From a virus, in the IMG/VR virus record IMGVR_UViG_3300042453_003743, positions 62,001 to 126,000 of that record: a stretch of 64,000 bases of DNA. One strand, written 5' to 3'. Under the pieces are notes generated by a model. That model was not told the origin of the DNA and did no database searches. It was given only the letters and a program-made list of their open reading frames with translations. How positions within the stretch are numbered: the first letter of the stretch is position 1; each line of letters begins with the position of its first letter. Positions 1 to 64,000 of the stretch are shown piece after piece. The translations under genes were made by a program, and so were the position numbers.

Positions 1-35
1 ATCCCATAATCCCCAAAAAGCAATAATAAAAAGTA

Positions 36-44
36 TCTAAATAT
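36..44 (+). promoter_or_regulatory. T4-like late promoter
   Basis: TCTAAATAT lies 24 nt before the first gene, followed by an AGAGG ribosome-binding site just upstream of the ATG at 68. It matches the CTAAATA variant of the late promoter seen before many structural genes here. Confidence 0.55.
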
Positions 45-67
45 TCTAGAACTATTTAGAGGATAAA

Positions 68-1051
68 ATGCCATCAGACAATGACCCCAATCTTGTTATA
101 GAAACATCAGGTTTTACAGCCGCAGTTGCTACAGATTCTGTAATTTTTTCAGGAACTACTGCTCATTTTCAATTAATTAAACTTGCATATGGTGTAACTG
201 GCTCTGCAACTGTTGTTTCATCCTCCAACCCACTTCCCGTAAGCGTTGCTGCTGGTATGACAGCCACCATATCCGGCTTCACTGGAACGCTGGCTGTAGA
301 AGGTGTGATCGGTGGTGAACCCCTTCCAGTAACTGGAACTGTAATAGCAACTGGCGTTACAGCTTCTCCACTTTATGTGTCTCATGTCTCTGGTTCTCCA
401 GTTGAAGTTACTGGTGGCAGACAATTATCAAAAACAACAGACGCTATCTCTGTATTTGGTCCAGCTGGAAACACATGGATTTACACCAATTTGGTAAATT
501 CATCAGGTACACAACTCGGAAATACAGCAAATCCGTTGATTGTCCAATTGAGTGGCGCAACAATAAGTGCAACTTTAAGCTCTACCGTTGGAGTCACAAA
601 TGATAGCGCAACCAGCGGCTTAAGAGTTCAAGGTCTTTCGGGTGGAACCTCTTTAGCGGTTACTGTTGGCAACACAGTTGGAATAAATGATACGGCAATT
701 TTAAGCTCTTTGAGTGGAATTTCTGCACAACTCAATACATTAAATACCAATCTTTCAACTTTGGGAATTTCAGTCCCATCTACATTTAAAACCGGAAGAG
801 TGAGTGTAACTTCATCTGCTGTTATTCAAATGGATTCTGTAGGATTTACTTGCGAAAATGGGGTAACTGTGAAGTCTATAAATGCAAATACTAATTTAGT
901 GTATATGGGAAATACATCTGGATTGGTTGGAAGCTCTTTTGGTTACTCTCTATATGAAGGTGATGAAATTTTCTTAAAATTAAATAATACAAATAAAGTT
1001 TATTTAATATCTTCATCCGGAACACAAATTGTAACATACGCAGCATCATAA
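68..1051 (+). CDS. Probable virion surface or fiber protein
   Basis: The 327-residue product is rich in Thr, Ser, Gly and Val with short beta-strand-like repeats (GVT, SGAT, VTGT patterns) and almost no charge, as is typical of phage fiber or decoration proteins. No enzymatic motif is visible. The start is supported by AGAGG upstream and a late promoter-like box at 36-44. The next gene begins 1 nt after its stop, so the two form one late transcript. The virion role is inferred from composition and promoter class; no specific family was recognised. Confidence 0.6.
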   Translation: MPSDNDPNLVIETSGFTAAVATDSVIFSGTTAHFQLIKLAYGVTGSATVVSSSNPLPVSVAAGMTATISGFTGTLAVEGVIGGEPLPVTGTVIATGVTASPLYVSHVSGSPVEVTGGRQLSKTTDAISVFGPAGNTWIYTNLVNSSGTQLGNTANPLIVQLSGATISATLSSTVGVTNDSATSGLRVQGLSGGTSLAVTVGNTVGINDTAILSSLSGISAQLNTLNTNLSTLGISVPSTFKTGRVSVTSSAVIQMDSVGFTCENGVTVKSINANTNLVYMGNTSGLVGSSFGYSLYEGDEIFLKLNNTNKVYLISSSGTQIVTYAAS

Positions 1052-1052
1052 A

Positions 1053-2357
1053 ATGGGATCGTCTTCTTTAAATCAAGTAAGAACCTTATCAAATTATGGT
1101 TTTTATGTATCTGGAAATACTGTAGACCCAATTTTTTCTTTAGGAAAAATTGACACTAAACCAAATGTATCTATCCAAGGATCGTGTTTGTATATTGATT
1201 ATACACACACAACAAACATGTCAGATCTTGTTTACCTTGTTAAAACTTTTAAATCATTTACAGCTGGAGTCACATTTTATGTGCCCCCAGTTCAATATTA
1301 TGATGGATATAACAATATTCAAACTACAATTGGTGGTACTGCCTATTTTACAAAACTTATAGGCGGAAATAAAATTATACTTGGAAACATTATTAGTGGA
1401 TTTACTTCACCTACAAATTACACATTTTTTGATAAACAAAATTTTATTAAAAATATAGAATATAATTTTTCATCGACACAATCTTTGACTGGATACTTTT
1501 TAGTAAATTCCATACCGGGAACCAGCTCAACAAAATTTAAAAATTTAGGTATAATAGGTAGCAGATTTGGATTCGAAGAATACTTGTCCTTTGAGAGTGG
1601 TGGTACTGCTGAAAATTTAGAAAGAATACCAATTGATTGTTATGCTGAATTTAAAGATGGAAGAGAGGCAATATATTTTGAAACAGGGGGCACTGCTCAA
1701 AATTTAATTGAAACATTTTCTCAAATTGGGTTATATATTAGAGGGGACCCAGATTTAATTACAGCACCAAAATCTTCCACCATTCCTGTTGTATTAATAG
1801 TAAAAACAACGTCTACTGCTTCTTTAGTTGCCTGCTATGAAAATCAAAATTTAAATCAAGCATTATTAAGAAAAAATTATTTTGATACTTCAAATACAAC
1901 ACCTTTTTATGCAATAATAGACAATTGCAGTACATGTATCGACGCAAATTATTTCGATCCAGCGCAGGGTACAAAAAGTGATATTGGGGAATTTTTTAAT
2001 ACTTTAATTTATATAAAATTAATTAACCCATCTACAGTCTTCTTATCTACATCTTCTGCACTAAATTTATCAACTACAACTGTCACACCAATTACGAATG
2101 TAAATATTACCAGCACACCTAATACAATAACCAAAATAGATACGAGCCACCCATCCTTAATTGGCTACGATTTGTTAATATATTCCGAACCAACTAGAAC
2201 AACACTTTTAAATACAGATCAATTTGAAAAATTTGGAAAATTTGGTTATATAAATTCTTACGCAATGTTACAAAATTATTTGTCAAATACAACATTGTAT
2301 TGCAGTTTACAAAATTCACAAAGTTCTGCATCAATAAAATTTACCATAAAAGTATAA
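1053..2357 (+). CDS. Hypothetical virion protein
   Basis: A 434-residue protein rich in Asn, Thr, Ser, Ile and Tyr, with no recognised domain. It follows the previous gene by 1 nt and is closed by a strong hairpin terminator at 2356-2378, so it is the last gene of a two-gene late operon. The low charge and beta-rich composition suggest a surface structure such as a fiber or baseplate-attached protein. Two similar GGTAxNL segments near residues 183 and 210 hint at an internal repeat. Function unknown. Confidence 0.55.
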   Translation: MGSSSLNQVRTLSNYGFYVSGNTVDPIFSLGKIDTKPNVSIQGSCLYIDYTHTTNMSDLVYLVKTFKSFTAGVTFYVPPVQYYDGYNNIQTTIGGTAYFTKLIGGNKIILGNIISGFTSPTNYTFFDKQNFIKNIEYNFSSTQSLTGYFLVNSIPGTSSTKFKNLGIIGSRFGFEEYLSFESGGTAENLERIPIDCYAEFKDGREAIYFETGGTAQNLIETFSQIGLYIRGDPDLITAPKSSTIPVVLIVKTTSTASLVACYENQNLNQALLRKNYFDTSNTTPFYAIIDNCSTCIDANYFDPAQGTKSDIGEFFNTLIYIKLINPSTVFLSTSSALNLSTTTVTPITNVNITSTPNTITKIDTSHPSLIGYDLLIYSEPTRTTLLNTDQFEKFGKFGYINSYAMLQNYLSNTTLYCSLQNSQSSASIKFTIKV

Positions 2358-2378
2358 ACTCCCCTTGTGGGGGAGTTT
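2356..2378 (+). terminator. Intrinsic terminator
   Basis: A perfect hairpin AAACTCCCC-TTGTG-GGGGAGTTT overlaps the stop of the preceding gene. A-rich and T-rich flanks would allow termination in both directions, also serving the minus-strand HTH gene. Confidence 0.8.
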
Positions 2379-2401
2379 ATTACCAAAAATTATTTAATTT
2401 T

Positions 2402-2638
2402 TTAACGACTTCGGTTTCGTACCATTCGGTAGTGCGAGCGACCATTTCGTGTTTCGCGAGTAATGGCGTAGTTCATGTCAAACCGATTAAACGCTTCACG
2501 GAGATCGTGCATCGTTGCACGCATATTTCCTACACGGAAACGCTTCCGTGCCTCTCCAGCCGTTAGGGAAGCCCCTGAACGCATGTAATCAAACACTCTC
2601 TGAATCTTGGTAGGACGATCAACAGTAGTAATTTCCAT
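2402..2638 (-). CDS. Small winged-helix/HTH regulator-like protein
   Basis: A basic 78-residue protein whose middle part (TAGEARKRFRVGNMRATMHDLREA, residues about 26-49, described by its key residues) looks like a helix-turn-helix of the kind common in small phage proteins that control start or choice of nucleic-acid targets. The promoter is sigma70-like on the minus strand (TTGACA, TATATT) with AAAGGAAA before the ATG. A 13-bp palindrome overlaps the -35 box, consistent with autoregulation. DNA binding is inferred from the fold pattern; the target is unknown. Confidence 0.6.
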   Translation of the reverse strand: MEITTVDRPTKIQRVFDYMRSGASLTAGEARKRFRVGNMRATMHDLREAFNRFDMNYAITRETRNGRSHYRMVRNRSR

Positions 2639-2683
2639 AATTTTCCTTTCTTATAAGAAGTTGGTCTAATATACCCCCTATTG

Positions 2684-2696
2684 CTTGACTGTCAAG
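2684..2696. promoter_or_regulatory. Palindromic operator candidate over -35 box
   Basis: CTTGAC-T-GTCAAG is a perfect inverted repeat. The minus-strand -35 hexamer TTGACA of the HTH gene lies inside it, so a dimeric repressor here would block RNA polymerase. Confidence 0.45.
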
Positions 2697-2703
2697 TATT
2701 ATC

Positions 2704-2710
2704 CTAAATA
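2704..2710 (+). promoter_or_regulatory. T4-like late promoter
   Basis: CTAAATA 24 nt before the ATG at 2734, followed by a GAGGAGA ribosome-binding site. Confidence 0.5.
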
Positions 2711-2733
2711 ATATGGACTGAGGAGACGCCCCC

Positions 2734-3333
2734 ATGAACAAGCGGAATCGTCAGTTTGTCAGATATGTGAAAAATCACCTGGCAGAATACGGTATGAGCC
2801 TTGTAATTGGCCGTGGAAAATTGGTCAATGTGGGTGGGTATCGTTGTGTGGGATATTTTGACGAGGGCAAAAAAGTCATAAAAATTGCCAAAAAATCAAG
2901 TGATTTTATTTCAACTTTGGTGCACGAATATTGCCATTTTCTCCAATGTATCAACAAATCTAAAATTTTTCAAAAATCAGATGCAGCTGGTATAATGATT
3001 GATGAGTGGTTTAATGGCAAAGATTATCCAGAAAAAAAATTAAAAAGAGCATTTTTTCTGGTACGTGCCATGGAAAGAGATTGTGAAAAACGAGCAGTCA
3101 AAATTATTAAAAAATTTAATTTAGAAATTGACAGTAAGATGTATGCAAAAAAAGCCAACTGTTATATCTACAGCCATTTTATGATGGAAAAAACTCGCAA
3201 GTTTCATTCTTACAAGAAAAGTCCATACCACAGCCCAGTTGTTTTAAAAATTATGCCTTCATCTATGGCAGTTCTTAGCCATAAAAGCATACCACCAAAA
3301 ATTTATTCTATGCTTGAATCATTCACCATTTAA
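2734..3333 (+). CDS. Putative HExxH zinc metallopeptidase-like protein
   Basis: The 199-residue basic protein carries HEYCHF at about residues 68-73, an HExxH zinc-binding site in a helix after a short beta segment, as in minimal gluzincin-type peptidases such as SprT or ImmA-like proteins. A downstream acidic helix (residues about 107-120, RAMERDCEKRA) could supply the third ligand. Promoter CTAAATA and GAGGAGA suggest late expression. The 3' end overlaps the convergent neighbour by 15 bp. Peptidase activity is inferred from the motif only; substrate unknown. Confidence 0.6.
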   Translation: MNKRNRQFVRYVKNHLAEYGMSLVIGRGKLVNVGGYRCVGYFDEGKKVIKIAKKSSDFISTLVHEYCHFLQCINKSKIFQKSDAAGIMIDEWFNGKDYPEKKLKRAFFLVRAMERDCEKRAVKIIKKFNLEIDSKMYAKKANCYIYSHFMMEKTRKFHSYKKSPYHSPVVLKIMPSSMAVLSHKSIPPKIYSMLESFTI

Positions 3334-3666
3334 TGGTGGATGTTCTGTCATAAATTTTTTAAATGGTTGATCTCCATAAGGCCATCTGTCATTTTTATCC
3401 ATAAATTTGTAATAAACTAAAGACTCCAGATGATCTGAAAGCATTTTCAGAGTTGTGTCGTCTATATTCCATTTTACATTGTCCTCTTCGTTTATAGCCG
3501 GGGCGTCTGCAGCATTGTGTTCTGCAACCGCAAGATCAGCAATTTTTGCAAGATTACCAAGAATTTCTAAGGACTTAGCGCACTGAAAAAAAAGATCCTT
3601 GCTAACAGGATCTTCTTCTTTGCGAGCTAAGTTACGAATTTCGTAAACTAACTCTGAAATTTTCAT
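3319..3666 (-). CDS. Hypothetical acidic protein
   Basis: A 115-residue acidic, helical protein. The start at 3666 is chosen because AAGGAGAC lies just upstream; a longer frame to 3732 would run into the upstream gene. It belongs to a minus-strand run with the two genes upstream. No family recognised. Confidence 0.6.
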   Translation of the reverse strand: MKISELVYEIRNLARKEEDPVSKDLFFQCAKSLEILGNLAKIADLAVAEHNAADAPAINEEDNVKWNIDDTTLKMLSDHLESLVYYKFMDKNDRWPYGDQPFKKFMTEHPPLNGE

Positions 3667-3676
3667 AAATGTCTCC

Positions 3677-4036
3677 TTACGACAGTGTGAGGAGATACTT
3701 GGTTTGTTGAACGGAAGCAAGCATCTCATCACGTATATTTAACAGAGCTGTTTCTCCCGCAAGTTCATTTTCTACTTCATTTTTTAGATATTCTTCGAAT
3801 GAATTTAATACGTTCATTATGTTTATCTTAGTTGCCCCATTAAAAACAAGATTTTTTATCTCATTTACTTCGCCCCGACCCTTTATTCCAATATAGGTCT
3901 CGGCAAAAGTATCTAAAAGAACATCAAGAGTTTCATATAACTTTCCTAGAGCCATGTGTTGTGCGTATGAAGTTGTACTCCAGTGATGTAATTTTATTTC
4001 AATTTGAAAATTTAATATTTTTTGTATGCAACTCAT
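3677..4036 (-). CDS. Ferritin/Dps-like helical phage protein
   Basis: 119 residues, almost entirely helical. The N-terminal half has the pattern KLHHWSTTSYAQHMALGKLY followed by a D-x-F-x-E-x-Y segment, which resembles the small phage family often annotated as DUF5856 (ferritin-like four-helix fold). Its ATG overlaps the stop of the cysteine-rich gene upstream (ATGA), so translation is coupled. A virion or iron/DNA-binding role is possible but not shown. Confidence 0.5.
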   Translation of the reverse strand: MSCIQKILNFQIEIKLHHWSTTSYAQHMALGKLYETLDVLLDTFAETYIGIKGRGEVNEIKNLVFNGATKINIMNVLNSFEEYLKNEVENELAGETALLNIRDEMLASVQQTKYLLTLS

Positions 4037-4731
4037 GTTATTCCTTTTTGTTCTTCTATAGTATTTACAATTGCTTCGGCAGCACCCTTTATAGAATTCA
4101 AAGCGTCTTTTGCATTAAATCCTGTTCCTGAAGATTTTCCAAATTTTTTAATTGGGCACTCAAAAGAAGGCATCCACAATTTATTTGTAAGTGCAGCTCT
4201 TGGATTTCTAGAACTGCAACCACATTTTGTACACCAACCAAGTTCTTCTTGATTAGGTTTTGGGTTGGTTTTATTTGGGCATTCTTTACATATATTTTTT
4301 CTTTCTTCATATACTTCAAGAGAAACTTTTCCACTAAAAAGCTGAGAGCCTTCAGCCTTTCCATAAGAAACTGCTTTTTGTAAAAACGACTGTTTGTTAT
4401 CTTCGTTGTCTTCAATATTTTGATTATTTAAATTTTTTTCACTTTGGTTAATCAAATTTACTGAAGGGTTGAAAACATTTGTCTGTGGAAATTTTTTTCT
4501 TAAATCTTGTATAGAACTTTGTATAGTTTGCCCTATATTCGATTCACCTATTTCTTCTCTAAGGTTGCATTCACTGCATTTTTTTATATTTGTTTCTTCT
4601 TTTTTTAATAAACAATAATCAGAACAACTTTTATTTAAAGACCAGTGAGCACAATTTATTTTATTTTTAAAAATATTTCTGTTGTATAAACAACGTTCAA
4701 ATTGATTTAAAGATATATTACCCTTTATCAT
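4033..4731 (-). CDS. Cysteine-rich zinc-binding-like protein
   Basis: 232 residues with two cysteine clusters: an N-terminal one (C-x13-C-x9-C-x3-C, then KKCSECN) and a C-terminal one (ICKECPNK, WCTKCGCSSRNP, FECPIKKFGK). The second cluster looks like a zinc ribbon found in phage proteins encoded near tail genes. The linker is Asn/Gln-rich. It is coupled to the giant cysteine-rich gene upstream by an ATGA overlap, suggesting that the two act together, perhaps in assembly or folding of the larger protein. Confidence 0.55.
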   Translation of the reverse strand: MIKGNISLNQFERCLYNRNIFKNKINCAHWSLNKSCSDYCLLKKEETNIKKCSECNLREEIGESNIGQTIQSSIQDLRKKFPQTNVFNPSVNLINQSEKNLNNQNIEDNEDNKQSFLQKAVSYGKAEGSQLFSGKVSLEVYEERKNICKECPNKTNPKPNQEELGWCTKCGCSSRNPRAALTNKLWMPSFECPIKKFGKSSGTGFNAKDALNSIKGAAEAIVNTIEEQKGIT

Positions 4732-7700
4732 TTGCTTGGTCCTTTTGCATTTATTATAATATGACTTCTGTTTATTGCAAATGAATTTCTATTGGGATTT
4801 GGCTGGTACGTAGTATCGAAAGGCAAAAATCCTTCTCCAGCCGAACCTTCGTGAACTTGATATTTTGACAATTTTATTGTTAAACTTGGATTAAGAGGAC
4901 TAGACTGACCACATTCGCTTGAACAAACTTGATCAGCCCAATTCAAAATTGGAATATTTGAACCTAACGGATTTTCGCAATTAATTGTTCCTTGTGTCCA
5001 CCATATATGTTTATCCCAATCTTTTAAAGATGTACGATCAGCTTGACCCGATTCGCAATTACTATAATCTGATTCTGTTTTTATTTCTAATGATTCTATA
5101 AAATTTGGTGTTTGCAGTTTATTTTCTAAAGTTCTTTCTTGACATACTTTTTTTCTCCAATTTATAAATGTTGGTTGAAAACCCCAACCATAAGGAGTCC
5201 CATAGGGACCACATATTTTAAAGTTATAATTGTATGAACAATTATCTGGGCAGTCCCCAGTTGGATTTACTCTTTGTAACATACAATCTTTAGCAGGCCC
5301 ACTATATTTTTGACAAGAATTTTGATTGGCTTCTAAGAGTTCTGTTCCAAAACATCCACAAGAATGAAATTCTTGACAGAGTTCGTCCATGCAATCGTAT
5401 GTTGCTGTAGAATTGCTTCCAAGAGAAGCAAGATATATTCTTTCGGTATCCATTCCAAAATATTGTAGTGGAGCTTCGGCACAAGTGTATTCCAAGCAAG
5501 TTGAACCAACTTCACCTCTTGCTATATTGTCTGAATTGCCACAGTCTTCACAAAACTTTGACATGCCTGGTCTGTTATTTTCTCCTATTATATTGTCTCC
5601 ACATGTCCAGAAACCAGTCCAATGTCGCGAACCATCACCACCTGGTTGGTTTTCCATCTGTGGATTTCCTTCACATGTTTGTTCTTCTTTACTTCCTTCA
5701 CAAATTTTATAATTTTCTAATCTGCATTTTGAGCAACGGCAACCTCCCGGACACTCGGGACAGTATGGGACGCAACCCGGTGCGTCTTGGTCAAAACAAC
5801 AAGGATCTGCGCCCCCATAAGTGCCCAAACCGTTTCCTTCTTCATCTACATCTTCTGAATAGCAAGGTCTTGTTCTTGTTACTATACTTCCTGACTGGTC
5901 AACATATGTTGTCCCTTCCAGATCTTTATCAAAACAATCATATGGGCAAGGTATTGAATTACCACATGGTGCTGGTTCATCAATGTCATCACATTCTTGG
6001 TCCTCCTCTCCGCATAAACAAGTGTCGCATAAAGACACACATAAACCTTTTGGCGAACTTCCTGGAAATGGAGATTCATTAAATACAGCATTAACATTTC
6101 TGTCATAAGTGTCTCTTCTATATGATTCGGAATCGTATCTCTGCGCACAAGCACCCGAAATCCACTCGCAAGACATTTCTCCATATAGAGGGTCAAAACA
6201 ATCATGAGGTTCAAACCCTCTTTGTACTCGGTCTCTTGCTTCTCTGGTGTGCAGTTCATCAACCTCTACACCAATGTAAACATTTCTATATCTAGATCCT
6301 CTAGTAAAAACAAGCATGGGAGAACTTCTCATACCAGATGCTACTGGTATATCTCCAGCAGCTCCCAACCATCTTTGACCATGCTCTTTGATTACAGAAA
6401 TTAAATTTCCTGGATTAATAAATCTTTGTTCGTCTTCAAACCATATCGAATAAGGACAGGACCCGGACCCTATGTAGGGTATAATTTTATTTGTAAGACC
6501 ATCAGTACAATCTTCTTCAAAAAACATAGGTTTATTGTAGTCTGTCCTGTTAGCAGCGGCACATTTATTTACTGCATCTGGTATGGGCAAGTTTGCTTGG
6601 TGAACAATTAACTTAGCACCTTTTTGTGATTTTGTTGTTCCTCCAATTTTTTCGGAACAACCCGAACACCTACAAGCTGTAAGCGCTGGGTTACAACCAC
6701 AAATAATGCAATTCATCTCTTCGGTTTTTACTTGTACATCCAAAACAATAGGGCCGCGTTCTGCAAATGAAATTTTTCCTCCATAACCGTTTGTCATGCA
6801 TGGAGCAAAAGGATCCGTTGGATATGGATCAGCACAATATCCTTCTTCAGTTAAAATTTTGCAACCAGTCACACAATCATCGCAAGATGATGGCAATATT
6901 CTTTCATATCTACCAGAAGATCCTGTGCTACCAGTTGAACCTGTGCCACCAGTAGCGCACGGGTAATGGGCTTCTAAACATCCGGTTGAGCCAGTTGGAC
7001 CAGTTGAGCCAGTTGAACCCGTATTACCTGTATTTCCAGTTGTTCCGGTCGTTCGTGTTCTGTAGCCGGATGGACAATCACATCCTAAACTTGCAAAATG
7101 GGTTTCTACTAATTTTTGTTTTAAAGATATTCTAAATTTTTTTTCTTGTGGAGTTCCAGCATTAAATTTTTTTTCTAAATTATTTACCGTTACATCCCAA
7201 TCTCTAAAAACTCTCCAAACTTTTCCCTGATCCAAATCCGAGTGATCCAAAGTAAATAAAACTCGTAAAGCATTTGTTGGAGTTTTGTTTATCCAAACAC
7301 CATCGTCTTGTGGGCCACCTGACCATTCAAATCCAGCAGCTTCAAGTGCTTCAATTTCGCCAGAAACTGCTTCACAATCCATACCAAATGACCATTCACC
7401 AAAACTTCTTCCCTGTTCACTATAAGTTGGTCTACAAAAATCTCCATAAATACCGACACCCTCACCAAAACTATAATCTAAGGGTATGTCACCACTTGCT
7501 CTAAAAAATTTAGTAGGAACGACTACATGGATGCTAAATTTTCTATCTGGAGCCCCTGACCCACTTTGATCTGAAACATCCCACTCAGGTGTCGTGTATC
7601 TGTTTGCTGGATCCCACCAGCAAAAAAACTTTCTTTTAGAATCATCTGTTTCGTAATTTGATAACTTTCCACAAGCTTTCGGTACATCCTCCCAACCATA

Positions 7701-8585
7701 TGGTGTTCCATTTGGATCAAGCTCATAGCAAATTTCATCTCTAGAACAATAGGATCTTAAACATCTATCGGGATTCTTACACGGATAATCTGGATCTTCT
7801 TCTTCTTCTTCGCCACCCCCACCTAAAATAGGTCCCCCACTATCTGGATCACAAGTATCACCGGACAAACTGTTTGGTACGGCATATTTAAATCTATACG
7901 GCCACGGGCCTCTCGGCATTTTTGCAAAACTTTGATTGCATTCACTAAACCCTAATAAATCAACAAACGCATAACATTCTGTCAATTCTTCCCAAGTAAT
8001 TTTTTCATTTCCACCCACGTGGTAAGAACCAACAGCATCTGGATGTGCTCTTAAATTTTTTGTTTTTCCATTTACATCAACATCTATAACTGTTTGATAT
8101 GACGATCCATTAAATTTTTCAATTTTTAAATTAAAAAGTATATCAAAAAACGAATCACTATCGTTTTCGATATTTGTCATATTAATACCATTAAACCAAC
8201 ATGGATAAATTTCTCCATAATAGTCGGCTGTTCCCCAAGCATATCTTTTTTGATTCAACGCTTCAGATGGTGTTCTAAAATTTACATACGTATCTGGATT
8301 TTTTACATTATTGCATGGCCAACAAGAATTTTCATCATAAGTTCCATATCCAATTGCTGTTGCTAATGTTCCGTCTTGAGAACATATAGTGTAAGTCATC
8401 ACGTGACCTACACTCGGTATTTCAGTTGTCAGTGTTCCAATTGGATTCCAATTTGGTTGCGCACACTGTTCTAAATTTCCCTCATTTGCAAAATAATCAT
8501 TTTGGTTGTACCAGTTGTACCCACTAAAATCATGGTCACACCAACCTTCTTTTTCTACATCACAACAACACGCTTTTTTAGGCAT
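4728..8585 (-). CDS. Giant cysteine-rich virion protein with collagen-like segment
   Basis: 1285 residues, about 79 of them cysteine (near 6%), many in CxxC, CC or CxC pairs. Around residues 510-560 there is a collagen-like run of G-S-T and G-N-T triplets interrupted by a short cysteine-containing piece. A TATAAATA late promoter sits 20 nt upstream of the ATG at 8585. No catalytic motif was recognised. A disulfide- or metal-stabilised adhesin, fiber or whisker is the likely role. The high cysteine content is odd for a protein folded in a reducing cytoplasm. Confidence 0.65.
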   Translation of the reverse strand: MPKKACCCDVEKEGWCDHDFSGYNWYNQNDYFANEGNLEQCAQPNWNPIGTLTTEIPSVGHVMTYTICSQDGTLATAIGYGTYDENSCWPCNNVKNPDTYVNFRTPSEALNQKRYAWGTADYYGEIYPCWFNGINMTNIENDSDSFFDILFNLKIEKFNGSSYQTVIDVDVNGKTKNLRAHPDAVGSYHVGGNEKITWEELTECYAFVDLLGFSECNQSFAKMPRGPWPYRFKYAVPNSLSGDTCDPDSGGPILGGGGEEEEEDPDYPCKNPDRCLRSYCSRDEICYELDPNGTPYGWEDVPKACGKLSNYETDDSKRKFFCWWDPANRYTTPEWDVSDQSGSGAPDRKFSIHVVVPTKFFRASGDIPLDYSFGEGVGIYGDFCRPTYSEQGRSFGEWSFGMDCEAVSGEIEALEAAGFEWSGGPQDDGVWINKTPTNALRVLFTLDHSDLDQGKVWRVFRDWDVTVNNLEKKFNAGTPQEKKFRISLKQKLVETHFASLGCDCPSGYRTRTTGTTGNTGNTGSTGSTGPTGSTGCLEAHYPCATGGTGSTGSTGSSGRYERILPSSCDDCVTGCKILTEEGYCADPYPTDPFAPCMTNGYGGKISFAERGPIVLDVQVKTEEMNCIICGCNPALTACRCSGCSEKIGGTTKSQKGAKLIVHQANLPIPDAVNKCAAANRTDYNKPMFFEEDCTDGLTNKIIPYIGSGSCPYSIWFEDEQRFINPGNLISVIKEHGQRWLGAAGDIPVASGMRSSPMLVFTRGSRYRNVYIGVEVDELHTREARDRVQRGFEPHDCFDPLYGEMSCEWISGACAQRYDSESYRRDTYDRNVNAVFNESPFPGSSPKGLCVSLCDTCLCGEEDQECDDIDEPAPCGNSIPCPYDCFDKDLEGTTYVDQSGSIVTRTRPCYSEDVDEEGNGLGTYGGADPCCFDQDAPGCVPYCPECPGGCRCSKCRLENYKICEGSKEEQTCEGNPQMENQPGGDGSRHWTGFWTCGDNIIGENNRPGMSKFCEDCGNSDNIARGEVGSTCLEYTCAEAPLQYFGMDTERIYLASLGSNSTATYDCMDELCQEFHSCGCFGTELLEANQNSCQKYSGPAKDCMLQRVNPTGDCPDNCSYNYNFKICGPYGTPYGWGFQPTFINWRKKVCQERTLENKLQTPNFIESLEIKTESDYSNCESGQADRTSLKDWDKHIWWTQGTINCENPLGSNIPILNWADQVCSSECGQSSPLNPSLTIKLSKYQVHEGSAGEGFLPFDTTYQPNPNRNSFAINRSHIIINAKGPSK

Positions 8586-8604
8586 AAGTCACTTTCTCGT
8601 TATA

Positions 8605-8612
8605 TATTTATA
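8605..8612 (-). promoter_or_regulatory. T4-like late promoter TATAAATA
   Basis: Exact T4 late consensus octamer on the minus strand, 20 nt before the start codon of the giant cysteine-rich protein. Confidence 0.75.
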
Positions 8613-8615
8613 TTA

Positions 8616-9542
8616 TTATGTCAGGGGAGTCGGATCTAATTTATACGGTCTCGCATCATCTAAACCAAGTAAATTTGTAGTTGATGGGTCTGTTCCTACG
8701 CCACCCTGGGCAAAAGAAAGAGGAGAATTTGCATAATTTATAAAATAATTATCTGCTGTTTTTCCGGGGGGCGTAGGCGTAATTGTTAATCTTCTAGGTA
8801 TTGTATACCACGGTGGATTTGCGTCTAAAGTTATAGTTGTACCAAAACCAATACCATTATTGGGTGTGGCGGGATTTTCAATTACTATATCATTTCCACC
8901 TAAAGTCATTCCTGTCCCGATACCAACCCCTGCCGCTATCTCATATGTAAATCCAATAGCAAAGTGCATTCGCCATACAATTTCTTTTTCATTTCCGGGA
9001 TTGTTGTTTACTATGTAATAGCGATACAATCCATTAAAACTGGTATCTGGGGCAGCATCTCCCATTTTTAACCCCATGCAAAATCCATAATTATTTGGAA
9101 AACCAAATGTACTCCCGGGTCTGGGTGAACTTGAAAGTGTTCCAACAGTCCCACCCTGAGTGAACTTTCCAGCAGTTACAATTTCTTCTCTCGTTGTGCT
9201 GTCGTCCGACGGCGTGCTGGATTGGTCAACCAATTTGTAATATAAAGTTAAACCTGCAGTAGAAAGTTGCGCTACTGTTTTTGGATTTGTTGTTGCTTCT
9301 TCAAGTGTTAGTGTTAATGTAGCAACTTTAGAAGGAAACCCATCTGCCGATGACGGTGGAACTCTTTTGTATGCTGGTGTCCAAGATACCAAATTTGCAG
9401 TACCATTTCCAAATGGTGGTAAGTGCATGTATAGATCATTGACTCTTTGCTGGTAATAAACCGAACTAGTATTATATTCGCCAGCAGTTCCGTTTAATTT
9501 AGTTCCTCTTTGTGAGGGAGTTCCAAAATTTTTATAAGTCAT
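8616..9542 (-). CDS. Probable tail or fiber structural protein
   Basis: 308 residues, rich in Gly, Thr, Asn, Pro and Tyr, low in charge, with no enzymatic motif. The ATG at 9542 overlaps the stop of the upstream gene (ATGA). It is part of a minus-strand run from 10528 down to 8616, directly upstream of the giant cysteine-rich gene, so a virion surface role is likely. No family recognised. Confidence 0.55.
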   Translation of the reverse strand: MTYKNFGTPSQRGTKLNGTAGEYNTSSVYYQQRVNDLYMHLPPFGNGTANLVSWTPAYKRVPPSSADGFPSKVATLTLTLEEATTNPKTVAQLSTAGLTLYYKLVDQSSTPSDDSTTREEIVTAGKFTQGGTVGTLSSSPRPGSTFGFPNNYGFCMGLKMGDAAPDTSFNGLYRYYIVNNNPGNEKEIVWRMHFAIGFTYEIAAGVGIGTGMTLGGNDIVIENPATPNNGIGFGTTITLDANPPWYTIPRRLTITPTPPGKTADNYFINYANSPLSFAQGGVGTDPSTTNLLGLDDARPYKLDPTPLT

Positions 9543-9865
9543 TGTTCGTTTCCTTCATCATACACGAATGTATATTTTGTGAGCTCCACATTTGATGTTT
9601 TATTCATCAATGTTAATGAAAAATTTTCTTGCAAACCATTAAAAACTACCTGCAAACCAAAATAAATTGGACTGTTTATTTCATAATCCTGATTAAATGA
9701 TAACATTTCATCATTTTTTATCAAAAAAACATCAACACCCAATGCATTTAAATCTTTTTCTATTCCCATTAAAAATGTTTCATTAAGTTCGTTTCCAGTA
9801 AATTTTACTGTAAATAAACTTTGATTAGAACTATTATAATTGTAAGATGTGGGGCAGTATTCCAT
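9539..9865 (-). CDS. Hypothetical structural protein
   Basis: 108-residue acidic protein with alternating hydrophobic strands (YFGLQVVFNGL, FSLTLMNK), which suggests a small beta-sandwich. It lies between two predicted structural genes in the same orientation and is coupled to the downstream gene. Function unknown; a tail-fiber connector or domain is a guess. Confidence 0.5.
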   Translation of the reverse strand: MEYCPTSYNYNSSNQSLFTVKFTGNELNETFLMGIEKDLNALGVDVFLIKNDEMLSFNQDYEINSPIYFGLQVVFNGLQENFSLTLMNKTSNVELTKYTFVYDEGNEQ

Positions 9866-9880
9866 TTATTTTATAATTTT

Positions 9881-10528
9881 TTAAACATTAACATCTACTC
9901 TAAATTTAGCAATAACTTCATTATTATTTGACTTATTTACTATATTTATAGTAGGATCGGCGGTGTTTCCCCATGAAGCGTAATCATCTAAAGCTCTAAT
10001 CCTTAAACGAAGTCCGGTGGGACCAATGGTTAAGTTGTCAAATGGTAAATCGGTAGTATCAGTTATAATTGTATATGTGCTATTATTTGTGGTGTAAGCG
10101 AATTCATATTGATTTACACCAGAAAATGATACTCCAGTTAAACCATAAAAAAGGCTAAATCCAATGGATAGCGGGCAGTTATTTCCGCTCAGGGTGGTAT
10201 TTGCATCCGGAAAAGATTCAACATCATTTTCAAGTGGCTCATCAAATGTTAAAATTTCTTCATTTCCAGAATTGTAAATGTCAGTTTGATAAACACAAAC
10301 AATTCTTGAACCATCATCACCGCCAAGAGTTTCATAACCAATCAAAAGCAGATCTTGCATAGAAATATTGGGCAAACGAAAACCATTGTTTACGTTCACC
10401 CAAGATTCCTGAAGATCATCCCATTGGAATGGTCCCATTGCTGTATTAATTATTTTTCCACCAGTTTTTGAAGGTAACCCAGATTGCATTCCTTCAAAAA
10501 ATGTATTCATTGTCTTTTTTACGCCCAT
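9881..10528 (-). CDS. Hypothetical structural protein
   Basis: 215 residues with Thr/Asn-rich beta-like segments in the C-terminal half. It is the first gene of the 10528-8616 run. The start at 10528 is well supported by GAGGAAA 8 nt upstream and a perfect TATAAATA late promoter at 10543-10550. Virion role inferred from promoter class and neighbours. Confidence 0.6.
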   Translation of the reverse strand: MGVKKTMNTFFEGMQSGLPSKTGGKIINTAMGPFQWDDLQESWVNVNNGFRLPNISMQDLLLIGYETLGGDDGSRIVCVYQTDIYNSGNEEILTFDEPLENDVESFPDANTTLSGNNCPLSIGFSLFYGLTGVSFSGVNQYEFAYTTNNSTYTIITDTTDLPFDNLTIGPTGLRLRIRALDDYASWGNTADPTINIVNKSNNNEVIAKFRVDVNV

Positions 10529-10542
10529 GATTTCCTCGCAAA

Positions 10543-10550
10543 TATTTATA
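10543..10550 (-). promoter_or_regulatory. T4-like late promoter TATAAATA
   Basis: Exact octamer on the minus strand, 14 nt upstream of the ATG at 10528. It overlaps the 3' end of the deaminase-like gene. Confidence 0.75.
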
Positions 10551-10920
10551 AAATATTCAAACCATCATTTGTGGTATAGTATATTTTATGAAAAATTTGA
10601 GAACACCATTTGCTACAAACAGGGCATGGTTTTGAATTTCTAAGCTCTCCAAATCGATTAAATCTAACATTCAAAAGTATAAGTTTTTTTCCTCTCAAAT
10701 TATAAGGAATTTTTCTAAATGCATCCAATTCGGAGTGCATTTCGCCATACTTATATCCAAGTTCTATTGATTTGGGATGAGTTTTAAAAATATTTTGACC
10801 AATAGATACTATTTTTTTCTTGTAAATTATTATAGAAGTGTGTTTTTTTTGCCTTTGCATGGCCATAGAAAGAGGCTTCGCAATTGGCATATAATTTTCT
10901 ATAATAGTGTCAAAATTCAT
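10546..10920 (-). CDS. Cytidine/deoxycytidylate deaminase-like protein
   Basis: 124 residues with the two zinc motifs of the cytidine deaminase superfamily: HSELDAF (residues about 63-69, in place of H-[AC]-E) and PCPVCSKWC (about 100-108, P-C-x-x-C). Zinc would be bound by the His and two Cys, with the Glu as proton shuttle. It could make dUMP for the ThyX encoded at the end of the window, or edit another substrate. The HSE variant and the short length make the exact substrate uncertain. Confidence 0.6.
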   Translation of the reverse strand: MNFDTIIENYMPIAKPLSMAMQRQKKHTSIIIYKKKIVSIGQNIFKTHPKSIELGYKYGEMHSELDAFRKIPYNLRGKKLILLNVRFNRFGELRNSKPCPVCSKWCSQIFHKIYYTTNDGLNIL

Positions 10921-10921
10921 T

Positions 10922-11230
10922 TTATGTCGTCAACTTCAATCCTCCTGCTTTATTCAGAGAATTTGTTGGGGTGACGATTCCCTTGTTAAGGCTTGAGTCG
11001 TATTGTTCTTTGAGTTCTTCTAATGGGTCTACAATAAACGGAATAAATGATTTTGGAATGCTTACGCCCTTTGAAGCTTTTGTATAAATTAACCAAGGCA
11101 TCAATCCAATTTGCCCTTGACCAATTGGTACTAAAATTGCTGGGTCTTTTAAAATAAAGCTATCTGCAGTTTCTTCATACCTTGATAAAATTTCTTCGCC
11201 AGAATTTAGTCTAAATACTTTTACGTTCAT
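10922..11230 (-). CDS. Small Sm-like fold phage protein
   Basis: 102 residues. The N-terminal half (VKVFRLNSGEEILSRYE, then FILKDPAILVP) resembles the beta-barrel LSm-like small protein found in marine T4-like phages, where a sentence-like pattern of RL-x-SGEEI is typical. The C-terminal tail is acidic and flexible. It is divergent from the capsid-targeted gene at 11288. RNA binding is only a possibility; the assignment is tentative. Confidence 0.4.
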   Translation of the reverse strand: MNVKVFRLNSGEEILSRYEETADSFILKDPAILVPIGQGQIGLMPWLIYTKASKGVSIPKSFIPFIVDPLEELKEQYDSSLNKGIVTPTNSLNKAGGLKLTT

Positions 11231-11287
11231 ATGAATCCTTTGTGTATTATTATAGCCTGTATAATACTATTAGCAAACAATAACCCA

Positions 11288-12004
11288 ATGAAATCTTTTA
11301 AACAATATTTAACCGAACAACAAGAAAAAATTAAAGTAACAAAACCACAGCCAAATATTGGCTCAGGTCAAGTCAAAGCACAGGTGCGAGAAGAAGAACC
11401 ACCAAAAGAAAAAGAACCCACAAAACCAGCAGAATTAAAAACAACACAAACAGAAGATCCGTTTGGTGGCAACGAAACAGTTAAAAAGCTATATGGGGCA
11501 TTCGCTGCAGCAGAACATCGTGGGGCAAAAGTCGAAAATCCTTTTGAATTTAATGAAAAACTATTCATAAGAACCAGAGGAGATAAATCTTCAAGTGCAT
11601 ATGGTCCAGTACAGATGACGACATCTACTGTTTCTGGATTTTTAAAAAATAATCCAAACGATTTTAAGGGAATAGAGGATTATACACAAAAATTTATTCA
11701 ACAAGGTAAAAAAATGTTGAAAGCAAAAGAAGGTGACCCAAACTATTCTTTAGGTTGTAAAGGAGATTTATGTGATGCAAAATACAATACAGAACACCAA
11801 AGAATGGCTGCAGCTGTAATACGTGGAAAATCCAAAGAAGTAAAAGTAGATTTAAATAAACCCGTTTCAGCAGGGGATTTAGAAAAAATTGTAGATCATT
11901 GGCGATATGGTTCTGGATCTGGCAAATCTACAAAACAATCTGATAAAGCTTATTATGACGCTTTTATGGCTGCGTATAACTCTCAATCCAAAAGCTCAGG
12001 ATAA
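11288..12004 (+). CDS. Lysozyme/transglycosylase-like protein with capsid-targeting N-terminus
   Basis: Starting at 11288 gives a 238-residue protein beginning MKSFKQYLTE, nearly the T4 internal-protein targeting peptide (MKTYQEFIAE) that is cut by the prohead protease. A Lys/Glu/Pro-rich linker follows. The C-terminal domain has AAAEHRG and SSAYGPVQMTTSTV, which resemble the catalytic Glu and the substrate-groove segment of lytic transglycosylases. An alternative start at 11231 would add a hydrophobic signal-like stretch; no ribosome-binding site separates the two choices. A packaged peptidoglycan-cutting enzyme is the inference. Confidence 0.55.
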   Translation: MKSFKQYLTEQQEKIKVTKPQPNIGSGQVKAQVREEEPPKEKEPTKPAELKTTQTEDPFGGNETVKKLYGAFAAAEHRGAKVENPFEFNEKLFIRTRGDKSSSAYGPVQMTTSTVSGFLKNNPNDFKGIEDYTQKFIQQGKKMLKAKEGDPNYSLGCKGDLCDAKYNTEHQRMAAAVIRGKSKEVKVDLNKPVSAGDLEKIVDHWRYGSGSGKSTKQSDKAYYDAFMAAYNSQSKSSG

Positions 12005-12762
12005 ACAATTATTGGGTTTAATAATTCTTTAATATTTACTGAATTACCATTTTTTTTCCACCACTCCAAAATTAAAGTGTTAGAATTAAAGTGTGCGTCC
12101 TTATCTTCTTGCCCTTTGTCTGGAATAGTAGTTTGAAGATTTACGTTTTCAATTAATATTGGTATATTGTAAGTTTTACCGGGCAAGTATAAAATATTTT
12201 CACAAATTGGCCACGCTTCTTTATTTGGTATTGTAAAATTAAATAAATTTATATCTTTAACATACCAATTTAATAGTTTTTTTGCATAAGATCTTTTTAC
12301 TAAAGAAAATAAACCAAATTCTTGTAAAATTCTTGGATGTAAATGATATGTTAGTCTTTGTGTTCCGTAAGTTATGTTACCGAGATGTATACATTCCCAG
12401 TCTTCTGGTAAATTGCTTTCAAATTCTTTCCAAGTAAAATTCCAATAATTTGCCGTTTCAAATGAAACGTCATCTTCTAAAAATAAAGCACAATCTTCAT
12501 CAGTTGTATCATACCATTCTTTTATTGCTAAAAGATGTGATGCTGTAACATAATGTGCTTTTATTGTATTTAATTCATTGATTCTGTTGCCCGTTATTAC
12601 TTTTTTTGAATCAGATTCTTCAGTAGATATTTTTAAATCATAATTTACAATACCATAATTTTTAAAATGATCTATAATATATTCATGTCTGTTGGTACAG
12701 GTTTCATAAGACATGCAATATATTTTTGGTAAATTTTTTAATTTATCTTCTAAAGATAACAT
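11983..12762 (-). CDS. GT25-like glycosyltransferase
   Basis: 259 residues that look like the LPS glycosyltransferase family 25: N-terminal KIYCMSYETCTNRHEYI (start of the nucleotide-binding fold), then CALFLEDDVSFE at about residues 90-101, containing the D-D metal site, followed by the LPEDWECIHLGN segment typical of the family. It sits in a three-gene minus-strand cluster with a TPR protein and a GH130-like protein, suggesting sugar transfer to phage or host glycans. It overlaps the 3' end of the convergent gene by 22 bp. Confidence 0.7.
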   Translation of the reverse strand: MLSLEDKLKNLPKIYCMSYETCTNRHEYIIDHFKNYGIVNYDLKISTEESDSKKVITGNRINELNTIKAHYVTASHLLAIKEWYDTTDEDCALFLEDDVSFETANYWNFTWKEFESNLPEDWECIHLGNITYGTQRLTYHLHPRILQEFGLFSLVKRSYAKKLLNWYVKDINLFNFTIPNKEAWPICENILYLPGKTYNIPILIENVNLQTTIPDKGQEDKDAHFNSNTLILEWWKKNGNSVNIKELLNPIIVYPELLD

Positions 12763-12763
12763 A

Positions 12764-13273
12764 TTAAAGTTTTATATCAAAATCTTTTATAAATTCAAAA
12801 GTATCATCTTGCGGTTTCATTCCGCATTTGTGGGCAAACAATAATTTTTTTAATTTAAATTCTATTTCGCCTTTATATGATATAGTTTCTCTCAGTTTTT
12901 CATTTAAATTGCAATATTGTTCGCCTACACAAATCATTGTATAGGCATTGTGATGCATGGAAAGTTTATAAAATACATCAGCCATAAAAAGATATGCTTC
13001 GGGTCTATTCGGAAGAATTGAAATTGCATTTTGAAAAAATGACTTTTCTGTGTATAACCTGCTACCTTGTCTTCTTATAGCCAGACCAGAACGCAGCATA
13101 CATTCGTACTGTAATAGTTTATCATCAGTTCTTTCTGCGCAACGAATATAATGAGAAACTGCAGAAGCAACCTGATTCATAGAATCATATGTTAAAGCTA
13201 TTTTAAAATTTATTTCTGGATCTTCTGTGTTGTGTGTATATTCAACAAGTTGTTTGGATAATTTGTCTATCAT
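12764..13273 (-). CDS. TPR-like helical protein
   Basis: 169 residues with paired helices fitting tetratricopeptide repeats (A-x-S-x-Y-x-R-C near residue 38 and the clear AISILPNRPEAYLFMADVFYKL at about 85-106, noted by its key ALPNRPEAY features). TPR proteins commonly accompany phage glycosyltransferases and may hold the glycan enzymes together. It overlaps the upstream GH130-like gene by 4 nt and is 1 nt from the GT25-like gene. Confidence 0.6.
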   Translation of the reverse strand: MIDKLSKQLVEYTHNTEDPEINFKIALTYDSMNQVASAVSHYIRCAERTDDKLLQYECMLRSGLAIRRQGSRLYTEKSFFQNAISILPNRPEAYLFMADVFYKLSMHHNAYTMICVGEQYCNLNEKLRETISYKGEIEFKLKKLLFAHKCGMKPQDDTFEFIKDFDIKL

Positions 13274-14250
13274 AGATTTAACAATCCTTCAATAATATTT
13301 TCTGGCACTTTTAATAAACACGCAGAATTGTCTTGAAATCCAAAAGTTATGTAAAAGTAATTGTCTTTAAATGCCATTCCTGCACAAAATTCAATATCAC
13401 CACCCAAAAAACTAAAATCATCAGACCATGCAATTTTTACAAAATTTTTATCCCATAAAATAATTCTATGTCTGTATATACCATCTTTTCTTCCAATAGA
13501 ATCGTTGAACAAATCTACTTCATGTGTAATTGCAATATAATAATTTTTCCAAGGAATTAACTGCGATCCTCCTCGCAAATCTCTGTGTAAATTAGTATAC
13601 TCTCCAACAAAAATTTGCTCTGAAGATAAATCATTGATATTTGCTTTTACAACTTCTGTTGGATTTGTCCATTTAACATAATGAAATGGTTTATCTAAAA
13701 CCGGCATCCAATTTTTTTCACAATAACTGTTTTTATCGATTGGTGGTTCAATTCTATATCGCTTTACTTCTTTTACAGAATAATTATTAATTGCCAATTC
13801 TGACAATTCTATTCTTCCTTGTCCATTTGTTGTTGTATCTCTTCTAACTCCGGAAAGATAAATTTTATTGTCCCAATTAACAATTCTTGCGTCTTCTAAA
13901 CCAACAAATTCCCAAAGAGGATCTACGTCAAGAGATGACGTATCTACTAAAAGATTTTTTGAAATTAAACCAGAATCGTCTACTTCACAATAGTAGTTTG
14001 TTGTTTTTAATTTTTGATAATGTTCCGGATGTAAATAAACAAGCGGTCCCCACTCATGTAAAAACTTTTTCTTTTCAGAATGATATATTGTGTAATTTAC
14101 ATGACGTAAAATAACAATAGTTTTATCTTCATGAAAAATGATAGACGGATTCATTAAACCCGTCCCGTCTGTGAGTGACGCAGGAATTATTAAAGGAGTG
14201 ATACGACCGCCATGATCAATGGCTAATTTTGCTAAAGGTTGGTTCAACAT
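13270..14250 (-). CDS. GH130-like beta-propeller glycoside phosphorylase
   Basis: 326 residues. The motifs WEFVGLEDARIV (residues about 114-125), YLSGVRRD and EFCAGMAF near the C-terminus match the five-bladed propeller of GH130 mannoside phosphorylase-like proteins, where GLEDARI carries active-site residues. It probably acts on or binds mannose-type glycosides. Together with the GT25-like and TPR genes it forms a carbohydrate unit with overlaps of 4 bp or less. True phosphorolysis versus binding only cannot be decided from sequence. Confidence 0.65.
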   Translation of the reverse strand: MLNQPLAKLAIDHGGRITPLIIPASLTDGTGLMNPSIIFHEDKTIVILRHVNYTIYHSEKKKFLHEWGPLVYLHPEHYQKLKTTNYYCEVDDSGLISKNLLVDTSSLDVDPLWEFVGLEDARIVNWDNKIYLSGVRRDTTTNGQGRIELSELAINNYSVKEVKRYRIEPPIDKNSYCEKNWMPVLDKPFHYVKWTNPTEVVKANINDLSSEQIFVGEYTNLHRDLRGGSQLIPWKNYYIAITHEVDLFNDSIGRKDGIYRHRIILWDKNFVKIAWSDDFSFLGGDIEFCAGMAFKDNYFYITFGFQDNSACLLKVPENIIEGLLNL

Positions 14251-14252
14251 AA

Positions 14253-14813
14253 TTAAAAAGGAATTGGCTCTTCAATGTATATAGGAGAGTTATTTGCATA
14301 CCATGCTGGAATTTTTCCAGTCTTCCATTTTGCAAATTTTGCTTTTTCTCCAAGATAATACTGCCTGTATGCGGTTATGGCATTTTCATGCTTGTATTGG
14401 TCGGGCATAGCCTGAACAAAGGGGGTACGCTTACCTTTACAAGCATTTTTTGGTGCAGTATACAAACCACCCATTATCATTTCTTGCATTGAATGCACTT
14501 TTCCATAACGCAATGTATATTCGGCACAAAGCGATCTAGCATGTCTCCAGAGCCACATATAATTTGTTGTAGTTTCTCGCGCCCAAATATTGCATGGGTG
14601 ATTAATCATAGTAGCTTTGCAAATATTTTTAGTAGTACAAATGCTAGTTTTATATTTGCGTGATCCCGTATTAACTATAACAACATCACCATCAAGAACA
14701 TGATGTGCCGTTGACATAAGTTGACAAGACTCAAGAATCATTTTAACAACATGCTTATCGCACATCATTTGGGCTGCGATTTCAGGCTGGTCATCAAGAA
14801 CAAAAATGTTCAT
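14253..14813 (-). CDS. Conserved T4-like phage protein of unknown function
   Basis: 186 residues starting MNIFVLDDQPEIAAQ and containing CDKHVVKMILESCQLMSTAH, which I recognise as a conserved signature of a protein often found in T4-like phages of aquatic bacteria. Function is unknown to me. His, Cys and Asp are frequent in the N-terminal half, so a metal site is possible. Its ATG overlaps the stop of guaC (ATGA), so it is co-translated with GMP reductase and may belong to nucleotide or DNA metabolism. Confidence 0.6.
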   Translation of the reverse strand: MNIFVLDDQPEIAAQMMCDKHVVKMILESCQLMSTAHHVLDGDVVIVNTGSRKYKTSICTTKNICKATMINHPCNIWARETTTNYMWLWRHARSLCAEYTLRYGKVHSMQEMIMGGLYTAPKNACKGKRTPFVQAMPDQYKHENAITAYRQYYLGEKAKFAKWKTGKIPAWYANNSPIYIEEPIPF

Positions 14814-15844
14814 ATTTCGTGGCTTTCAAAAATATTGTTAATAGTGCGGTTTACTTTTACTAGTTTACCATGCGAATACAGTTCAGGCAAGTTAAAAGCG
14901 CCAACATAAGAGCAAGCCGAGCGCAAACCACCAAAAATTTCCTGAATCGTATTTCGTACAGATCCTCTATACGGTACTTCAACTGTTCTTCCTTCCGATG
15001 CTCTATAATCGGAAAGCCCACCATTGTACTTTTCATTCGCAGTTTTGCTGCTCATGCCGTAGTGCAACATTCGGAGCTCTCCATGCTCACCATGTCTTAT
15101 TTCACCACCACACTCATCGTGACCAGCAAACATTCCTCCAGCCATAACAAAGGCTGCACCAGCCACAAATGATTTTGCAAAATCTCCAGGATAAATTATT
15201 CCGCCATCAGCAACGATCCCAATACCGTATGCTTCGGCTGTTTGTGCACATTCTAATACCGCTGATAGCTGTGGATAGCCCACGCCTGCCACACGCCGGG
15301 TCAGACACATCGATCCCGATCCGATTCCCACTTTTACCAGATCGACTCCAACCTTTGACAATTCCTCGACCCCCTCTGGGGTCACGACATTCCCTGCAAT
15401 CAAAATAGACTTCGGCCATTTTTCTCTAACCTTTCTTGTAAAATTATGAAATTCTGTCATGTAGCCATTTGCCACATCGACACAAACAAACGTTGGATCT
15501 TTGATATCTGCACTGTCAACAAAAAGTTTGCTTTCGTTATCTAATCCAAGTGTAAGAGAAACATACTTTTCTTTATCGGGATGAGAAGAAACAAAACTTG
15601 AATAATAATCCCCACCCTTTCGAAGACAAGTTACAATGTTATACTCGGACAAAACCAAAGCCATTTTGTGAGTCCCGACAGTAGACATGTTTGCTGCCAT
15701 AACGGGCACCCCAGACCATTCAATTCCATTTTTAAATGTTTTTCTAACTTCTAGAGAAACATCTTTGCGAGATTTTACTTCACTTATATTTGGCACAATT
15801 AAAACATCTGAGTAATCAAGTTTTGGTTCGTTGTTGGCAATCAT
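14810..15844 (-). CDS. guaC: GMP reductase
   Basis: 344 residues, the normal size for GMP reductase (GMP to IMP with NADPH). The catalytic loop is GIGSGSMCLTRRVAGVGYPQ (Cys at about residue 179), followed by phosphate-binding GGIIYPGDFAKSF and MAGGMFAGHDECGGE, and the YRASEGRTVEVPYRG segment typical of GuaC rather than IMP dehydrogenase; CBS domains are absent. It could recycle guanine nucleotides during phage DNA synthesis. It heads a run with the DKHVVK gene. No late promoter is visible upstream, so it may be early or middle. Confidence 0.9.
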   Translation of the reverse strand: MIANNEPKLDYSDVLIVPNISEVKSRKDVSLEVRKTFKNGIEWSGVPVMAANMSTVGTHKMALVLSEYNIVTCLRKGGDYYSSFVSSHPDKEKYVSLTLGLDNESKLFVDSADIKDPTFVCVDVANGYMTEFHNFTRKVREKWPKSILIAGNVVTPEGVEELSKVGVDLVKVGIGSGSMCLTRRVAGVGYPQLSAVLECAQTAEAYGIGIVADGGIIYPGDFAKSFVAGAAFVMAGGMFAGHDECGGEIRHGEHGELRMLHYGMSSKTANEKYNGGLSDYRASEGRTVEVPYRGSVRNTIQEIFGGLRSACSYVGAFNLPELYSHGKLVKVNRTINNIFESHEI

Positions 15845-15884
15845 GGGGCAAAAATAATATCACAAAAAATGAAGCCGTCAACAA

Positions 15885-16058
15885 TTATTTTGACTCTTCG
15901 ATTCTTTTTATTGCATCCCGCAGACTTAACATTTTTTGTGCAAGTTCTTTTGATGTTATTTTTTGACGAAGATAATCTTCATATTTTGATATGATTATTT
16001 TAGCTTCACGGAACAGAACTGCGTACAGATGAATGTTTTTTTTATCTTCGTGTTCCAT
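15885..16058 (-). CDS. Small helical protein
   Basis: A 57-residue ORF starting MEHEDKKNIH and ending in a charged helix. It has an AATAAATA late promoter-like box at 16065-16072, 7 nt upstream. Function unknown; the Lys/Glu/Arg-rich helical make-up suggests a coiled coil. Confidence 0.5.
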   Translation of the reverse strand: MEHEDKKNIHLYAVLFREAKIIISKYEDYLRQKITSKELAQKMLSLRDAIKRIEESK

Positions 16059-16067
16059 TAAGAATAT

Positions 16068-16676
16068 TTATTCTGTACCAACACTCTCATCCCGTATAAA
16101 TTTAAAAACATTTTCAATATAAAATGATTTCCACGATTGAGAATTTATGTCCCAAATTCCAAGTCTCTCTCCACTAAGAGGACTAAAAAAATTTTTTCTA
16201 GATATGTGTTCTTTTGTTGGCATAAATCCAGGCTCAAGAGTTCCTGTAATTCTTCTCGACGCTCCATTGGTTTTTTTAATAAAAAAAACAGTACACACCC
16301 CAGACAGCATTTCTAAAATCATTTCTTGACTAGAAATGTGGTCTGACGTGTACGCCTCTTCTTTATTTACTATTTTTACATCAATTCTATAATCGTTTAT
16401 CGGATCGAAAACTGAACTAGATTGATTTATTCTATTTTGCTGCAAATAATTTTCATATGAGCCATAAGTTTCATTTATAAAATTTTTGTATAATAAATCA
16501 TTTACCTTTAATTTTTCATATGTTAGTAATTGATAAGAAGAACCGCCATATTCGCCTTTGTAAGGCTTTGATTCAAAAGGTAAAAATTCCGATTCTTCAA
16601 ATTGTTTTTTTAAAAGAGATCTTTGCCTGTCAATTCCAGACAATGCATTTCTTATGTTGTTTGGTTCTTGTGCCAT
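16068..16676 (-). CDS. DUF2693 (WYL_2, Sm-like SH3 barrel) phage protein
   Basis: 202 residues from ATG 16676. The C-terminal 80 residues (VCTVFFIKKTNGASRRITGT, then GIWDINSQSWKSFYIENV) have the layout of the DUF2693/WYL_2 SH3-barrel of T4-like phages: strand, K-x-x-G-x-x-R-x-x-x-G-T, a loop, then W-D-x-x-x-x-x-W-x-S. A second, shorter copy of this domain lies at 20929-21225. The N-terminal half is unique and helical. Such proteins are thought to bind nucleic acid or regulate transcription; the specific role is unknown. Confidence 0.6.
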   Translation of the reverse strand: MAQEPNNIRNALSGIDRQRSLLKKQFEESEFLPFESKPYKGEYGGSSYQLLTYEKLKVNDLLYKNFINETYGSYENYLQQNRINQSSSVFDPINDYRIDVKIVNKEEAYTSDHISSQEMILEMLSGVCTVFFIKKTNGASRRITGTLEPGFMPTKEHISRKNFFSPLSGERLGIWDINSQSWKSFYIENVFKFIRDESVGTE

Positions 16677-16960
16677 CAAAATTCCAAAATTATTTCATTT
16701 TTCTTTTTCATCATGTTTTTTGGTTTTATGTTTAAATTTTCTATAGCAGCAGAAACATGATTTGAAACAAAAATAGGAAACTTAAGATAAATTGAGTTAA
16801 ATGGTTGTTTTTTGTCTTCAATAATTTTTAATAAAACATCTTCCAATTCATTTAAAAAATTTTTATTCATTCCGTCAACCAAATAAACAGTTCCATGAAT
16901 ATTTTGAATTTTATGAATCATTATATTATTTGCTTTACTAAAAATATATAGTACACTCAC
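16676..16960 (-). CDS. Hypothetical protein
   Basis: 94 residues; an alternative start at Met14 (near 16921) is equally possible. The stop shares one base with the next ATG, so it is co-translated with the DUF2693 protein. No recognisable domain; Lys/Asn/Ile-rich. Confidence 0.5.
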   Translation of the reverse strand: MSVLYIFSKANNIMIHKIQNIHGTVYLVDGMNKNFLNELEDVLLKIIEDKKQPFNSIYLKFPIFVSNHVSAAIENLNIKPKNMMKKKNEIILEF

Positions 16961-16961
16961 A

Positions 16962-17048
16962 AGAACTTTTAAGTTCTCTAGAGTTCTTTATAATAAACTC
17001 TCTAAAGAGTACTTTAGAGTTAATCTAAAGAAACTTTAAAGTTTCTTT
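16962..17048. repeat. Cluster of three palindromes
   Basis: Three inverted repeats in 87 bp: AGAACTT-tt-AAGTTCT (16962-16977), AACTCT...AGAGTT (16996-17021) and a perfect 22-bp palindrome (17027-17048) that overlaps the last codons of the 17036 gene. AAAG/CTTT steps recur in all. They could end transcription or bind a dimeric protein. Confidence 0.6.
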
Positions 17049-18484
17049 GATTCATTCAACATCTTTGATATCTTTTGCTTGAGGCTTTCTAAGAAAGTGC
17101 TTCCGCGCATAGAAAGTGGGAGCGGTTTTGCAGACATCCACGTAGTTGGTTTTACTGGCCCGTGAATTTTTTCAAGCCTCTTCAAAAGTTGTTCATGGCT
17201 CATTGTTCCAGCTCTCATGGCTGAATGAACATCTTGAATTTCTTTTTTCTGTGCTGTTCCTACGTTAGCAGAACGTTTTTCATCCCACACTACACTCTGA
17301 ACAGCATTTGGTATCATTCCTCGTTCCTGAGCAACGGCTACAGTAACATCCTTATAAACGGGATATGTACCTTTAAGCCCAGTCTTTTTCGAAGTTGGTG
17401 AACCACCCAACCCACGACCGACAACTGGATGCTTTGCTGCTAGAGTAAAATCAGCATTGGCGACACCGATGTGATGCGTGTCTCCTGTTACATCTGGTCT
17501 GTCTGGGTTATTTGGCTGAACGATATTATTATAAAAACTACGAACTTTGTGGCCAGTCCCCAAAGATTTGGATATGGTTTCCATATCACCGTTTGACCTT
17601 AAAATTTTTACTGCGTTTCCAATTTCTCCAAATGACCCCCAAGCAGCTGTGGCCCGTTTCTTTCCTTGGGTGACAACGTGTTCCCCAAAATTACCTTCTG
17701 GAGTGATTGAGCGATAATGCCTTGGATGGTGTGCTTCATCAAAAGCGCGAATCCACATCGCTGCGTGTGTTGGATCTTCAACTTCCGCCAAAGTTTTTCC
17801 ACGAATTTTTTGCAAACCTTCTTGATGTTCTGGATCTGTCTCCTTGAAGACTTTTTCGGAAATTTTTTCCATTTCCGGGCTCCACGGTGTATTTTGGTGT
17901 TCTTTGTGAATGTGAATTAATCTTTCACCCAGAGAAGCGTTTTGATACCAATCTTTTTGCGGTGAAAGACTGGCCATCACACCGGCGACAATGTGAGTAT
18001 CGTGGCCATACCTTTTGCCAATATGTTCAGAAATTTTATTCGCGCCAACATACCACTGCTGGCTTCTTTGTGCAAGTTCGGGCAAAGATTGAGCCCGATC
18101 CAAACTCCATTCGATATTTCTTTTTGCTCTTTGTCCGAGCAAGTCAACGGCCTCTTCGTCACCAAGATTTTCCGTTGGACCTAGAATGGTATGGTACACC
18201 CCTGCATCACTTGATGATGGTGCAATATTTGACTTGAGCATTTTACCCATTCTAATTTTGTGTTCTGGCTCCATGGCATCCATCCCAACAACAACTCGCT
18301 TAGATCCATAAAGTTTGTGCGGATCTCCAATTGCTGGATCATCTGGAAGTCTTGTAGAAACTAATAGAGGGCTCGCAGCTGGATCATATTGTCTTTTTTC
18401 TTCGTTCAGTTGCGATTCAAGATCTTTGATTTTTTTCGCGAGTTTTTCGCATTTATTTTTATAGTATTCGGTTAAATATGCCAT
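17036..18484 (-). CDS. Large phage protein with DUF7178-like domain and cleavable-type N-terminus
   Basis: 482 residues. The N-terminus is MAYLTEYYKN then a coiled coil ending in SQLNE, a likely prohead-protease site. The centre (about residues 160-190, GVMASLSPQKDWYQN) and a later piece (LGTGHKVRSFYNNIV, then a D-rich VTGDTHH segment) match a widespread phage family of unknown function marked by A-S-[LF]-S-P-[QR]-x-x-W. The protein at 22714-23277 is a shorter relative. A TATAAATA late promoter is 6 nt upstream. It shares its first 10 residues with the divergent gene at 18522, suggesting a common targeting signal. Confidence 0.6.
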   Translation of the reverse strand: MAYLTEYYKNKCEKLAKKIKDLESQLNEEKRQYDPAASPLLVSTRLPDDPAIGDPHKLYGSKRVVVGMDAMEPEHKIRMGKMLKSNIAPSSSDAGVYHTILGPTENLGDEEAVDLLGQRAKRNIEWSLDRAQSLPELAQRSQQWYVGANKISEHIGKRYGHDTHIVAGVMASLSPQKDWYQNASLGERLIHIHKEHQNTPWSPEMEKISEKVFKETDPEHQEGLQKIRGKTLAEVEDPTHAAMWIRAFDEAHHPRHYRSITPEGNFGEHVVTQGKKRATAAWGSFGEIGNAVKILRSNGDMETISKSLGTGHKVRSFYNNIVQPNNPDRPDVTGDTHHIGVANADFTLAAKHPVVGRGLGGSPTSKKTGLKGTYPVYKDVTVAVAQERGMIPNAVQSVVWDEKRSANVGTAQKKEIQDVHSAMRAGTMSHEQLLKRLEKIHGPVKPTTWMSAKPLPLSMRGSTFLESLKQKISKMLNESKKL

Positions 18485-18489
18485 AAAAT

Positions 18490-18497
18490 TATTTATA
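18490..18497 (-). promoter_or_regulatory. T4-like late promoter TATAAATA
   Basis: Exact octamer on the minus strand 6 nt before the ATG at 18484. A diverging AATAAATA at 18509-18516 serves the plus-strand gene. Confidence 0.7.
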
Positions 18498-18521
18498 AAA
18501 TTTAAAAGAATAAATAATTTT

Positions 18522-18884
18522 ATGGATTATCTAACAAATTATTACAAAAATTTATCAGAACAGCTTCAGCAAAGAGTGAACATTCTTCAAAAACAATTGG
18601 ATGAAACAAACAATTCACCACAAAATCCCATCACGGATCAAGAAGCCTTTGAAAAAGGAGTGCAGGCTGCACAGAACTCTCTCATTCCAAATTTTCGTGA
18701 AGGAGTACAGGGACACCCAAAATTTCATCACGGATACCAATTAGGAATGCGGCACGGACTTGAAGCACTGAAAATGAAAGACGTAAGTCCGGAGACCTAC
18801 GGAGGATACCCAACACCATCAGAAATGGCACAAAAATTTATGGCAACTGACGGAAGACCTCACGTAGGATCTGCTCAGTACTAA
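18522..18884 (+). CDS. Small protein sharing the YYKN targeting N-terminus
   Basis: 120 residues beginning MDYLTNYYKN with a short coiled coil ending in KQLDE, closely parallel to the N-terminus of the divergent 17036-18484 gene (MAYLTEYYKN...SQLNE). The rest is His/Gly/Met-rich (HHGYQLGMRHGLEAL). Late-type promoter AATAAATA 5 nt upstream. Probably sent to the same place, most likely the prohead. Function unknown. Confidence 0.55.
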   Translation: MDYLTNYYKNLSEQLQQRVNILQKQLDETNNSPQNPITDQEAFEKGVQAAQNSLIPNFREGVQGHPKFHHGYQLGMRHGLEALKMKDVSPETYGGYPTPSEMAQKFMATDGRPHVGSAQY

Positions 18885-18908
18885 AATTTTTAAAAAATTA
18901 GTGTAGAG

Positions 18909-18940
18909 AATGGGTTCCCAATAAGGGACCCATTTTTATT
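18909..18940 (+). terminator. Intrinsic terminator
   Basis: ATGGGTTCCC-aataa-GGGACCCAT followed by TTTTTATTT ends the 18522 gene. The right arm (GGGACCCAT) recurs at 19147 and 19268. Confidence 0.65.
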
Positions 18941-18963
18941 TGGCTTCTGTTGAGTTTAATTTT

Positions 18964-19086
18964 TCAGATGACCGAACATCCACGGACCATCAAAAAACCC
19001 ACCACGAACGATCCTACAACGATTGCGACCACACACCAGTCGAGAGGGGTGGTTTCTTTCCAGAGGTTTTGAATAAAATTTTTCAT
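18964..19086 (-). CDS. Small single-span membrane protein
   Basis: A 40-residue ORF with a hydrophilic N-terminus (MKNFIQNLWKE) and one hydrophobic segment (residues about 18-35, VVAIVVGSFVVGFLMV). CTAAATA late promoter at 19093-19099, 7 nt upstream. Could be a holin-like or other phage membrane peptide; evidence is only size, promoter and topology. Confidence 0.4.
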   Translation of the reverse strand: MKNFIQNLWKETTPLDWCVVAIVVGSFVVGFLMVRGCSVI

Positions 19087-19099
19087 TCAACTTATTTAG

Positions 19100-19290
19100 C
19101 CGTTTTCCGCCCGGAAAATTTTTAAGCCATCCCATGGTTTTTGAATAGGGGACCCATATTTCTATAAGTGCGGACAGGATACTGGGGGCTCGGAGAATAT
19201 TAGAGAAAATTAAAGAATATTAGAGGGGGGTGGGAGCTAGCCCGCCCAAATATTAATTTTTTTTAGGGGACCCATTTTACTGTTTGGACA
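19100..19290. other. Intergenic junction between AT-rich and GC-rich parts
   Basis: No convincing gene. It contains two GGGGACCCAT copies, a GGACAGGAT (19172-19180), GGGCTCGGAG and two AGAATATTAGAG units. Related words recur at the other border near 31.8-32.2 kb. Confidence 0.4.
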
Positions 19291-19291
19291 T

Positions 19292-19333
19292 GACCACCAA
19301 GTATATTTTACCACACCCCCCTCTGCTTGTCAA
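19292..19333 (-). promoter_or_regulatory. Extended promoter element E1
   Basis: TTGACA-N17-TAAAAT then ATACTTGGTGG on the minus strand. Points out of the island toward 18964. Divergent with E2. Confidence 0.65.
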
Positions 19334-19347
19334 GGCCCCCTCCCCCC

Positions 19348-19388
19348 TTGACACTAGCCATCACCCGTGATACAATCAACTCGGTTGA
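19348..19388 (+). promoter_or_regulatory. Extended promoter element E2
   Basis: TTGACA-N17-TACAAT then CAACTCGGTTGA. It faces a convergent gene end; no plus-strand ORF follows closely, so any product would be a short or antisense RNA. Confidence 0.6.
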
Positions 19389-19424
19389 GTTTCAAAACTC
19401 CATCGAAGTAAAGGGAAAACCCCC

Positions 19425-19763
19425 TTATGGGGTTTCCTTGCCCTCCTTTTCCTTGGCGATTCGCACCAACTGGGCCGCGTACTTCTTCATGATCTTGCGA
19501 GCGAAGATCATCTGCTTGGGGGACAGCGATCCGCGACGGATCACCTGTTCCGCGAGGCTGCTTGCAAAGGTCGCATCGACTCCGGTGAACCCGACGCCGT
19601 TGGTGTGCTTGGTGGCCGCGTCCCGCTGCTCGTCCTCCGTCTGCTTGTGGTAGATGGCGACCAGCCCACGGAGGAGCCAACGGTCGTCCGTGGCGATCTT
19701 CTCGCGCACGAACTCAACGGTGAGGGGGGCGGCAGGGGCGGGGGCGGTGGTGGTGCTGTTCAT
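19425..19763 (-). CDS. Conserved small phage protein
   Basis: 112 residues. The segment WLLRGLVAIYHKQTEDEQ, then NGVGFTGVDATF and SPKQ...ARKIMKKYAAQL, is a pattern I recognise from hypothetical proteins in many phages; function unknown. Leaderless architecture: TACAAT ends 6 nt before the ATG at 19763, with TTGACA 18 nt further upstream. The stop codon sits in a hairpin followed by CTTT on the minus strand, a likely terminator. Confidence 0.7.
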   Translation of the reverse strand: MNSTTTAPAPAAPLTVEFVREKIATDDRWLLRGLVAIYHKQTEDEQRDAATKHTNGVGFTGVDATFASSLAEQVIRRGSLSPKQMIFARKIMKKYAAQLVRIAKEKEGKETP

Positions 19764-19794
19764 GCGTGTATTGTAGCACTACCCACCTACCATG

Positions 19795-20010
19795 TCAACC
19801 CCAGTCCTTTCTCATGGTGGGGTCGGCATAGGTTTCCTCGTAGCCTGCGGTGTACGCCTCCAGTTCCTCCGGGTCCGTCAGGGTGACTCGCTCTCCCTTG
19901 TAGGTGCCGTTCGGGTACTTGTGAGGGCTAGGCGCTCTCCCGTACCACGCATCGGCACAACCCCGGTCGTAGGGCGATCCGTGCCAGTTGGGGTAGGTCT
20001 TGGGGTTCAC
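19795..20010 (-). CDS. Small conserved phage protein (GTG start)
   Basis: 71 residues. GTG at 20010 is chosen because GTGA overlaps the stop of the upstream gene and AAAGGGGG precedes it; frames starting further upstream lie inside that gene. The YDRGCADAWYGR...PHKYPNGTYKGERV pattern resembles a small phage family with a D-x-W-Y-G-R motif. Tyr-rich; function unknown. Confidence 0.6.
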   Translation of the reverse strand: MNPKTYPNWHGSPYDRGCADAWYGRAPSPHKYPNGTYKGERVTLTDPEELEAYTAGYEETYADPTMRKDWG

Positions 20011-20345
20011 GCCTGCCCCCTTTCGATGTGGATCACGCAGGAGAGAACATGCTCCCGGTGTTCGTCCCATTCCGGGAGACGCGACTCCCACTCGCTGTAC
20101 GGGGAAATCGCAATGATGTACTCCTCGTAGTAGTCATTGCAGGGCAGCACGGCCTCGGCTGCGGCAGCAGCCTGCTCGGCGGTTTCGGCCCCATGAACGA
20201 AGTAGTCGTGGCCCCCCTTGCACTTCCAGTACTGGGGGCACGCGCCCGTTCCGTCCCACGAATGAGCGCCGTAGTTCTCGCGCATCTGCGTGACAACGAC
20301 AAAGGCCGGGGCGGTGCGGGGAGTGACGTTGGTGGTGGTGTCCAT
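20007..20345 (-). CDS. Conserved small phage protein
   Basis: 112 residues from ATG 20345, six nt after TATACT with TTGACA 17 nt upstream (leaderless). FVVVTQMRENYGAHSWDG and CPQYWKCKGGHDYFV are typical of a phage hypothetical family; the two Cys and His could bind metal. Co-translated with the downstream GTG gene. Confidence 0.65.
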   Translation of the reverse strand: MDTTTNVTPRTAPAFVVVTQMRENYGAHSWDGTGACPQYWKCKGGHDYFVHGAETAEQAAAAAEAVLPCNDYYEEYIIAISPYSEWESRLPEWDEHREHVLSCVIHIERGQA

Positions 20346-20394
20346 GCACACAGTATAGCAAAGTGTCTCTGGGATGTCAACCCCCTACATGATA

Positions 20395-20405
20395 AGTCCG
20401 ATAAC
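20395..20405 (+). promoter_or_regulatory. AGTCCGATAAC motif
   Basis: One of at least seven near-identical copies in the island, just upstream of E3. Confidence 0.5.
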
Positions 20406-20412
20406 GGCCCAC

Positions 20413-20454
20413 TTGACACCGGGGGAACCCATGTGGTACAATCTACTTGGTTGA
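20413..20454 (+). promoter_or_regulatory. Extended promoter element E3
   Basis: TTGACA-N18-TACAAT then CTACTTGGTTGA. It points into the terminator of the convergent gene, so a short RNA of about 50 nt would result. Confidence 0.6.
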
Positions 20455-20470
20455 CGTTTCAGGCGCACAC

Positions 20471-20507
20471 AAAATAATAAAAAACCCCCCGGCAACGCAC
20501 CGGGGGG
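20471..20507 (-). terminator. Strong intrinsic terminator
   Basis: On the minus strand CCCCCCGG-TGCGTTG-CCGGGGGG is followed by TTTTTTATTATTTT. Ends the zinc-motif gene. Confidence 0.85.
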
Positions 20508-20525
20508 CCAGCCCTCACGCTGTAG

Positions 20526-20774
20526 TTAGTCCCATTTCGATTCCCCCGTCGCTATGATGCGGTCCACCAGTTCGTCGGTGGTCATCTGCCAATCGGCAGC
20601 GAGGTCTTCCTGCTCAATGTAGAACCAGTCTGAGCCTTCCGCCTCTTCGCGGGAATCGTAGTAGTGGGCCATTTCCGTGGCACAGTCCTCGCACACATCA
20701 TCGAACGAATCGAGAATGAGAACGCCGCAGGCGCGGCACTGGGTGGGGTTGTCAGCCGGGGTGGTGTTGCACAT
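20526..20774 (-). CDS. Small zinc-finger-like protein
   Basis: 82 residues from ATG 20774, 6 nt after TATACT with TTGACA upstream (leaderless). N-terminal CRACG and CEDCA form a CxxC-x11-CxxC zinc knuckle; the C-terminal half is very acidic. An alternative start at 20789 would lie inside the promoter. A host-protein-binding role is possible for such early proteins. Confidence 0.65.
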   Translation of the reverse strand: MCNTTPADNPTQCRACGVLILDSFDDVCEDCATEMAHYYDSREEAEGSDWFYIEQEDLAADWQMTTDELVDRIIATGESKWD

Positions 20775-20844
20775 GACCGTAGTATACACTAGCCCCTCTG
20801 CGGTGTCAAGAGGCTAGGTGAAGTTTTTACACCTACATGCAAAG

Positions 20845-20885
20845 TCCACCAAGTAGATTCTACCATGGCATGGGCAAAATGTCAA
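20845..20885 (-). promoter_or_regulatory. Extended promoter element E4
   Basis: TTGACA-N17-TAGAAT then CTACTTGGTGGA on the minus strand, about 70 nt upstream of the leaderless promoter for 20774. Confidence 0.65.
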
Positions 20886-20928
20886 CCCCCCACCCCCGGA
20901 GGGGCGAGGGGTTGATGCGGTATGCCGA

Positions 20929-21225
20929 TTACCGCATGGGGTTGACGATGATTCCTTCGACCGCTTCGATGCGCTCCTCCTTGCAGGAGCGCCAGTCCTG
21001 CACATTGAAGTCCCAGTAGCACACCATGTTCGGCGGCATCCTGCGGTTTGCGCCCTTCGCAAGCCGATCAGCGGGGATCAGCGTTTCGTCGGTGGTGCCG
21101 ATTGCGACACGCGGCGTACCATCCAACTTGCGGTAGACGAACCGAACGATGCCGACACGCATGGCCGTGCGGGCGTTGTACGAGGCTTCGGACTTGTGAC
21201 TGACGATGTTGACGAGTGGTGTCAT
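20929..21225 (-). CDS. DUF2693 (WYL_2) SH3-barrel protein
   Basis: 98 residues from ATG 21225, six nt after TATCAT (leaderless). VGIVRFVYRKLDGTPRVAIGTT and MVCYWDFNVQDWRSCKEERIEAV match the DUF2693 layout and parallel the C-terminal domain at 16068-16676. It is an early copy, while the larger relative lies in the AT-rich part. Possibly binds nucleic acid or RNA polymerase; not proven. Confidence 0.7.
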   Translation of the reverse strand: MTPLVNIVSHKSEASYNARTAMRVGIVRFVYRKLDGTPRVAIGTTDETLIPADRLAKGANRRMPPNMVCYWDFNVQDWRSCKEERIEAVEGIIVNPMR

Positions 21226-21292
21226 GCCTGCATGATAGCACAAGCGTTCTAGCGTGTCAAGTGACTTCTGACTCTTTCTGCGGGGGCTAGAC

Positions 21293-21333
21293 TTGACAAA
21301 GCGAAAGTGTTGTGGTACAATCTACTTGGTTGA
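21293..21333 (+). promoter_or_regulatory. Extended promoter element E5
   Basis: TTGACA-N17-TACAAT then CTACTTGGTTGA, followed by an AGTCCGATAAC copy at 21355-21365. Confidence 0.65.
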
Positions 21334-21384
21334 ATAAAATAAAAACTTGTTGTGAGTCCGATAACCAAGGGTGCGCCCATGCCC

Positions 21385-21413
21385 TTGACAGCGGTGGAGG
21401 GGTGTGGTAAACT
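21385..21413 (+). promoter_or_regulatory. Sigma70 promoter with normal leader
   Basis: TTGACA-N17-TAAACT. The leader of about 48 nt carries a hairpin GGGCC-gtgt-GGCCC (21423-21436) and TAGGAGA before the ATG. This is the exception to the leaderless pattern. Confidence 0.7.
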
Positions 21414-21467
21414 CGGCGCATCGGGCCGTGTGGCCCTACTCACCACCTCTCTCTAGGAGAACGACAG

Positions 21468-21860
21468 ATGACCTGCACCACCCCCTGCCTCCCCGGTTTT
21501 GAGTCCATCCTCGCCGCCTCCCCGGCCCCCGTCAACTCCGCCGCCACGACCCGTCGCCGTGGCCGCTCCGGCCCCCGGGGCGTCCTCTACACCGTCTCCA
21601 CGGAGGAGTCGGCCCTCGGGCCTTGGGTCCACCGTGAGATCAGCGCGCAAGTGTGGCCCAACGGACGGGGCCAGCGTGTTGCCCGCATTCGGATGCAGGC
21701 CAACGCCTCGGACAGGATCGGCTACTCCTTCGGCATGGTCACCGTGACCGACACCAACGGTACGCCCATCTGCATCGGCATGGACAAGGAGCAGATGCGG
21801 TCGGTCGGTGCCGCCCTCCTCGCCGCAGCGAACTCCGCCCGCGCCAAGTGGCGCAAGTGA
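21468..21860 (+). CDS. Basic protein, possibly abundant early product
   Basis: 130 residues, Arg/Ala/Pro/Thr-rich in the N-terminal third, then strand-rich (SFGMVTVTDTNGTPICIGM) with a C-terminal helix. It is one of few genes in the island with a leader, a hairpin and a clear Shine-Dalgarno (TAGGAGA), suggesting high expression. A small DNA-binding protein is possible from the positive charge; no known family recognised. Confidence 0.65.
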   Translation: MTCTTPCLPGFESILAASPAPVNSAATTRRRGRSGPRGVLYTVSTEESALGPWVHREISAQVWPNGRGQRVARIRMQANASDRIGYSFGMVTVTDTNGTPICIGMDKEQMRSVGAALLAAANSARAKWRK

Positions 21861-21935
21861 GGACCGGACAGAGAGGGGAGGGGTCGCATGACCCCTCCCC
21901 TTGACACTCGCACCACCATCGGATACAATACGCCC

Positions 21936-22118
21936 ATGAAGAACAGCACCACCGAACTCCGCTTCCTCTCCGCCATGCTCTGGCTCTCATCCTTCGCGGG
22001 CACCGCGCTCTGCGTGAACTGGGCGATGGATGGGCACTACCTCCTGTCCGCTTTCACAGGTCTACTGGTTCTGGGCTGCGGATGCCTGATCGCCCATGTT
22101 CACTACCTGCGGAAATAA
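21936..22118 (+). CDS. Small two-span membrane protein
   Basis: 60 residues from ATG 21936, 6 nt after TACAAT with TTGACA upstream (leaderless). Two hydrophobic segments (about residues 8-24 and 30-50). The 41-bp promoter-start region is almost the same as that of the next gene, showing recent duplication. An inner-membrane modifier of the host is possible. Confidence 0.6.
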   Translation: MKNSTTELRFLSAMLWLSSFAGTALCVNWAMDGHYLLSAFTGLLVLGCGCLIAHVHYLRK

Positions 22119-22168
22119 ATCTTCCGGCATCACTTGACACTCGCACCACCAACGGATACAATACACCC

Positions 22169-22447
22169 ATGAAGCGCACCACCACCAAAGACCTGATTGA
22201 TTCCATCCGCACCCTCAACCGCGAGTTGGGCTTCCCCGATGATGGAGGCACCGCCCTGGGCCTCGGTTCGATTCCCGGTTCGTTCTGCCTCTCGGGAGCC
22301 TACGGAGGCTGGCAGATTCAGCGATTCGTCGGACAGGGTTTGGAGTCCGTCACCACCGGATACCGCCCAAAGCGGCAAGTCCGGGAACTAGTAGAGGCAA
22401 TGGTGCAGGGTGTGCGCCTGCACCGCGCCTACCAGATGATCGCATAA
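22169..22447 (+). CDS. Hypothetical early protein
   Basis: 92 residues, leaderless (TACAAT, 6 nt, ATG). The middle is Gly-rich (SIPGSFCLSGAYGGWQIQRF) and the end helical. It is followed at the stop codon by the first copy of the three-hairpin module. No family recognised. Confidence 0.6.
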   Translation: MKRTTTKDLIDSIRTLNRELGFPDDGGTALGLGSIPGSFCLSGAYGGWQIQRFVGQGLESVTTGYRPKRQVRELVEAMVQGVRLHRAYQMIA

Positions 22448-22522
22448 CGAGGTGGTGCTCGTCAACCGAAGAGGCTAACGCCCTGCCCCGGATGTTCCGG
22501 GGCTAGGTTTTTTTATTGGCAG
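22445..22522 (+). ncRNA. Three-hairpin RNA module, copy 1
   Basis: Starts at the TAA stop: hairpin ACGAG-gtggtg-CTCGT, then a linker, hairpin AGGC-taac-GCCCT, then CCCCGGA-tgt-TCCGGGG with TTTTTTTATT. A second copy at 23840-23917 keeps all three stems with base changes on both arms. Directly followed by E6. Likely a structured 3' end or released small RNA. Confidence 0.6.
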
Positions 22523-22562
22523 TTGACACCTGCAAACGCCCGTGGTACAATCTACTTGGTTC
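22523..22562 (+). promoter_or_regulatory. Extended promoter element E6
   Basis: TTGACA-N17-TACAAT then CTACTTGGTTCA. Convergent with E7, 35 bp away. Confidence 0.65.
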
Positions 22563-22596
22563 ACAAATGTATTGTTATTCTCTTTTTCCCACAGCC

Positions 22597-22635
22597 GACC
22601 AAGTATATTCTACCATGAGGGTATTGCGGTGTCAA
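22597..22635 (-). promoter_or_regulatory. Extended promoter element E7
   Basis: Minus-strand TTGACA-N17-TAGAAT then ATACTTGGTCG. Faces E6; a GTTATCGGTCT near-copy of the AGTCCGATAAC motif follows at 22639-22649. Confidence 0.6.
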
Positions 22636-22713
22636 GTCGAGTTATCGGTCTGTGTATAACTTTGATTGTTGGGGTCACTTGACACCGTGGCGCGGGTGTG
22701 GTATCATCATTGC

Positions 22714-23277
22714 ATGAGCACCACTCACACCAACCGTTTCGAAACCGTTCGCACCCTTGCCATCGGCAACTTCATCAACCTACTGACCCGCGCCACGGAG
22801 GCCGATCACCAAGCCGCCAGCGCATGGTACAATGACGCGCAGGCGTTCGCTAACTCGCTCCGCCCCATCACCGGATGGAACCTTGAGGTGGCCGCTAGCG
22901 TCGTGTCAGCCTTCTCGCCCCGCGTCACTTGGGGCCACAACAAGGCGAAGGCGCTCCAGTATGCGCAGGGCATCACGCCGAAGGGGCTGGGCTCCCATGT
23001 CGCTGCGGCGGATCGCTGCGTGGCGGACGGGTTCAACGGGCTGCGCGGGCTCAAGACGAACGCATTCGCCCGTGCCATTGCCGGGGACACGCAGGCCGTC
23101 GTGGTGGATGTGTGGATGTGCCGTGCTGCGGGGCTCGGGAAGGACGCTCCGAACAAGACGGAATATCGGGCAATCGCGGACGCGATCCGCACCATCGCAT
23201 CCACGCGGGTCGTGAACATGGAACCCGCCACGCTTCAGGCTCTCCTGTGGATCATCATCCGGGGGAAGGCGGAGTAA
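22714..23277 (+). CDS. DUF7178-like phage protein
   Basis: 187 residues from ATG 22714, six nt after TATCAT (leaderless). AASVVSAFSPRVTWGHNKAKAL (key: A-x-x-V-x-A-F-S-P-R-x-x-W), GLKTNAFARAI and VVVDVWMCRAAGL match a phage family of unknown function, perhaps a helix-hairpin-helix/glycosylase-like helical fold. A larger relative is at 17036-18484. Being early and host-like in GC, this copy probably acts in the cytoplasm. Confidence 0.65.
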   Translation: MSTTHTNRFETVRTLAIGNFINLLTRATEADHQAASAWYNDAQAFANSLRPITGWNLEVAASVVSAFSPRVTWGHNKAKALQYAQGITPKGLGSHVAAADRCVADGFNGLRGLKTNAFARAIAGDTQAVVVDVWMCRAAGLGKDAPNKTEYRAIADAIRTIASTRVVNMEPATLQALLWIIIRGKAE

Positions 23278-23324
23278 TCCGCCACCCCCTTGACAGGCCG
23301 CACCCCATAGAGTATACTACACCC

Positions 23325-23570
23325 ATGACCAACACCACCACCGAAACCCCCATCGACTACAGAACCGACCCCCGTTACAAGTACGCCTTCGCATACGGAG
23401 TCCTCTCGCATTGCATGACCGTCGTTGCCGAACTGGTCGAACGGTCCAAGCGTGAGGGGGAGATGATCGACCCCAACAACCCGGACCTGAAGTGGGCCAT
23501 CACCCAGTTCAAGATCGCAGACGACAATCTCCACACAGACTCCCAGCACACAAGGTACAATACGCCATGA
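23325..23570 (+). CDS. Hypothetical early protein
   Basis: 81 residues from ATG 23325, 6 nt after TATACT (leaderless). Mostly helical (YGVLSHCMTVVAELVERSKRE). Its last codons contain TACAAT, the -10 of the next gene, and its TGA overlaps that gene's ATG. Confidence 0.6.
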   Translation: MTNTTTETPIDYRTDPRYKYAFAYGVLSHCMTVVAELVERSKREGEMIDPNNPDLKWAITQFKIADDNLHTDSQHTRYNTP

Positions 23571-23842
23571 GCACCACCAACTGGCACAAGCATTTCGGTT
23601 CCGCTATGGACTCGGATCGAACCGTGGAATGCGTTCAATGCGGTTCTTCCATGATCGGAGATGGCCCTGCACAGCCCGTCATCTGCACCGAATGCTACAA
23701 CCACTCGGGCATCATCCTGCGGGATCGGGTGATCTGCATGGAGTGTGCCTCTGAAGTTCTGGAACACGGAACGCTAGTCACCCCCGACACTCACCCCGAT
23801 GGGTTCACTTGCGCGGATTGTGGGGAAACTTCAACGATCTAA
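23567..23842 (+). CDS. Double zinc-ribbon-like protein
   Basis: 91 residues with four CxxC knuckles (CVQCG, CTECY, CMECA, CADCG), enough for two zinc sites. ATGA overlap with the upstream gene, and also TACAAT 5 nt before its ATG, so it may be made from both a coupled and a leaderless message. Followed at its stop by copy 2 of the three-hairpin module. Confidence 0.65.
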   Translation: MSTTNWHKHFGSAMDSDRTVECVQCGSSMIGDGPAQPVICTECYNHSGIILRDRVICMECASEVLEHGTLVTPDTHPDGFTCADCGETSTI

Positions 23843-23917
23843 CGAGGTGGTGCTCGTCAACCGAAAAGGATTCGTCCCTGCCCCGATTCGTTCGGGGCTA
23901 GGTTTTTTTATTGGCAC
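23840..23917 (+). ncRNA. Three-hairpin RNA module, copy 2
   Basis: Same plan as 22445: ACGAG-gtggtg-CTCGT, AGGA-ttcg-TCCCT, CCCCGA-ttcgt-TCGGGG and TTTTTTTATT. The second hairpin shows a paired change relative to copy 1 (C-G to A-T), which supports selection on RNA structure. Confidence 0.6.
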
Positions 23918-23957
23918 TTGACATCGGACAGGATGTATGGTAGAATCTACTTGGTGA
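23918..23957 (+). promoter_or_regulatory. Extended promoter element E8
   Basis: TTGACA-N17-TAGAAT then CTACTTGGTGAA, about 70 nt upstream of the leaderless promoter for 24029. Confidence 0.65.
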
Positions 23958-24028
23958 ACAAAACAAAAATGATTTCTCTCATCACGCACCCCCTTGACAC
24001 CCGTGGCCGTTCGTGATACAATGGGTCC

Positions 24029-24394
24029 ATGACACCACTCAACCACATCCCCAACCGAACCGATTCCTGCATCATGCTCATCGAGTCCATCCGCATGGCT
24101 CACTCCGACCTCTCATGCACGAAGGCCAACCCGGAAGAAACCAATGCGGCCCTCGCTTTCTGCGAGATCGCCGTCAGCATCCCCCCGTCGTGGTTCACGC
24201 ATGAGGAGCGCATCATGGTCAAGGAAACCATCGACACGCTCTACGGTGACGCTCTGAAGTTCATCATCGACCTCGACGGAGGACACGTTTCCTTCATCAA
24301 CAAGTGCAACAACCTCTGCCACGGGCGTTCGTTGGAGTCGTTCGTGGATGTGATGATGCGGCAGCACATGGCGGAGTTTGGATCGGTAGCCTGA
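24029..24394 (+). CDS. Hypothetical early helical protein
   Basis: 121 residues, leaderless (TACAAT, 6 nt, ATG; TTGACA upstream). Helical with several Cys/His and a DLDGGHVSF stretch. No family recognised. Confidence 0.6.
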   Translation: MTPLNHIPNRTDSCIMLIESIRMAHSDLSCTKANPEETNAALAFCEIAVSIPPSWFTHEERIMVKETIDTLYGDALKFIIDLDGGHVSFINKCNNLCHGRSLESFVDVMMRQHMAEFGSVA

Positions 24395-24401
24395 AGGTGA
24401 A

Positions 24402-24433
24402 GTCCACCCCCCGGCCAACGCCGGGGGGTGGAC
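24402..24433 (+). terminator. Perfect 13-bp GC-rich hairpin
   Basis: GTCCACCCCCCGG-ccaacg-CCGGGGGGTGGAC, 8 nt after the stop. No T tract follows, so it could be a stabilising 3' end or a processing structure rather than a classical terminator. Confidence 0.6.
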
Positions 24434-24470
24434 GGATAGTAGTCACTACTGATAGTAGACCCCCGATAAT
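24434..24470 (+). repeat. GATAGTAG repeat cluster
   Basis: GGATAGTAGT and CTGATAGTAG flank an ACTACT inverted copy. Similar clusters occur at 27252, 31351 and 35870. Confidence 0.5.
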
Positions 24471-24490
24471 ATTTCAATAATATTTGGGAC

Positions 24491-24531
24491 TTGACACGCC
24501 GGGATGGTCATGATACAATCGTCTTGGACGA
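24491..24531 (+). promoter_or_regulatory. Extended promoter element E9
   Basis: TTGACA-N17-TACAAT then CGTCTTGGACGA, a divergent member; an AGTCCGATAA copy follows at 24544-24553. Confidence 0.55.
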
Positions 24532-24610
24532 CATTCAAAACAGAGTCCGATAATAAAAAAGATGGACGAGATGGCTTGACACGGACGGGGTGGCATGGTA
24601 GAATGCCAAC

Positions 24611-24841
24611 ATGAACAACCCCAACAACTACAACGACGACGACGCTGAATACTCCGACCTCATGCCCTACGACGATGCGTTCACCGACGAGGACTTCGTT
24701 CAGGAACTCATTGACGAGGGATACAGCGAGGATGAGGCCCGCCGCATGGTTGGCGAGTACGACGCCAACGAATACTACGGCATTGACGAGGACAACGACC
24801 GGGATGTTCCCGACTTCGTTGACGATGGAGACTTCGAATGA
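24611..24841 (+). CDS. Extremely acidic small protein (DNA-mimic candidate)
   Basis: 76 residues with about 29 Asp/Glu, 3 Arg and no Lys. A short helical pair (QELIDEGYSEDEARRMV) in the middle resembles a UBA-like turn. Leaderless (TAGAAT, 6 nt, ATG). Small acidic early phage proteins often mimic DNA to block host nucleases or regulators; that is an inference from charge only. The ATG of the next gene overlaps its stop. Confidence 0.65.
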   Translation: MNNPNNYNDDDAEYSDLMPYDDAFTDEDFVQELIDEGYSEDEARRMVGEYDANEYYGIDEDNDRDVPDFVDDGDFE

Positions 24842-25212
24842 ATGTAAGAATCATTCGGAGCGACAGGCCGACCACCAGCAAAAGGTGGGTCAAAAGACGA
24901 ATCAACGAAACCCTTCGGGGAATCTTCTTTGCATCAGCCGTCATCAGCACGAAGGACTCTGGAAAGAGTTGTAATGGAATGTCAGTAGACATTCACCCTT
25001 TCCCGACCGGAACGATCATTTTCGATGTCCAACTGGGAACGGACTGGACCCGAAAGGGAGTTGAAGCATTCTTGCGCTACATGGAGCAGTCGAACGGTGT
25101 AGTGAGCGTGACCTTGACAACCACAACCGACTCTGATACAATCCACCCATGCGAAAGCCACCCAACCACCGACCCGACCGACCGACCACTTGCGACTTCA
25201 GCGACTTGCTGA
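24838..25212 (+). CDS. Hypothetical basic protein coupled to acidic protein
   Basis: 124 residues, Arg/Lys-rich at the N-terminus (RPTTSKRWVKRRINETLRG) with a strand-helix core. The ATGA overlap couples it to the acidic protein, so an acid-base pair is possible. Its last 20 codons double as the promoter of the next gene and overlap it by 64 bp, so the C-terminal tail is probably not important. Confidence 0.5.
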   Translation: MNVRIIRSDRPTTSKRWVKRRINETLRGIFFASAVISTKDSGKSCNGMSVDIHPFPTGTIIFDVQLGTDWTRKGVEAFLRYMEQSNGVVSVTLTTTTDSDTIHPCESHPTTDPTDRPLATSATC

Positions 25213-25391
25213 ACGAGGTCGCCAAGTTCACCGAAACCAACCCCCTGTGGTTTGAGAACCCGGAGGACTTGGCGCGAATGGCAAGAGCCTACGGCATCAT
25301 CACGATGATGAGTGGACCGGATTCATGCACGGAGGATGAGTGCGAATACATCCTCAACCTTCACCGCACCCTTCAGGAGAACCACAAGTGA
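25149..25391 (+). CDS. Hypothetical early protein
   Basis: 80 residues, leaderless (TACAAT, 6 nt, ATG). Acidic C-terminal half (SCTEDECEYILNLHRTLQ). The promoter lies inside the previous ORF. Coupled to the next gene by GTGA. Confidence 0.6.
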   Translation: MRKPPNHRPDRPTTCDFSDLLNEVAKFTETNPLWFENPEDLARMARAYGIITMMSGPDSCTEDECEYILNLHRTLQENHK

Positions 25392-25756
25392 ACCCCACCA
25401 ACAAGTTTGACGGATTCTTCAGCGGGAACGGAGAAATCCCGCAGAATGTGGAGATGCGACCCCCCACGGTGCCGATGATGGTTCACACCCTCATCGTCCT
25501 GACCGGAACCACGCCGGAGTGGTACAAGAACGAGAAGAACCGCATCATTGCCTGCTCGTTCTTGGAGGCCATTGCCGATGGGGTCAAGGAGTTCAGGGAC
25601 GGGAAGGAGAAGGATTCTCCGATCTCCCTCTCCGAAGCCGCGTTCCTGATGATGACCTCCGAGATTCTGTTCGCCACGCAGCAGTTCGCCTCCGACGAGG
25701 AGCGCGAGCGTTGGCCTGACCGACCGGACACCGTGAGCGACGAGGACGAGGAGTGA
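25388..25756 (+). CDS. Hypothetical early protein (GTG start)
   Basis: 122 residues. GTG at 25388 is chosen because it overlaps the stop of the upstream gene (GTGA) and AGGAG lies 8 nt upstream. Helical with an acidic end (SDEDEE). No family recognised. Confidence 0.6.
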   Translation: MNPTNKFDGFFSGNGEIPQNVEMRPPTVPMMVHTLIVLTGTTPEWYKNEKNRIIACSFLEAIADGVKEFRDGKEKDSPISLSEAAFLMMTSEILFATQQFASDEERERWPDRPDTVSDEDEE

Positions 25757-25757
25757 C

Positions 25758-25785
25758 TTGACAACCCGCGCCCATCGGGTACAAT
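25758..25785 (+). promoter_or_regulatory. tRNA-Lys promoter
   Basis: TTGACA-N16-TACAAT ends 9 nt before the tRNA. Confidence 0.7.
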
Positions 25786-25794
25786 GGGCATCCC

Positions 25795-25867
25795 GCCTCT
25801 GTAGCGCAGTTGGTAGCGCAGTTGACTTTTAATCAATTGGTCGTGGGTTCGAACCCCACCGGAGGCA
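25795..25867 (+). tRNA. tRNA-Lys (TTT)
   Basis: Full cloverleaf: acceptor GCCTCTG/CGGAGGC, anticodon loop CTTTTAA, T arm GTGGG-TTCGAAC-CCCAC. CCA not encoded. The next ATG is only 2 nt after the discriminator base. Confidence 0.9.
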
Positions 25868-25869
25868 TT

Positions 25870-26136
25870 ATGAAAGACAACGAAATCCTAATTCACGCAC
25901 TCACGGAGTCAGACAAACTGCAAATAATTTTTGCAGAACTCATGGAGTTTTGGTTGGAGGGAAAGGAACCTCCCACTTGGTTGGTTGATCAGTACTACGA
26001 CCAACTGGAAGAAGTTCAGGTGGCTTTCAGCGCCGACAAGTTGCATGAGGTCGTGGCGCAGAAGAACCGAGACTTCTACGACGACCTTCAAAATAAACTT
26101 GAAGGCTTGCTTGACAACACCCCGGACTTGTTCTAG
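25870..26136 (+). CDS. Small acidic protein directly after tRNA-Lys
   Basis: 88 residues, acidic and helical. The ATG begins 2 nt after tRNA-Lys, so tRNA 3' cleavage would yield a near-leaderless message. There is no other ribosome-binding site. Its 3' end contains the TTGACA/TAGAAT promoter of tRNA-Leu. Function unknown. Confidence 0.65.
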   Translation: MKDNEILIHALTESDKLQIIFAELMEFWLEGKEPPTWLVDQYYDQLEEVQVAFSADKLHEVVAQKNRDFYDDLQNKLEGLLDNTPDLF

Positions 26137-26147
26137 AATGGGGTCAC

Positions 26148-26220
26148 GGCACGGTAGACCAACGGCAGAGTCAATTGACTCAAAATCAATAAAGTGTGGG
26201 TTCGAATCCCACCCGTGCTA
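26148..26220 (+). tRNA. tRNA-Leu (CAA), short variable loop
   Basis: Acceptor GGCACGG/CCGTGCT, anticodon arm ATTGA-CTCAAAA-TCAAT, T arm GTGGG-TTCGAAT-CCCAC. The variable loop is 5 nt (AAAGT) rather than the long arm usual for bacterial tRNA-Leu. Own promoter at 26111-26139. Confidence 0.8.
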
Positions 26221-26325
26221 CTAAAATAGAGGCGGATCTTCTTCAAGACCGTCCAAGTTGAGAAGGTGAAAGTCTGACGAGTCCGATTCTTTGTAATCGT
26301 AGTGCAGTAAAGTAGCCTTCGACTT
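26221..26325 (+). other. Spacer between tRNA-Leu and tRNA-Arg
   Basis: No ORF. A near-copy of the AGTCCGATAA motif occurs at 26279-26288. Possible pairing of AAGTTGA with TCGACTT would enclose the middle, but no tRNA-like T arm exists. Confidence 0.4.
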
Positions 26326-26399
26326 GTTCCCGTAGCCCAGTTGGATAGAGCAGCCGCCTTCTAAGCGGCAGGTCGCTGGTTCGAATCCAGCCGGGAACG
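26326..26399 (+). tRNA. tRNA-Arg (TCT)
   Basis: Perfect acceptor GTTCCCG/CGGGAAC, anticodon loop CTTCTAA, T arm TCGCTGG-TTCGAAT-CCAGC. Reads AGA. Confidence 0.9.
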
Positions 26400-26435
26400 C
26401 TTGACAAGAAAGGAAACGGTGCTACAATGCTGTAC

Positions 26436-26462
26436 ATGAACACCCCAAAGAGTATATTATAA
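26436..26462 (+). CDS. Eight-residue leader peptide candidate
   Basis: TTGACA-N16-TACAAT, 7 nt, then ATG with the frame MNTPKSIL and TAA. The promoter-start layout is the same as for real island genes, but the frame closes after 8 codons, one being ATA, decoded by the tRNA-Ile encoded just downstream. It could be an attenuator-like leader or an accidental start for the tRNA transcript. Confidence 0.4.
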   Translation: MNTPKSIL

Positions 26463-26468
26463 GTTTTG

Positions 26469-26527
26469 GCGGTGGTTCAAACAAACCGCATAGAGGCAAC
26501 CTACGGTTGCACGGTTCGCAGAGCCGT
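26469..26527 (+). ncRNA. Three tandem hairpins before tRNA-Ile
   Basis: GCGGT...ACCGC (26469-26489), GCAACC-tac-GGTTGC (26496-26510) and ACGGTTC-gca-GAGCCGT (26511-26527) lie back to back between the eight-codon frame and the tRNA. They may be a processed leader or a small RNA. Confidence 0.5.
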
Positions 26528-26541
26528 ACAACTCTGCATAC

Positions 26542-26617
26542 GGAAGGGTGGCTGAATCGTAGTTAGAGCGCATGCCTTATAAGCGTGAATATGTGGGTGC
26601 AACTCCCGCCCCTTCCA
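26542..26617 (+). tRNA. tRNA-Ile (TAT)
   Basis: Acceptor GGAAGGG/CCCTTCC, anticodon loop CTTATAA, T arm GTGGG-TGCAACT-CCCGC (unusual T loop). Reads ATA, a rare codon in GC-rich bacteria. Confidence 0.8.
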
Positions 26618-26640
26618 CTTCCCCCAACCAAAGGAACGAG

Positions 26641-26847
26641 ATGGATCTCAACAAGATCAGAGAGTGCTTGACAACGTTGGAAGACTTCGCCGCCATTCTT
26701 GATGATGGCATGGCTCCTGTCACGCAGGAGGAGATCGAAATCATGGCAGAGGAACTTCCCAAGATCATCTCCACTCTCAAGAAGGAAACCGATGTCAGCA
26801 CGGGCACCGATATGTACGTCAAGTACAGCGGCTTCTGTGACGGCTAA
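26641..26847 (+). CDS. Small acidic helical protein
   Basis: 68 residues from ATG 26641 with AAGGAAC upstream, 23 nt after tRNA-Ile. Acidic helices (TTLEDFAAIL, EEIEIMAEELPKI). Cotranscribed with the tRNA. No family recognised. Confidence 0.6.
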   Translation: MDLNKIRECLTTLEDFAAILDDGMAPVTQEEIEIMAEELPKIISTLKKETDVSTGTDMYVKYSGFCDG

Positions 26848-26898
26848 AAGTTTTTGTTTTTTGCTTGACAACCCCCAACCACAAGGTACAATAGACAC

Positions 26899-27180
26899 AT
26901 GAACTTCGACTTCAACAACATCGCCCTGATCGCCCTCTCGCTCTTTGCCGGATACTTCGGCCTCGCCTACATGAAGGCCCGCTTTGAGGACAGGATGCGC
27001 GCCTACACGCAGCGCATGGATGATCTTCAGACTTGGTTCGACCGTGAGAACGAGCGCATCATGGATCGGATTCGGACTCTTGATGTCCGCGTGAATGATC
27101 TCCGTTTCAACTACGAGACTCACGCCGAATGCAAGAGCAAGTACCCGGCGGAGAAGAACTACTACAACACGGAAGTCTAA
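26899..27180 (+). CDS. Membrane-anchored coiled-coil protein
   Basis: 93 residues, leaderless (TACAAT, 6 nt, ATG). One hydrophobic segment at residues 8-26 followed by a long charged coiled coil. Topology resembles small phage membrane anchors. A terminator follows at 27206-27242. Confidence 0.6.
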   Translation: MNFDFNNIALIALSLFAGYFGLAYMKARFEDRMRAYTQRMDDLQTWFDRENERIMDRIRTLDVRVNDLRFNYETHAECKSKYPAEKNYYNTEV

Positions 27181-27205
27181 ATCCGCTCTAGACTTCCTCT
27201 CATAC

Positions 27206-27242
27206 CAGAGAGCCCCGCAATGGGCTCTCTGTTTTTATTTTG
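27206..27242 (+). terminator. Intrinsic terminator
   Basis: CAGAGAGCCC-cgcaat-GGGCTCTCTG then TTTTTATTTT. Confidence 0.85.
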
Positions 27243-27251
27243 ACAGTAATC

Positions 27252-27290
27252 TACTGATAGTAGTTTTGGATCGGATAGTAGTCCGATAAC
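27252..27290 (+). repeat. GATAGTAG cluster and AGTCCGATAAC copy
   Basis: CTGATAGTAGT, CGGATAGTAGT and then AGTCCGATAAC (27280-27290) immediately upstream of E10. Confidence 0.5.
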
Positions 27291-27305
27291 TAGGCGGCAC
27301 TCGGC

Positions 27306-27346
27306 TTGACAAGTGGAAGGTGATGTGGTACAATCATATTGGTGGA
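27306..27346 (+). promoter_or_regulatory. Extended promoter element E10
   Basis: TTGACA-N17-TACAAT then CATATTGGTGGA, upstream of the leaderless promoter of the MoxR gene. Confidence 0.6.
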
Positions 27347-27423
27347 CAATATAAAAATGGATATTTCAAAATATTTGCGATAGGGTACTTGACACCCCAA
27401 AAAGATTGTGGTACAATGTTCGC

Positions 27424-28695
27424 ATGAACAGCAACATCGACCGCCGCAAGCAGAAGTTCCTCAAGGCTCTCACCGACCTGTACGGAGTCCCATCCTCCAT
27501 CGGTGAGGCACGGTACACCCGTGAGCAGTGCATCAACGCCTTCCACAACACTTACAAGGTGTCGCCCAACGACAACTACAGCACCCTCCCGGCTTGGATC
27601 GTGCAAGACAAGTCCCGTCGCCTTGGCCGGGGACTCTACAACATTCCCGAAACGGTTGTCCTGACCGACGCCATCGAACCCGAAAATGTTTACGAAACTT
27701 CAGGACAGGATTTGACACCACAGGAAACTTGTGGTAGAATGGAAACCATGAACAGCAGCAACTACAACCTCGTCATGCCGTCCAACGATGTTTCCCTCGT
27801 CCCCGTCAAGAACGAAACTTTCGTTCCGTGGGGACACTACGAGGACATCAATGCCATCCTCGCCTCCAAGCAGTTCGCTCCGGTCTACATCACGGGTCTG
27901 TCGGGCAACGGCAAGACCACGATGATCGAACAGGTCTGCGCGAACACCGGACGGGAGTGCATCCGTGTCAACATCACCGCCGAAACCGACGAGGATGACC
28001 TGATCGGTGGGTTCCGCCTCATCAACGGCGAAACCAAGTTCGTGTTCGGTGGAGTCGTGCAGGCCATGCAGCGTGGCGCAATCCTCCTGTTGGACGAGAT
28101 CGACTTGGGAACGGAGCGCATGATGTGCCTTCAGCCCGTGCTTGAGGGCAAGGGTGTCTACATCAAGAAGATCGGAATGTTCGTCAAGCCCGCTCCCGGC
28201 TTCAATGTGGTCGCCACCGCCAACACGAAGGGCAAGGGCGAGTCTGATCGGTTCGTCGGCACCCGCTGCATGAACGAGGCGTTCCTTGACCGCTTCTCCT
28301 ACTGGTTTGAGCAGGAGTACGCTGATAGGGTGGTGGAGGCCCGCATCATCATCCGCAAGATGAAGGCGTATGGCAAGGAGGACAAGGACTTCGCGCAGTA
28401 CCTCGTCAAGTGGGCGGAAACGATCCGCTTGGGCTTCAAGGAGGGCGGCTTGGATGACATCATCACGACCCGTCGCTTGGAGGAGGTCTGCAAGGCGTTC
28501 GCCATCTTCAACGACAAGGAGAAGGCGATCAAGTTGACTCTCACCCGGTTCGACCCGGCTACGCAGGAGGCGTTCTACAACCTCTACACCAAGATCGACC
28601 CGACCATCCTTCCGCCTGTGGACGGGATGGACAAGGAGAAGCAGGCCGTTCCCGCTCCCTCCCCGTCTGACACCAACTACGCAATCAACGCCTAA
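27424..28695 (+). CDS. MoxR/CobS-like AAA+ ATPase with N-terminal targeting domain
   Basis: 423 residues from ATG 27424, six nt after TACAAT (leaderless). Residues 1-75 form a small domain repeated in the 74-residue protein at 28713. The ATPase core follows: Walker A GLSGNGKTTM (about residue 160), Walker B AILLLDEIDLG, sensor-1 VVATANTKGKG and an arginine-finger segment DRFSYWF. Cyanophage CobS-like proteins are the closest known group. MoxR ATPases usually work with VWA proteins such as the one encoded at 29012 to remodel complexes. An internal promoter and start at 27748 can give a short form lacking the first domain. Confidence 0.8.
   Translation: MNSNIDRRKQKFLKALTDLYGVPSSIGEARYTREQCINAFHNTYKVSPNDNYSTLPAWIVQDKSRRLGRGLYNIPETVVLTDAIEPENVYETSGQDLTPQETCGRMETMNSSNYNLVMPSNDVSLVPVKNETFVPWGHYEDINAILASKQFAPVYITGLSGNGKTTMIEQVCANTGRECIRVNITAETDEDDLIGGFRLINGETKFVFGGVVQAMQRGAILLLDEIDLGTERMMCLQPVLEGKGVYIKKIGMFVKPAPGFNVVATANTKGKGESDRFVGTRCMNEAFLDRFSYWFEQEYADRVVEARIIIRKMKAYGKEDKDFAQYLVKWAETIRLGFKEGGLDDIITTRRLEEVCKAFAIFNDKEKAIKLTLTRFDPATQEAFYNLYTKIDPTILPPVDGMDKEKQAVPAPSPSDTNYAINA
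27712..27748 (+). promoter_or_regulatory. Internal promoter inside MoxR gene
   Basis: TTGACA-N17-TAGAAT, 7 nt, then in-frame ATG 27748 at codon 109. It has the exact layout of the other leaderless starts and would produce a 315-residue ATPase without its N-terminal domain. Confidence 0.6.
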
Positions 28696-28712
28696 CAAAA
28701 AGGAAAAAGAAA

Positions 28713-28937
28713 ATGCCTTACATGAACAAGCGCAATCGTTTCGTCGCAGCCGCCAAGCAGTACGCGGATGCCAACCTCAACGGCGACTACAGCAACTTCA
28801 AGAAGTCTGACCTCCTCACGGTCGCACAGTCGATCAACATGAAGGGGACTCCGACTTGGGTTGTCAAGGAGTACGCAAGCGCGGTGAGCCGTGGCGTCTA
28901 CGACCTGACGAGCCTGATCGCTCCTGTGACTGTCTGA
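28713..28937 (+). CDS. Stand-alone paralog of the MoxR N-terminal domain
   Basis: 74 residues with AAGGAAAAAG before the ATG, 17 nt after the MoxR stop. It matches MoxR residues 1-75: an R-K/N-R-F-x-x-A start, then TPTWVVKEYASAVSRGVYDL against LPAWIVQDKSRRLGRGLYNI. It may compete with or replace the targeting domain of the ATPase. It lies between the ATPase and VWA genes and is probably part of the same complex. Confidence 0.65.
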   Translation: MPYMNKRNRFVAAAKQYADANLNGDYSNFKKSDLLTVAQSINMKGTPTWVVKEYASAVSRGVYDLTSLIAPVTV

Positions 28938-29011
28938 TGCTGTTCTGATGTGGGGTGGGGCAATCGGCCCCACCCCTTGACAAGACGCACCACCTGTGGT
29001 AGAATACCGAC

Positions 29012-31252
29012 ATGAACACTTCTCTCTCCATCTTCGCCCGCGCTCTCGCAACCGAAAACCTCTCGTTCTCGTTCGATGCCAACGCAGACACCGCATCGTT
29101 CGACACCAAGAGCCGTCACCTCGTCATGCCCGTGTGGGATGTCTCCGACACCCTTCAGACCATGCTTGTCGCCCATGAGATCAGCCACGCCCTGTGGACT
29201 CCCCATGAGCGCAGTCAGGAGTTGCTGACGCAGGCGGAGAAGGACGGCTACTGCATCAAACTCCTCCACCACATTGCGAATGTCATTGAGGATGTCCGCA
29301 TTGAGAAGTTGATGAAGGCCAAGTACCCCGGCACCCGCAGAGACTTCTTCTTGGGCTACAAGGAGATCGTGGATGCCGACCTGTTCAAGTTCAAGTCGAT
29401 GGACTTGAAGAACACCAACATCATCAACCGACTCAACCTCCACTTCAAGTGGGGTGTCCCCGGCTTCCTGCCCATCGACCTCAACGCGGACGAGAACGAG
29501 ATCGCCATGTTGGTCGATGCCGTTCAGACCTTCGATCAGGGGTTTGAGTTGGCAAAGCACCTCTACAAGCATCCTTCCATGAAGGATATGCGCGAGAAGT
29601 ACGAGGCGCAGGCTGAAAAGCAGAAGAAGTCCTCCGGCACGGACGGGGATCAGGATGATGACGGCACGATGTCGCAGACTGATCTTTCGGACAGCAATCT
29701 TGGCATGGTCGATATGCCCTGTGAGTTCGGTCGCAAGAACGGCGAGAAGTTCCACGCCACGACCCTGACCATCAGCCCGGTGGTCAAGATCGAAAACAAC
29801 ATCATCACCACCGACGAGATGCTTGAGTCCTACGAGGACGCGATCATCGGAAACCCGTATGGGAATCCCACGCTTGACTTGACCAACTACCGCTCCTTCG
29901 TCAAGGAGTCCGATGCGTTCGTTCGCCAGTTGGTCGCGCAGTTTGAGCGTCGCAAGGCTGCGGACGAGATTCGCCGTGAGCGGCCCAAGCAGACCGGGAT
30001 GCTGAACCTTGACCGCCTCCACCAGTTCCGCACCCACGATGACATCTTCCTGTCCAAGATCATCAAGCAGGACGGCAAGAATCACGGCATCGTGTTCTTG
30101 ATCGACTTCTCCGGGTCTATGACCACCGTGCTTGACCATTGCATCCTTCAGGTGTTCCAGTTGGTTTGGTTCTGCGAGAAGGCCAAGATTCCGTTTGAGG
30201 TGTTCGGCTTCACCAACATGAACCTGATCGGCAACCGTGGCAAGGAGGAGGATGAGCGGCACCGCAAGTTCTGCCGCCAACACTCCATTGAGGAGCGGTA
30301 TGTTCCGCTGTACCCCACCGAAACGCAGAACCCTCGCCCGGACAGCATTGTGTGCGGCAACACCCGGCTCATTTCGTTGGCTTCGTCGGCTGATTCGCCT
30401 GCCAAGCGTGAGCGTCTGCTTGCCTTTATCTACGAGTCCTCCGTGCAGCGTACTCGCAGTCAGGTGTTCTCGCTTGGTGGTACTCCGACCGTGGAGGCCA
30501 TGATCCTCACCACTCAATACATGAAGAAGTGGGTGCAGGACAACAATGTGCAGATTCCGACCCTGATGCTCGTCACCGATGGACAGCCCAACGGTGTCTC
30601 GTTGGACCCGACCTCGCCCATGTATTCGGATGTGCCGTATCAGATTCGGGAGAATATGTCCCTCATGGTCCGCAACGACATCCTTCAGACCATGACCCGC
30701 ATCGACAACAAGGAACACGACGGCATGGGCTTGGGCAATGTGGTGGTGTCCGTGATGCTTGATGATCTTCGTCAGACGATGAACGCGAGGACTGTCGGTA
30801 TGTATGTGGGTGGTCGCACCTTCAACGATTCGCTCTACCGTGGCTTCTGCCTTCTGCCGCAAGACCATGAGCAGATGGACAGGATCATTGAGCAGGCACG
30901 AAAGAATGGAGATTGGAGAGCGACGATAAGCCTCCGCGAAAGCCCCCGCTACGAGATGGCTCAACAGCAGTACATGAGTGAGGGGTGCATCATCCTCCCC
31001 ACCGTGAGCAACCCCGGCTACGATGCCTTCTTCCTCATCAAGACTCCCAAGATCGTCAAGGACGAGGAGGCGATTGTGGAGAGCGGAACCTTCGTCAAGG
31101 TGAAGAACACCTTCGTCAAGACGATGGGCAAGAGAGCCGGGAGCCGTGTGTTCCTCTCCAAGTATGTTGACATCGTGGCGGGTCAGCCTGTGCCAAAGAA
31201 CGGGGGCAAGTTGTACGACCTCCCCGCCCACAACGGACTTGAAAGAAAGTAA
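29012..31252 (+). CDS. VWA protein with N-terminal HExxH motif (CobT-like partner of MoxR)
   Basis: 746 residues, leaderless (TAGAAT, 6 nt, ATG). An AHEISHALWTP zinc-site motif is near residue 55, a basic/acidic linker near 200-240, and the VWA domain begins near residue 365 with VFLIDFSGSM (MIDAS D-x-S-x-S), GGTP and TLMLVTDGQ. Cobaltochelatase CobT-like and cyanophage peptidase/VWA proteins have this plan. With the ATPase it probably forms a metal-dependent remodelling or proteolytic machine directed at a host complex. The target is unknown. Confidence 0.8.
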   Translation: MNTSLSIFARALATENLSFSFDANADTASFDTKSRHLVMPVWDVSDTLQTMLVAHEISHALWTPHERSQELLTQAEKDGYCIKLLHHIANVIEDVRIEKLMKAKYPGTRRDFFLGYKEIVDADLFKFKSMDLKNTNIINRLNLHFKWGVPGFLPIDLNADENEIAMLVDAVQTFDQGFELAKHLYKHPSMKDMREKYEAQAEKQKKSSGTDGDQDDDGTMSQTDLSDSNLGMVDMPCEFGRKNGEKFHATTLTISPVVKIENNIITTDEMLESYEDAIIGNPYGNPTLDLTNYRSFVKESDAFVRQLVAQFERRKAADEIRRERPKQTGMLNLDRLHQFRTHDDIFLSKIIKQDGKNHGIVFLIDFSGSMTTVLDHCILQVFQLVWFCEKAKIPFEVFGFTNMNLIGNRGKEEDERHRKFCRQHSIEERYVPLYPTETQNPRPDSIVCGNTRLISLASSADSPAKRERLLAFIYESSVQRTRSQVFSLGGTPTVEAMILTTQYMKKWVQDNNVQIPTLMLVTDGQPNGVSLDPTSPMYSDVPYQIRENMSLMVRNDILQTMTRIDNKEHDGMGLGNVVVSVMLDDLRQTMNARTVGMYVGGRTFNDSLYRGFCLLPQDHEQMDRIIEQARKNGDWRATISLRESPRYEMAQQQYMSEGCIILPTVSNPGYDAFFLIKTPKIVKDEEAIVESGTFVKVKNTFVKTMGKRAGSRVFLSKYVDIVAGQPVPKNGGKLYDLPAHNGLERK

Positions 31253-31267
31253 GTAATATTAGGTACG

Positions 31268-31310
31268 CCCCCACCAGGAAGGAGAGAGCCTGGTGGGGGT
31301 TTTCTTTTGT
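31268..31310 (+). terminator. Strong intrinsic terminator
   Basis: CCCCCACCAGG-aaggagagag-CCTGGTGGGGG then TTTTCTTTT ends the MoxR/VWA unit. Confidence 0.9.
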
Positions 31311-31349
31311 CAAGAACAAAAATTATTATTTCCAGAAAATAATAATTTT

Positions 31350-31387
31350 GATAGTAGTACTGATAGTACTCGGATCGGATAGTAGTT
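31350..31387 (+). repeat. GATAGTAG repeat cluster
   Basis: Two TGATAGTA(G/C) units plus CGGATAGTAGTTAT; also seen at 24434 and 27252. Confidence 0.5.
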
Positions 31388-31395
31388 ATTTGGAC

Positions 31396-31435
31396 GCACC
31401 AAGTATATTGTACCATGCCGGATTCCCGGTGTCAA
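31396..31435 (-). promoter_or_regulatory. Extended promoter element E11
   Basis: Minus-strand TTGACA-N17-TACAAT then ATACTTGGTGC. It points back at the terminator; no minus-strand gene follows. Divergent with E12. Confidence 0.6.
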
Positions 31436-31466
31436 GCCCCCCTGTTATCGTCTTATCGGACTCCCC

Positions 31467-31508
31467 TTGACAAACTTCCGACCCCGTGGTACAATCGTAT
31501 TGGTGGAC
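31467..31508 (+). promoter_or_regulatory. Extended promoter element E12
   Basis: TTGACA-N17-TACAAT then CGTATTGGTGGA. TTATCGGACT at 31453-31462 and GTTATCGGACT at 31560-31570 flank it. Confidence 0.6.
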
Positions 31509-31624
31509 AAAATAATTGAATAGTTTATCAGACTTAGAACACAGGCCGGTGCTCAGAGGGTTATCGGACTTGTATTCAATTGCTTGACAACCCCTATATC
31601 TGGTGTATAGTTACCAGACTGTTC

Positions 31625-31879
31625 ATGCGACTGATAACCCCCCAGCCCCCTGTGAGTACTGATCGTTATGGGGCGGGGGGTTATCGGGCGTTATTCTACC
31701 TGATTATTACCGGTCTGTCCCTCCTGGTTATATACTGGGCGGTTATCGGACTTGGAAAAATTATTCAGAATAATAACGGACAGGATTCAGAGGGACAGGA
31801 TCCAGGAAAGACGGCTCACTACTATCAGGGCGGGGTCCTCCAGATGCTCAGATACGCCAGGTCCCTCCCCACAGATTAA
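31625..31879 (+). CDS. Small single-span membrane protein
   Basis: 84 residues; TTGACA-N16-TATAGT about 13 nt before the ATG. One hydrophobic segment (residues about 24-45, LFYLIITGLSLLVIYWAVIGL). The 3' half of the coding region contains two GGACAGGAT units of the repeat array, so the C-terminal half may not be under strong selection. Confidence 0.5.
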   Translation: MRLITPQPPVSTDRYGAGGYRALFYLIITGLSLLVIYWAVIGLGKIIQNNNGQDSEGQDPGKTAHYYQGGVLQMLRYARSLPTD

Positions 31880-31955
31880 AAATAATAATTTCCGGACAGG
31901 ATTGAAACGGACATCCAGGAAACACCTGGACAGGATTCAAATTGTCGGACAGGAT
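31778..31955 (+). repeat. GGACAGGAT repeat array
   Basis: Five exact GGACAGGAT copies at 31778, 31793, 31894, 31928 and 31947, irregularly spaced; a further copy is at 19172 by the other island border. Possible protein-binding iterons. Confidence 0.55.
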
Positions 31956-32206
31956 TGAGAAATTGTTAAAATTTCTCAAAATTTGTCAAATTTCTTTGAA
32001 AATTTGTAATTATTTGCTTGACAGCCTATAATGCCCTATAAGGCGTCGGTTTAAAAGAGGGCTCGGAGGGGTCTTTAAGGACTTGGAGGGGCTTGGAGGG
32101 CATTGTAAGACGATTAAAGGGGTGTTAGAGGGTGGGTCTGTAACTCCAAATTTCTCAAATATTCTTCAATATTCTTTACCCCACTCACTCCCACTCTCCC
32201 CCACCT
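31956..32206. other. Noncoding, strand-biased junction
   Basis: No ORF. It holds an AT-rich stretch, a TTGACA/TATAAT-like region (32019-32033), then a purine-rich run with repeated GGAGGG(G) units, then a C-rich tract. The base asymmetry would favour R-loops or an origin-like function, but this is not proven. Confidence 0.35.
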
Positions 32207-32644
32207 TTACCCCTCATTGACAGGCTCAATATTCTCCATATCAGCCTTATCAATAACATAGGCTGGTATGGTTTTCTTTCCTTCTATTGAGTGTGCTTTC
32301 TTTATTCTATTCAACCCGTCTGTAATCGAAATAGTACCGTCTTCCTGCCTTATGCCCAATACGGGTACGCTGGTATCAGCCTTTTCCATTCTTTTCTTGT
32401 GTTGAGGATTATCCATGTCATATTGCTTGTCCCACCATTCCAAAGCGTCTGTTTCTTTGATGGGCAAATCTTTTACGAAAAATTCTTTCTTTGATTTGGC
32501 GAAATCGTAGATGTCCTTGACTCGGTACTTCTTCCCAGTCTCGTCATTGGTGGCGATTTGTTGATCCCAATTTTCTACCTGTCCCTTCTTGGGCGTGTCG
32601 AGGTAGGGGTCATAATTTTCTAAAAATTGTTTGAAATTTTTCAT
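32207..32644 (-). CDS. ParB-like nuclease-fold protein with capsid-targeting N-terminus
   Basis: 145 residues starting MKNFKQFLEN, close to the T4 capsid-targeting peptide. The C-terminal part (VPVLGIRQEDGTISITDGLNRIKKAHSIEG, key residues D-G-x-x-R-x-x-x-A) resembles the ParB/sulfiredoxin N-terminal fold. Its ATG overlaps the methyltransferase stop, so both are made together and probably packaged together. DNA cleavage or NTP binding is a family-based guess. Confidence 0.55.
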   Translation of the reverse strand: MKNFKQFLENYDPYLDTPKKGQVENWDQQIATNDETGKKYRVKDIYDFAKSKKEFFVKDLPIKETDALEWWDKQYDMDNPQHKKRMEKADTSVPVLGIRQEDGTISITDGLNRIKKAHSIEGKKTIPAYVIDKADMENIEPVNEG

Positions 32645-33186
32645 TCTTTGGTTCCGTGTATGATTCCATGTTCGATTCTGGCATTTGGGAAAACTTTTCT
32701 GACTTCTGGTAGATGGGCTGCGGTAGTCATGTTGTTCTGCCATGAATCTTTCTTTGTTTGCTTGCCCTGACCTGTTCTATCCCCTTCGTAAATGGAAATA
32801 AAGATTCTTCCACCGGGCTTGAGGGTTGAGTGTGCGGTTTTCAGGGCTTCGTGTCTGTATTCGGGTTCCTTGATGACATTCAGCACATTGAACAGAGATG
32901 CGCTGTCTGCCCCTTCCTTACCCACTTCCTGCATGACCTTCGTATTGTGTTCTTCCGGGCGGTTGAAGGGATCAAAGACATGAGCCTTGACTCCCAATTT
33001 TTCTAAAAATTCCACGGCGTTGTCAAACTTTCCGCCTCCGATGTCAATGTGCGTAGTGTCGGGCTTCCATCCCATTTTTCTGTGTATGGTGGTGTAGGCT
33101 TCGGGGAGTTTGGTCTTGTTGATGCTGGTTGCGGCAGAGGTGAACTCTTGGGCATCCTCAACAAGGAAATTTTTGAAACTTTTCAT
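32641..33186 (-). CDS. SAM methyltransferase with capsid-targeting N-terminus
   Basis: 181 residues from ATG 33186; the longer frame to 33456 is antisense to another gene and rejected. Starts MKSFKNFLVEDA, then a class I methyltransferase: THIDIGGGKFDN (motif I, SAM binding, about residue 45), HVFDPFN, ASLFNVLNVIKE and LKPGGRIFISIYEGDR. CATAAATA late promoter 6 nt upstream. A packaged methyltransferase could be injected with DNA to modify a host or phage target. Confidence 0.7.
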   Translation of the reverse strand: MKSFKNFLVEDAQEFTSAATSINKTKLPEAYTTIHRKMGWKPDTTHIDIGGGKFDNAVEFLEKLGVKAHVFDPFNRPEEHNTKVMQEVGKEGADSASLFNVLNVIKEPEYRHEALKTAHSTLKPGGRIFISIYEGDRTGQGKQTKKDSWQNNMTTAAHLPEVRKVFPNARIEHGIIHGTKE

Positions 33187-33191
33187 CAATC

Positions 33192-33199
33192 TATTTATG
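33192..33199 (-). promoter_or_regulatory. T4-like late promoter CATAAATA
   Basis: Minus strand, 5 nt upstream of the methyltransferase ATG. It almost abuts the divergent leaderless early promoter of 33244. Confidence 0.6.
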
Positions 33200-33243
33200 A
33201 GTCGAATGCTTGACACTCTTGGGTAATGGGGTATAGTTAACCC

Positions 33244-33516
33244 ATGCGAAACGAAAAGACTACCGCTGGGAACAAGGCCGCACAGGAGTTTCTGAAGGAT
33301 CAGAGCATCGCTGACCTCAAGGCCGAGATCATTCGTCTGAATGACAAGATTCATGCCATGCGCTCCGTTTTGTGGGAGTGGAATGTCTCGTCCGGGCCTG
33401 TGTGGGAATATTGGAAGTTGGCAAAGGTTGGAGAAACCGCCGAGGACTATTCCCATTGGACCGAGGACTATTTTGATTCTGACGACGACATCCCCCTTCC
33501 CCCCGAACAGGAGTAA
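33244..33516 (+). CDS. Hypothetical early protein
   Basis: 90 residues, leaderless (TTGACA, TATAGT, 6 nt, ATG). Helical N-terminal half, then Trp-rich WEWNVSSGPVWEYWKLA and an acidic tail. Promoter class places it with the early island. Function unknown. Confidence 0.65.
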   Translation: MRNEKTTAGNKAAQEFLKDQSIADLKAEIIRLNDKIHAMRSVLWEWNVSSGPVWEYWKLAKVGETAEDYSHWTEDYFDSDDDIPLPPEQE

Positions 33517-33518
33517 AC

Positions 33519-33704
33519 ATGACTACCAAAATGAAAAAGAAAAAGACTACACCCGTAAAGACTCTTAAACTTTTCCCCGAGGCTGGTGTGTTGGGTCTGC
33601 TGACCGACGTTGCCATCACCTCCATGATGCTTGGCGTTGCGTTCATGATGCTTCTGCTTTGCTTGCAGATGGCCGAGAAAGTAACCATCACCTTTGGAAA
33701 GTAA
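33519..33704 (+). CDS. Small membrane protein
   Basis: 61 residues with a Lys-rich N-terminus and one hydrophobic span (about residues 23-48, LGLLTDVAITSMMLGVAFMMLLL). Starts 2 nt after the previous stop. A holin-like or membrane-modifying role is possible; not shown. Confidence 0.55.
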   Translation: MTTKMKKKKTTPVKTLKLFPEAGVLGLLTDVAITSMMLGVAFMMLLLCLQMAEKVTITFGK

Positions 33705-33709
33705 ATCAC

Positions 33710-34123
33710 ATGAACAAGACAATCGCTACCAAATGGGTCAAGGCTCTTCGTTCAGGAAAGTATAAACAAGGTGACAATTATCTTTGTCAGATCAGCAGCA
33801 AGGGCATAAAGCACTGCTGCTTGGGTGTGCTGACGGAGATTTATCAGACCGAGCAGATAGCAAAGAAGAAAAAGACTCTTCCGGCAAAAATTGTCAAGAT
33901 GTATAAGAATGCCCCATTCGATGTCGTAAAGTATGGCAATGGCAAGAGTTCTGCCGAGGAACTTCCCCTCGCTGTTCAGCGTTGGGCTGACATGGATGGC
34001 AGACTTGGAGAGTTTGATGATGAAGGTGCTGGCGACTTTGGAAGCCTGTCACACATGAATGATGCTGGCTACTCGTTCAAGAAAATTGCCAACTTCATCG
34101 AAAAGAACTACGAGAATCTTTAA
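33710..34123 (+). CDS. Conserved CCLGV-family phage protein
   Basis: 137 residues from ATG 33710. W-x-x-A-L-R-S-G-K-Y-K-Q-G and HCCLGVLTEIY are the signature of a very common phage protein of unknown function (often beginning W..AL.SG.Y.Q). The C-terminal half is helical. Part of a run of small plus-strand genes with short spacings. Confidence 0.7.
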   Translation: MNKTIATKWVKALRSGKYKQGDNYLCQISSKGIKHCCLGVLTEIYQTEQIAKKKKTLPAKIVKMYKNAPFDVVKYGNGKSSAEELPLAVQRWADMDGRLGEFDDEGAGDFGSLSHMNDAGYSFKKIANFIEKNYENL

Positions 34124-34125
34124 AC

Positions 34126-34302
34126 ATGGCTACCAAGACTAAAAAGACTCCTACCTCGCTCACCGACCGTTTGGACAACATGATCGAAAAAATTTCTGAT
34201 CTTGCGATTGAAGTGAGTGATGGTGAACTCAGCCCCAATGAGGTCTATGACCAGTTGGACAATATTTGCAGCGATCTTAAGAAGATGAGGGATTTTCTAT
34301 AA
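34126..34302 (+). CDS. Small helical protein
   Basis: 58 residues: basic N-terminus MATKTKKTP then acidic helix LDNMIEKISDLAIEVSDGELS. Starts 2 nt after the previous stop. Likely a real small gene; function unknown. Confidence 0.55.
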   Translation: MATKTKKTPTSLTDRLDNMIEKISDLAIEVSDGELSPNEVYDQLDNICSDLKKMRDFL

Positions 34303-34308
34303 AATATC

Positions 34309-34506
34309 ATGCCCGACTACCAGCCCATAGATTACCGCCTACGCTGCCATACCAAGCGCACCGATCTCCCTGTGGATGTTCTGCGCGACATTGGTGAGGC
34401 GTATGCGGAGATTGAGCGGTTGCGGAATGAACTTGAAGATGCCAAGATTCAGATCGCAAACATGGAAGATGATTATTATAGAATCAGGGATCACAATGAG
34501 CGATAA
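34309..34506 (+). CDS. Small coiled-coil protein
   Basis: 65 residues with a coiled-coil second half (AYAEIERLRNELEDAKIQIANM). Starts 6 nt after the preceding gene. Function unknown. Confidence 0.55.
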   Translation: MPDYQPIDYRLRCHTKRTDLPVDVLRDIGEAYAEIERLRNELEDAKIQIANMEDDYYRIRDHNER

Positions 34507-34855
34507 GATGACCAAAGAGCGTTGGCTTGAACTCATGCAGCCCTATGCAGAGAACGATGGCATCAACCTGACTCCCGAAGAGATTGAGGCTGGATGGCAT
34601 TGGTGTGAGGAATGGGACGGCCTGCTCATCCATGTCGATGACGATGAGTTTGATTGCTGCACTTGTTCTTGGATGGACAAGTTCCGCACCCCCGAGCGCA
34701 TGAAGATGATTAAAGAGCGCATGGAGCAACGGTACAAGTCTCAAGAGGCTATGGACAGGATTGCAGAGTTGGACGAGAAGATGGGATTGAATCCGGGACA
34801 AGATGCCTTGGACTACTTTTCCAACATCAAAGACGAACCTGAAAACAGTGGCTAA
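34496..34855 (+). CDS. Hypothetical acidic protein
   Basis: 119 residues from ATG 34496, overlapping the upstream gene by 11 bp; upstream Mets in the same frame lie inside that gene. Trp/Asp/Glu-rich middle with CCTCSW that could bind metal. Function unknown. Confidence 0.6.
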   Translation: MSDKMTKERWLELMQPYAENDGINLTPEEIEAGWHWCEEWDGLLIHVDDDEFDCCTCSWMDKFRTPERMKMIKERMEQRYKSQEAMDRIAELDEKMGLNPGQDALDYFSNIKDEPENSG

Positions 34856-34863
34856 GTAGTATT

Positions 34864-35001
34864 GTGGACAAACAGATTCCAGTATTTTGGTTTGCATTCT
34901 TCACCTTCTTGCCTTTGATGACGTTAGCCGTTGGTGATATTCTAATTCACATTATGGAAAAGTGGAATGGAAGATATAGATTCGTTAAAAAAGATAATTG
35001 A
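34864..35001 (+). CDS. Small membrane protein (GTG start)
   Basis: 45 residues from GTG 34864; one hydrophobic segment (PVFWFAFFTFLPLMTLAVG). It overlaps the next gene by 35 bp. Supported by position and hydrophobicity only. Confidence 0.35.
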   Translation: MDKQIPVFWFAFFTFLPLMTLAVGDILIHIMEKWNGRYRFVKKDN

Positions 35002-35203
35002 AGAGCAGCACAAGCAACTCACAAGATTGCAGGAAAGAAACACAGAACTTTCTGTTGCTTTGAGCAATTCTCTGAAGGACGTTGTGTTCTACCAAAATTA
35101 TGCGGGAGCAGAGGTCTATAGAATGGACTTCAAGAACGCTGCTGCCATGAGGCAGGAAATGTATCGTTGGATGGATATCGCTCAGGGAAAAACAAATAAA
35201 TAA
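34967..35203 (+). CDS. Small coiled-coil protein
   Basis: 78 residues; coiled coil in the first 40 (IEEQHKQLTRLQERNTEL). Ends 4 nt before tRNA-Pro. Function unknown. Confidence 0.55.
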   Translation: MEDIDSLKKIIEEQHKQLTRLQERNTELSVALSNSLKDVVFYQNYAGAEVYRMDFKNAAAMRQEMYRWMDIAQGKTNK

Positions 35204-35207
35204 AGGA

Positions 35208-35281
35208 CGGGCATTAACTCAGCTTGGTAGAGTGCTTGCTTTGGGAGCAAGATGTCGTTGGTTCAAATCCAGCATGCCCGA
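35208..35281 (+). tRNA. tRNA-Pro (TGG)
   Basis: Acceptor CGGGCAT/ATGCCCG, anticodon loop TTTGGGA, T arm GTTGG-TTCAAAT-CCAGC. An ATG follows 5 nt after the 3' end. Confidence 0.85.
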
Positions 35282-35286
35282 TTAAA

Positions 35287-35610
35287 ATGAAAAAGAGAAA
35301 CAGAGATTATTCTGCGGAATATAAGCGAAGACACAACGAAAATAAGTTGTGGTATATTCCTTTTATGAAAGATAAAAAGTGCTCTGTGTGTGGAATAAAT
35401 GATCCCAGAGTTCTCGACTGGCATCATCGTGATCACAATGAAAAAGAATACGGAATTGCAGACATGCTTTCCCGCTATTCAAAAGCGGCAATTATGGCAG
35501 AAATTTCAAAATGTGTTTGTGTTTGCAAAAATTGTCATGCGATTATCCACCACGAAGAAAAGGGAAAAATTAGAAAAGTCAAAAAAAATCTTGTGAAACT
35601 TGATATCTAA
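35287..35610 (+). CDS. HNH endonuclease
   Basis: 107 residues from ATG 35287. CSVCG, then LDWHHRDHNEKE, then CVCKNCHAIIHHEEKG give the HNH fold: H-H pair, Asn/His metal ligands and two CxxC zinc knuckles. Similar to phage recombination endonuclease VII-like proteins. It sits 5 nt downstream of tRNA-Pro, probably translated from the processed transcript. It could be a mobile free-standing homing endonuclease. Confidence 0.75.
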   Translation: MKKRNRDYSAEYKRRHNENKLWYIPFMKDKKCSVCGINDPRVLDWHHRDHNEKEYGIADMLSRYSKAAIMAEISKCVCVCKNCHAIIHHEEKGKIRKVKKNLVKLDI

Positions 35611-35703
35611 TTATATTGGCTTTTCCTGTTGTCAAGACTTTAATTTATTGACAAAAGCCCAAGTTGATGTATTATTGTCTACAAACAAAAAGTAACAAAA
35701 ACT

Positions 35704-35868
35704 ATGAAAACTATACTCAACAAACTCTTGTTTCCGTTTATCATCTTTCTGTTCGTCAACATGATTGGTTTTGTTTATGCTAAGAACTACGAAGGCGCAG
35801 TTGCGGGCAGTCTGATTGGAATGCTCGTTTCCATTCTTGTTCTTGAGATCCGAGCAAAGATTGAATAA
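35704..35868 (+). CDS. Small two-span membrane protein
   Basis: 54 residues; promoter TTGACA-N16-TATTAT, then AAAAAGTAAC before the ATG. Two hydrophobic segments (residues 8-25 and 31-49). Typical of phage holin or membrane-modifier size; function unproven. Confidence 0.5.
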   Translation: MKTILNKLLFPFIIFLFVNMIGFVYAKNYEGAVAGSLIGMLVSILVLEIRAKIE

Positions 35869-35883
35869 TTGATAGTAGTATGC

Positions 35884-35957
35884 GGCCCTTTCGTCTAGTT
35901 GGTCAAGGACACGGCCCTTTCAAGGCCATAACATGGGTTCGAATCCCGTAAGGGTCA
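35884..35957 (+). tRNA. tRNA-Glu (TTC)
   Basis: Acceptor GGCCCTT/AAGGGTC, anticodon loop CTTTCAA, T arm CATGGG-TTCGAAT-CCCGT. The next ATG is 2 nt after the 3' end. A GATAGTAGT copy sits just upstream. Confidence 0.85.
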
Positions 35958-35959
35958 TT

Positions 35960-36172
35960 ATGACACTTCCTCACGAATCAGCTAATAGCATCAACCAAGC
36001 CCGCGACTTTCTCTTTGAACTTATGGATACCAAGAAGACTCCAGACGTTCCTAAAGCCATCAGGGAGCGGGCAAGAGCCATTCTAAAGCACTATCCCATG
36101 CAGTGTGATGTAAAGACCATGCATGATCCGGATTGTGGTGTTTATGGGTGGGGCAAAGGAAAAGACGAATGA
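35960..36172 (+). CDS. Conserved small phage protein after tRNA-Glu
   Basis: 70 residues from ATG 35960, 2 nt after tRNA-Glu. ARDFLFELMDTKKTPDVPKAIRERARAILKHYP is a pattern I recognise from small phage proteins (key residues TP-x-VP-x-x-[IV]-R-x-R-A-x-x-x-L-x-H-Y-P). Unknown function. Coupled to the next gene by ATGA. Confidence 0.65.
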   Translation: MTLPHESANSINQARDFLFELMDTKKTPDVPKAIRERARAILKHYPMQCDVKTMHDPDCGVYGWGKGKDE

Positions 36173-36615
36173 ATTCCGGTGAAACCAAAGATTATTTTGA
36201 TCCACTCGATAAACTCATTCAAGAGTTTCCTGCGGTGTTTCAGAATGTAAACAATTCATCGGAGTATTCTCTTCCAAGTGGGTGGTATAATATTCTTTAT
36301 AATCTTTGCGAGGAACTAACTCCAATCTTGGTCAATGAGCGTTCAAAAATAACAGAAGATCCAGAACAACCTCTGTTTTCGGTTCTTCAGATCAAGGAAA
36401 AGTTCGGTGGTCTTCGGTTCTATTTTATGATGAATACGGAGAATAAAGAACTTTATGATTTTGTTCAGACATTGGTTGACATTGCAGAAGACAAGTCATA
36501 TGATACCTGTCAGATCACCGGCAAGGTTGGAAAACTTTGCAAAAAGGGAAGTCACTACATGACTCTTTCTGAAGAAGCAAGAATAGCACAGGGGTTTAAA
36601 ATTGTCGGTGGATAA
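36169..36615 (+). CDS. Conserved QIKEKFGGLRFY-family phage protein
   Basis: 148 residues from ATG 36169. The VLQIKEKFGGLRFYF motif is common to a phage protein family of unknown function. A later CQITGKVGKLCKKG piece may be a zinc-binding knuckle. Overlaps the SpoU gene. Confidence 0.65.
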   Translation: MNSGETKDYFDPLDKLIQEFPAVFQNVNNSSEYSLPSGWYNILYNLCEELTPILVNERSKITEDPEQPLFSVLQIKEKFGGLRFYFMMNTENKELYDFVQTLVDIAEDKSYDTCQITGKVGKLCKKGSHYMTLSEEARIAQGFKIVGG

Positions 36616-37162
36616 AAGAAATCTTATTGATCACTATAAATATTGGAACGATGACGCTATTCGCGCTGATCTTGATGTTAAGCGGCACAACTTTTCTGTT
36701 GTCTGTTGCAACATTGGCAACGATTTTAATATTGCTACCGTCATACGAAATGCTAACGCATTTCTTGCGGAGAAGGTCGTAATCTATGGAAACAAGAAAT
36801 ACGACCGCAGGGGAACAGTTGGTACGCATCATTACACCAACTTTCGTCATGTCAAAGGCATTGACTGTCTCGGCTCCTACATTGAAGAAACTTTTTCCAA
36901 GCATGAAGGTAAAGTTAAACTATTGGGAGTTGACAATGTTTCTGAAGCAAAAGATGTGAATGAATATAAGTTCGATCCCGACACTCATTATGTCATGATC
37001 TTTGGACAGGAACAAATCGGGGTTCCTGAAAATGTTCTAAGTATGTGTGATGATATTCTTTATATTCCCCAGTATGGATCTGTTCGCAGCATTAATGTCG
37101 GGACAGCATCTGGAATCATAATGAATAATTATTGTTCTGCAGTTCATTCCTTCGTAGTGTAA
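36602..37162 (+). CDS. SpoU/TrmH-type RNA methyltransferase
   Basis: 186 residues if TTG 36602 is used; GTG 36608 is equally possible. SPOUT motifs: motif 1 NIGNDFNIATVIRNANAF, motif 2 IFGQEQIGVPENVL, motif 3 IPQYGSVRSINVGTASGI. These form the trefoil knot that binds SAM and 2'-O-methylates rRNA or tRNA ribose. The gene lies among tRNAs, and its stop overlaps tRNA-Gln by 15 bp, so a phage or host tRNA is a good substrate candidate. Confidence 0.85.
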   Translation: MSVDKRNLIDHYKYWNDDAIRADLDVKRHNFSVVCCNIGNDFNIATVIRNANAFLAEKVVIYGNKKYDRRGTVGTHHYTNFRHVKGIDCLGSYIEETFSKHEGKVKLLGVDNVSEAKDVNEYKFDPDTHYVMIFGQEQIGVPENVLSMCDDILYIPQYGSVRSINVGTASGIIMNNYCSAVHSFVV

Positions 37163-37218
37163 CGGTAGCACCAGAGACTTTGGATCTCTTTGTCTAGGTT
37201 CGAATCCTAGCGAAGGAA
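37148..37218 (+). tRNA. tRNA-Gln (TTG)
   Basis: Acceptor TCCTTCG/CGAAGGA, anticodon loop CTTTGGA, T arm CTAGG-TTCGAAT-CCTAG. Its 5' end overlaps the end of the SpoU gene. Confidence 0.85.
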
Positions 37219-37233
37219 TTTTAGGAGATTATT

Positions 37234-37485
37234 ATGAAACCAGTTGGTAAATGGATATTAGCAAAATCATTAATCGGCGGAGAGAAAAAAACAGAAGCGG
37301 GAATCATTTTTAACGAGAAATCAACTTCCAAAATTATTCCTGCAAAGGTTGAAGCTGTCGGAGACAAACTTACAGAAGATGTCCAGATCGGGGACACGAT
37401 TTGGTGGGACGTAAGTAAACTAAAAGATGGATACGGCGGTTCACACGTAGTTCATCAGGACTGGATTGAATTTGTAGAGAGATAA
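37234..37485 (+). CDS. GroES-like cochaperonin
   Basis: 83 residues with GroES layout: MKPVGKWILAKSLIGGEKKTEAGIIF, KIIPAKVEAVGDKL, IGDTIWWD and HVVHQDWIEFVER at the end, with the mobile loop near residues 14-24. Phage GroES homologs (T4 gp31 function) help host GroEL fold the capsid protein. TTAGGAGA precedes the ATG, 15 nt after tRNA-Gln. Terminator hairpin at 37495-37516. Confidence 0.75.
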   Translation: MKPVGKWILAKSLIGGEKKTEAGIIFNEKSTSKIIPAKVEAVGDKLTEDVQIGDTIWWDVSKLKDGYGGSHVVHQDWIEFVER

Positions 37486-37494
37486 AAGAAACAA

Positions 37495-37516
37495 CCCCGA
37501 ACAGCTCGGGGTTGTC
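37495..37516 (+). terminator. Bidirectional terminator candidate
   Basis: CAACCCCGA-acagc-TCGGGGTTG between the GroES-like gene and the convergent late gene. Confidence 0.6.
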
Positions 37517-37543
37517 GGACCTGAGATTCTATCTCAAGTGGGG

Positions 37544-38407
37544 TTATCTTTTTTTCATCTCATATTCTGTTTTTGGAAAATTATTATCTGATTTTACAGG
37601 AGTATGATCAGCAATATTGTGCATCACTCCAATTTCATCTTCAACCCCCATGTGTGGAAAGTTTTGTTTAAAAAAGTGATATGCTGATTTTGCTTGCTCT
37701 GGTGATGGCCCTTTTGTTACTGCGTCCAAGTGCATTTTTGCGGCAGCTATAATTTCTGGAGATGCATTTTGCCCTGTTCCGAGGACTGGACTGCCTCCAC
37801 CCGCTAAAATCTTTTGCAATTCTTTAACTCCAATACCAGACATTTTTTCATTTCCTGGTAGATAGTCATCTGTCCAAGCGACATCTTCATTTAACTTTCT
37901 CAAAGTCAACGCAAGTCTAGCGCGCTTTCCAGTTTTTCCACCCTTCTTTGCAGCCTTTTCAAGTTTTGATACAGGAATTTTTTCACCCTTCTTTGTTTTC
38001 ATGCTTTTGCGCAGAGAATTTTCTTTTTTAATTGCTTGTTGAATCCATTTTTTCTTTTCAAGAATAATTTCTTCAACCAATTCAAAATCGTCTCCAAATA
38101 CTTCTTCAAGAAGTTCTTCAACCAATTCAACTTCAGTCAAATCAGCTTCAAAAGATTCTTCAATTTTTTTTCCCTTTTTCTTTGCCATAGCTTGTTCAAT
38201 AGCTTTGCTACGAGAATCAAGGTATTCTTTGGTTCCGGATTCTACTTTTCCATCACCGTCGTAATCTTTGTCAGCCTTTTTTTCAGGCTTTTTGCCTTTT
38301 TTCTTTGCTTCGTTCAATTGAGCTTCAAGAATTGCTTTCTGTTTCATCAAATAAAAATTATCAATAAAATTTAATGACATTTGAAATTGGTCTTTGAAAT
38401 TATTCAT
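37544..38407 (-). CDS. Probable prohead-associated protein with EF-hand-like loop
   Basis: 287 residues. The N-terminal 33 residues end in EAQLNEAKKK, a likely prohead-protease site. DKDYDGDGKVESGTKEY (about residues 43-59) is a D-x-D-x-D-G calcium-type loop found in related phage head proteins. Two acidic repeats and basic coiled coils follow. CTAAATA late promoter 6 nt upstream. A scaffold or core-protein role fits; not proven. Confidence 0.55.
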   Translation of the reverse strand: MNNFKDQFQMSLNFIDNFYLMKQKAILEAQLNEAKKKGKKPEKKADKDYDGDGKVESGTKEYLDSRSKAIEQAMAKKKGKKIEESFEADLTEVELVEELLEEVFGDDFELVEEIILEKKKWIQQAIKKENSLRKSMKTKKGEKIPVSKLEKAAKKGGKTGKRARLALTLRKLNEDVAWTDDYLPGNEKMSGIGVKELQKILAGGGSPVLGTGQNASPEIIAAAKMHLDAVTKGPSPEQAKSAYHFFKQNFPHMGVEDEIGVMHNIADHTPVKSDNNFPKTEYEMKKR

Positions 38408-38420
38408 AAAATTATTTAGT

Positions 38421-39269
38421 TTATTTTAAGCTTAAAGATTCATCTTGGCGGGATTTGATATATTCATTCATTTTATCCAAGTACCCAAGATTTCTCAATT
38501 CTTTAAAAATTAAATTTTCAACAGAATTTTCACCTGATTTTTTCAGAGATGAATTTCTCATATCTTTTATCTTGGTTTTAATTTTTTCAAAAGATTCATC
38601 TTCTGCGCTGCTGTTTATAAGATTGTCTATTTTTTGGGTAAAATAATCTACCTTTGTTTTGATAAGAGGATCTTCTAAATTCACCTCTTCTTGTTTTGGA
38701 TGCTGTATCCAATCGTTGCTTGTGAGACTGAAAACTCCTTGACCAGTTGGAGTTGGATCATCTTTTCCTTGTGCGTAAAGCTCTACATCGTGGCCATAAA
38801 TTTTAATATCATGTATTTGTGCCCATAGCTGCTTTTTATCTTTTAGATACTCATCTAGTAAATCTGGACAATCTGGCATTTTTTCTTTGTCAATTAATAC
38901 GTGAACATCAATATCAGAATAATCTGTATAGTTAAAATTTGCATTACCGCCCACCATTATAATATCTACAATTGCTTCCTCTGGGATTTGTGCAAACTCG
39001 GCCCAAGTTTTTCCTATTTCTAGAAGTTTATCTTTGACTTCTTGTTTCAACATATCTTTATCCCACAGTTTTTGATTTAATTCATTGTGGTATTGGAGAG
39101 TTAAAGAAGAAGCCTCTTCAAGATGTTCTTTGAAAGTCTTTCTTTTCTTTTTTGAAATTTCAATAGCTGCAAGCTGGTCTACAGCTTCTTCTTTGCTATA
39201 GTGTGTTCCGAGAAGTTTTTCACCAGAAGAATCTCTGACTTCCCATTTGTTTCCGCGCTTTACAATCAT
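38421..39269 (-). CDS. Nucleotidyltransferase-fold protein with capsid-type signal
   Basis: 282 residues. A first 38-residue beta domain (VKRGNKWEVRDSSGEKLLGTHY) is followed by KTFKEHLEEASS, resembling the T4 targeting and cleavage peptide, then a nucleotidyltransferase core: VGGNANFNYTDYSDIDVHVL (G-[GS]-x9-DxD) near residue 115. Such folds add nucleotides or act as minimal nucleotidyltransferase toxins. GATAAATA late promoter 5 nt upstream. Substrate unknown. Confidence 0.6.
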   Translation of the reverse strand: MIVKRGNKWEVRDSSGEKLLGTHYSKEEAVDQLAAIEISKKKRKTFKEHLEEASSLTLQYHNELNQKLWDKDMLKQEVKDKLLEIGKTWAEFAQIPEEAIVDIIMVGGNANFNYTDYSDIDVHVLIDKEKMPDCPDLLDEYLKDKKQLWAQIHDIKIYGHDVELYAQGKDDPTPTGQGVFSLTSNDWIQHPKQEEVNLEDPLIKTKVDYFTQKIDNLINSSAEDESFEKIKTKIKDMRNSSLKKSGENSVENLIFKELRNLGYLDKMNEYIKSRQDESLSLK

Positions 39270-39283
39270 GAAGATATTTATCC

Positions 39284-39321
39284 AATAAAAAACCCGGTTT
39301 TTCAGATGCGGGAAAACCGGG
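39284..39321 (-). terminator. Terminator of tmRNA transcript
   Basis: CCCGGTTTT...AAAACCGGG followed on the minus strand by TTTTTTAT. Confidence 0.75.
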
Positions 39322-39705
39322 AAACCCCACTGCTTTAAGCAGCCATCCGCATTGGTGCGGCTTTTATATTTGCAACTGTTTATTTACGACACTTGTTACC
39401 CGTGTCGGGTATCTCCTTCTTCATTACTCTGCGCCAATCGAAGCCAGTTCAGCCCCGTATTGATCTAAAGCCTAGGACTTTAGATCGTGCCCCGCTGTAA
39501 CGAGGACTTGTTTCGCCGTCTCCAGAGTTTACAGTAGCTCTAGGTTAGGCTAATGGAGCCGAGGGGAATCGAACCCCTGTCTTGTCGCATTTCAATCCGA
39601 GATCAACAATACCGAAAGCGTAGCGAGGGGCCTGCACCCATGCTCAATCACCGTTTGCAACCAATGATCCTAGTCAGCATCACACACTGAACTACGCATG
39701 TAGAT
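39322..39705 (-). ncRNA. ssrA: Circularly permuted (two-piece) tmRNA
   Basis: On the minus strand the 3' half comes first: P2 strand TGCGACAA (39582-39589), T arm AGGGG-TTCGATT-CCCCT and acceptor end CGGCTCC-A (to 39554). After a 97-nt spacer the 5' half begins GGGGCTGAACTGGCTTCGA (39456), whose GGGGCTG pairs with the acceptor strand and TTGGCGCA (39430-39437) with the P2 strand. A pseudoknot-like ACCCG/CGGGT, CGACAC/GTGTCG follows, then tag frame GCA...TAA (39335-39373) encoding ANIKAAPMRMAA, with the stop inside a GCTGC-TTAA-AGCAG-type hairpin. CCA not encoded. The 5' limit is approximate. Confidence 0.85.
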
Positions 39706-39712
39706 TATTTAG

Positions 39713-39795
39713 TGCGAGCAGAAGGATTCGAACCTTCGTAGGCTGCAGCCAACAGATTTACAATCTGCCCTCGTTGTCCACTTGAGTATACTCGC
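39713..39795 (-). tRNA. tRNA-Tyr (GTA)
   Basis: Acceptor GCGAGTA/TGCTCGC, anticodon loop TTGTAAA, long variable arm as expected for tRNA-Tyr, T arm GAAGG-TTCGAAT-CCTTC. Minus-strand promoter TTGACT-N16-TATACT 10 nt upstream probably transcribes it with the tmRNA. Confidence 0.85.
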
Positions 39796-39870
39796 AACGA
39801 TTACAGTATATCTCAACACACTTTCAAGTCAATTAATTGACTTATCTTTTTTAAAGTATATACTATTATC

Positions 39871-40227
39871 ATGGCTAAAAAGAAAAGAATTAAAACTGTT
39901 CCTTACATTCTCAATGATTTTGATTTAGTAGAACATCTTCTTTCAAATAGTGATGAAGAATTTAAAAATTCTTTAGTTGAAATGCCATTTTCTTTGATTT
40001 TGCAAAATTATGCAGATTACTGCGAAGCGATTGGTTCTCATGTTGGTAAGGGAAATCAAACCTCCAAAGATAATCCACTAGATAAACTTTATGAGCGAAA
40101 GCACATTCTCAGCGATGAACTTAAGAAGATGATGTTTGAAGCAAGAGAGCAAACAAGCACATCAGACTATTATTATGACAGGGCTGCTGATGAACTGTGG
40201 GTCGTGAAGAACAAAAATAAAAAATAA
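39871..40227 (+). CDS. Hypothetical protein with leaderless promoter
   Basis: 118 residues, basic at both ends, helical in the middle (DLVEHLLSNSDEEFKNSL). TTGACT-N17-TATACT, 6 nt, ATG: the island promoter layout outside the island. Function unknown. Confidence 0.6.
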   Translation: MAKKKRIKTVPYILNDFDLVEHLLSNSDEEFKNSLVEMPFSLILQNYADYCEAIGSHVGKGNQTSKDNPLDKLYERKHILSDELKKMMFEAREQTSTSDYYYDRAADELWVVKNKNKK

Positions 40228-40230
40228 ATT

Positions 40231-40758
40231 TTAAAAATCTCCATAATTCACGGTTCCCAAATATTTGTAATATATTTGTTTTGCAGTAAATGTTTGACCA
40301 CCTGAAATCACAGTGTGGCCGAATGTCATTCCAGTTATTGCTTCTGCTGTATTGCCCGAAAGATTAGTTAAAAAAGCACTTTTTTGATAGTCTACGTAAA
40401 AAACTTCATATCTTTCATATGTTACCCCGGTTGGGGCTGTGGCGTTTGTTGCAAAATATTTTTGATTTTCTGAATATTGCCAAGCAGAAGAAATGCCAGT
40501 CAAGCCGATGATATAATCTGGCGTATAGGCGGAAATTATCGCAGGACCATCTGTGCTTGTGGGAACAGAATTGGCCATGTATAGAGTACACATATGCTCA
40601 TATCTTCTGGCGAGCGGTCTAACATCGGATGGACATTTGGAAAATAATTCTCCCGATAAAGCAGGTAAAGACCAAGTTATTCCAGAAATTTGTACTGAGG
40701 GGAGCGAAGTCCAATTATTATTTGTTTTTGGTTTTATTGGTGATGTTATTGCTGGCAT
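40231..40758 (-). CDS. Probable virion structural protein
   Basis: 175 residues, beta-like with Thr/Ser/Tyr, no catalytic motif. Last of a three-gene late run (42653-40231), starting immediately after the 397-residue gene. Role inferred from position. Confidence 0.5.
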   Translation of the reverse strand: MPAITSPIKPKTNNNWTSLPSVQISGITWSLPALSGELFSKCPSDVRPLARRYEHMCTLYMANSVPTSTDGPAIISAYTPDYIIGLTGISSAWQYSENQKYFATNATAPTGVTYERYEVFYVDYQKSAFLTNLSGNTAEAITGMTFGHTVISGGQTFTAKQIYYKYLGTVNYGDF

Positions 40759-41952
40759 TTATATTATACTCTCTAATTTATTTTTTATATTTTCAATAGT
40801 ATTTTTAACATTATCAAAATGCCATGTTCTGGCAACTTTTTTAGATGTTTTGTTGGAGAAGTAAAATCCTGCAGTTATTCCTACAATATCTATAAAATAT
40901 TTCATAGATGGATAAAAAGTAGAAGCGTGTGTTGGTCCCGATCCAGATCCATAATATGTACCATCAATAATGGTTGATCCAGCACTTAAAATATGACCAA
41001 GACTGTATAATTTACCATTTTTTTTGTATAATATTAAACCAGAAGAATCTCCACCCCACAAATTGCCTAGAAAAATTGCTTCTATTGTTTTTATTGCAGG
41101 TAAGAATGTTGAAAAATTAGTAGATTTTGTAACAGGAGGAATGCTAAAACTAATATAGTTTACGGGGCAGATCGTATCGTTTCCTCCCCAAAGATAAACA
41201 TCAGTCACTGGAATTACATATGCTCCACTGGGAGTGATATAATTTTTCATATTTTTAAATTGTTCTTCACTTAAAATGGAAAGCGGATGTATTCCACTTA
41301 ATCTATGGGGGCCAAAGTTATTCGAAGAAGAGTAGTTTTTCTTTTTTATTATAGCGTGGTCACTCTCGGTTATTTTGTAAAAAGTTGCACCTTGTGTGGT
41401 ATCATAAAGACCAAATGTAGCACCCCCCGTTGGAATTGTGGAGATATAATCATACATGTGTTCAGTATCTGATATAAAATTTATTCCCGTCAATCCAGAA
41501 TTCCAAAAAACAACTTCAGTTAGACCTGTGAGACCCCCTTCTCTAAATCCATTAAAGGGAGCTGAATCACTTGTACAAATTTGTATTGGGTTTATTTTGA
41601 AAGGATCAGTACAAAAATAATTTCCATTACCATAATCCCAATGGAAAAAATATGTAAAGTGTATAGAACAACTTAAAAATTTATCACTAAGTTTAAAATA
41701 AAGAGGATGATTATTGTTATAATAATTTGGATAAATCGAAGCGGTGGACCCGGGTGGGGGTGTTCCCAATCCAGGAGAAGTGTTTGGACGATCCCAGTCT
41801 CTATATCTTAGCGATATAGCTTTATATGATTCTCTGGCGTCATATAACAAACAATTTGGATTTATGCCTATTGGATAACCAGTATTTCCCGAATCGTAAA
41901 GATAGGGGTCGTGCAAGGTTGGGTTGTATGCAGGGAAGTACATTACTCCCAA
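40759..41952 (-). CDS. Virion protein with trypsin-like serine motif
   Basis: 397 residues, Gly/Tyr/Asn-rich and beta-like. NLWGGDSSGLILYKKNGKLY (about residues 295-314) resembles the GDSG-[SG] serine region of chymotrypsin-fold peptidases followed by the final strands. A convincing catalytic His and Asp were not found, so a degenerate or autocleaving fold is possible. It overlaps the upstream structural gene by 10 bp. Confidence 0.5.
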   Translation of the reverse strand: MGVMYFPAYNPTLHDPYLYDSGNTGYPIGINPNCLLYDARESYKAISLRYRDWDRPNTSPGLGTPPPGSTASIYPNYYNNNHPLYFKLSDKFLSCSIHFTYFFHWDYGNGNYFCTDPFKINPIQICTSDSAPFNGFREGGLTGLTEVVFWNSGLTGINFISDTEHMYDYISTIPTGGATFGLYDTTQGATFYKITESDHAIIKKKNYSSSNNFGPHRLSGIHPLSILSEEQFKNMKNYITPSGAYVIPVTDVYLWGGNDTICPVNYISFSIPPVTKSTNFSTFLPAIKTIEAIFLGNLWGGDSSGLILYKKNGKLYSLGHILSAGSTIIDGTYYGSGSGPTHASTFYPSMKYFIDIVGITAGFYFSNKTSKKVARTWHFDNVKNTIENIKNKLESII

Positions 41953-42653
41953 GTTCCTCCATTTACTAAAGTAATTGTACCCAATGCACTCGGTATTTCT
42001 TGACCAGTAAGAGTAACAATACTTTCATTTATGTCTTGAACTAATTGATATAGTTCTAAAATAGACGCTTCTCTTGGGAAATCTGTATTTACATCTATAG
42101 AACCAGAGACATAGATCTCTACGTTTTTGCCTTTTCGTTCTACTTGAACACCTGGGCCTCGGATTATCAAATCGTTAACAGATTTTAATACTTTTACTCT
42201 GTTGCCGTTTTCATCTTCGGTTACAATACCTACAGCACCACCACCCCCTATCCCCCCATCTAATGATTTTGTACGAATTGTTTCCAGAGTTTTTTGAACT
42301 GCAACGGAATTCTCGTTTGCAAAAATATCACCCAATTTATTAAGATCCAATTGTATCTTATTATCTTTTATCACTAAAGGTTCTTGAACTTCAATTTGTG
42401 AAATTTGCAATTGCTCATTTAATGGTATTTGAACCTTTAATTTTGTTTGAGTCGGTGGTTTGATTGGTGTACTTTTGTTTATAATATCAATCAATGCTTC
42501 TTTTGTGGCTTCAGTCAAACTTACTGGTTTGGACTTTTTTTCTTCTTGTAATTTTGAAAAAACTTCAGCCTCTATTTTGTGCTTTTCTTCTATTTGTTGT
42601 TTTGTGGATTTTCTCACAAAATTTTTTATAAAATCTGAATTTGGGTGACTCAT
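41943..42653 (-). CDS. Probable fiber or baseplate-linked structural protein
   Basis: 236 residues: N-terminal coiled coil (KQQIEEKHKIEAEVFSKLQEEK), Gly-rich hinge (DGGIGGGGAVG) and beta-like C-terminal half, a layout typical of small fibers or neck whiskers. AATAAATA late promoter 5 nt upstream. Confidence 0.55.
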   Translation of the reverse strand: MSHPNSDFIKNFVRKSTKQQIEEKHKIEAEVFSKLQEEKKSKPVSLTEATKEALIDIINKSTPIKPPTQTKLKVQIPLNEQLQISQIEVQEPLVIKDNKIQLDLNKLGDIFANENSVAVQKTLETIRTKSLDGGIGGGGAVGIVTEDENGNRVKVLKSVNDLIIRGPGVQVERKGKNVEIYVSGSIDVNTDFPREASILELYQLVQDINESIVTLTGQEIPSALGTITLVNGGTWE

Positions 42654-42706
42654 AGATATATTTATTCAAGTCTTGACTAATAAAAAATATAAAACATAAT
42701 CCAACT

Positions 42707-42904
42707 ATGACAAATAAAGAATTGGAAGAAAAAATTTACGATTTTGGAGAAGTTATGTACCGATTGGGTCGTATGGAAACAGATGGAAATTCCAATACAA
42801 AAGACTATAATAAAATGTGTAAAAGACGGGAAGAACTTACAGAAGAATTTGACAAACACTTTAAAAATAACAAAAAGCTAGCATCAAATTTAAATTTAAT
42901 CTAA
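42707..42904 (+). CDS. Small helical protein
   Basis: 65 residues; charged helix-rich (RLGRMETDGN, CKRREELTEEFDKHF). Overlaps the convergent 42896 gene by 9 bp. Function unknown. Confidence 0.5.
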   Translation: MTNKELEEKIYDFGEVMYRLGRMETDGNSNTKDYNKMCKRREELTEEFDKHFKNNKKLASNLNLI

Positions 42905-43099
42905 AGTATCACCAAAGGTAGCTTTTAAAACCGCATCTGGATTAAGAACATTTGATCTTTTTAACTGTTTGAGCAATTCTCTTCTTGCTTCAATTTTCCA
43001 TGCAGCCAAACCATCTACAGATGGGTTTTTGCTTCCAGCAATTTGATCTTCTTTATTGTACAGATTTCCTTCTTTGAGACTTGACTTATTTTTATTCAT
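42896..43099 (-). CDS. Small hypothetical protein
   Basis: 67 residues with a helical centre (GLAAWKIEARRELLKQLKRS). No late box directly upstream. Function unknown. Confidence 0.45.
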   Translation of the reverse strand: MNKNKSSLKEGNLYNKEDQIAGSKNPSVDGLAAWKIEARRELLKQLKRSNVLNPDAVLKATFGDTLD

Positions 43100-43117
43100 G
43101 GCTATAATAGTTATATC

Positions 43118-43189
43118 GCGGCTGTAGTATAATGGCCATTACGCTAGCCTTCCAAGCTTGATATGAGAGTTCGATTCTCTCTAGCCGCA
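43118..43189 (+). tRNA. tRNA-Gly (TCC)
   Basis: Acceptor GCGGCTG/TAGCCGC, anticodon loop CTTCCAA, T arm GAGAG-TTCGATT-CTCTC. Promoter TTGACT-N16-TATAAT lies upstream. The next ATG is 3 nt after the 3' end. Confidence 0.9.
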
Positions 43190-43192
43190 TTT

Positions 43193-43483
43193 ATGCCAAG
43201 ACCAAAAAAAACTTCTACTCAACCCAAGAGAAAAGTTAAAAAATTTGTAGATAAACCAAAACCAGTTTATCCAGAATTTATTCAATCTTTTATCAATAAA
43301 GTTCAAGAAAATTCAAATTTTTTGGTAAAAGTAGATCAATATGCTGAAGGAAATTCATATCACGTGGCAGTAAATATAAAAAATGGTTCTAGACAACGAA
43401 CTATTTGGATGGTTGGCTTTGCCACAAGCAGTCTTGAACTCAATGTTTTTTGGAATTCTGAAGCATATAAAGTATATAAGTAA
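43193..43483 (+). CDS. Small basic protein directly after tRNA-Gly
   Basis: 96 residues from ATG 43193, 3 nt after tRNA-Gly. N-terminus very basic (PRPKKTSTQPKRKVKKF), then strand-rich (YHVAVNIKNGSRQRTIWMVGF), possibly a small RNA- or DNA-binding fold. Function unknown. Confidence 0.6.
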   Translation: MPRPKKTSTQPKRKVKKFVDKPKPVYPEFIQSFINKVQENSNFLVKVDQYAEGNSYHVAVNIKNGSRQRTIWMVGFATSSLELNVFWNSEAYKVYK

Positions 43484-43488
43484 AATCC

Positions 43489-43495
43489 CTAAATA
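43489..43495 (+). promoter_or_regulatory. T4-like late promoter
   Basis: CTAAATA inside the palindrome CCCTAAATATTAGGG, 7 nt before ATG 43503. Confidence 0.55.
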
Positions 43496-43502
43496 TTAGG
43501 GA

Positions 43503-44009
43503 ATGTTAATAGACTATAACTATAAACACGAATTTGTAGGATTAACCTTTTCTGGATTAACTAGTTATTCTTATACTTTACCAAAATCAAATAAAGGTAT
43601 AATTTTTAAAGATTCAAGTAGTGCAAAAGAAGTACTTGATGATAATGGATTAGATTATAAAATTATTTTAAAATCTTTAACTTTTTTAGATCCAGAAAAT
43701 AATGAGATTGATTTTGAGTTAAGTTCTTTAGTAGTTGGGGGTGGGGGTATATATTCGACTACCAGTACAAATATCGTCTCAAATTATTATCACCAATATC
43801 CAATTATTGCGTCTTCACCGACTAATACTATAGCTACGACGGAGTCTATTTATTTAAATAGTTCTGGTACTGTTCTTGATGAAATATTTTTACCAATAAA
43901 AATTAAAAAATTAAATTTTCTAATAGACGACTGGCAAGGATACGGGTTGCCAGCTCCAGAATTTGATTGGTCTGGAGTAAATCCATTTACCTTTACAATA
44001 TTATATTAA
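43503..44009 (+). CDS. Probable decoration or fiber-linked protein
   Basis: 168 residues, beta-rich, low charge (SFSLS-like strands, Gly-rich GGGGIYSTTSTN). First of a late run with the two small related proteins downstream. Role inferred. Confidence 0.5.
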   Translation: MLIDYNYKHEFVGLTFSGLTSYSYTLPKSNKGIIFKDSSSAKEVLDDNGLDYKIILKSLTFLDPENNEIDFELSSLVVGGGGIYSTTSTNIVSNYYHQYPIIASSPTNTIATTESIYLNSSGTVLDEIFLPIKIKKLNFLIDDWQGYGLPAPEFDWSGVNPFTFTILY

Positions 44010-44012
44010 ATT

Positions 44013-44297
44013 ATGAGATTATATAGTAAATTAAAATCCCTGGAATCTGGTCAGCCTGCAGGAAAATCTAATAAAGGATTGTTTGTTGTTGCATATGCCA
44101 CACCCGGCTCTCCCGCAGTAAATTTTACGGTCAACGCTTATAATTCAAGCGGTTCGACATTCTCCCTTTCATATACTTTACTTGCTCCGTCCTCTGCAAC
44201 TGGAATTGCAAACTCAACCAATAACATGTTGATACCATTTAGAGTAGAATCTTGGTCGGCTGGAGCTGGTTCATTTTTTGTCTATGAATTATATTGA
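44013..44297 (+). CDS. Small beta-rich virion protein
   Basis: 94 residues with the frame MRLYSKLK at the start and FFVYELY at the end, matching the next protein (MRTFNKVK...IEVWELF). Ala/Ser/Thr-rich centre. Candidate decoration protein or fiber tip. Confidence 0.5.
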   Translation: MRLYSKLKSLESGQPAGKSNKGLFVVAYATPGSPAVNFTVNAYNSSGSTFSLSYTLLAPSSATGIANSTNNMLIPFRVESWSAGAGSFFVYELY

Positions 44298-44308
44298 TAA
44301 ATAATTGT

Positions 44309-44569
44309 ATGAGAACATTCAACAAAGTAAAATATTTTGGAGCAGGGCCAACTGGTGCTACAGGTGGTAAAAATAATGAAGCTGTTTTGATTCGTAGTAC
44401 GGCAACCAGCGGTGTTAATACAATTACATTACATTGTTTTGGTACAACTGGGGGGACTGTTGGTGTTGGACCGCTAGTAATTGGAAACAGAACGGCTACA
44501 ATTTTTCCAATGAAAATATACGGATTTACTGGATCAACTTCTGGAATAGAAGTTTGGGAACTTTTTTGA
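44309..44569 (+). CDS. Small beta-rich virion protein, paralog
   Basis: 86 residues from ATG 44309 with GATAAATA late box at 44296-44303. A Gly-rich collagen-like start (GAGPTGATGG). Shares N- and C-terminal signatures with the preceding protein. Confidence 0.5.
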   Translation: MRTFNKVKYFGAGPTGATGGKNNEAVLIRSTATSGVNTITLHCFGTTGGTVGVGPLVIGNRTATIFPMKIYGFTGSTSGIEVWELF

Positions 44570-44573
44570 ATTA

Positions 44574-44780
44574 ATGAAAAAAAATCTTCGTTGTTTGGTG
44601 ACTAATAATGTAATTAAACCGGGGGAGTGGTATTGGTATTCGTGGGAAATGGAAGCGCCTATATCTGCTTCGGGAATGGCTGATATTGAAATGCGCCGCC
44701 ACGAACCTGATGATGAATTTGCTAAAATTTTATGGGAAGAGTGGGAATGGTCTAGGGAAATAGGCCAACCCGATCTTTAA
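44574..44780 (+). CDS. Small Trp-rich acidic protein
   Basis: 68 residues with WYWYSWEMEAP and an acidic C-terminal half. 4 nt after the previous gene. Function unknown. Confidence 0.5.
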   Translation: MKKNLRCLVTNNVIKPGEWYWYSWEMEAPISASGMADIEMRRHEPDDEFAKILWEEWEWSREIGQPDL

Positions 44781-45814
44781 TTCCCAAGAAATTTAGAAAT
44801 TTTTGCTGATACAGATTCGTTTGCAGGTTGGGTTGTCTTTGGTAATGTTACAACCCGAATTTTTGCACCACCGCCGAGAGTAGTTCTTCCCTCGGCATCC
44901 GTGGGAAGATCCTTTAGAGTTTTTGGCTTAATACTTTTTCTTGACAATTTTGGAACAGATGTTTCTGCTGGAATTTCTGAACCCAATTCTTTTGTTCCTG
45001 TGGATTGCATTTCTGCACCAGCATCGGGCGTTGCTTGAACTTTTAACGATGATCCAATGCCTCTTGCTGGTATTTCGCCTGAAGCAGCTTTATGGACTAA
45101 TTCATCATCACCTTCTATTGGATTGCCAGAATCAATTCTTGCTTGAGCAGCAAAGGGATCTGTAAAATTTGGATGACCAATATTTTTTGAATGAATGTGC
45201 TGGTTTGTTGTTAAAACATCAGATACATCACTATCCCCGTCGTCATTTCGATCTGAAACTTTTAAGTCAGGAGCTTTGGTTGTAGGTGAAAGTCTACCAA
45301 CTCTTTCCGCTTCTTTTTCGGCTCTCAATTTTTTGTATATTGCAATTTGCTCCGGAGTAGTGGCTGGGCCTGCTCCTTCATTTTCTCCACCCGGAATACT
45401 CTCATAACTTTCGTCACCAAAAATTGTTTCTCCACGTCCTCTTTCAAGAAAAGAAGTTGCCCTTGCTTCTTTTCCTATATTTGATACTCCCTGCGGTGTA
45501 ACTCTAATTTGCTCTGATGGTTTTAATGTTGGATTTGGAGATTTGCTAGAAACTTTTGCTTCTGGGCTTCTACCAGTATTAATAGTCTGAATTAGGTTAT
45601 ACAGCCCCTGAGCGATTTTTGATTCTTGAGATTCTTCCCCCGAGCCTGCGCTTGTTGTGGTAGTCCCACGAATGCGTGTAGATCTGCCACCATAGTCACC
45701 AACTTGACTACCACCTTTCATGGCTTCATTTAATGTTTGCTGAGTTTCCTGCACTTTATTTGCGGCACTATTTAGGGAGTGAATCCAGCTGTAATAACCT
45801 TTAATATTCTTCAT
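44777..45814 (-). CDS. Low-complexity virion-internal protein
   Basis: 345 residues from ATG 45814, with a perfect TATAAATA late box 5 nt upstream. Helical N-terminus ending in QQTLNEAMKGG (prohead-protease-type site), then long Ser/Thr/Pro/Gly/Glu-rich disordered regions and a C-terminal ISKFL motif like that of the 17036 gene (ISKML). Likely an internal head protein. Confidence 0.5.
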   Translation of the reverse strand: MKNIKGYYSWIHSLNSAANKVQETQQTLNEAMKGGSQVGDYGGRSTRIRGTTTTSAGSGEESQESKIAQGLYNLIQTINTGRSPEAKVSSKSPNPTLKPSEQIRVTPQGVSNIGKEARATSFLERGRGETIFGDESYESIPGGENEGAGPATTPEQIAIYKKLRAEKEAERVGRLSPTTKAPDLKVSDRNDDGDSDVSDVLTTNQHIHSKNIGHPNFTDPFAAQARIDSGNPIEGDDELVHKAASGEIPARGIGSSLKVQATPDAGAEMQSTGTKELGSEIPAETSVPKLSRKSIKPKTLKDLPTDAEGRTTLGGGAKIRVVTLPKTTQPANESVSAKISKFLGN

Positions 45815-45819
45815 AGAAT

Positions 45820-45827
45820 TATTTATA
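45820..45827 (-). promoter_or_regulatory. T4-like late promoter TATAAATA
   Basis: Exact octamer, 5 nt before the ATG at 45814. A sigma70-type promoter for 45864 diverges from here. Confidence 0.7.
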
Positions 45828-45863
45828 TTTGACTTTATCTCAAAATACACTATAATTATTCAT

Positions 45864-46013
45864 ATGGATTATGGTTCACATGGTGCAGGCAAAGGCGATT
45901 CGTATCGTCCTGTAAATTACGCAGAATATTGCAAAAATTGGGATAAAATTTTTGCAAAAAAGAAGGCTTCCAAAAAGAAACTTGACAAACCTAAAAAGAA
46001 GCGTATAATATAA
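45864..46013 (+). CDS. Very basic small protein
   Basis: 49 residues; TTGACT-N16-TATAAT, 7 nt, ATG (nearly leaderless). C-terminal half is a Lys tail (AKKKASKKKLDKPKKKR). Nucleic-acid binding is likely from the charge; function unknown. Confidence 0.55.
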   Translation: MDYGSHGAGKGDSYRPVNYAEYCKNWDKIFAKKKASKKKLDKPKKKRII

Positions 46014-46015
46014 CT

Positions 46016-46189
46016 ATGCCTAACTCAAAACAACGTATTACTGCACGTACTCACAAAAAGCGTAAAAATAGGATTGCTCAGAAACGTGCTGAGAGTCTTA
46101 TGAATGCAAAGGTTGGCACTCTTCGTAAGCTTGACGAGATTGGCCAACTTCCTAAGTCTGTCAAGCTTGCAAGGTTGCCTAATGGCTAA
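46016..46189 (+). CDS. Very basic small protein
   Basis: 57 residues starting 2 nt after the previous stop, Lys/Arg-rich (THKKRKNRIAQKR). Overlaps the next gene by 8 bp. Probably binds nucleic acid together with its neighbour. Confidence 0.5.
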   Translation: MPNSKQRITARTHKKRKNRIAQKRAESLMNAKVGTLRKLDEIGQLPKSVKLARLPNG

Positions 46190-46481
46190 AACTGAAACTA
46201 ATATGACGTTTGAAGACATTCGTAAGAAGTATAACAACATCGATTGTTTTTTTACCTATTTTGATGGTGAAAAATCTTCTTTTGATTTTTATGGAACTGA
46301 TGCTACTGGGACTGAGGTTAGAATTTCTCTCGGTGGTTGTCCTGCTTGGATAAAGCATCTTTCGTTTGGTCCTAATGATGGTATAAATATTTCTGATGCT
46401 CTTGAGCGTCATGTTCGATACATCTCGGTTACCGACAATCGTGGTAAAGTTGTGTATGAACAAATTTTTGATGTCAACTAA
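46182..46481 (+). CDS. Hypothetical protein
   Basis: 99 residues from ATG 46182, strand-rich (FTYFDGEKSSFDFYG, GTEVRISLGG). No family recognised; small beta fold. Confidence 0.55.
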   Translation: MAKTETNMTFEDIRKKYNNIDCFFTYFDGEKSSFDFYGTDATGTEVRISLGGCPAWIKHLSFGPNDGINISDALERHVRYISVTDNRGKVVYEQIFDVN

Positions 46482-46489
46482 AGGAAACT

Positions 46490-46885
46490 ATGAATAACTC
46501 CGATCACAATGATTTTATGAATTGGCAAAACGGCGACGAGAATCCCGAACCAAATAACTTTTTTTATTATGGCCCATGGAATGAAAAATTTCGTGACATG
46601 TGGAACAAGATGCACCAAAACATTGATAAAAATGATTACATTGAGCAGATGAAAGATTATATGAATTTGAATGATCCCCCAAGTTCAAATCAATATAATA
46701 AAGAAAAGAATCGCAGACAAAGACAGAAAAGTAAGTTTCAAAAAGAGACTATCCTTTCTCAGGAAGATTATTTAAAGCTCATAGAAATTCGTGGTTATCT
46801 TTCTATAACCGAACAGTATGCCCACGTAAAAGCATTGGATAAACTCATCAATCGTATTCAAATTGTAGAAAGGGGACCAAAATGA
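46490..46885 (+). CDS. Hypothetical protein
   Basis: 131 residues, acidic N-terminal half rich in Asn/Asp/Trp, basic centre (EKNRRQRQKSKFQ) and C-terminal helices. AAAGGAAAC precedes the ATG. Function unknown. Confidence 0.55.
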   Translation: MNNSDHNDFMNWQNGDENPEPNNFFYYGPWNEKFRDMWNKMHQNIDKNDYIEQMKDYMNLNDPPSSNQYNKEKNRRQRQKSKFQKETILSQEDYLKLIEIRGYLSITEQYAHVKALDKLINRIQIVERGPK

Positions 46886-47106
46886 GTGACTACAAACCAG
46901 GTTCCGGTTATGATGCTGGATTTAAAACGAGAATGAATGGCGGTGAAAAGCCAAGCAATGTTCTTTTAGCAGAGAATAATGTTTATTGGACTGAGTGGCT
47001 TGCTGGTTGGGATGATGCTCATTCCCAGATAATCAGCGAGTCCAGAGCAAGAAATACTTGTTCAAATAAAAAGTGTTGTAAGAATAAAAAATTTATTCAA
47101 GATTAA
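46882..47106 (+). CDS. Small protein with C-terminal zinc-like motif
   Basis: 74 residues, ATGA overlap with the previous gene. W-x-E-W-x-x-G-W-D-D-A in the middle, C-terminal CSNKKCCKNKK may bind metal. Resembles small phage proteins of the GxDA-W type; function unknown. Confidence 0.5.
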   Translation: MSDYKPGSGYDAGFKTRMNGGEKPSNVLLAENNVYWTEWLAGWDDAHSQIISESRARNTCSNKKCCKNKKFIQD

Positions 47107-47818
47107 AATCATCTGAAGATAAATTAAATTCTTCTAAAAAATTTGTTGCTGGATAATTTATCCAGTGCATATACTGGTCGCCAGATTCCGGATTTACGGT
47201 TCTGACGGCCATTTTTGCTTTGTTTCTTTGGGAAAATCTTTTTAAATATCTTTTTGTATCGCTATCTGGAACGTCTTTCCATGACTTTGCTTGTTTAAAA
47301 GACGTAAATTCCTCTGGGCATACATCAAATATTTCACAATTTTTTAAATATTTTCTTTTTATTATTCCATCACTAAGAGGTGGATCAAAGCCCGCAACTC
47401 CAACAGCAGGAGAATCCTGTGATGATGGGCCACCAAGATTTCCAGATGACATGTCTTCAAGCAACTCATAATAACTTAATTCACCATTAGTAACTTGAGT
47501 AATGTGTCCCTCTATCAAAGCTTCCAAATATTTTGAATCTAAATCGTAATCTTCAAACTCTTCTGAAAAAAGTTGAAGTGTGCTAAAATATGAAGCTAGC
47601 TTTGCTTTTGTTAAGTTTGATGGAATCTGTTCAAATATTTTTTTCAATTTTATGATCAAATATTCAAAAGAATCTATGCTGCTTTCTGGTTTTATAATGT
47701 TTCCTCTTTCGTCTATCGAACCAGCTCTATATGCATTTAAGTTGGTGTATGGCCCAGATACAGCTTGAGCGAATTCATAGAAGTAAAAAGGAGGAATGTA
47801 TGATGAACCTGAAAGCAT
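47093..47818 (-). CDS. T4-like virion-associated protein
   Basis: 241 residues from ATG 47818, with CTAAATA 6 nt upstream. Helical N-terminal half, Gly/Ser/Pro linker near the centre and a basic C-terminal domain with many aromatic residues (KRYLKRFSQRNKAKMAVRT). It lies in the block of conserved T4-like head genes. Exact function unknown. Confidence 0.5.
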   Translation of the reverse strand: MLSGSSYIPPFYFYEFAQAVSGPYTNLNAYRAGSIDERGNIIKPESSIDSFEYLIIKLKKIFEQIPSNLTKAKLASYFSTLQLFSEEFEDYDLDSKYLEALIEGHITQVTNGELSYYELLEDMSSGNLGGPSSQDSPAVGVAGFDPPLSDGIIKRKYLKNCEIFDVCPEEFTSFKQAKSWKDVPDSDTKRYLKRFSQRNKAKMAVRTVNPESGDQYMHWINYPATNFLEEFNLSSDDFNLE

Positions 47819-47827
47819 CAAAAATAT

Positions 47828-48226
47828 TTAGTTTTCTGTTTGTGAGAGTTTTCTATCGACCCGAGGATCAGTATTTAAAACCATATAATTTACTTCAGGT
47901 ATATCAAGATTTTTAAATTTTAAAAAAACCAAAAAAGATTTTAAGTATGAGTGGAGTCTTGGGTCTAATCTAAAAAATAAAATTCTCATCAATTTTTCTT
48001 CTCCAAACACGTTTTTTAAAATGATGAGGTGATTTATTATAAGTCTTTCGCGTATTGATTTTAAAGTTTTATGCTTGTGTATTTTCTGAAGAAGTCTTTT
48101 TATGTACTTTACTCTTTTCATGTCATCCATGAATTCTTCTTTGCCAGAACACTCTGGATTGAAATAATAATTCTGACAGAAGACGTTAAAATTTTCTTCT
48201 GTCAGAGGTTCATATTTTGGTTTCAT
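47828..48226 (-). CDS. Conserved protein of marine T4-like phages
   Basis: 132 residues from ATG 48226; Mets further upstream lie within the neighbouring gene. EEFMDDMKRVKYIKRLLQK, RERLIINHLIILKNVFG and RILFFRL fit a conserved small helical family in T4-like phages of aquatic bacteria (function unknown). Five nt downstream of the preceding gene's stop. Confidence 0.65.
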   Translation of the reverse strand: MKPKYEPLTEENFNVFCQNYYFNPECSGKEEFMDDMKRVKYIKRLLQKIHKHKTLKSIRERLIINHLIILKNVFGEEKLMRILFFRLDPRLHSYLKSFLVFLKFKNLDIPEVNYMVLNTDPRVDRKLSQTEN

Positions 48227-48230
48227 TATC

Positions 48231-48785
48231 TCAGTGCTGGCAACCACAATCAGCGCCTTGGTCACTATTATATGAAGATGTTTCCATTGGTACAATGACC
48301 ATTTCAACACGACGAAGACCGCTAGGTAGCCTTTGAACTTCTACCATTAATGCCAAGGAATGGCCGAGTTTTTCTTTTATCCCATCCCCTTGTTTGAAAC
48401 CACTTTTATTAATGTCATCATAGGGATTTTGTCCATACACACCGAGTTGTGGACTACCATACTGAACTAATTCATAAACATTTTGACCATCGTTTAATTT
48501 ATAATTTTTGCAAGCAAAATCTAAACCAAAGTGATTCAATTTTTGTTTTACAATACCAAGAACATTATCTGGTTCAATGTAATCTTTTGATGAGAATGTA
48601 TAAAGTAATGCATTAATTGCATCAATGGAATTTGGAAGTTTTAAATTAAATGTTCCTTGATTTGTGAGAGAGGTGGGACCTGGGTTTGGTTGGCCCATAT
48701 CGTAAAGGCCACCACCACCCATAGAAGCTTCTCCTGCATTCTCAGCTAAATTTTTTATGTTTGATAATAGTTCTTTAAATTTCAT
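48231..48785 (-). CDS. Virion-associated protein with head-type N-terminus
   Basis: 184 residues, MKFKELLSNIKNLAENAGE N-terminus, a Gly-rich spacer, then a mixed domain and a CGCQH end. CATAAATA late box 12 nt upstream. Its N-terminus fits the targeting/cleavage pattern. Function unknown. Confidence 0.55.
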   Translation of the reverse strand: MKFKELLSNIKNLAENAGEASMGGGGLYDMGQPNPGPTSLTNQGTFNLKLPNSIDAINALLYTFSSKDYIEPDNVLGIVKQKLNHFGLDFACKNYKLNDGQNVYELVQYGSPQLGVYGQNPYDDINKSGFKQGDGIKEKLGHSLALMVEVQRLPSGLRRVEMVIVPMETSSYNSDQGADCGCQH

Positions 48786-48799
48786 GGTATTCCTTATAT

Positions 48800-49966
48800 T
48801 TATGAACTTTTAGCGTTCATTTTTTTGACTTTTGCCAATCCATATAGATCTGGATTGTAGGAAACTTTGGAAAGTGACTCCAGGGTTTGATTGGCAATAT
48901 CTTCTGTAATCTTTTTCCATTTTCCGCCTTTTGATTTATAACATTTCGCAGCCCATGCATTTGCATAAGCACTGGGATAAACATCAAACTTTTTCTTTGC
49001 TTGAGCTATGCAACTGTTCCACTTTTTAGGATTCTTTGCTTTATTTTTGGAAGCTTCAGTAATTTGTTCGGGGTCTTCTTTTAACATTGATGATACTGAT
49101 TGTGTGCTCCAAGTCTTGCAGGCCCAATATCTGGCCTTCCATCTCGGCCCGGGATTATCGCAGTTGTGACGTGCTCTAAAATTTCTTCGGCGGGCTGGAT
49201 CGTCACGCTTAATTTCCATATTGGGATCACCAAAGTTTACTTTTACAACATTGCCTTTATCATTTTTGACATAAACTTTATACTTTTTTACATCCCCGCG
49301 CATTATTTTATTGAGTTTTACTTTTTTATTTTCTTCTTCATAAATTTCTAATTTTTCATCAAACTCATTAGTTTCCATACCTTCTGTCGTATCAACAAAT
49401 CCCATCACCGTGTCTGGTAAAAATACTTCGTTGACTTCTTGGCCTTCTTCGTCATCAAAACTAACATGAATTTTATTTTCTAATATTTCTATCGAATTGA
49501 CATTAAATAATTTACCGCTCTTCGAAACGATTAAATCAAAAGGCAAAAGTTCTCTGGCTTCTATTAAAGGAAACTGCATCTGTATAAAATTTTCTTTATT
49601 TTCTACAATAAAACTTGAAAAGCATTCTTTAATTTCAGAAATACCAGTATCAACAAATACTGGCTTTTTTCCTTTTCCTTTTATATCGCCTTTCTCACTT
49701 CTTCCAGCCTTTTTCTGTGCAGAACGTTTTCTACGAACAAAAGAAGCAATTTTTTCTTTTCCAAGTTTTTCAGCTTTTTGACGACTCAAACATGCTGCGT
49801 AAGCATCCCCCTCTTTGGCATCTCCACATTTTCCAACTCTTTCTCCTTTTGTGTTGTACCTGTCCCATCCGGGTCCACCGCCTGCCGATTCTCGGTTAAA
49901 CCACTTGCCAAGACCTGAATCTGAAAATACTTTTTCTAAAATTAAATTTACATTTTTTTTAATCAT
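48800..49966 (-). CDS. Conserved prohead-associated protein (DUF5872/DUF6321-like)
   Basis: 388 residues. The N-terminal GPGWDRYNTKGERVGKCGD...RKRSAQKKAGR and C-terminal KNPKKWNSCIAQAKKKFDVYPSAYANAWAAK pieces resemble DUF5872-like modules; the central YKVYVKNDKGNVVKVNFGD...FRARHNCDNPGPRWKARYWACKTW is the DUF6321-like segment of head proteins of aquatic T4-like phages. Basic and probably inside the head. ATGA overlap with the upstream gene. Confidence 0.65.
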   Translation of the reverse strand: MIKKNVNLILEKVFSDSGLGKWFNRESAGGGPGWDRYNTKGERVGKCGDAKEGDAYAACLSRQKAEKLGKEKIASFVRRKRSAQKKAGRSEKGDIKGKGKKPVFVDTGISEIKECFSSFIVENKENFIQMQFPLIEARELLPFDLIVSKSGKLFNVNSIEILENKIHVSFDDEEGQEVNEVFLPDTVMGFVDTTEGMETNEFDEKLEIYEEENKKVKLNKIMRGDVKKYKVYVKNDKGNVVKVNFGDPNMEIKRDDPARRRNFRARHNCDNPGPRWKARYWACKTWSTQSVSSMLKEDPEQITEASKNKAKNPKKWNSCIAQAKKKFDVYPSAYANAWAAKCYKSKGGKWKKITEDIANQTLESLSKVSYNPDLYGLAKVKKMNAKSS

Positions 49967-52311
49967 TTCCAGTCCTTATCTTGTTTCTCGCCTTTTTGGT
50001 GTCCGTTGTCGGATCTATTTTCAGATTTATTACGAACACGTAAATTATTTATACCATTTGAGCCGCCAGATCTCAGGGGATTTTTGTGATCAATGTCTTT
50101 GCCATCTCCCTTTTTAACTATACCCTTTTTTTTCATTTCCTCGCGCGCTTTTGTTCTCGCAGCACGTTCTTTTCTTTGCTTTGGTTTTCCATGGTAATTT
50201 CTGTATTCCATGTCATAGTCTCTTTTGTACTCCTCTTCAATAGAATTTAAAATATTAACCAACATGAATAATCTAAATGGCTCTTCTTCCAATCTCTCTA
50301 TTATGTTTGTATATATTTGTTTTAATTCTAATGGCCGAGCTTCGTTTTCAATTAAAATTTGAGAACCGAGGTTTATAAAAGAAAGTTCCGCATCTGTCAA
50401 CAACTGAGACTTAATCAACGAAGATAGTATAAAATTATTAGAAAAAGATTCTAATAATATATCATTTACTATTAATGGCATTGACTCCATCAATGCATTT
50501 GAAATTTTTTGACCTTTTTCTACAGGTATTTTTATTGTTTTCTTTCCAATTTTTACATGATTATATTCAACAGCATTCAAATCTTTTGGTTTGAATCCCG
50601 GAAGCAAACTTGCATTCATTGAAATTTCATAGTTATTAAGTATGTCAGAAACCATTAGCTGAACAGCATCTACGTTATCAATTGGAACAACCATCTTTTT
50701 CAGTTCGGCTTGTTCTGATTTTTGCTCTACTATTACACTATATTTTTTAAGCATTTCTGCTGCCGAAGGTTTGTAATTTGTAACGTTTTGTGATGTTATA
50801 ATATTTTTTGCTGGTTTTATTTCCAACTCTGATTGTGCTGATATAACATTAAAATAATCATCACTGAGAGGAAAAACCCCATTTACTGTTACTACGTGAT
50901 TGGCAGCAATATTTGGTGGAACTACATTATCTCCTCTTAATACATTTTTTAATACACTGTTTATAATATTTGATTTGAGAGAAGCAGATTTGCTTTTGAT
51001 TAATTGTTTAGTTAATTTTTTCCACTCATCTTGATAATTGTTTAAGGATACCTTTGGATTTAGTTCATTATTATCTAACAATATTGGACCCAGATCGTTA
51101 CCATTTTGATCTGTTACTTTTGTGTTTTTAAATTTATTAACAAGAGCTTCATTTTTTAATATCATATCAAGATATTCATTGGGTATCAACTCTTTCGAAT
51201 ATGATGCCTTCATCCCAGCGCCATCTTGGAACATTTTGCTCAAAGCTGGATCATTTTGTATGCTTTGTGGGTTGCTAAGTGCTGTAACCAATGCTGTGCC
51301 AACATAACCTTTAAATGATTTGGAATTTTGATTTAAATCTGCTGTAGAAAGACTTATTTCTCCACCAGCAGAAACTTTAAATCTATAATTCCCACAAGAC
51401 ATATCAGATACACCATCATTATTAATTGCGTTGGCTCCAGATTCAATTGAGGACAGCATGTTTTGAATACATTCTTCTCCAAGTTGAGAAAGTATTTTTT
51501 TAGCTGTATAAAACGCATTTCTTGTGAAATCCAAACCAGCCGGATTCATGGCCGTCATCGTTAACATTTCTTGGTCGCTCGCACCCATTTTTATTTTTGC
51601 CAAGAAAATAATGGCATTCAATACTTGTTGATTGAATGGTGCGGTTGAAACGGGATTTAAAGAAAATTTGACACTTAAAGATTCATATGTCAAATTATCA
51701 AAACTTGTATTCGATGGTGGTTTTCTTTGGGAAGCAAAATATTCTTGTCGTAGTTCTGGTGGTATATTAGCTAACTGTTCACCATTCATTTGTGAGAGAG
51801 ATTGAAAAATTTCTTCTTTTGATAATCTTCTGCCCTTTGGCTTTCCGTCGCCCTCTTTTTTATCTTCTTTTTTTGACTCTTTCCCGCTGGGTTCTTTTTT
51901 TTCCTCCTTCTTTTCTGGTTTTTTCTTATCCTTTTTCTCTGTTTCTTTTTGTTTTGTTTCTCCAAAAAGAAGTTTGGATGCGCGGGTCTGTTCAAAGTTT
52001 GGATCTCTTGTAAGCTGTTGAGCTTCGCCTAGAGATAGACTATCTTTACCAACTTTTGTATGGTATTTTTCATTAAATGAATCTTTAAAAACTAATTGAA
52101 GTTTTCCTTCAGAAGTTTTTACAGCAATAACTTCTTTAACAAGCTCTTGCTTTGGTTTTTTGTCTCTTGGTATGAGCCTAGAACGCTCTACGCGCTTTCT
52201 AGCTGCATCTTTAGCTCTGAGATCAGTAGCAGCGCCTTTGGCACGCTCCTTCTTCTCTGCCTCTCCTACTTTTGCTTCATTTAATTTTAATAAAAGTGAT
52301 TTAAAGTTCAT
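49963..52311 (-). CDS. Large virion protein with C-terminal HNH-like module
   Basis: 782 residues from ATG 52311 (TTGGAG upstream; the TTG at 52317 is less likely). N-terminus MNFKSLLLKLNEA gives a protease-type site; then a long Lys/Glu-rich disordered segment. The C-terminal 80 residues (YHGKPKQRKERAARTKARE, GDGKDIDHKNPLRSGG, NNLRVRNKSENRSDNGH) are the HNH-like module found at the ends of phage proteins. CTAAATA late box 7 nt upstream. Possibly an injected nuclease or core protein. Confidence 0.6.
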   Translation of the reverse strand: MNFKSLLLKLNEAKVGEAEKKERAKGAATDLRAKDAARKRVERSRLIPRDKKPKQELVKEVIAVKTSEGKLQLVFKDSFNEKYHTKVGKDSLSLGEAQQLTRDPNFEQTRASKLLFGETKQKETEKKDKKKPEKKEEKKEPSGKESKKEDKKEGDGKPKGRRLSKEEIFQSLSQMNGEQLANIPPELRQEYFASQRKPPSNTSFDNLTYESLSVKFSLNPVSTAPFNQQVLNAIIFLAKIKMGASDQEMLTMTAMNPAGLDFTRNAFYTAKKILSQLGEECIQNMLSSIESGANAINNDGVSDMSCGNYRFKVSAGGEISLSTADLNQNSKSFKGYVGTALVTALSNPQSIQNDPALSKMFQDGAGMKASYSKELIPNEYLDMILKNEALVNKFKNTKVTDQNGNDLGPILLDNNELNPKVSLNNYQDEWKKLTKQLIKSKSASLKSNIINSVLKNVLRGDNVVPPNIAANHVVTVNGVFPLSDDYFNVISAQSELEIKPAKNIITSQNVTNYKPSAAEMLKKYSVIVEQKSEQAELKKMVVPIDNVDAVQLMVSDILNNYEISMNASLLPGFKPKDLNAVEYNHVKIGKKTIKIPVEKGQKISNALMESMPLIVNDILLESFSNNFILSSLIKSQLLTDAELSFINLGSQILIENEARPLELKQIYTNIIERLEEEPFRLFMLVNILNSIEEEYKRDYDMEYRNYHGKPKQRKERAARTKAREEMKKKGIVKKGDGKDIDHKNPLRSGGSNGINNLRVRNKSENRSDNGHQKGEKQDKDWK

Positions 52312-52317
52312 CTCCAA

Positions 52318-52920
52318 TTATTTAGGCTCTGGAGGAACCTTATAATTTTCTAAAGGATTATAGAGTTTTAAATTTTTGTAAGATTTTGCCTTACCAACAG
52401 CCAATTTTCTAAGATTGGCGTAATCTAAGTTATTTTCTTTAGCAAAATCAGAAATACTGGGTATGTTCAAAATTTGACCACTTTTAATATCAACAAACAC
52501 AGCACCCATTTTTATCGGTATTTTATTTCGTTTTTCTTCTTTTGCCTTTTCATGAGATCCAGTGCCGTCTTTTACTGATCTTAATTCTACCGCTGTCCAT
52601 CCTTTATATGTTTTTCTTTTTCCATTTAACAATTCACAAATTTTTACAGCAGAAAGACCATGAAGTTTTCCAAACTCTGTCATATTTTCAAAAAATACTT
52701 TTTCTTCGGTATCAACTTTTTTTAACCAGTATCCGTTTTTTTCTTTTACTGGGCTATTCCAAAACCAGTATCCATCTTTTTCTAAAAAAAATCCGCCATG
52801 TTTATTCAAAAACATGGCTCTCATCTTTTTTGCTTTGGAATTGTCATTCATCTGCATCCAAAGTTTTGTTCCTTTTGTATTCACTGCATCTTCTAATGTT
52901 TTTTGTTCATAATATTTCAT
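52318..52920 (-). CDS. NUMOD-like DNA-binding repeat protein
   Basis: 200 residues. Two repeats (MTEFGKLHGLSAVKICELLNGKRKTYKGW and SISDFAKENNLDYANLRKLAVGKAKSYKN, key F-x-x-x-x-x-L-x-x-x-x-x-L-x-x-G-K-x-K-[ST]-Y-K) look like the NUMOD1/helix-turn-helix modules of homing endonucleases. No nuclease domain is present, so it may bind DNA only. It overlaps the upstream exonuclease gene by 14 bp. Confidence 0.6.
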   Translation of the reverse strand: MKYYEQKTLEDAVNTKGTKLWMQMNDNSKAKKMRAMFLNKHGGFFLEKDGYWFWNSPVKEKNGYWLKKVDTEEKVFFENMTEFGKLHGLSAVKICELLNGKRKTYKGWTAVELRSVKDGTGSHEKAKEEKRNKIPIKMGAVFVDIKSGQILNIPSISDFAKENNLDYANLRKLAVGKAKSYKNLKLYNPLENYKVPPEPK

Positions 52921-53575
52921 TTTGTTCCCTATATTTTTTTACTAAATTATGTAAATGTTTGACATATTTTAGAGGGTTTCCCTGAAAAACTTGTTTTATT
53001 CCATCTTCACAAGCAATTAATATTGCAAAATTATCAATAATTATTCCGCTTCTTTCTTGAAACATTAGAGCGTATGCTGTAGCTTGCGCAAAATAATTAT
53101 CAATGTCTTCTTCTCTTTTTTCTTTAGTGCTCGCTTTAAAATCAATAATAGTCATCTTACCGTCATATTCTGCTATACAATCTGTTCTTCCAGCCAGTTT
53201 TAATGTTTTAGACCATAGTGGGTTTTCAAGAGAAATAATATTATCAATCTTATCCAACTCTGGTTTTAATAAATTGAACAATGCTTTATTTCCAGAGGTA
53301 ATTTCATCAAAATCTATTTCTTCATTTTTTAAATATTTTTCAATTAAAGAATGAAATTTTGTTCCCCTTGTTGTAACTCTTTTGCTTTCTTCTGGATTCT
53401 TTTCTCTCCATTTTGCAAAAAATTTTTGTTTTTCAAAACCAACAACTGTAGTTACACTGGGGAATATACCTCCCGGAGTTTCATAAAATCTTTTTCCATC
53501 TATTGTAACTTCTTTTAAATTACAGTCCAACTCAATAGGTTTGTGTATAAATTTTTTTGGTTCTTGTGTAAACAT
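52907..53575 (-). CDS. PD-(D/E)XK exonuclease (Cas4/RecB-like)
   Basis: 222 residues: TRGTKFHSLIEKYL (His helix), LAGRTDCIAEYDGKMTIIDFKAS (catalytic D, then D-F-K) and YFAQATAYALMF (Q-x-x-x-Y). These are the motifs of RecB/Cas4-type nucleases also seen in aquatic T4-like phages. Probably acts on phage DNA recombination or host DNA breakdown. Confidence 0.8.
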   Translation of the reverse strand: MFTQEPKKFIHKPIELDCNLKEVTIDGKRFYETPGGIFPSVTTVVGFEKQKFFAKWREKNPEESKRVTTRGTKFHSLIEKYLKNEEIDFDEITSGNKALFNLLKPELDKIDNIISLENPLWSKTLKLAGRTDCIAEYDGKMTIIDFKASTKEKREEDIDNYFAQATAYALMFQERSGIIIDNFAILIACEDGIKQVFQGNPLKYVKHLHNLVKKYREQNEIL

Positions 53576-53600
53576 AAGTTACAAAATATAGCATATTTTT

Positions 53601-56600
53601 TCAAATATGCAAGAATTGTGTAAATCTTCCGAGGGCTCTTGCTCCAAGATTTACATCTGCACCCAATCTGAATCCTCTGGGCTGGCCAGGAATTTCTCCT
53701 TCGTATTCACCACCAAGTGGTAACACCGGAGCTCCAGGCTTACCTGGCTTTCCTTTTTCTTTTGGTTTACCAATTCTACCTTTTTCTTGTGGAGGTGGTG
53801 TGGTTGGTTTTTTAGAGTCAGTTTGTCTCACAGTTGTTGCCGGTGCCGGTACAACAGGAGGTATCTGTGGAATAACTTCCTTTGCTTCTGTCGAAGCAGG
53901 TGCGTTTTCTTTTGTAGGTTCTTTAGAATTTTGTTCTAATTTATCAATATTTTTTTGGAATTCATTATTGATATCGCGCATCATATCAAATATAGTTTTT
54001 GGTTGTTGTATTACTTTTGGCTGCGCTTTTGTTTCTGGTCGTTTTTTACTTTCAAGTTCAGAAGGTTCCTGTATCTCTATGGTAGCGGGCGTTTCTATTT
54101 TCTTTTGATTTGATGGTATTTCACCACCACCAACCATTTCTGGGGCTGCTCTGTCTTTTTCTGTTGTCTGTATACTTGGTTCTGTTTTGGGAACAGAAAC
54201 TGTTGGTGCGGATACTGGCCCCGGTCTTTCTGTTGCTTTTATGGTAGAGGCTGGTTTAATGTTTATTCCCTCAGCACTCTGTGTTTTTGCTGCTTGTCTA
54301 GTTGAAGGTTCTGGTAGAGTTTCTGGTGCTTTGGGTGTTTCTGCTACTTTTACTTCTCCAACCTTTGCTTTTGGTGGAGCTTTCATCTGAGGTGTCATAT
54401 CTGCTACAGCTCTTGCAATTTGTTCACCATTTATTATTTGTACTGGTTCTTTTGGTGTCGCTGCCCATTTTGGAACATTTATGTCCATGGCAGGTTTTAC
54501 TTCAGCAACAGCTGATTTTGCAACTAGATCGGCCAAAGATACTCTTGGGGGAAGTGTTATATTTCCTACTCCCGGCAAAGCAGCCGCTGCTGCAGCCACT
54601 CTTCCCAATGAAGGTTTTGCAGCAGCTTTTGGAAATTGGAAAGAAACTGGAGCAAGAGTTCCAAGCAATTCTTTTACTTGTTCCGGCGTAAGCTCTTTTG
54701 GTTTTGGAGAAATCTCTGGTTCAACTTTTGCTACAGAAATGTCTTTTGGTTTTGCTGCTGCTTCTCTAGCTGCTCTAGTCAAAATTGACTCTGGCGGTTT
54801 TGCCACATTTTCTAAAGCTTTTATATCTGACAGAGAAAGTGTTGTTTTAATTTGTGGTTTCGGAGAAACTTCTGGTATAGTTGCTGTCAAAGGTTCACGC
54901 AAACCAAATTTAAGCATCCCAAGAGATCTCAAAATTTCTCCACGGGTTTTTGTTTTCCATTGAGATAATTGTTCTGGAGACAGAGATTCAATACCAGTTG
55001 GCTTTGTTTCAGCAAAATTAATTTTTACTTCTGGGGGTTTGGCTACTTCCGGCACTACAGTTGAAACTTCTTCTGGTTTCGATGATACTTCTAGTTCATC
55101 TCTTCTGCGTCTTTTTTCTCCTGCTGCTCTCCCTTCAGCGGCTATTGCCTCTTGGGGTCTCCAAAAAATTATTGGAACATTTGGTTTCAAGCCGTCTGCC
55201 ACTCTCTCAGATCCGGGTTTAGCAGGTTCATAAAAAGGTGGCTTCACAGTTTCTCTTGATATCTCAATAGGTTCTAGTGGTTTTGAAACTTCAGTTTTTA
55301 GTGGCTCGGGTATTTGTGCAGTAAAGGCTCCACCTTGTCTGCCTTTGGTTGCTTTAAAAATCTCTGGTCTATAACCAAAAGCCTTTAGCATTTCTCCACG
55401 ATTTGCCCACTCTGGTCTTGGCGAAACTTCTACTGGTGGTTTTGCTGGTGCTCCAAAATCTATTGGAGGCATTTCTTTTGCAGTAAATACTCCCGCCGGA
55501 GGTGCTTCAAATTTTACTTCACTAGGAACTTCTACTTCTTGTGGTGGCTCTGGTTTTGGAGAAAATTCTGGTTTTTCTGAAGATTTTGGTGTAATTTTAG
55601 ATTTTTTATAGGTGGTGATCAATTTATCAACTAGTTTTGAACCTCCTACAAATGGATATGCGCTCCCTAACATTTCACCAGTCCATCTTGCAAGTTTATC
55701 TTGTGATGCTGCTTCTATGCCACTACCGACAACCATAGCACCACCAGCAGTCGCAACTGTTGCTCTACCAACAGCCTTGCCCAGCTCTTCTGCACTTCTT
55801 GCTCTAGCTAAAATAGGTGGTAAAAATTTTTTTGTTGCTTCAGCACTTGTTTTTACGGTAGTTGGTGCTCTTGAAGCAGCTGCTGCTACAACTCTGCCTC
55901 CGACACCCTCGGCAGCTCTGGTAGCTGCATTGTATGCACCACCAGTAGCATATGCCAACCCTATTTGCACTGGATCAGTCAAAATATCTGCTGCACCAGC
56001 GCCCAAATCATAAACATTTGCAGCGCCACGGCCCATACCACTCCATCTTGGCAAATCTATTTGTGTTGTTTTTTTACCTTCTTCGTCTTCTGTCTCAATT
56101 TTTAGTGGGCTTGTTATACCGCCAGCAACAGTTTCGTATTCATCTCTAGTAAGAACATCAGCAAGATCTTTATTTTGGGCTAAAACTCTAATTAGGAGAT
56201 CTTTATCACTGATTGTTTTATCTCCAGCATCAAATGCTGCTTTTCTTTCTTTTACTAAATTTTGAGCTAAAGTATCACGAAGTTCTTTATATTTGCCCGG
56301 AAATTTTTCTTTCATTTCCGTTTCGGCTCTACCCAATTCTTCTACACCGGCACCAAAATATTCTGATGCAGCAATACTACCCGGCGTGTAAGGAGCAAAT
56401 TCTGTATAACCACTCCAATCAGAAAAATCCATCAGTTTATCGAGTCCTATACGACGAGCTTGTTCAAAATATTTTTTATATGCTATTGCAGCTTCTTTTC
56501 CTGGGTCTACAAGTTTTTCTTGTGGGCTTAAAACACCAGCTTTCTTCAGACGAGCTTCCTCAGATCTTCTGGCTCTCATTTCTGCACCATCTTCATTCAA

Positions 56601-56663
56601 AAGAGTATTTCTATTTGAAAGAAGTTCTTCTACCAGTGGATTTAGTTTACGAACATTGTGCAT
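53601..56663 (-). CDS. Large Pro/Lys/Ala-rich internal virion protein
   Basis: 1020 residues. The N-terminus ends in TLLNEDGAE, a protease-type site. Residues about 220-340 are Ala/Gly/Val-rich and may be membrane-active; the rest is Pro/Glu/Lys/Thr-rich with repeated SPKPE units and a duplicated block (RGEMLKAFGYRPEIF and RGEILRSLGMLKFG). The end is Gly/Pro-rich. Probably injected or tail/head-internal. Function unknown. Confidence 0.5.
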   Translation of the reverse strand: MHNVRKLNPLVEELLSNRNTLLNEDGAEMRARRSEEARLKKAGVLSPQEKLVDPGKEAAIAYKKYFEQARRIGLDKLMDFSDWSGYTEFAPYTPGSIAASEYFGAGVEELGRAETEMKEKFPGKYKELRDTLAQNLVKERKAAFDAGDKTISDKDLLIRVLAQNKDLADVLTRDEYETVAGGITSPLKIETEDEEGKKTTQIDLPRWSGMGRGAANVYDLGAGAADILTDPVQIGLAYATGGAYNAATRAAEGVGGRVVAAAASRAPTTVKTSAEATKKFLPPILARARSAEELGKAVGRATVATAGGAMVVGSGIEAASQDKLARWTGEMLGSAYPFVGGSKLVDKLITTYKKSKITPKSSEKPEFSPKPEPPQEVEVPSEVKFEAPPAGVFTAKEMPPIDFGAPAKPPVEVSPRPEWANRGEMLKAFGYRPEIFKATKGRQGGAFTAQIPEPLKTEVSKPLEPIEISRETVKPPFYEPAKPGSERVADGLKPNVPIIFWRPQEAIAAEGRAAGEKRRRRDELEVSSKPEEVSTVVPEVAKPPEVKINFAETKPTGIESLSPEQLSQWKTKTRGEILRSLGMLKFGLREPLTATIPEVSPKPQIKTTLSLSDIKALENVAKPPESILTRAAREAAAKPKDISVAKVEPEISPKPKELTPEQVKELLGTLAPVSFQFPKAAAKPSLGRVAAAAAALPGVGNITLPPRVSLADLVAKSAVAEVKPAMDINVPKWAATPKEPVQIINGEQIARAVADMTPQMKAPPKAKVGEVKVAETPKAPETLPEPSTRQAAKTQSAEGINIKPASTIKATERPGPVSAPTVSVPKTEPSIQTTEKDRAAPEMVGGGEIPSNQKKIETPATIEIQEPSELESKKRPETKAQPKVIQQPKTIFDMMRDINNEFQKNIDKLEQNSKEPTKENAPASTEAKEVIPQIPPVVPAPATTVRQTDSKKPTTPPPQEKGRIGKPKEKGKPGKPGAPVLPLGGEYEGEIPGQPRGFRLGADVNLGARALGRFTQFLHI

Positions 56664-56666
56664 AAA

Positions 56667-58196
56667 TCAGGCTCTTCTTCTGTTGCGGTCACCCAATACT
56701 GAATTTATTGCTTGAGTCACTGAGGGAGCCCCAATTCTTGCGGGTTGTGAAGCAGGAGCTGCGCCGCCTTGTGGTGTAGTGGTTGGTTGGCCAATTCTTG
56801 CTGGTTGGCTTTGAGGAGAAGTCATTGTTTGGGCTACATTACGAACAAATCCGGGTTGAGCTTGAGTCGTTGATATTTCACCTTGAACAACTTGTTTTCT
56901 GTAGTTTGGATCATTTCTAAAACGATCTAACTCCATCTGTGAAAGGTCAACAGCTCTGTCCAATTTTCCTTCGCGTTGTGCTAACTCTGCGTTTTGTTGT
57001 GCATAACCCCTGTTCATTTGGTCAGCGGTTAAAGCTGTTTCTCTTGCTAATGGAGTAAACCTTCCAGCCGAAGAAGAACTTGCGTATCGGATTGCTAAAG
57101 AACTGTCTTCATTTGAAAGAGCGTTGTAATCTCTCCCAGTCAATTCTTTGAATTCGCCATAAGTCATACTAGTTCCCTGAATGCGTTGGCCTAGTTTTTG
57201 TTGTGCTCGCAAAGCATCTCTTTGAGCATAAAAGTCAGCTGTTTCTTTTTGTTTTTGTTCTATTTCCTTAGCTTGTGCTGTTTGGGTTTGAGATACCAGT
57301 TCGTCCTGTGAACGACCTACAGTGCTAGCAAAAACATTAGCAACTTTTGTGCTTGGTTCTGTTGCTCTATTTCCGCCATCTGGCATTGGCCCCTGTGCTG
57401 CAGATGCCTCGGCTTCAGCACTTTTTGAAATATTTTCTTTGACTCTGGTTTCTAGACCTTTTGATGCATTGGGGCCACTGAGCATGCCTTTAAATAAACT
57501 TAATTCTCCGGCTTCCGAAGATGTCAAAGTTGATGGATCTTTTGCAGACAGTTCTTCCATTCTTTTTGCCATATATGCTGCTTGTTGTGTGTCTGCTTTT
57601 TCTCTTCTTAATGCTGTTAATTTTGCTCTATTTTCCGGAGTATCTGCTGGAAGATTTGGATTTCCATCTCTTCCCATCTCAAGACCGCCCGATACGTTTC
57701 CACCATTTGGCGTCGGTCCTTGTCCTTTTGCCTCTTGCTCTTTATTGTATTGGTAAGCCTCATCTTCTTCTCTTCGTCTTTTTATGTCGGCTTTTGCGGC
57801 ATCTCTGCGAGCTTGTTCTTGGGCATTTCTTTCGCGAGCTCTTTCGTTTCTGGCTTCCGCTTGCGCTTTTTGTCTTGAAACAGCTTCTGGGCTTTGCACA
57901 TATTCTATTAAATTTTTATTAAATGGATTTGAAATATTATTTCTAGTAAAAGCCACGCAAGAAACATCATAACCGCGCCTTTCCTTTTCTAAGGATCCTA
58001 AAATTTCTTTGGCTGCATTAATGGTTTCTGGCTTAGACAGATTGTTCGGCTGTTTAAATAAATTATTTTGTTCTAAAATATTTTTGCTTATATCTTTTAA
58101 GCTAGATTTTTTTTCAGCGGGAACATTGGTTTTGGTATTTCTTGAAAGAAAATTCTTGACTTCCCAATAAAATTGTTTATCTTTTTTGTTATCCAT
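56667..58196 (-). CDS. Gln/Ala-rich coiled-coil virion protein
   Basis: 509 residues with an N-terminal helical part, a charged coiled coil (RNERARERNAQEQARRDAAKAD) and two copies of a QGP-[TM]-P-[ND]-GGN motif, then Gln/Ala-rich helices. CTAAATA late box 11 nt upstream; the next gene starts right after it. Fits an internal or scaffold-like protein. Confidence 0.5.
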   Translation of the reverse strand: MDNKKDKQFYWEVKNFLSRNTKTNVPAEKKSSLKDISKNILEQNNLFKQPNNLSKPETINAAKEILGSLEKERRGYDVSCVAFTRNNISNPFNKNLIEYVQSPEAVSRQKAQAEARNERARERNAQEQARRDAAKADIKRRREEDEAYQYNKEQEAKGQGPTPNGGNVSGGLEMGRDGNPNLPADTPENRAKLTALRREKADTQQAAYMAKRMEELSAKDPSTLTSSEAGELSLFKGMLSGPNASKGLETRVKENISKSAEAEASAAQGPMPDGGNRATEPSTKVANVFASTVGRSQDELVSQTQTAQAKEIEQKQKETADFYAQRDALRAQQKLGQRIQGTSMTYGEFKELTGRDYNALSNEDSSLAIRYASSSSAGRFTPLARETALTADQMNRGYAQQNAELAQREGKLDRAVDLSQMELDRFRNDPNYRKQVVQGEISTTQAQPGFVRNVAQTMTSPQSQPARIGQPTTTPQGGAAPASQPARIGAPSVTQAINSVLGDRNRRRA

Positions 58197-58206
58197 GGCT
58201 GTAAAA

Positions 58207-58226
58207 TATTTAGATTTTCATAAATA
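58207..58226. promoter_or_regulatory. Divergent pair of late promoters
   Basis: CTAAATA on the minus strand (58207-58213) for 58196 and CATAAATA on the plus strand (58219-58226) for 58237, only 5 bp apart. Confidence 0.6.
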
Positions 58227-58236
58227 CTTAAAAGGT

Positions 58237-58734
58237 ATGAAAAAACAGGTTCTCCTGTTAAACCAAGACAACACACCTCTCAATATTATCACTGTCTCAA
58301 AAGCTTTTAAACTTTTGTCAAAAGACAAAGTTTGGATCGATGAAAACAGTCAAGATTATTATGAAGTTGTGTCGGTATCAAAAATTGTTAAAATTCCAAA
58401 AATTTTAATATTAAAATATTACATAAAATTGCCTTATAAAAGAGCAGCACCAAACAGAGTAAATATTTTAAGAAGAGATAATTACTGCTGTCAATATTGT
58501 GGTATTGACCTTTGTCCAAAAACTGCTACTTTAGACCACGTTATCCCAAAATGCAAAGGTGGTGGTTCTACTTGGGTTAATTTAGTCGCAGCTTGCAAGG
58601 ACTGCAATTTACACAAAGGAAATCGCACACCAAAAGAAGCAAAGATGGAACTTAAAAATAAACCAAAAGAACCTTCTTATGGATTCATTTTTGATCATAT
58701 GCTAATTACCTTTAGGAAATCAAATAATGCCTAA
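58237..58734 (+). CDS. HNH endonuclease
   Basis: 165 residues from ATG 58237 with AAAAGG just upstream. The N-terminal half (VLLLNQDNTPLNIITVSKAFKLL) and the C-terminal HNH core (RRDNYCCQYCG, TLDHVIPKCKGG, NLVAACKDCNLHKGNRT) match a cellular-type HNH family widespread in bacteria and phages. Late promoter CATAAATA 10 nt upstream. It may cut during DNA processing or act as a mobile nuclease. Confidence 0.8.
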   Translation: MKKQVLLLNQDNTPLNIITVSKAFKLLSKDKVWIDENSQDYYEVVSVSKIVKIPKILILKYYIKLPYKRAAPNRVNILRRDNYCCQYCGIDLCPKTATLDHVIPKCKGGGSTWVNLVAACKDCNLHKGNRTPKEAKMELKNKPKEPSYGFIFDHMLITFRKSNNA

Positions 58735-59029
58735 TTATTCGTTTAAATGTACATCGTGTGACCATCAATTTGAACTATTTTTAAAAATGAGCGAATGTGA
58801 CAATCCTATTAAAGAAAAATGTCCAAATTGCAAAAAGAAAAAGGTGGAAAAAGATTGGGGCCAGCAAAGAAATTCAATTGGTATGGATATGACTTTGACT
58901 CCAAGCAAGGTAACCGGAACTGCTTGGAAAGAAGTTATAGACAAAATTAAAAACAGCGGGCAAGTTCCAAAACGATTCCACGACAAACTAGACAACTCTG
59001 GCCAACATGCTGGAAGAATAGTTCGTTAA
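58727..59029 (+). CDS. FmdB-type zinc-ribbon protein
   Basis: 100 residues. The N-terminal MPNYSFKCTSCDHQFE...KCPNCKKKKVEKDW is an FmdB-type zinc ribbon (two CxxC). The rest is basic and flexible. Overlaps the HNH gene by 8 bp. It likely acts as a small regulator or adaptor; role unknown. Confidence 0.7.
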   Translation: MPNYSFKCTSCDHQFELFLKMSECDNPIKEKCPNCKKKKVEKDWGQQRNSIGMDMTLTPSKVTGTAWKEVIDKIKNSGQVPKRFHDKLDNSGQHAGRIVR

Positions 59030-59574
59030 ATTTTATTGTTGACCAAATATTTTAAAATATAGTAACTGTCCACTATATCTGTTATAGGATTGGACAAAGT
59101 TTTCTGCCCAAAACTTAACATCAAATTTGTACCAGTCTCTTTGCTGAAGGACTCGTACATTAGCCCTTTATCAGCGTTACCTTTGCCTGTGGCGTGTTTC
59201 TTTGCTTTAGATGGCTCTACGACCGTCAGAGGAATGCCAGCCTTATAGAGCTTATGCTTAAAGATACCCATGTTTTCGGCCAAATGAAAAATTCGACCCT
59301 GAGAACCATAAGAATACCCTTCAATGGCCACATCCGCAGCCCCAATACATAAATTTATAGCCCAGTCTGATATGCTGTCAAATCGGTCCACATCTGCAAC
59401 ATAATCTTGAAAACTTTCACCAGTTACATTTGGCAGAATTTTGTCTGCGTATTTTTTGGTATTTGTCAAATAATAGAAAAAGCAATTATCAAACTTAAAT
59501 GGCTTTCTCTCATCATAAAGACAGAGGCATGGGCACGTTATTGAATAATCTACACCTATTAACATGTGGAACAT
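59026..59574 (-). CDS. RuvC-like Holliday junction resolvase
   Basis: 182 residues with RNase H-fold acidic residues: LIGVDYSITCPCLCLYD (first Asp), VAIEGYSYGSQG (Glu), KAKKHATGKGNADK and NPITDIVDSYYILKYL (last Asp). This is the phage RuvC/poxvirus-A22-like arrangement. AATAAATA late box 3 nt upstream, consistent with resolving branched DNA before packaging. Confidence 0.75.
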   Translation of the reverse strand: MFHMLIGVDYSITCPCLCLYDERKPFKFDNCFFYYLTNTKKYADKILPNVTGESFQDYVADVDRFDSISDWAINLCIGAADVAIEGYSYGSQGRIFHLAENMGIFKHKLYKAGIPLTVVEPSKAKKHATGKGNADKGLMYESFSKETGTNLMLSFGQKTLSNPITDIVDSYYILKYLVNNKI

Positions 59575-59580
59575 AGATAT

Positions 59581-60384
59581 TTATTCTTCATACCAAGGCC
59601 AATCGCAGAACTTGGATTTCATAATATTATCTATCCACTTATAATAGTGACAAACTTTCATTGCTCCATTGTCAATTACACTTCCGGAATCTGGATCTAC
59701 TCCAAAGAAAGATATGATGCCAGCCAACTTTCCGGAATCTTCAAATATTCCTCCCCCAGAATCGCCATAATAGACTGAACCGTTTAGGGCAAGCATTCGC
59801 ATGACTTGACCCCCATCTTCGATCAAAGAGCCGTAGTAGCGCATTATGCCCTTCTCGCTCACCTTCTTGTAGCCAAGACTCCAACCCACTGTAATCAATT
59901 CTTCCCCCGGAATCAGATCCCAAGTTTTTTGTGAAAGTTCTGCCGGTGGTTCGTAGCAATCTCCATCAAGAATGCAAAGAACAATATCGTTCATTGGAAA
60001 CCCAGGAACGTAAGGACTTGCTCTATGAACTTCGGAGATTCTTAAAAACTGACCGCCATGAGTCCAAAAATATTTTGGAGGGTCTTCGGATAATGCAAAA
60101 CAATGTTGTGCACTTAGTATTGCATTTCTATGAATAAGAACCGCAGATCCAATTACATCGCCTGATTGAGATACAAGAGCACCTACACAGGAGTAGCGGT
60201 CGTCCTCAGCGAGTCCGATGGAATCGTACTTCGAAGAATCCAATAAGAACGCGGGGACTTCCGCTACCCCTTGTGTTTGTTCGGGTACTTGCTCAGATTC
60301 AACTTGTTTTGGAGGAGACGATAGCGAATTGCAAGCAGTGCTTGTCGCCATCACAAATGCGAGGATTGCGGCCCTCAGCAACAT
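59581..60384 (-). CDS. Trypsin-like serine protease, lipoprotein
   Basis: 267 residues from ATG 60384. Signal peptide MLLRAAILAFVMATSTAC with a lipobox-like cysteine at residue 18. Catalytic triad: SAQHC (His), MNDIVLC (Asp), YYGDSGGGIF (Ser). CTAAATA late promoter 8 nt upstream, so it is a phage late gene. A membrane-bound protease could act in host surface change or superinfection exclusion; signal peptide and late promoter are seen, role is inferred. Confidence 0.75.
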   Translation of the reverse strand: MLLRAAILAFVMATSTACNSLSSPPKQVESEQVPEQTQGVAEVPAFLLDSSKYDSIGLAEDDRYSCVGALVSQSGDVIGSAVLIHRNAILSAQHCFALSEDPPKYFWTHGGQFLRISEVHRASPYVPGFPMNDIVLCILDGDCYEPPAELSQKTWDLIPGEELITVGWSLGYKKVSEKGIMRYYGSLIEDGGQVMRMLALNGSVYYGDSGGGIFEDSGKLAGIISFFGVDPDSGSVIDNGAMKVCHYYKWIDNIMKSKFCDWPWYEE

Positions 60385-60404
60385 GGCAAAAATATTTAGA
60401 ATAA

Positions 60405-60430
60405 AAAACCCCATTTCGGGGGAGAAATTT
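60405..60430 (-). terminator. Intrinsic terminator
   Basis: CCCC-gaaat-GGGG hairpin with TTTTTTATT on the minus strand ends the HNH gene upstream of it. Confidence 0.7.
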
Positions 60431-60440
60431 TTTAATTTTT

Positions 60441-60776
60441 TTATTTTGTTTTTGTATAGTGCGCTTCAAAATGACAATTTGCACACAATAAATCACATTT
60501 ATCTAATTCATGTTTACATTTTTCCCAAGAATGCGGTCTTCCATTCCATGATAGTGCAAAATCTTTTTTACTTGGATCTTTATGATGAAACTGGAGTGCT
60601 GCATTGCATTTATTATAACCACATTTTGAACATTTGCCACCTTTATAATCAATACACTTTTGTTTTTTTCTTTGTCTAAATGCGGTCACATTACATGAAT
60701 TGCATACAGTTTTTCTATGACCATTTGTACGATTATATTCATAACTTTTATTGCAACGAGTACAGGTAGTATTCAT
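60441..60776 (-). CDS. HNH endonuclease (endonuclease VII-like)
   Basis: 111 residues from ATG 60776 with CTAAATA late box 5 nt upstream. Zinc knuckles CTRCN, CNSCN, CSKCG, CANCH and the FHHKDP histidine pair fit endonuclease VII-like HNH nucleases. Very basic. Could be a homing nuclease or a resolvase. Confidence 0.7.
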   Translation of the reverse strand: MNTTCTRCNKSYEYNRTNGHRKTVCNSCNVTAFRQRKKQKCIDYKGGKCSKCGYNKCNAALQFHHKDPSKKDFALSWNGRPHSWEKCKHELDKCDLLCANCHFEAHYTKTK

Positions 60777-60819
60777 ACTATTATTTAGTATTAGCACTAC
60801 CTGTACTACCGTTATTTAA

Positions 60820-60892
60820 CTCCTCGGGTTGGGATCGAACCAACGACACTTCGCTTAACAGGCGAACGCTTCTACCACTGAGCTACCGAGGA
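60820..60892 (-). tRNA. tRNA-Asn (GTT)
   Basis: Acceptor TCCTCGG/CCGAGGA, anticodon loop CTGTTAA, T arm GTTGG-TTCGATC-CCAAC. Minus strand, downstream of the ribonucleotide reductase gene. Confidence 0.85.
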
Positions 60893-60900
60893 GTGAAGAA

Positions 60901-62790
60901 TCAGACTATCTGGCAACCGCCAGCACTGCAGGCAAATTCCTTTGCCGACTCAGTATTGTCTTCTGCCTCGTATTTAGACAGCTCCTTAAAGTTAACTTTA
61001 ACCTTTGGATGTGCCGAATACGTTGCAGAATCAATTTGCTCAAATGGAGCCTGAGCGTATGTGTGATTGTCGCCACCGGGAAGGAACGAGATGCCAGTAG
61101 CAACATCAAAGTTCTCCCAGAGCCAGTTACCGACTTCAAGGAACTCGGAGTCCTTGTAGTTGACTGTAATTGATGGCTTGTGTTGACAATAATGTTCCTG
61201 ATAAGTCTTCCATAGATCCAAGTGATCCAATGCACGGAGATCTTCGGTAGTAACTGTACCTCTTGGAGCCTTCATTGCAAAAGTGAAGACTGCTGTGTTA
61301 GCAGGATTGATCACATCATCTTCGCAAGGAACGCCTTGATCCTTCATGAGATTATAAATTGGATCTTTCTTGTCAATGCGAATTCTACGATAATAATGTT
61401 CTGCATAACGTGGGTGTAGACCCGAAGCCGAATCAACCAAGCAAGAAGTGGTTCCCTCTGGCTTGACGCATGTGATGGACTTGCTTGGGTTGATACCGAG
61501 CTTTTCTGCCCACTTCATGTTAGTTGCGGTTGCATGATCTCGTAGAGTCTCAAGAAGACGAACTAACTTAGGCTTGCCTTCCAATCCACTGGTCAACTTG
61601 TTGTCGTAGATACCAGTCATGCTGACTCCGAGAAGTCTTTCTTCTTCGCAGTTCTTCTTCCATTCTGGACGAAGATAAGGGAAGTTTGTGAACGTAGACT
61701 GAACTGTACCTATGATTGTAGCAATCTCAATCTTCTTCTTGAGGCTTGCTGCAGTGTCATCGGGACGAACGACAACAGTGGAAAGGTTGCAGAACTCAAA
61801 TGGCTTCAGAATGATCTCCGAGCATGGATTTGTTCCATACTCACAATTCTCATCGCGACCCCACTTGGCTGCTTGCTCTTGAAGAGCCTTACGATTGATC
61901 ATGCCACGCTCACCGCTGTGGCTGTTGTATAGAGATGTCCACTCCTCAAGGAACTGGCCCATCGGAGGACGGCCACGGTATACCGCTGAGTTGTTTGCGT
62001 ATGAACGGAAGCCTGCTTGCTCCCACCATGCACCACTCTTGCACAATGCCATTTCACGATCAGAAAGATCGCTCAGAGAAATCATGGCAGAACGACGAAC
62101 TCCACCGACGATAACTGCGTTTGCAATGGCACAGCAGATGTCGTGGCACTCAAGAGCAGTCAAACGACGGCCCTGTGCGTTGTAGAAAACCTTGACAATA
62201 AACTTGAACAAATTGTCAAGCGGAGCAGGACCGCTTGCGCGACCACCGAATGTCTTGAGTCTTGCTCCAGCAGGACGAATCTTGCTCAAGTCCCATTTGA
62301 CATGGCGACCAGAATACAGGTGATCCATAAGGAACTTGACTGCATTGCCCCAACCTTCCTTGGAGTCTTCAACAACATAGGTGATGTTAAATGCCTTCTC
62401 AATTTTGTTTGCAACTTGAGGAAGTTTGTCTGTGTATTGATGCTCAACAGAATAACCGACACCAGTGCCATTCATCAGAACAACGAACAACTCTGCAAAC
62501 GAATCTAAAGAATCAATTGGAAGATAGGAGCAGTTGTAAAGGCAAGTGTTGTCATGATCCAGTGCAGGGCCAGCGGTCATTAGACTACGCATGGACGGAA
62601 GAACCTCTAGGTTAAGAATGGCATCCTTTACATCAGGACGCTCTGCAAGCTGTGGAACTTTACCAGTAAAATATTTCCACCAACGGTCAACACACTCCTC
62701 CCAAGACTCGCGTCGGTTTTGCTCCGGAAGCCAACGAGAATACCGCGAGATAAAAATAAACGATTGAAATGGTGATAAAATTTCTGCCAT
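60901..62790 (-). CDS. nrdJ: Class II (adenosylcobalamin) ribonucleotide reductase
   Basis: 629 residues. NTCLYNCSYLPIDS (first redox Cys), MNGTGVGYSVE, NPCSEIILKPFEFCNLSTVV (active-site Cys and Glu), VKPEGTTSCLVDSASG and a C-terminal CSAGGCQIV pair fit monomeric ribonucleoside-triphosphate reductase. Shorter than the Lactobacillus enzyme (near 740). It needs adenosylcobalamin, so the host must have or import B12. CTAAGGAGT ribosome-binding site precedes the ATG. Works with ThyX downstream in dNTP supply. Confidence 0.9.
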   Translation of the reverse strand: MAEILSPFQSFIFISRYSRWLPEQNRRESWEECVDRWWKYFTGKVPQLAERPDVKDAILNLEVLPSMRSLMTAGPALDHDNTCLYNCSYLPIDSLDSFAELFVVLMNGTGVGYSVEHQYTDKLPQVANKIEKAFNITYVVEDSKEGWGNAVKFLMDHLYSGRHVKWDLSKIRPAGARLKTFGGRASGPAPLDNLFKFIVKVFYNAQGRRLTALECHDICCAIANAVIVGGVRRSAMISLSDLSDREMALCKSGAWWEQAGFRSYANNSAVYRGRPPMGQFLEEWTSLYNSHSGERGMINRKALQEQAAKWGRDENCEYGTNPCSEIILKPFEFCNLSTVVVRPDDTAASLKKKIEIATIIGTVQSTFTNFPYLRPEWKKNCEEERLLGVSMTGIYDNKLTSGLEGKPKLVRLLETLRDHATATNMKWAEKLGINPSKSITCVKPEGTTSCLVDSASGLHPRYAEHYYRRIRIDKKDPIYNLMKDQGVPCEDDVINPANTAVFTFAMKAPRGTVTTEDLRALDHLDLWKTYQEHYCQHKPSITVNYKDSEFLEVGNWLWENFDVATGISFLPGGDNHTYAQAPFEQIDSATYSAHPKVKVNFKELSKYEAEDNTESAKEFACSAGGCQIV

Positions 62791-62803
62791 AATACCCTAC
62801 TCC

Positions 62804-63628
62804 TTAGTTGGTGATCTTATTTAGATTCTGTATCTTATTGTCTTTTTTATATTTTTCAAGCATTAGTTCGTATGAATTACTTTCGTCTATTATAGAATAA
62901 TAATTTACAAATCCATACATTTTTTCATTACATATATACTGATCTATTTCATTTTTTCTTGCTATATTTGAAAATATTACAAACTCATAATGATGGTTGC
63001 CCCAGTAGTCTGATGTATATGATAATTTATTTAAAAAATTACAATCAATCAAATATGTGCAGTGAACCAGAGGAACTTTAAAAGTTCCCTTTAAATTTTC
63101 TCGTCTCCAAATAGCAACAGCCATCGGTGAATCTTTGTGGTATCCATTTTCAGTAGTAGCACAGAAATAATTTGAATACAAACAAGACTCGTTATAAACT
63201 TTAATAAATGGGGCAACTATTGGTTTTTTTAATTGTATTAAATCTTTTAAAGTATCCTTGCAAACCCAATTATCTGTATCCATCACAAAGTAGTAATCCG
63301 TTTTTTCTAAACGACAAATGTCTAAACTTCTGTTTCTGACTTTTGCCATTTTTTTCAAACGAACAGAGCCGTTGTCAGACCAATCCAAACCCTTTATTAC
63401 ATTTGGATCATCTTCACATTTTTCAAAAATAATATTTTTATATTTTTTATAATTTTTTGAAATCCAATCAGACAAGTAGTTTACGCTATCATCATCATTA
63501 TTATTAGTGTTTATGTAAATGGTAATTAATTTTTTATCATAATCCATTTCTTCTAAACATCTAAAATAATTTGGTAAAAATTTTAAATGATTGCGAGTTA
63601 AAATTGAAAAAAAAATAGTTTTATCCAT
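62804..63628 (-). CDS. GT-A fold glycosyltransferase
   Basis: 274 residues. KTIFFSILTRNHLKFLPNYF (nucleotide-sugar site), DYYFVMDTDNWVCKD (D-x-D metal site near residue 115) and KPIVAPFIKVYN resemble GT2-like or procollagen-glucosyl-type transferases. It overlaps thyX by 8 bp. It may modify phage proteins or modified DNA bases; acceptor unknown. Confidence 0.65.
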   Translation of the reverse strand: MDKTIFFSILTRNHLKFLPNYFRCLEEMDYDKKLITIYINTNNNDDDSVNYLSDWISKNYKKYKNIIFEKCEDDPNVIKGLDWSDNGSVRLKKMAKVRNRSLDICRLEKTDYYFVMDTDNWVCKDTLKDLIQLKKPIVAPFIKVYNESCLYSNYFCATTENGYHKDSPMAVAIWRRENLKGTFKVPLVHCTYLIDCNFLNKLSYTSDYWGNHHYEFVIFSNIARKNEIDQYICNEKMYGFVNYYSIIDESNSYELMLEKYKKDNKIQNLNKITN

Positions 63629-64000
63629 TTTTAGTCAAAGTTTTCCACGAAACTGAAAAAATTGGGTCAATTATTTTATCAATTGCTTCAGCGTACTTTT
63701 GAATTTCCCACTGTGCGTGAGCATCAATTCTCAAATTGTAAACTCTAGCAAATGCGTAGAGAGAACCAGTCCACACAAATTCTGTATAAGTCCCTTGTGG
63801 GAGAATTGATCTTGCCTGTTCGGGCGCAACACCATCAGTCAAAAGCCGATTGTATAGATCAACACATTCTTTTGCAATACCATCGTATTCTTGTCTCAAT
63901 CTAATGCAAAGATCCATATCTTCAATTGCACCGCTGCTACCTTGTTTGGCCCCATCAGTAGGTGCGTTTCTCCACAATGGAGTATAAATCTCTGGCTCAA
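63621..64000 (-). CDS. thyX: Flavin-dependent thymidylate synthase (partial, 5' end outside)
   Basis: Partial, C-terminal part; the frame stays open to the window edge. GAKQGSSG, then ARSILPQGTYTEFVWTGSLYAFARVYNLR and AHAQWEIQKYAEAI are ThyX signatures (key R-x-x-L-P-x-x-x-Y-T and the Q-W-E-I segment). It makes dTMP with FADH2 and methylene-tetrahydrofolate. Adjacent ribonucleotide reductase completes dTTP supply. Confidence 0.9.
   Translation of the reverse strand, partial: EPEIYTPLWRNAPTDGAKQGSSGAIEDMDLCIRLRQEYDGIAKECVDLYNRLLTDGVAPEQARSILPQGTYTEFVWTGSLYAFARVYNLRIDAHAQWEIQKYAEAIDKIIDPIFSVSWKTLTKNG

Follow-up and report, generated by a model that had tools for sequence, protein, structure and literature searches.

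A stop-codon hairpin of a phage RNA module is complementary to the starts of predicted leaderless genes

The core of a hairpin that is fused to the stop codons of small phage genes, GGUGGUGC, is the exact reverse complement of GCACCACC, the octamer found most often at the beginning of predicted leaderless genes of these phages. This match between a loop (of stem-loop SL1) and a start box is the most interesting property of the RNA module described here, and it was missed by the preliminary description of this DNA. The main inference of that description, selection on RNA structure, was right and understated, and its parts on three hairpins and on a cassette need correction. The structure of the module is strongly supported as real and widespread. 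At a probability of about 0.45, our main reading is that the module is a 3'-UTR antisense element directed against leaderless early mRNAs, which in the clade of the window would also serve as a terminator.

The window is a stretch of 64,000 nucleotides that comprises bases 62001-126000 of a 137,341-base IMG/VR virus record. The record carries tailed-phage genes for a large terminase, an SbcC-like protein, a ribonucleotide reductase and an AAA ATPase, and next to the AAA ATPase is a peptidase with relatives in 463 phage records, mainly of cyanophages. This gene set resembles that of T4-type phages in a comparison made without phylogeny. A blastn search of the whole region against 50,697 named phages gave no match, and hence no cultured relative is known here; a module-sized query returned a single, chance-like partial match among the named phages. 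The G+C content of the record is about 35%, and an island of ~18.5-33 kb (window 18500-33000) that holds both copies of the module is mostly 50-60% G+C. The same jump is present in the related loci L001 and L002. Genes of the island have TTGACA-N17-TANNAT, six bases and then ATG, and this promoter-to-ATG layout suggests that they are leaderless. Elsewhere in the window, a permuted tmRNA gene lies beside a tRNA-Tyr at 39244-39643 on the minus strand (Rfam 81.8 bits; ARAGORN tag ANIKAAPMRMAA).

Two copies of the module, A and B, start at 22445 and 23840, each with a TAA stop (Table 1), and both keep ACGAG-gtggtg-CTCGT unchanged, just as the preliminary description had reported. ACGAGGTGGTGCTCGT has exactly two sites in the window and one more with 3 mismatches, where 0.12 are expected by chance at up to 3 mismatches; GGGGCTAGGTTTTTTTATTGGCA has exactly two sites, with 0 expected. 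The paired changes reported between the copies are real as well: the arms of the second stem read AGGC/GCCCT or AGGA/TCCCT, and the apex arms of the terminator hairpin also differ jointly (GG..CC and GA..TC). Taken alone, these two double changes would be weak evidence. The orthologous pair in L002 has the same two forms, and the difference between A and B is therefore one old event each. A covariance search of the whole 137-kb record gave no copies beyond A and B at E < 0.1, so that the record has two only.

Table 1. Positions in the window of the two module copies and of neighbouring features.
Feature	Position	Strand	Remarks
Leaderless ORF (predicted), 92 aa, ending at copy A	22169-22447	+	no Pfam or PHROG family
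Start box GCACCACC of the 92-aa ORF	22176-22183	+	
Copy A, TAA stop overlapping SL1	22445-22462	+	stem ACGAG/CTCGT, 22447-22451 with 22458-22462
Copy A, SL1 loop GTGGTG	22452-22457	+	
Copy A, three-way junction	22463-22509	+	P1 AACC/GGTT, 22464-22467 with 22506-22509
Copy A, P2; P3	22473-22482; 22485-22503	+	
Copy A, unpaired GAA; TA	22468-22470; 22504-22505	+	
Copy A, U7 tract	22508-22514	+	intrinsic-terminator feature, this clade only
Class II promoter downstream of copy A	22523-22559	+	TTGACA-N17-TACAAT-CTACTTGG
39-bp segment between two convergent class II promoters	22560-22598	.	
Convergent class II promoter	22599-22635	-	TTGACA-N17-TAGAAT-ATACTTGG
Zn-ribbon-like ORF ending at copy B	23567-23842	+	Pfam matches sub-threshold; start is ATGAGCACCACC
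Copy B, TAA stop overlapping SL1	23840-23857	+	loop GTGGTG 23847-23852
Copy B, three-way junction	23858-23904	+	P1 23859-23862 with 23901-23904; P2 23868-23877; P3 23880-23898
Copy B, U7 tract	23903-23909	+	
Class II promoter downstream of copy B	23918-23954	+	TTGACA-N17-TAGAAT-CTACTTGG
Further start box GCACCACC, possible target	21946-21953	+	in leaderless ORF (predicted) starting at 21936

The module had been described as three hairpins in a row. The hairpin on the stop codon stands, and what follows it is a three-way junction of P1, P2 and P3: the row of hairpins is incomplete because in relatives an outer stem, P1, closes P2 and P3. In SL1, the last A of the stop TAA opens a 5-bp stem with a conserved GUGGUG loop, and GGUGGUGC is this loop with its closing pair. 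The SL1 stems differ among members (ACGAG, ACTGG, AAGAG, ACATG) while the loop is constant. P1 takes the forms CAACC..GGUUG, CAGCC..GGCUG and others, with a consensus of CARCC/GGYUG plus quite different stems, and by eye it is 13 bp long in L158. Within the junction, P3 has 7 bp, the unpaired GAA and UA are conserved, and P2 is the weakest helix with 3 bp and one covarying pair. When copy B is folded as a single sequence the second stem is not chosen; RNAalifold, run unprompted on the alignments, recovers the same helices.

Compensatory changes occur at 15 of the 20 base pairs and 97.8% of cells are paired in the 26 distinct sequences of alignment A5, which is fitted to covariance model R1, contains members that built it and is hence biased toward it. 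Slid controls of A5 give 3 to 7 pairs with compensatory changes and 24 to 54% of cells paired, and its shuffles give 4.7 +/- 1.3 covarying pairs, with 15 attained in 0 of 500. Alignment A3, made without structure, has 5 of 20 such pairs; its slides from -3 to +2 have none and the slide by +3 has 2. Of its shuffles, 97 of 500 attain its pair count, and none attain its paired cells and covariation score. The evidence for selection on RNA structure thus goes far beyond the two copies from which it had been proposed. SL1 and the junction are separable, as SL1 precedes ordinary terminators in L157, L159, L186 and L201, at TAA. The core GGTGGTGC of SL1, which is the reverse complement of the start-box octamer, is present in 25 of 31 aligned members, and the six members without it indicate that the junction has a role without that core.

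Two other explanations of the stop-codon hairpin were rejected. By eye, the frame past the TAA is open in the window copies; stop-codon read-through is ruled out because this frame differs among relatives, with indels in L155 and L156, and the arms of SL1 change together. UAACGAGGUG resembles what we take to be the complement of the 16S 3' end, and Shine-Dalgarno mimicry as a conserved feature fails since little of this sequence is left in the ACTGG and ACATG stems and the loop remains.

The preliminary description would have been refuted in part by a lack of more copies, and this is not what relatives show: the module also occurs in 27 other viral records and at the end of one contig from a bacterial bin. 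With its own record, the module is present in 28 viral records, most of them with one copy. Model R1 was built from 17 sequences; it matches all 26 records given to it (25 viral and the bacterial bin) and then two more viral records. The 92-aa protein encoded in front of copy A has relatives at 34 loci found by a search of viral_contigs. Besides L001 and L002, nine of these loci have a diverged module or SL1 at their 3' ends, and pattern scans added more. An early scan of the loci then collected had found the module in L001, L002 and its own record only. As a search pattern, CGGGGCTAGGTTTTTT was discarded, since it brought up mainly sequences unlike the module, and the loose pattern CGAG-N6-CTCGTCAACCG gave, among the matches listed from viral_contigs, mostly chance ones. 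The contig end is position 1-62 (minus strand) of L206, an 8-kb contig of a Phycisphaerales bin, which joins a bacterial-looking protein to the C-terminus of a phage protein. Given this fusion at the contig end, L206 was treated as a chimera or as phage DNA and not as evidence of a host.

Small genes of no fewer than eight unrelated kinds, with families judged by eye from C-termini, have the module after their stops. L002 is occupied at both window sites and L001 at the first, its contig ending soon after. Between the copies, the window has genes for DUF7178, an 81-aa protein and the Zn-ribbon-like protein, and L002 has a 127-aa ORF and, by eye, a relative of the 81-aa protein. L157 retains the promoter region of L194 and has lost the ORF, which leaves a promoter plus the module; in L199, the promoter is followed by six bases, ACG-AAC-TAA and the module. 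These two sites suggest an RNA function apart from the protein, and recent gene loss is possible there. In L186, ARAGORN found none of the tRNA that by eye seemed likely upstream of the module. In L152, L156, L161, L162, L186 and others, the module is closely followed by a large palindrome, CTACTATC...GATAGTAG, which encloses another hairpin that is sometimes a good terminator. At L152 9645, L155 10002 and L205 12370, GGGTGGTGCTAGGGGG follows the stop of another gene family with no clear hairpin, and GGTGGTGC after stop codons may be more widespread than SL1.

No octamer is commoner than GCACCACC within the first 36 nt of predicted leaderless genes, where it occurs in 34 of 151 genes with a stop within the locus; the top hexamers are CACCAC (71/151) and ACCACC (69/151). 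In a wider non-redundant set the octamer is present in 24 of 156 starts and absent from all 1122 internal windows. When codon order is shuffled within the starts the count is 4.1 +/- 1.8, and none of 1000 shuffles attain 24. Removal of near-duplicate starts took 151 to 111 and 221 to 156, and totals also differ because the earliest count of leaderless genes used a looser -35 pattern on part of the records and later sets were stricter or wider. The start box has a fixed place: CACCAC begins at base 6, 9 or 12, counted from the A of AUG as 1, in 51 of the 57 starts that have it. Copy B contains 63 octamers; 50 of them lack a complement at starts, and outside those that overlap the loop the maximum is 1. 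Within this record, the starts of all 117 ORFs in the AT-rich part lack CACCAC, and among the 15 island ORFs with 100 aa or more it is found at the start of 4. Across records it is found in 83 of 194 starts where SL1 is present and in 4 of 35 where it is absent (p 2.7e-4, ignoring kinship, with four records lacking SL1 and several covered only in part). The loop GTGGTG occurs in 35 hairpins with a stem of at least 5 bp, a count that includes antisense strands of gene starts, as against 0-10 for the 14 other arrangements of the same letters.

GGUGGUGC is a conserved seed that is complementary to the GCACCACC start boxes in the initiation regions of several genes, with predicted accessibility. 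The duplex energy of the octamer is predicted at -14.5 kcal/mol and the start boxes are predicted to be mostly unpaired (0.84). The six-base loop of SL1 sits in a 5-bp hairpin that must open for 8-nt pairing. The codon-order bias at starts could come partly from protein N-termini of the MNSTTT kind, and the start box could be no more than a CA-rich initiation enhancer without structure, its match to SL1 being a coincidence or owed to a third partner. A 16S segment that might read GGUGGUGC in some bacteria was also considered; the sole match in the module-bearing bacterial bin reads CAGGTGCTGCATGG and lends this idea no support.

On our main reading, the loop may control translation of early genes through its complement in the start box. 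From the sequence we infer predicted leaderless promoters and a putative stable RNA that would pair and repress. This 3' RNA, inside its mRNA or released from it, would pair with the start boxes of leaderless early transcripts and lower 70S initiation on them, and one SL1 would act on many early genes simultaneously. Early expression would be self-limiting, and late genes, taken to have no start box, would be spared. The three-way junction probably provides a stable 3' end. CA repeats past the start codon are described to boost leaderless translation (PMC9031893), and CA-rich translation enhancers are silenced through pairing by GcvB (PMC3879156).

The terminator and promoter belong to a smaller group. 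An extended promoter element had been noted after each copy, and TTGACA-N17-TGGTANAAT-CTACTTGG is indeed found after both. The window copies have the GC-rich hairpin and U-tract of an intrinsic terminator, here P3/P1 followed by U7. The U7 tract and promoter tail occur only in the window, L001 and L002; the long U-tract is not conserved in relatives and is short or absent outside this clade, and at 5 of the 25 module sites scanned a distinct intrinsic terminator follows within 180 nt. The junction of the window's clade would have gained the U7 tract and the promoter, and from their order the module would end one early transcription unit and start the next. The cassette of terminator plus promoter proposed earlier thus holds for this clade and is absent as such elsewhere. 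As for its being mobile or duplicated, the unrelated upstream genes and the different intervening genes of the window and L002 speak for it, and the single copy in most records speaks against it.

The promoters after the copies belong to what we call class II, which have TTGACA-N17-TGGTANAAT-(C/A)TACTTGG or close to it and lie at window 19297-31470, within this record only in the island. Examples are at 20413, 21293, 22523, 23918, 27306 and 31467 on the plus strand and at 19333, 20885, 22635 and 31435 on the minus strand. In them, a conserved tail of 8 bases takes the place of the six free bases and ATG of leaderless promoters. A motif, AGTCCGATAA, sometimes as GATAGTAGTCCGATAA, is repeated upstream of the -35 element (window 20413, 27306, 31435; L001 12460, 13288) and is possibly a regulator site. 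At window 22546-22612, L001 14537-14605 and L002 9098-9166, a segment of 38-39 bp is flanked by two convergent promoters that make up an inverted repeat. L001 and L002 carry the 38-bp segment in exactly opposite orientations, with 97.3% identity otherwise over 2.1 kb, and an invertible element or hairpin-mediated inversion is possible at this site.

The module could be a structured 3' end only, a terminator or barrier to 3' exonucleases that in the window's clade became a shuffling cassette of the kind known as promoter early stem-loops (PeSLs), with the complementarity irrelevant. The U7 tract and promoter that follow each window copy, the different genes that the window and L002 have between A and B, the GC-rich P3 and the conserved junction fit this, and PeSLs are described in T4-like phages (PMC4503421). 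A plain 3' end, however, has no need of an invariant loop that is complementary to the commonest start octamer, the U-tract fades outside the clade where some sites have a nearby terminator of their own, and SL1 also precedes ordinary terminators; we consider this explanation unlikely, while still the one to be taken most seriously beside our own. Another possibility is a closed loop in cis, in which the 3' SL1 pairs with the start box of its own mRNA and a ribosome at the UAA is reloaded, with a positive effect. The fusion of SL1 to the stop codon agrees with such a loop: GGTGGTG lies within 25 nt past the stop in 17 of 151 genes, and all 17 end in TAA, compared with 81 of 151 overall. In addition, the start of copy B's own gene, ATGAGCACCACC, is complementary over 12 nt, including the AUG and with one G-U pair, to GGUGGUGCUCGU of SL1. 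CACCAC is commoner in SL1-bearing genes (13/17 vs 58/134, p 0.018), but once redundancy is removed the association weakens (10/14 vs 42/97, p 0.083). Many genes with a start box lack SL1, and L157 and L199 retain the module without an ORF. A loop in cis is rather improbable in our judgement.

The junction could also belong to the DUF3800-IX RNA group and share its function, with SL1 as an accessory. At gathering scores, Rfam finds only tRNAs and the permuted tmRNA in the window. At relaxed thresholds the best match is DUF3800-IX (RF02968), in two of five members tested: copy B at 19.0 bits and L152 at 18.8, with E of 0.04 to 0.09 and with CCGAA, UGCCC and GGGCUAGG aligned. A three-way junction with conserved junction letters is seen in these two members when aligned to the RF02968 consensus. 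The scores are well below the gathering score of 36.8, and L186, L158 and L180 gave no match at the relaxed thresholds. DUF3800-IX is named for a neighbouring gene for a DUF3800 protein, and this gene (PF12686) was found neither in the module's own record nor in any of 26 further records. We therefore do not file the module under DUF3800-IX, and a shared function is quite improbable. The exact fusion to TAA in many unrelated genes could recall a mobile DNA hairpin of the REP or IS200/IS605-like kind with stop codons as its insertion sites. The usual single copy per record and the compensatory changes across records make this idea barely credible.

A well-supported structured RNA that has no Rfam family above threshold is thus present in 28 phage records, and it illustrates how such a 3' end can become a terminator-promoter cassette within one clade. 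The module is also a concrete candidate for RNA pairing with leaderless mRNAs, with a defined loop and defined targets. In a review on leaderless translation, small RNAs that bind leaderless mRNAs are called plausible and, to its authors' knowledge, unreported (PMC9031893), and among the open-licence papers listed in a search there was no clear example of a small RNA that acts on a leaderless mRNA. If the stop-codon hairpin on its junction pairs with start boxes, in trans or in cis, it would form an RNA code in which the ends of leaderless genes are tied to the starts of such genes, and would be the first RNA-based control of leaderless initiation; we put this forward tentatively, at somewhat less than even odds.

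Among known systems, DUF3800-IX shares with the module a three-way junction, unpaired GAA / U / UA and the segments CCGAA, UGCC and GGCUAGG. The module differs from it in its sub-gathering scores, a shorter P1, the lack of a DUF3800 gene and an SL1 that lies outside the matched model. Coaxial stacking in DUF3800-IX is noted in a structure-prediction paper (PMC7657543). The PeSLs of T4-like phages, as described in PMC4503421, place a terminator and an early promoter repeatedly between early genes, and the clade of the window resembles them. Their layout, a stem-loop terminator followed by an early-type promoter, is seen at both window copies, L001 and L002 and not in most other records. The copies may also be dispersed ones that bound exchangeable genes, to judge from a single comparison, of the window with L002, where different genes lie between the two copies. 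Compared with the PeSLs of that description, the conserved part of the module is a multi-helix RNA, which is also found in records without the U-tract or promoter. Like 3'-UTR-derived small RNAs, the module is a structured mRNA 3' end that could be released as a regulator; it differs from them in that its 5' boundary is a stop codon and that at two sites it comes straight after a promoter. In the way it would work, the module is closest by analogy to GcvB of enteric bacteria, a segment of which pairs with C/A-rich enhancers of several mRNAs (PMC3879156). GcvB is a host-encoded small RNA that acts in trans on leadered mRNAs, whereas the module is phage-encoded, carries its pairing segment in a hairpin loop fused to a stop codon and has the coding starts of predicted leaderless genes as its candidate targets.

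What the first reader, a model, noticed from the sequence alone, without database searches (positions are those of the whole stretch)
27424..28937. Internal promoter and start splits a MoxR ATPase into long and short forms, with a separate paralog of the removed domain
TTGACA-N17-TAGAAT and an in-frame ATG (27748) inside the gene would give an ATPase lacking its first 108 residues. The same domain is encoded alone at 28713. So the phage may make the ATPase with and without a targeting domain, plus a free domain that could compete.
Basis: partly seen in the sequence, partly recalled or inferred. Interest (0 to 1): 0.7.

Follow-up and report, generated by a model that had tools for sequence, protein, structure and literature searches.

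The report
Phage ATPase made long and short
A virus of bacteria carries a second promoter and start codon inside its MoxR-type ATPase gene, kept in all 18 related viruses whose linker could be read, so it very probably makes the machine both with and without its front domain, and next door it encodes a free relative of that front domain.

Summary
The ATPase ORF 27424-28695 (423 aa) contains TTGACA-N17-TAGAAT (27712-27740), then an in-frame ATG (27748) 7 nt downstream, giving a 315-aa form without the first 108 residues. In the sequenced record, TTGAC promoters have ATG 6 nt after the -10 in 18 cases against 1.2 expected: a leaderless promoter class, to which the internal site belongs. Synonymous shuffling of the genome's genes gives 0.02 such internal sites. 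All 18 contigs with an intact linker, the window included, keep TAnnnT exactly 7 nt before the internal ATG; TTGAC persists in 10 of 14 distinct linkers, once in a shifted reading frame. The internal start region is the best conserved 9-codon stretch of the gene at third codon positions. The 74-aa protein at 28713 is a remote paralogue of the N-domain (20.3 bits against at most 9.3 in 4,800 shuffles). In a sister clade the ATPase exists only in the short form, beside this protein; in 87 other MoxR loci neither the free domain nor the internal promoter was found. Two ATPase forms plus a free domain is thus well supported. 'Targeting' and 'competition' are untested.

The parts
27206..27231 (+). 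intrinsic terminator upstream of the unit
   Evidence: 10-pair stem plus T run
27306..27334 (+). upstream promoter of a second class (-10 followed by CATATTGGTGGAC, no start codon placed for leaderless initiation)
   Evidence: similar copies elsewhere in 19-32 kb
27389..27417 (+). promoter of the long form, TTGACA-N17-TACAAT, ATG 6 nt after the -10
   Evidence: a leaderless-type -10 is also present before the long-form start of relatives
27424..28695 (+). long MoxR/CobS-like AAA+ ATPase, 423 aa
   Evidence: AAA_5 1.4e-18, phrog_249 8.6e-96, cobaltochelatase CobS chain 4e-26
27424..27660 (+). N-domain of the long form (residues 1-79; motif LPAW[IL]xQ...RR.GRGxYxIPE)
   Evidence: alignment of 13 relatives; no Pfam match
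27712..27740 (+). internal promoter TTGACA-N17-TAGAAT inside codons 97-106
27748..28695 (+). short ATPase, 315 aa, internal leaderless-type start (MNSSNYNL)
   Evidence: in-frame ATG 7 nt after the -10 kept in 18 of 18 contigs with intact linker; the windows starting at codons 108 and 109 are the best conserved 9-codon windows at third positions
27895..27918 (+). P-loop GLSGNGKT, present in both forms
   Evidence: sequence
28696..28712 (+). 17-nt gap with a Shine-Dalgarno-like AAGGA: the 74-aa gene is led by a ribosome site, not by its own leaderless promoter, so both ATPase transcripts could carry it
   Evidence: sequence; co-transcription is inference
28713..28937 (+). free 74-aa paralogue of the N-domain
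28977..29005 (+). own leaderless promoter of the next gene, ATG 6 nt after the -10
29012..31252 (+). partner: peptidase-type protein (HEISH zinc motif) of the CobT/vWA kind, 746 aa
   Evidence: phrog_459 peptidase 1.2e-117, phrog_5298 cobalamin biosynthesis protein 5e-6; HExxH seen in the translation; phage homologues

Best explanation
One gene, two leaderless messages. The phage's MoxR/CobS-like AAA+ ATPase is transcribed from a promoter just before codon 1 (long form, N-domain plus ATPase) and from a second promoter encoded in the linker codons, whose transcript would begin at or one base before the internal ATG (short form, ATPase only). Both messages would run on into a small gene, led by a ribosome site, that encodes a free paralogue of the N-domain. 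A peptidase-vWA type partner follows from its own leaderless promoter. Most likely the ring-shaped ATPase is assembled from long and short subunits, so the number of N-domains per ring is set by promoter use, and the free domain either docks on the ATPase or its partner in trans as an adaptor or takes the cis domain's binding site. Shown by sequence and comparison: the internal promoter/start unit, its conservation, its membership in a leaderless class, the paralogy, and the co-occurrence of free domain with short form. Inferred: that both messages and proteins exist in infected cells, mixed rings, and the role of the free domain. The substrate is unknown; virion assembly chaperone is the published proposal for phage MoxR-vWA pairs.
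For: 1) ATG lies 6 nt after the -10 in 18 of 70 TTGAC promoters of the sequenced record, 1.2 expected per offset; TAnnnT about 10-12 bp before the start marks leaderless genes in bacteria (PMC3160421). 2) All 18 contigs with an intact linker (14 distinct sequences) keep TAnnnT exactly 7 nt before the internal ATG; a 19th, cut off upstream, keeps it too. 3) The -35 TTGAC persists in 10 of 14, and in L023 it is kept although a local shift puts it in another reading frame (LDIP instead of LTxP), so DNA, not protein, is conserved. 4) Codon 104, whose third base is the first T of the -10, ends in T in 13 of 13 although it encodes G, V, D or A; only 2 of 403 columns are invariant T, the other being an all-Phe column. 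5) The windows beginning at codons 108 and 109 rank first and second of 414 for third-position identity. 6) Internal full sites are nearly absent from synonymous shuffles (0.02). 7) L022, L042, L043 and L044 encode only the short ATPase plus the free domain; the tree makes them sister to the dual-form clade (100/99), and both together are one group (100/100) against loci with no free domain. 8) Experimental precedent for the mechanism: Shigella VirF21, a short protein from an internal leaderless message (PMC5101355).
Against: No transcript or protein data. Three of 14 linkers have a weakened -35 (GTGACT, CTGACT, TTGAAA) and one (L010) has none, so those would depend on the extended -10. The peptides in the linker (DTI, DTM) already favour a -10 by themselves: per-sequence synonymous probabilities for -10 plus -35 are mostly 3-17%, not tiny, and the sequences share ancestry. 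The co-occurrence of free domain and short form rests on one clade with two sister states, hence few independent events. Mixed rings and the free domain's role are inference.
Confidence: 0.75

Rival explanations
1. Fusion relic: the ATPase once had its own leaderless promoter and start, an N-domain gene became fused in frame upstream, and the old start is only a remnant or is now the minor product.
For: The sister clade has ATPase genes that begin close to the internal start; both starts share ATGAACAGCA.
Against: More distant MoxR homologues, including pelagiphages, already carry a fused N-domain without the promoter, so fusion is probably older; and a remnant would not keep exact -10/ATG spacing and top-ranking third-position conservation. 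It concerns origin more than present function, and can be true together with the best explanation.
Confidence: 0.15
2. The internal promoter serves mainly to express the downstream 74-aa gene (and perhaps the partner gene), and the short ATPase is a by-product.
For: The 74-aa gene has a Shine-Dalgarno-like site and no promoter of its own.
Against: The partner gene has its own leaderless promoter; the ATG would not have to stay in frame, at a fixed 7 nt, with a conserved MNSxxYNL start; the sister clade keeps the short ATPase as the only form.
Confidence: 0.1
3. Chance promoter-like string made by linker codons and codon bias; only the long form is made.
For: Linker residues such as LT and DT[IM] resemble TTGAC and TACAAT by coding; per-sequence probabilities are moderate.
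Against: Genome-wide 0.02 expected; 18 of 18 contigs conserved with changing amino acids and one reading-frame shift; short-only relatives exist.
Confidence: 0.05
4. The free 74-aa protein is not a partner or competitor of the ATPase but an independent small (perhaps winged-helix, DNA-binding) regulator that happens to share the fold.
For: Identity to the N-domain is only about 23%, hhalign is weak, and one PHROG match at E = 0.025 is to a terminase small subunit family.
Against: It lies directly behind the ATPase gene in all relatives that reach it, is strongly conserved (28 invariant positions), and was found only beside ATPases that are, or are predicted to be, made without their N-domain.
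Confidence: 0.25

Closest known systems
Phage MoxR AAA+ ATPase with peptidase-vWA partner (CobS/CobT-like, 'porphyrin biosynthesis'/'peptidase' in cyanophages and pelagiphages; jumbo phage pair of PMC7824862)
   Same: Same ATPase family (phrog_249), same adjacent peptidase-type partner with HExxH
   Different: None of the 87 other MoxR loci examined had the internal leaderless promoter or a neighbouring free domain; gene order here is ATPase - free domain - peptidase, whereas Kyanoviridae have peptidase - ATPase
Shigella VirF30/VirF21 (PMC5101355)
   Same: Short protein from a leaderless message of a gene-internal promoter, in frame with the long one
   Different: Transcription factor of a bacterium, unrelated protein; experimentally shown there, only predicted here
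ClpB and ClpB-deltaN (PMC6168691)
   Same: An AAA+ ring ATPase made with and without its N-domain from one gene
   Different: ClpB uses an internal translation start; here a separate leaderless promoter is predicted; different AAA+ family; no free N-domain paralogue in the abstract read
Mycobacterial ClpC2, a partial homologue of ClpC1 (PMC10030653)
   Same: A partial homologue of an AAA+ chaperone encoded separately, which binds the same ligand (abstract)
   Different: Different family; the phage protein is encoded next to the ATPase and is far more diverged from it

Membership tests
MoxR/CobS AAA+ ATPases | AAA_5-type P-loop ATPase domain related to CobS/NorQ/CbbQ | tested here: met
   AAA_5 1.4e-18; CobS chains 4e-26, NorQ 3e-11, CbbQ 2e-10
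MoxR-vWA chaperone pair of phages | Adjacent vWA partner fused to an N-terminal metallopeptidase domain | tested here: inconclusive
   Adjacent 746-aa gene with HEISH near the N-terminus, phrog_459 peptidase 1.2e-117 and a CobT-like match; no Pfam vWA hit
Cobaltochelatase CobS (cobalamin synthesis) | Works with CobN and CobT in cobalt insertion | not tested
   CobS-like ATPase and CobT-like partner only; no CobN was looked for, and the N-domain has no Pfam match. Cobalamin function is not claimed
Leaderless genes (TA-led, TAnnnT class) | -10 box about 10-12 bp before the start codon and no Shine-Dalgarno sequence | tested here: met
   -10 first base 13 nt before ATG 27748 and 12 nt before ATG 27424; no SD at either start; class enriched 18 against 1.2
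Leaderless genes (TA-led, TAnnnT class) | Mapped transcript 5' end at the start codon | not testable with these tools
   No RNA data
AAA+ ATPases with dual N-domain forms (ClpB type) | Both forms present in cells | not testable with these tools
   No proteomics; short-only relatives L022, L042-L044 show that the short form alone occurs in related phages
Winged-helix fold of the N-domain and of the 74-aa protein | Three-helix plus wing fold | not tested

The most novel reading that the evidence does not exclude
A phage AAA+ machine whose number of adaptor domains per ring is tuned by two leaderless promoters in one gene, together with a free copy of the adaptor domain that loads or displaces in trans: a three-component adaptor-dosage switch kept across a phage lineage.
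Probability: 0.35. Interest if true: 0.72.

Novelty: new variant of a known kind. Interest (0 to 1): 0.6.

Why it matters
Phage genomes are annotated with one protein per frame. Here the DNA-level conservation shows that a widespread phage ATPase family (638 phage records match it) has a lineage that very probably makes two forms from one frame through leaderless messages, plus a free paralogue of the removed domain. It gives a natural three-part system (long, short, free domain) with a sister lineage that has no long form, so the open question what phage 'CobS/CobT' proteins do, and what their N-domain adds, becomes directly testable. It also shows how far leaderless initiation is used in this phage group.

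Tried and rejected
The N-domain profile against solved structures gave nothing (best E 0.35). The 74-aa protein has no significant relative in the annotated phage collection. Profile-profile comparison by hhalign of two shallow alignments was weak and was supplemented by shuffle-calibrated profile scores. A first promoter pattern with the wrong spacer missed the site. Per-sequence codon resampling gives only moderate probabilities; column-wise comparison was more telling. Chimeric contig considered because of the GC jump and rejected: seven relatives link this region with the same ribonucleotide reductase gene on one contig. Another large gene used as a linkage marker matched no relative. Other copies of the domain in this phage: none found. 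Host: the reductase matches many actinophages, but its best hit is a Rhizobium phage, and the tmRNA is of the permuted kind; unresolved.

Full report
What is there. The window is bases 62001-126000 of a 137 kb virus record. The ATPase ORF starts at ATG 27424 (ORF listing extends it to a TTG at 27406) and ends at 28695. Residues 154-291 match AAA_5, the protein matches phrog_249 (8.6e-96; residues 118-393), and the nearest solved small chains are cobaltochelatase CobS, NorQ and CbbQ. Residues 1-79 have no Pfam match. The next gene (28713-28937, 74 aa) follows after 17 nt with an AAGGA ribosome-site-like stretch. Then comes a 746-aa peptidase/CobT-like protein with an HEISH motif (29012-31252; phrog_459 1.2e-117), led by its own promoter at 28977-29005.

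The internal promoter belongs to a class. Listing every TTGAC-N16..18-TAnnnT in the record gives 70 sites; an ATG starts exactly 6 nt after the -10 in 18 (1.2 expected per offset) and 7 nt after it in 3. This is the layout of leaderless genes in bacteria (PMC3160421). The long form's start (27389-27417, ATG 27424) and the partner's start (28977-29005, ATG 29012) have offset 6; the internal one (27712-27740, ATG 27748) has offset 7. Neither ATPase start has a Shine-Dalgarno sequence. In 124 kb of coding sequence there are two in-frame internal sites of this kind: this one, and 22134, where the longer ORF call is probably only an upstream start. Synonymous shuffles of the same genes give 0.02.

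Conservation. Relatives with 72-83% identical ATPases, and some found through the neighbouring gene, all carry the internal unit. Counting contigs once, 18 have an intact linker (window, L001-L008, L010-L012, L019, L023, L026, L027, L121, L139), and all 18 have TAnnnT exactly 7 nt before an in-frame ATG that opens M[NS]S..[FY]NL; L009, cut off at its 5' side, has it too. The linker upstream varies in length and sequence. The -35 reads TTGAC in 10 of 14 distinct linkers; L008, L121 and L139 have weakened forms, and L010/L012 have none. In L023 the TTGACA is kept while its reading frame is shifted (codons CTT GAC ATT instead of TTG ACx), which separates selection on DNA from selection on peptide. 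Codon 104 ends in T, the first base of the -10, in 13 of 13 sequences although it encodes G, V, D or A; in the 403 filled columns only one other is invariant T, an all-Phe column, and C-ending codons dominate in these genes. The 9-codon windows starting at codons 108 and 109, the internal start and its A/C-rich continuation, rank first and second of 414 for third-position identity, above any stretch of the AAA+ core. Per-sequence codon resampling is less impressive (3-17% for most), because the linker peptides themselves lean towards such a string; the strength lies in the pattern across sequences, with shared ancestry as a caveat.

The free domain. BLASTP of residues 1-110 with the 74-aa protein gives E = 3e-5, 23% identity over 70 aa. 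A profile of long-form N-domains, distant ones included, scores the 74-aa family at up to 20.3 bits (median 12.2), with a maximum of 9.3 in 4,800 shuffled sequences, and finds the 74-aa protein as the only other significant hit in the record (E = 9e-4). The shared core is P-x-W-[ILV] ... [RK]G-x-Y. The two shallow alignments compared by hhalign gave P = 0.007 only, so I call it a remote paralogue.

Who has what. Among the ATPase loci fetched, three sets appear. (i) Long ATPase with internal unit and free domain: the window's clade. (ii) Short ATPase only, with free domain: L022, L042, L043, L044; their ATPases begin close to the internal start position. (iii) 87 other MoxR loci, a few cut off at a contig end: most have an N-terminal extension, in many with a detectable N-domain, no free domain in the flanks fetched, and no -35/-10/ATG unit; four (three near-identical) have a chance -10 at another place. 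A maximum-likelihood tree of the ATPase core makes (i) and (ii) sister clades (100/99 and 99/97), together one group (100/100) apart from (iii). So the free domain was found only where the ATPase is, or is predicted to be, made without its N-domain. That is the best argument that the three parts belong together; but it amounts to very few independent events, and absence in (iii) is limited to the few kilobases of flank fetched.

Mechanism. A short protein from a gene-internal leaderless message has an experimentally shown precedent in VirF30/VirF21 (PMC5101355), and AAA+ rings with and without N-domains from one gene in ClpB (PMC6168691). A MoxR-vWA pair with an N-terminal metallopeptidase on the vWA partner is described for jumbo phages and proposed to act in virion assembly, by analogy with an archaeal virus (PMC7824862). 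I therefore infer a chaperone-like ring whose N-domain content is set by promoter choice, with a free domain acting in trans. What the domain binds, and whether the free one helps or competes, cannot be told from sequence.

Verdict. It is a new variant of a known kind: phage MoxR-peptidase/vWA system with a built-in second leaderless start and a free N-domain.

Noticed in passing
window 19300-31500, e.g. 20413, 21293, 22523, 23918, 24491, 27306, 31467 (+) and 19333, 20885, 22635, 31435 (-): A second promoter class: TTGACA-N17/18-TAnnAT followed directly by nnACTTGGTnGAC (or nnATTGGTGGAC), about a dozen copies, not placed for leaderless starts and often standing just upstream of a leaderless promoter. 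Function unknown (shared 5' leader or operator?).
   Followed up: partly
window 18000-37000: Island of about 40-60% G+C (mostly above 50% from 20 to 32 kb) in a record otherwise near 35%; it holds nearly all these promoters, many of the tRNA genes and the ATPase unit. Not a chimera: relatives link the unit to the same reductase gene.
   Followed up: partly
window 39335-39613 (-): Permuted tmRNA, Rfam RF04321, 81.8 bits, carried by a phage; ARAGORN reads the tag as ANIKAAPMRMAA.
   Followed up: no
window 22445-22528 and 23840-23923: An 84-nt repeat (86% identical) of terminator plus the beginning of a promoter, like a cassette boundary copied between genes.
   Followed up: no
window 21900-21956, 22133-22189, 23289-23345, 25113-25169: 57-nt repeats that span promoter, leaderless ATG and an ACC-rich beginning of the coding sequence; start regions of leaderless genes look alike (ATG followed by A/C-rich codons) across different genes.
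   Followed up: partly
L042:4473-4760, L044:4470-4760: Diverged, longer version of the free domain protein (MPYVNKRNRYIAAAK...) beside a short-only ATPase.
   Followed up: partly
window 60901-62790 (-): Ribonucleotide reductase (phrog_367); some homologues are annotated as adenosylcobalamin-dependent, and most records matched are actinophages. A possibly B12-dependent enzyme in the same genome as a CobS-like ATPase may or may not be coincidence.
   Followed up: no

Follow-up and report, generated by a model that had tools for sequence, protein, structure and literature searches.

The minus strand of the window, the whole stretch of 64,000 nt analyzed here (positions 62001–126000 of a 137,341-bp record of a T4-like phage), carries a circularly permuted two-piece tmRNA gene at 39287–39613. 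From its sequence, this gene very probably yields a working phage-encoded tmRNA that shares one precursor with tRNA-Tyr, has its acceptor stem capped by the spacer between the two pieces, and depends on the host for ribosome rescue. Comparison with related phages supports the permuted order, the covarying helices, the G3-U70 pair, the pseudoknot before the tag (PK1), the tag frame with its stop codon, the pseudoknot after it (PK2), and a structured spacer. Other aquatic phages are already known to encode two-piece tmRNAs; what is new and surprising here is the structured, phage-specific spacer and not that a phage should have a permuted tmRNA. An earlier note on this DNA had recognized a phage-encoded, permuted two-piece tmRNA of functional appearance, which RF04321, ARAGORN, and the covarying helices bear out, and had overlooked the conserved structured spacer, its most unusual feature.

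Gene Layout and Related Loci

ARAGORN called a permuted tmRNA at 39244–39643 (−), and the Rfam model RF04321 (tmRNA_permuted) matched 39335–39613 (−) over its full length (model positions 1–213) with 81.8 bits (E 4.2e-14; gathering cut-off 47 bits), a score far above chance expectation. Read along the minus strand, a promoter-like site comes first and tRNA-Tyr second; a tRNA-like element that went uncalled separates the latter from the 3′ piece of the tmRNA, and after 97 nt comes the 5′ piece, which holds the tag. The 3′ half thus precedes the 5′ half at the distance previously claimed, as seen in the sequence and in the acceptor pairing of 51 loci. The promoter-like site (TTGACT-16-TATACT, 39805–39832, −), which is a consensus match only (10 of 12 positions), lies directly upstream of tRNA-Tyr(GTA) (39712–39795, −; ARAGORN; Rfam RF00005, 53.9 bits), presumably on the same transcript. 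A terminator was looked for between tRNA-Tyr and the tmRNA and none was found, which together with the promoter-like site makes the proposed co-transcription plausible.

The uncalled tRNA-like element (39618–39697, −) is called by neither ARAGORN nor Rfam; it has a 7-bp acceptor (GCGTAGT/GCTACGC), D-like, long anticodon-like and T-like arms, a D-loop without GG, and the T-loop TGCAGGC. Copies occur in size classes of 80–81 and 88 nt (L009, L011, L013, L017, L031, L055, and others), and that of L013 lies inside a tRNA cluster apart from the tmRNA. Upstream of the tmRNA, two loci (L012 and L015) have another tRNA-like stretch that was not called, about 110 nt long (CAGTGATCC...GGGTTCAAGTCCCATATCACTG), with a good T arm at its end; a search of the window for this stretch found none.

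The tmRNA is present in about 50 related phage contigs. A 19-base coding-piece pattern retrieved 16 viral contigs, a spacer-start pattern 28, a spacer-core pattern 40, and the neighboring gene seven loci; these sets overlap in part, and both pieces were parsed in 51 loci. Together, the roughly 50 variants provide a natural map of covariation for a two-piece tmRNA. The loci (L003, L005, L017, L027, and others) combine acceptor type, spacer form, PK1 form, tag, and PK2 in many ways, as if recombination between related phages had shuffled the parts. In L022 and L024 (3300042894_002308 and 3300042898_003369), the neighboring gene is 56% identical, and ARAGORN found no tmRNA at L024.

Acceptor Piece and Joining Helices

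The 3′ (acceptor) piece, delimited by the RF04321 alignment, occupies 39554–39613 (−), and its pairs covary across the 51 loci. It comprises the 3′ strand of P2 (39589–39582), a T stem AGGGG/CCCCT with loop TTCGATT (39578–39562), the acceptor 3′ strand CGGCTCC (39561–39555), and the discriminator A (39554); CCA is not encoded, TTA standing in its place. The acceptor strand GGGGCTG (39456–39450) of the other piece pairs with CGGCTCC at all seven positions, including G3-U70, and the P2 strands TTGGCGCA (39437–39430) and TGCGACAA (39589–39582) pair with a single internal mismatch, which is unpaired in the Rfam model too. Both helices had been claimed to join the two pieces, and covariation confirms it. 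Six acceptor-stem forms occur over the 51 loci (GGGGCTG/CGGCTCC, GGGGTCG/CGACTCC, GGGACCG/CGGTTCC, GGGGCCG/CGGCTCC, GGGCCTG/CGGGTCC, and GGGCCTA/TAGGTCC), each paired 7/7; positions 4–7 covary, and G3-U70, the alanine identity pair, is invariant (51/51). Compensating changes are also found in P2 and in the T stem.

Coding Piece

The 5′ (coding) piece runs from GGGGCTG to a T run (39287–39456, −; RF04321 and sequence). The coding piece of a two-piece tmRNA consists of PK1, tag, and PK2 (PMC3985003), and since the same order is found here, the anatomy of the tmRNA is complete. PK1 (39372–39407, −; 48 loci) is an H-type pseudoknot. Its stem S1, CGACAC (39407–39402)/GTGTCG (39392–39387), covaries to CGTT/AACG, and in S2, GTAAC (39399–39395)/GTTGC (39376–39372), GTAAC changes to GCAAC opposite GTTGC. 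A five-pair S2 appears in 16% of trials with a shuffled loop, so that S2 alone is moderate evidence; its case is strengthened because it persists with either type of S1 and leaves 10 or 11 nt before the tag.

The stop codon lies in the loop of a conserved hairpin, CTGC TTAAA GCAG (39330–39342, −), and varies between TAA and TGA. PK2 (39293–39330, −) follows this hairpin. Its first stem, GTGGG (39330–39326)/CCCGC (39312–39308), is found in 50 of 50 loci, and its second, CCCGGTTTT (39321–39313)/AAAACCGGG (39301–39293), in several compensating forms. Directly after PK2 comes the T run (39292–39287), a probable terminator. A pseudoknot before the tag frame and a stop codon within a hairpin, both read earlier from the single sequence, are thus present.

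Tag Reading Frame

The tag is most likely AAPMRMAA (eight codons plus stop, 39335–39361, −), a frame that is open in 48 of 48 loci. In all 48 it begins at an alanine codon, GCC or GCT, 10 or 11 nt past PK1. It ends here in MAA, compared with LAA in well-studied tags.

ARAGORN and the earlier note read instead a tag of 12 residues, ANIKAAPMRMAA, starting at GCA 39373 and counting in four upstream codons, GCA AAT ATA AAA (ANIK, 39362–39373, −). For the window sequence, RF04321 also places the resume site at this start; the AACGA part of the canonical site (UAAaU followed by GCaAACGA) is missing from the tag there. The AACAGTT upstream of GCA is nearly invariant. The longer tag is nevertheless unlikely. 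GCA lies within GTTGC, the 3′ strand of PK1 S2, which accounts for the near-invariance of the bases before it, and the four codons probably represent the last part of PK1 and the stretch that spaces it from the tag. The stop follows GCA at a distance of 39 nt in 21 loci versus 40 nt in 22, so the ANIK codons are in frame in 21 of 43 loci and more than half of the relatives do not keep the 12-codon frame. Moreover, in one locus of each distance class (L045, 40 nt; L002, 39 nt), the downstream GCY is where the model sets its resume site. AAPMRMAA from GCC 39361 is therefore probably the better call: the last eight residues of the tag claimed earlier stand, in frame in all loci, and the first four probably do not. 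A separate +1 reading-frame class for the 22 loci with 40 nt was considered and rejected because GCA belongs to PK1 S2 and the eight-codon tag is always in frame. These results suggest that automatic tag calls can begin four codons early, inside PK1.

Structured Intervening Sequence

The intervening sequence of permuted tmRNAs has been described as a portion missing from the mature RNA. In the window, its 97 nt (39457–39553, −) form a conserved structured domain, as judged from covariation and from a spacer covariance model, R1 (102.5 bits). The length ranges from 71 to 99 nt across relatives. Across 25 distinct sequences, a fold with three hairpins, a GCC/GGC helix that closes it, and a proposed kissing contact has standard pairing at 91.5%, and 13 of its pairs are changed on both sides. 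It scored 0.160 for covariation versus 0.087 in shuffles; none of 500 shuffles reached 0.160, and slid controls stayed at or below 0.065. When pieces of the region were folded as single sequences, the z-scores were unremarkable (the intervening stretch folded was offset by 6 nt), so the argument is carried by covariation and not by energy.

Most of this support comes from hairpins 1 and 3. In hairpin 1 (CTAGAG/CTCTGG, 39522–39543, −), four of six pairs are changed on both sides, and in hairpin 3 (GATCTAAAG/CTTTAGATC, loop TCCTAGG, 39462–39486, −), which is missing from the 71–73-nt forms, seven of nine. Hairpin 2 (CCTCG/CGGGG, 39490–39505, −) has a stem that is 100% paired, with one double change. 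Its loop TTACAG (39500–39495) is complementary to the loop CTGTAA (39534–39529) of hairpin 1, which makes a kissing contact between the two likely; this contact shows one double change, C-G to U-A in the window sequence (columns 25–60), and its pair at columns 26–59 fails in 16 of 25 sequences.

Each phage genome matched by R1 had a single copy, in every case located between the tmRNA pieces. The 16 loci fetched by the coding-piece pattern, a pattern blind to the spacer, all contained it, and its presence is therefore no artifact of fetching; the count of invariant spacer bases is partly a product of how the loci were fetched. It is tied to the tmRNA in that the relative L022 (G003, 135,768 bp) has neither a tmRNA match nor a spacer match. 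The spacer sequence patterns had no match in 84,980 bacterial and archaeal species, a search that diverged copies could escape, and R1 had none in four cultured phages (Melnitz, HTVC008M, S-CRM01, and Cr30). We also considered the spacer as a stand-alone motif and rejected this, as all viral matches to the core pattern lay in tmRNAs and the genomes had none; exact patterns may miss diverged copies.

In the precursor, the spacer links one acceptor-stem strand to the other, and once folded it would hold the ends together. It is most likely a processing or folding scaffold that aids folding of the precursor and presents the ends for processing, which is the weakest step of our reading. It is quite unlikely that the spacer is a functional RNA in its own right, either an element, perhaps self-cleaving, for processing the tmRNA independently of host enzymes or a small RNA set free when the pieces are cut out; it may alternatively act as a ligand sensor. 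Rfam contains no riboswitch or ribozyme family matching 39457–39553 at E up to 10, and tmRNA models alone span the region. Because the spacer is under strong structural selection and seen only in one phage group, its role is directly testable.

Comparison With Known tmRNAs

The tmRNA covariance models that the earlier note had proposed to run on the minus strand gave a divided result: the merged RF04321 passed, and the lineage models all fell below their cut-offs, namely beta (RF01850, 46.7 bits; cut-off 84), cyano (RF01851, 39.2; cut-off 70), and alpha (RF01849, 17.6; cut-off 50). Beta was the best lineage model in nearly all relatives tested (30–56 bits), every one of them under 84. The beta_tmRNA seed is narrow (PMC11915505), and a tmRNA lineage proper to these phages is accordingly kept as a possibility and not a conclusion. 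With the RF04321 tmRNAs of Alphaproteobacteria, Betaproteobacteria, and Cyanobacteria, the window tmRNA shares the gene order, the acceptor stem and P2 joining the pieces, PK1-tag-PK2, and G3-U70; it differs in passing the merged model only and in its long structured intervening sequence. The beta model has about 30 positions between the acceptor strands, whereas the window has 97 nt.

Published phage two-piece tmRNAs are that of Melnitz and 53 that ARAGORN called in a database of isolates, of which 50 are aquatic (PMC9004378). Both Methylophilales phage Melnitz (MZ577097) and Pelagibacter phage HTVC008M likewise encode permuted two-piece tmRNAs, but these are of alpha type (106.7 and 83.8 bits, respectively, over the cut-off of 50) and without the R1 spacer; the glutamine riboswitch of Melnitz follows the tmRNA and does not lie between its pieces. 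Synechococcus phage S-CRM01 (NC_015569), a T4-like freshwater phage, encodes a permuted tmRNA and also a relative (49% identity) of the gene adjoining the window tmRNA, but its tmRNA is of cyano type (74.3 bits over 70) and again without the R1 spacer. The tmRNAs of HTVC008M and S-CRM01 match RF04321. A BLASTN search of the window tmRNA against cultured phages returned T-arm or tRNA matches alone, of about 35 nt.

Proposed Function and Alternatives

Processing, charging, and tagging by the window tmRNA are inferred from the family. In the mechanism that we propose, tRNA-Tyr and the tmRNA would be transcribed as a single precursor, in which the acceptor and P2 strands of both pieces would pair and the folded intervening sequence would cap the acceptor stem. 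RNase P of the host would cleave ahead of GGGGCTG, 3′ processing would take the spacer off after A73, and CCA would then be added. The folded spacer, by bridging the acceptor strands, may keep the ends close to each other and give the processing sites their shape. Charging of the acceptor piece by the host alanyl-tRNA synthetase would go through G3-U70; with host SmpB, the RNA would free ribosomes that stall in the course of infection and add Ala and AAPMRMAA to their products. The earlier note had suggested that a phage copy may re-tag stalled products or resist host trans-translation. The phage record contains no SmpB gene, and the tmRNA would thus depend on that of the host.

This missing SmpB would also suit a decoy or inhibitor of host trans-translation in place of an active tmRNA. 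Such a role appears improbable, because the coding piece is complete (PK1, tag, stop, and PK2) and the tag frame and stop are kept in 48 of 48 loci, none of which a decoy needs. The failure to pass any lineage cut-off might point to a decaying copy of a host tmRNA acquired by the phage, but compensatory changes in the acceptor stem, P2, the T stem, PK1, and PK2, together with the invariant G3-U70, indicate selection on structure and in the main refute this very improbable reading. Permuted tmRNAs are mostly bacterial genes, yet a bacterial locus wrongly assigned to a virus is almost certainly not the explanation given the phage genes of the record, the presence of the gene on about 50 viral contigs, and the lack of bacterial and archaeal matches to the spacer patterns. 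The window tmRNA is real and probably functional.

Phage genes in the record include those for a T4-like major head protein, terminase, tail sheath, DNA polymerase, and helicase. The marker genes are T4-like, with gp46 about 42% identical to cyanophages, and ribonucleotide reductase had matches of about 54% in phages of many hosts. Elsewhere in the window, the composition changes sharply within this one phage record: G+C is 50–62% at 19000–31000 and 28–48% in the surroundings. This region has many short ORFs on both strands and four tRNAs, and genes at 27406–31252 match PHROGs families annotated as porphyrin biosynthesis and peptidase.
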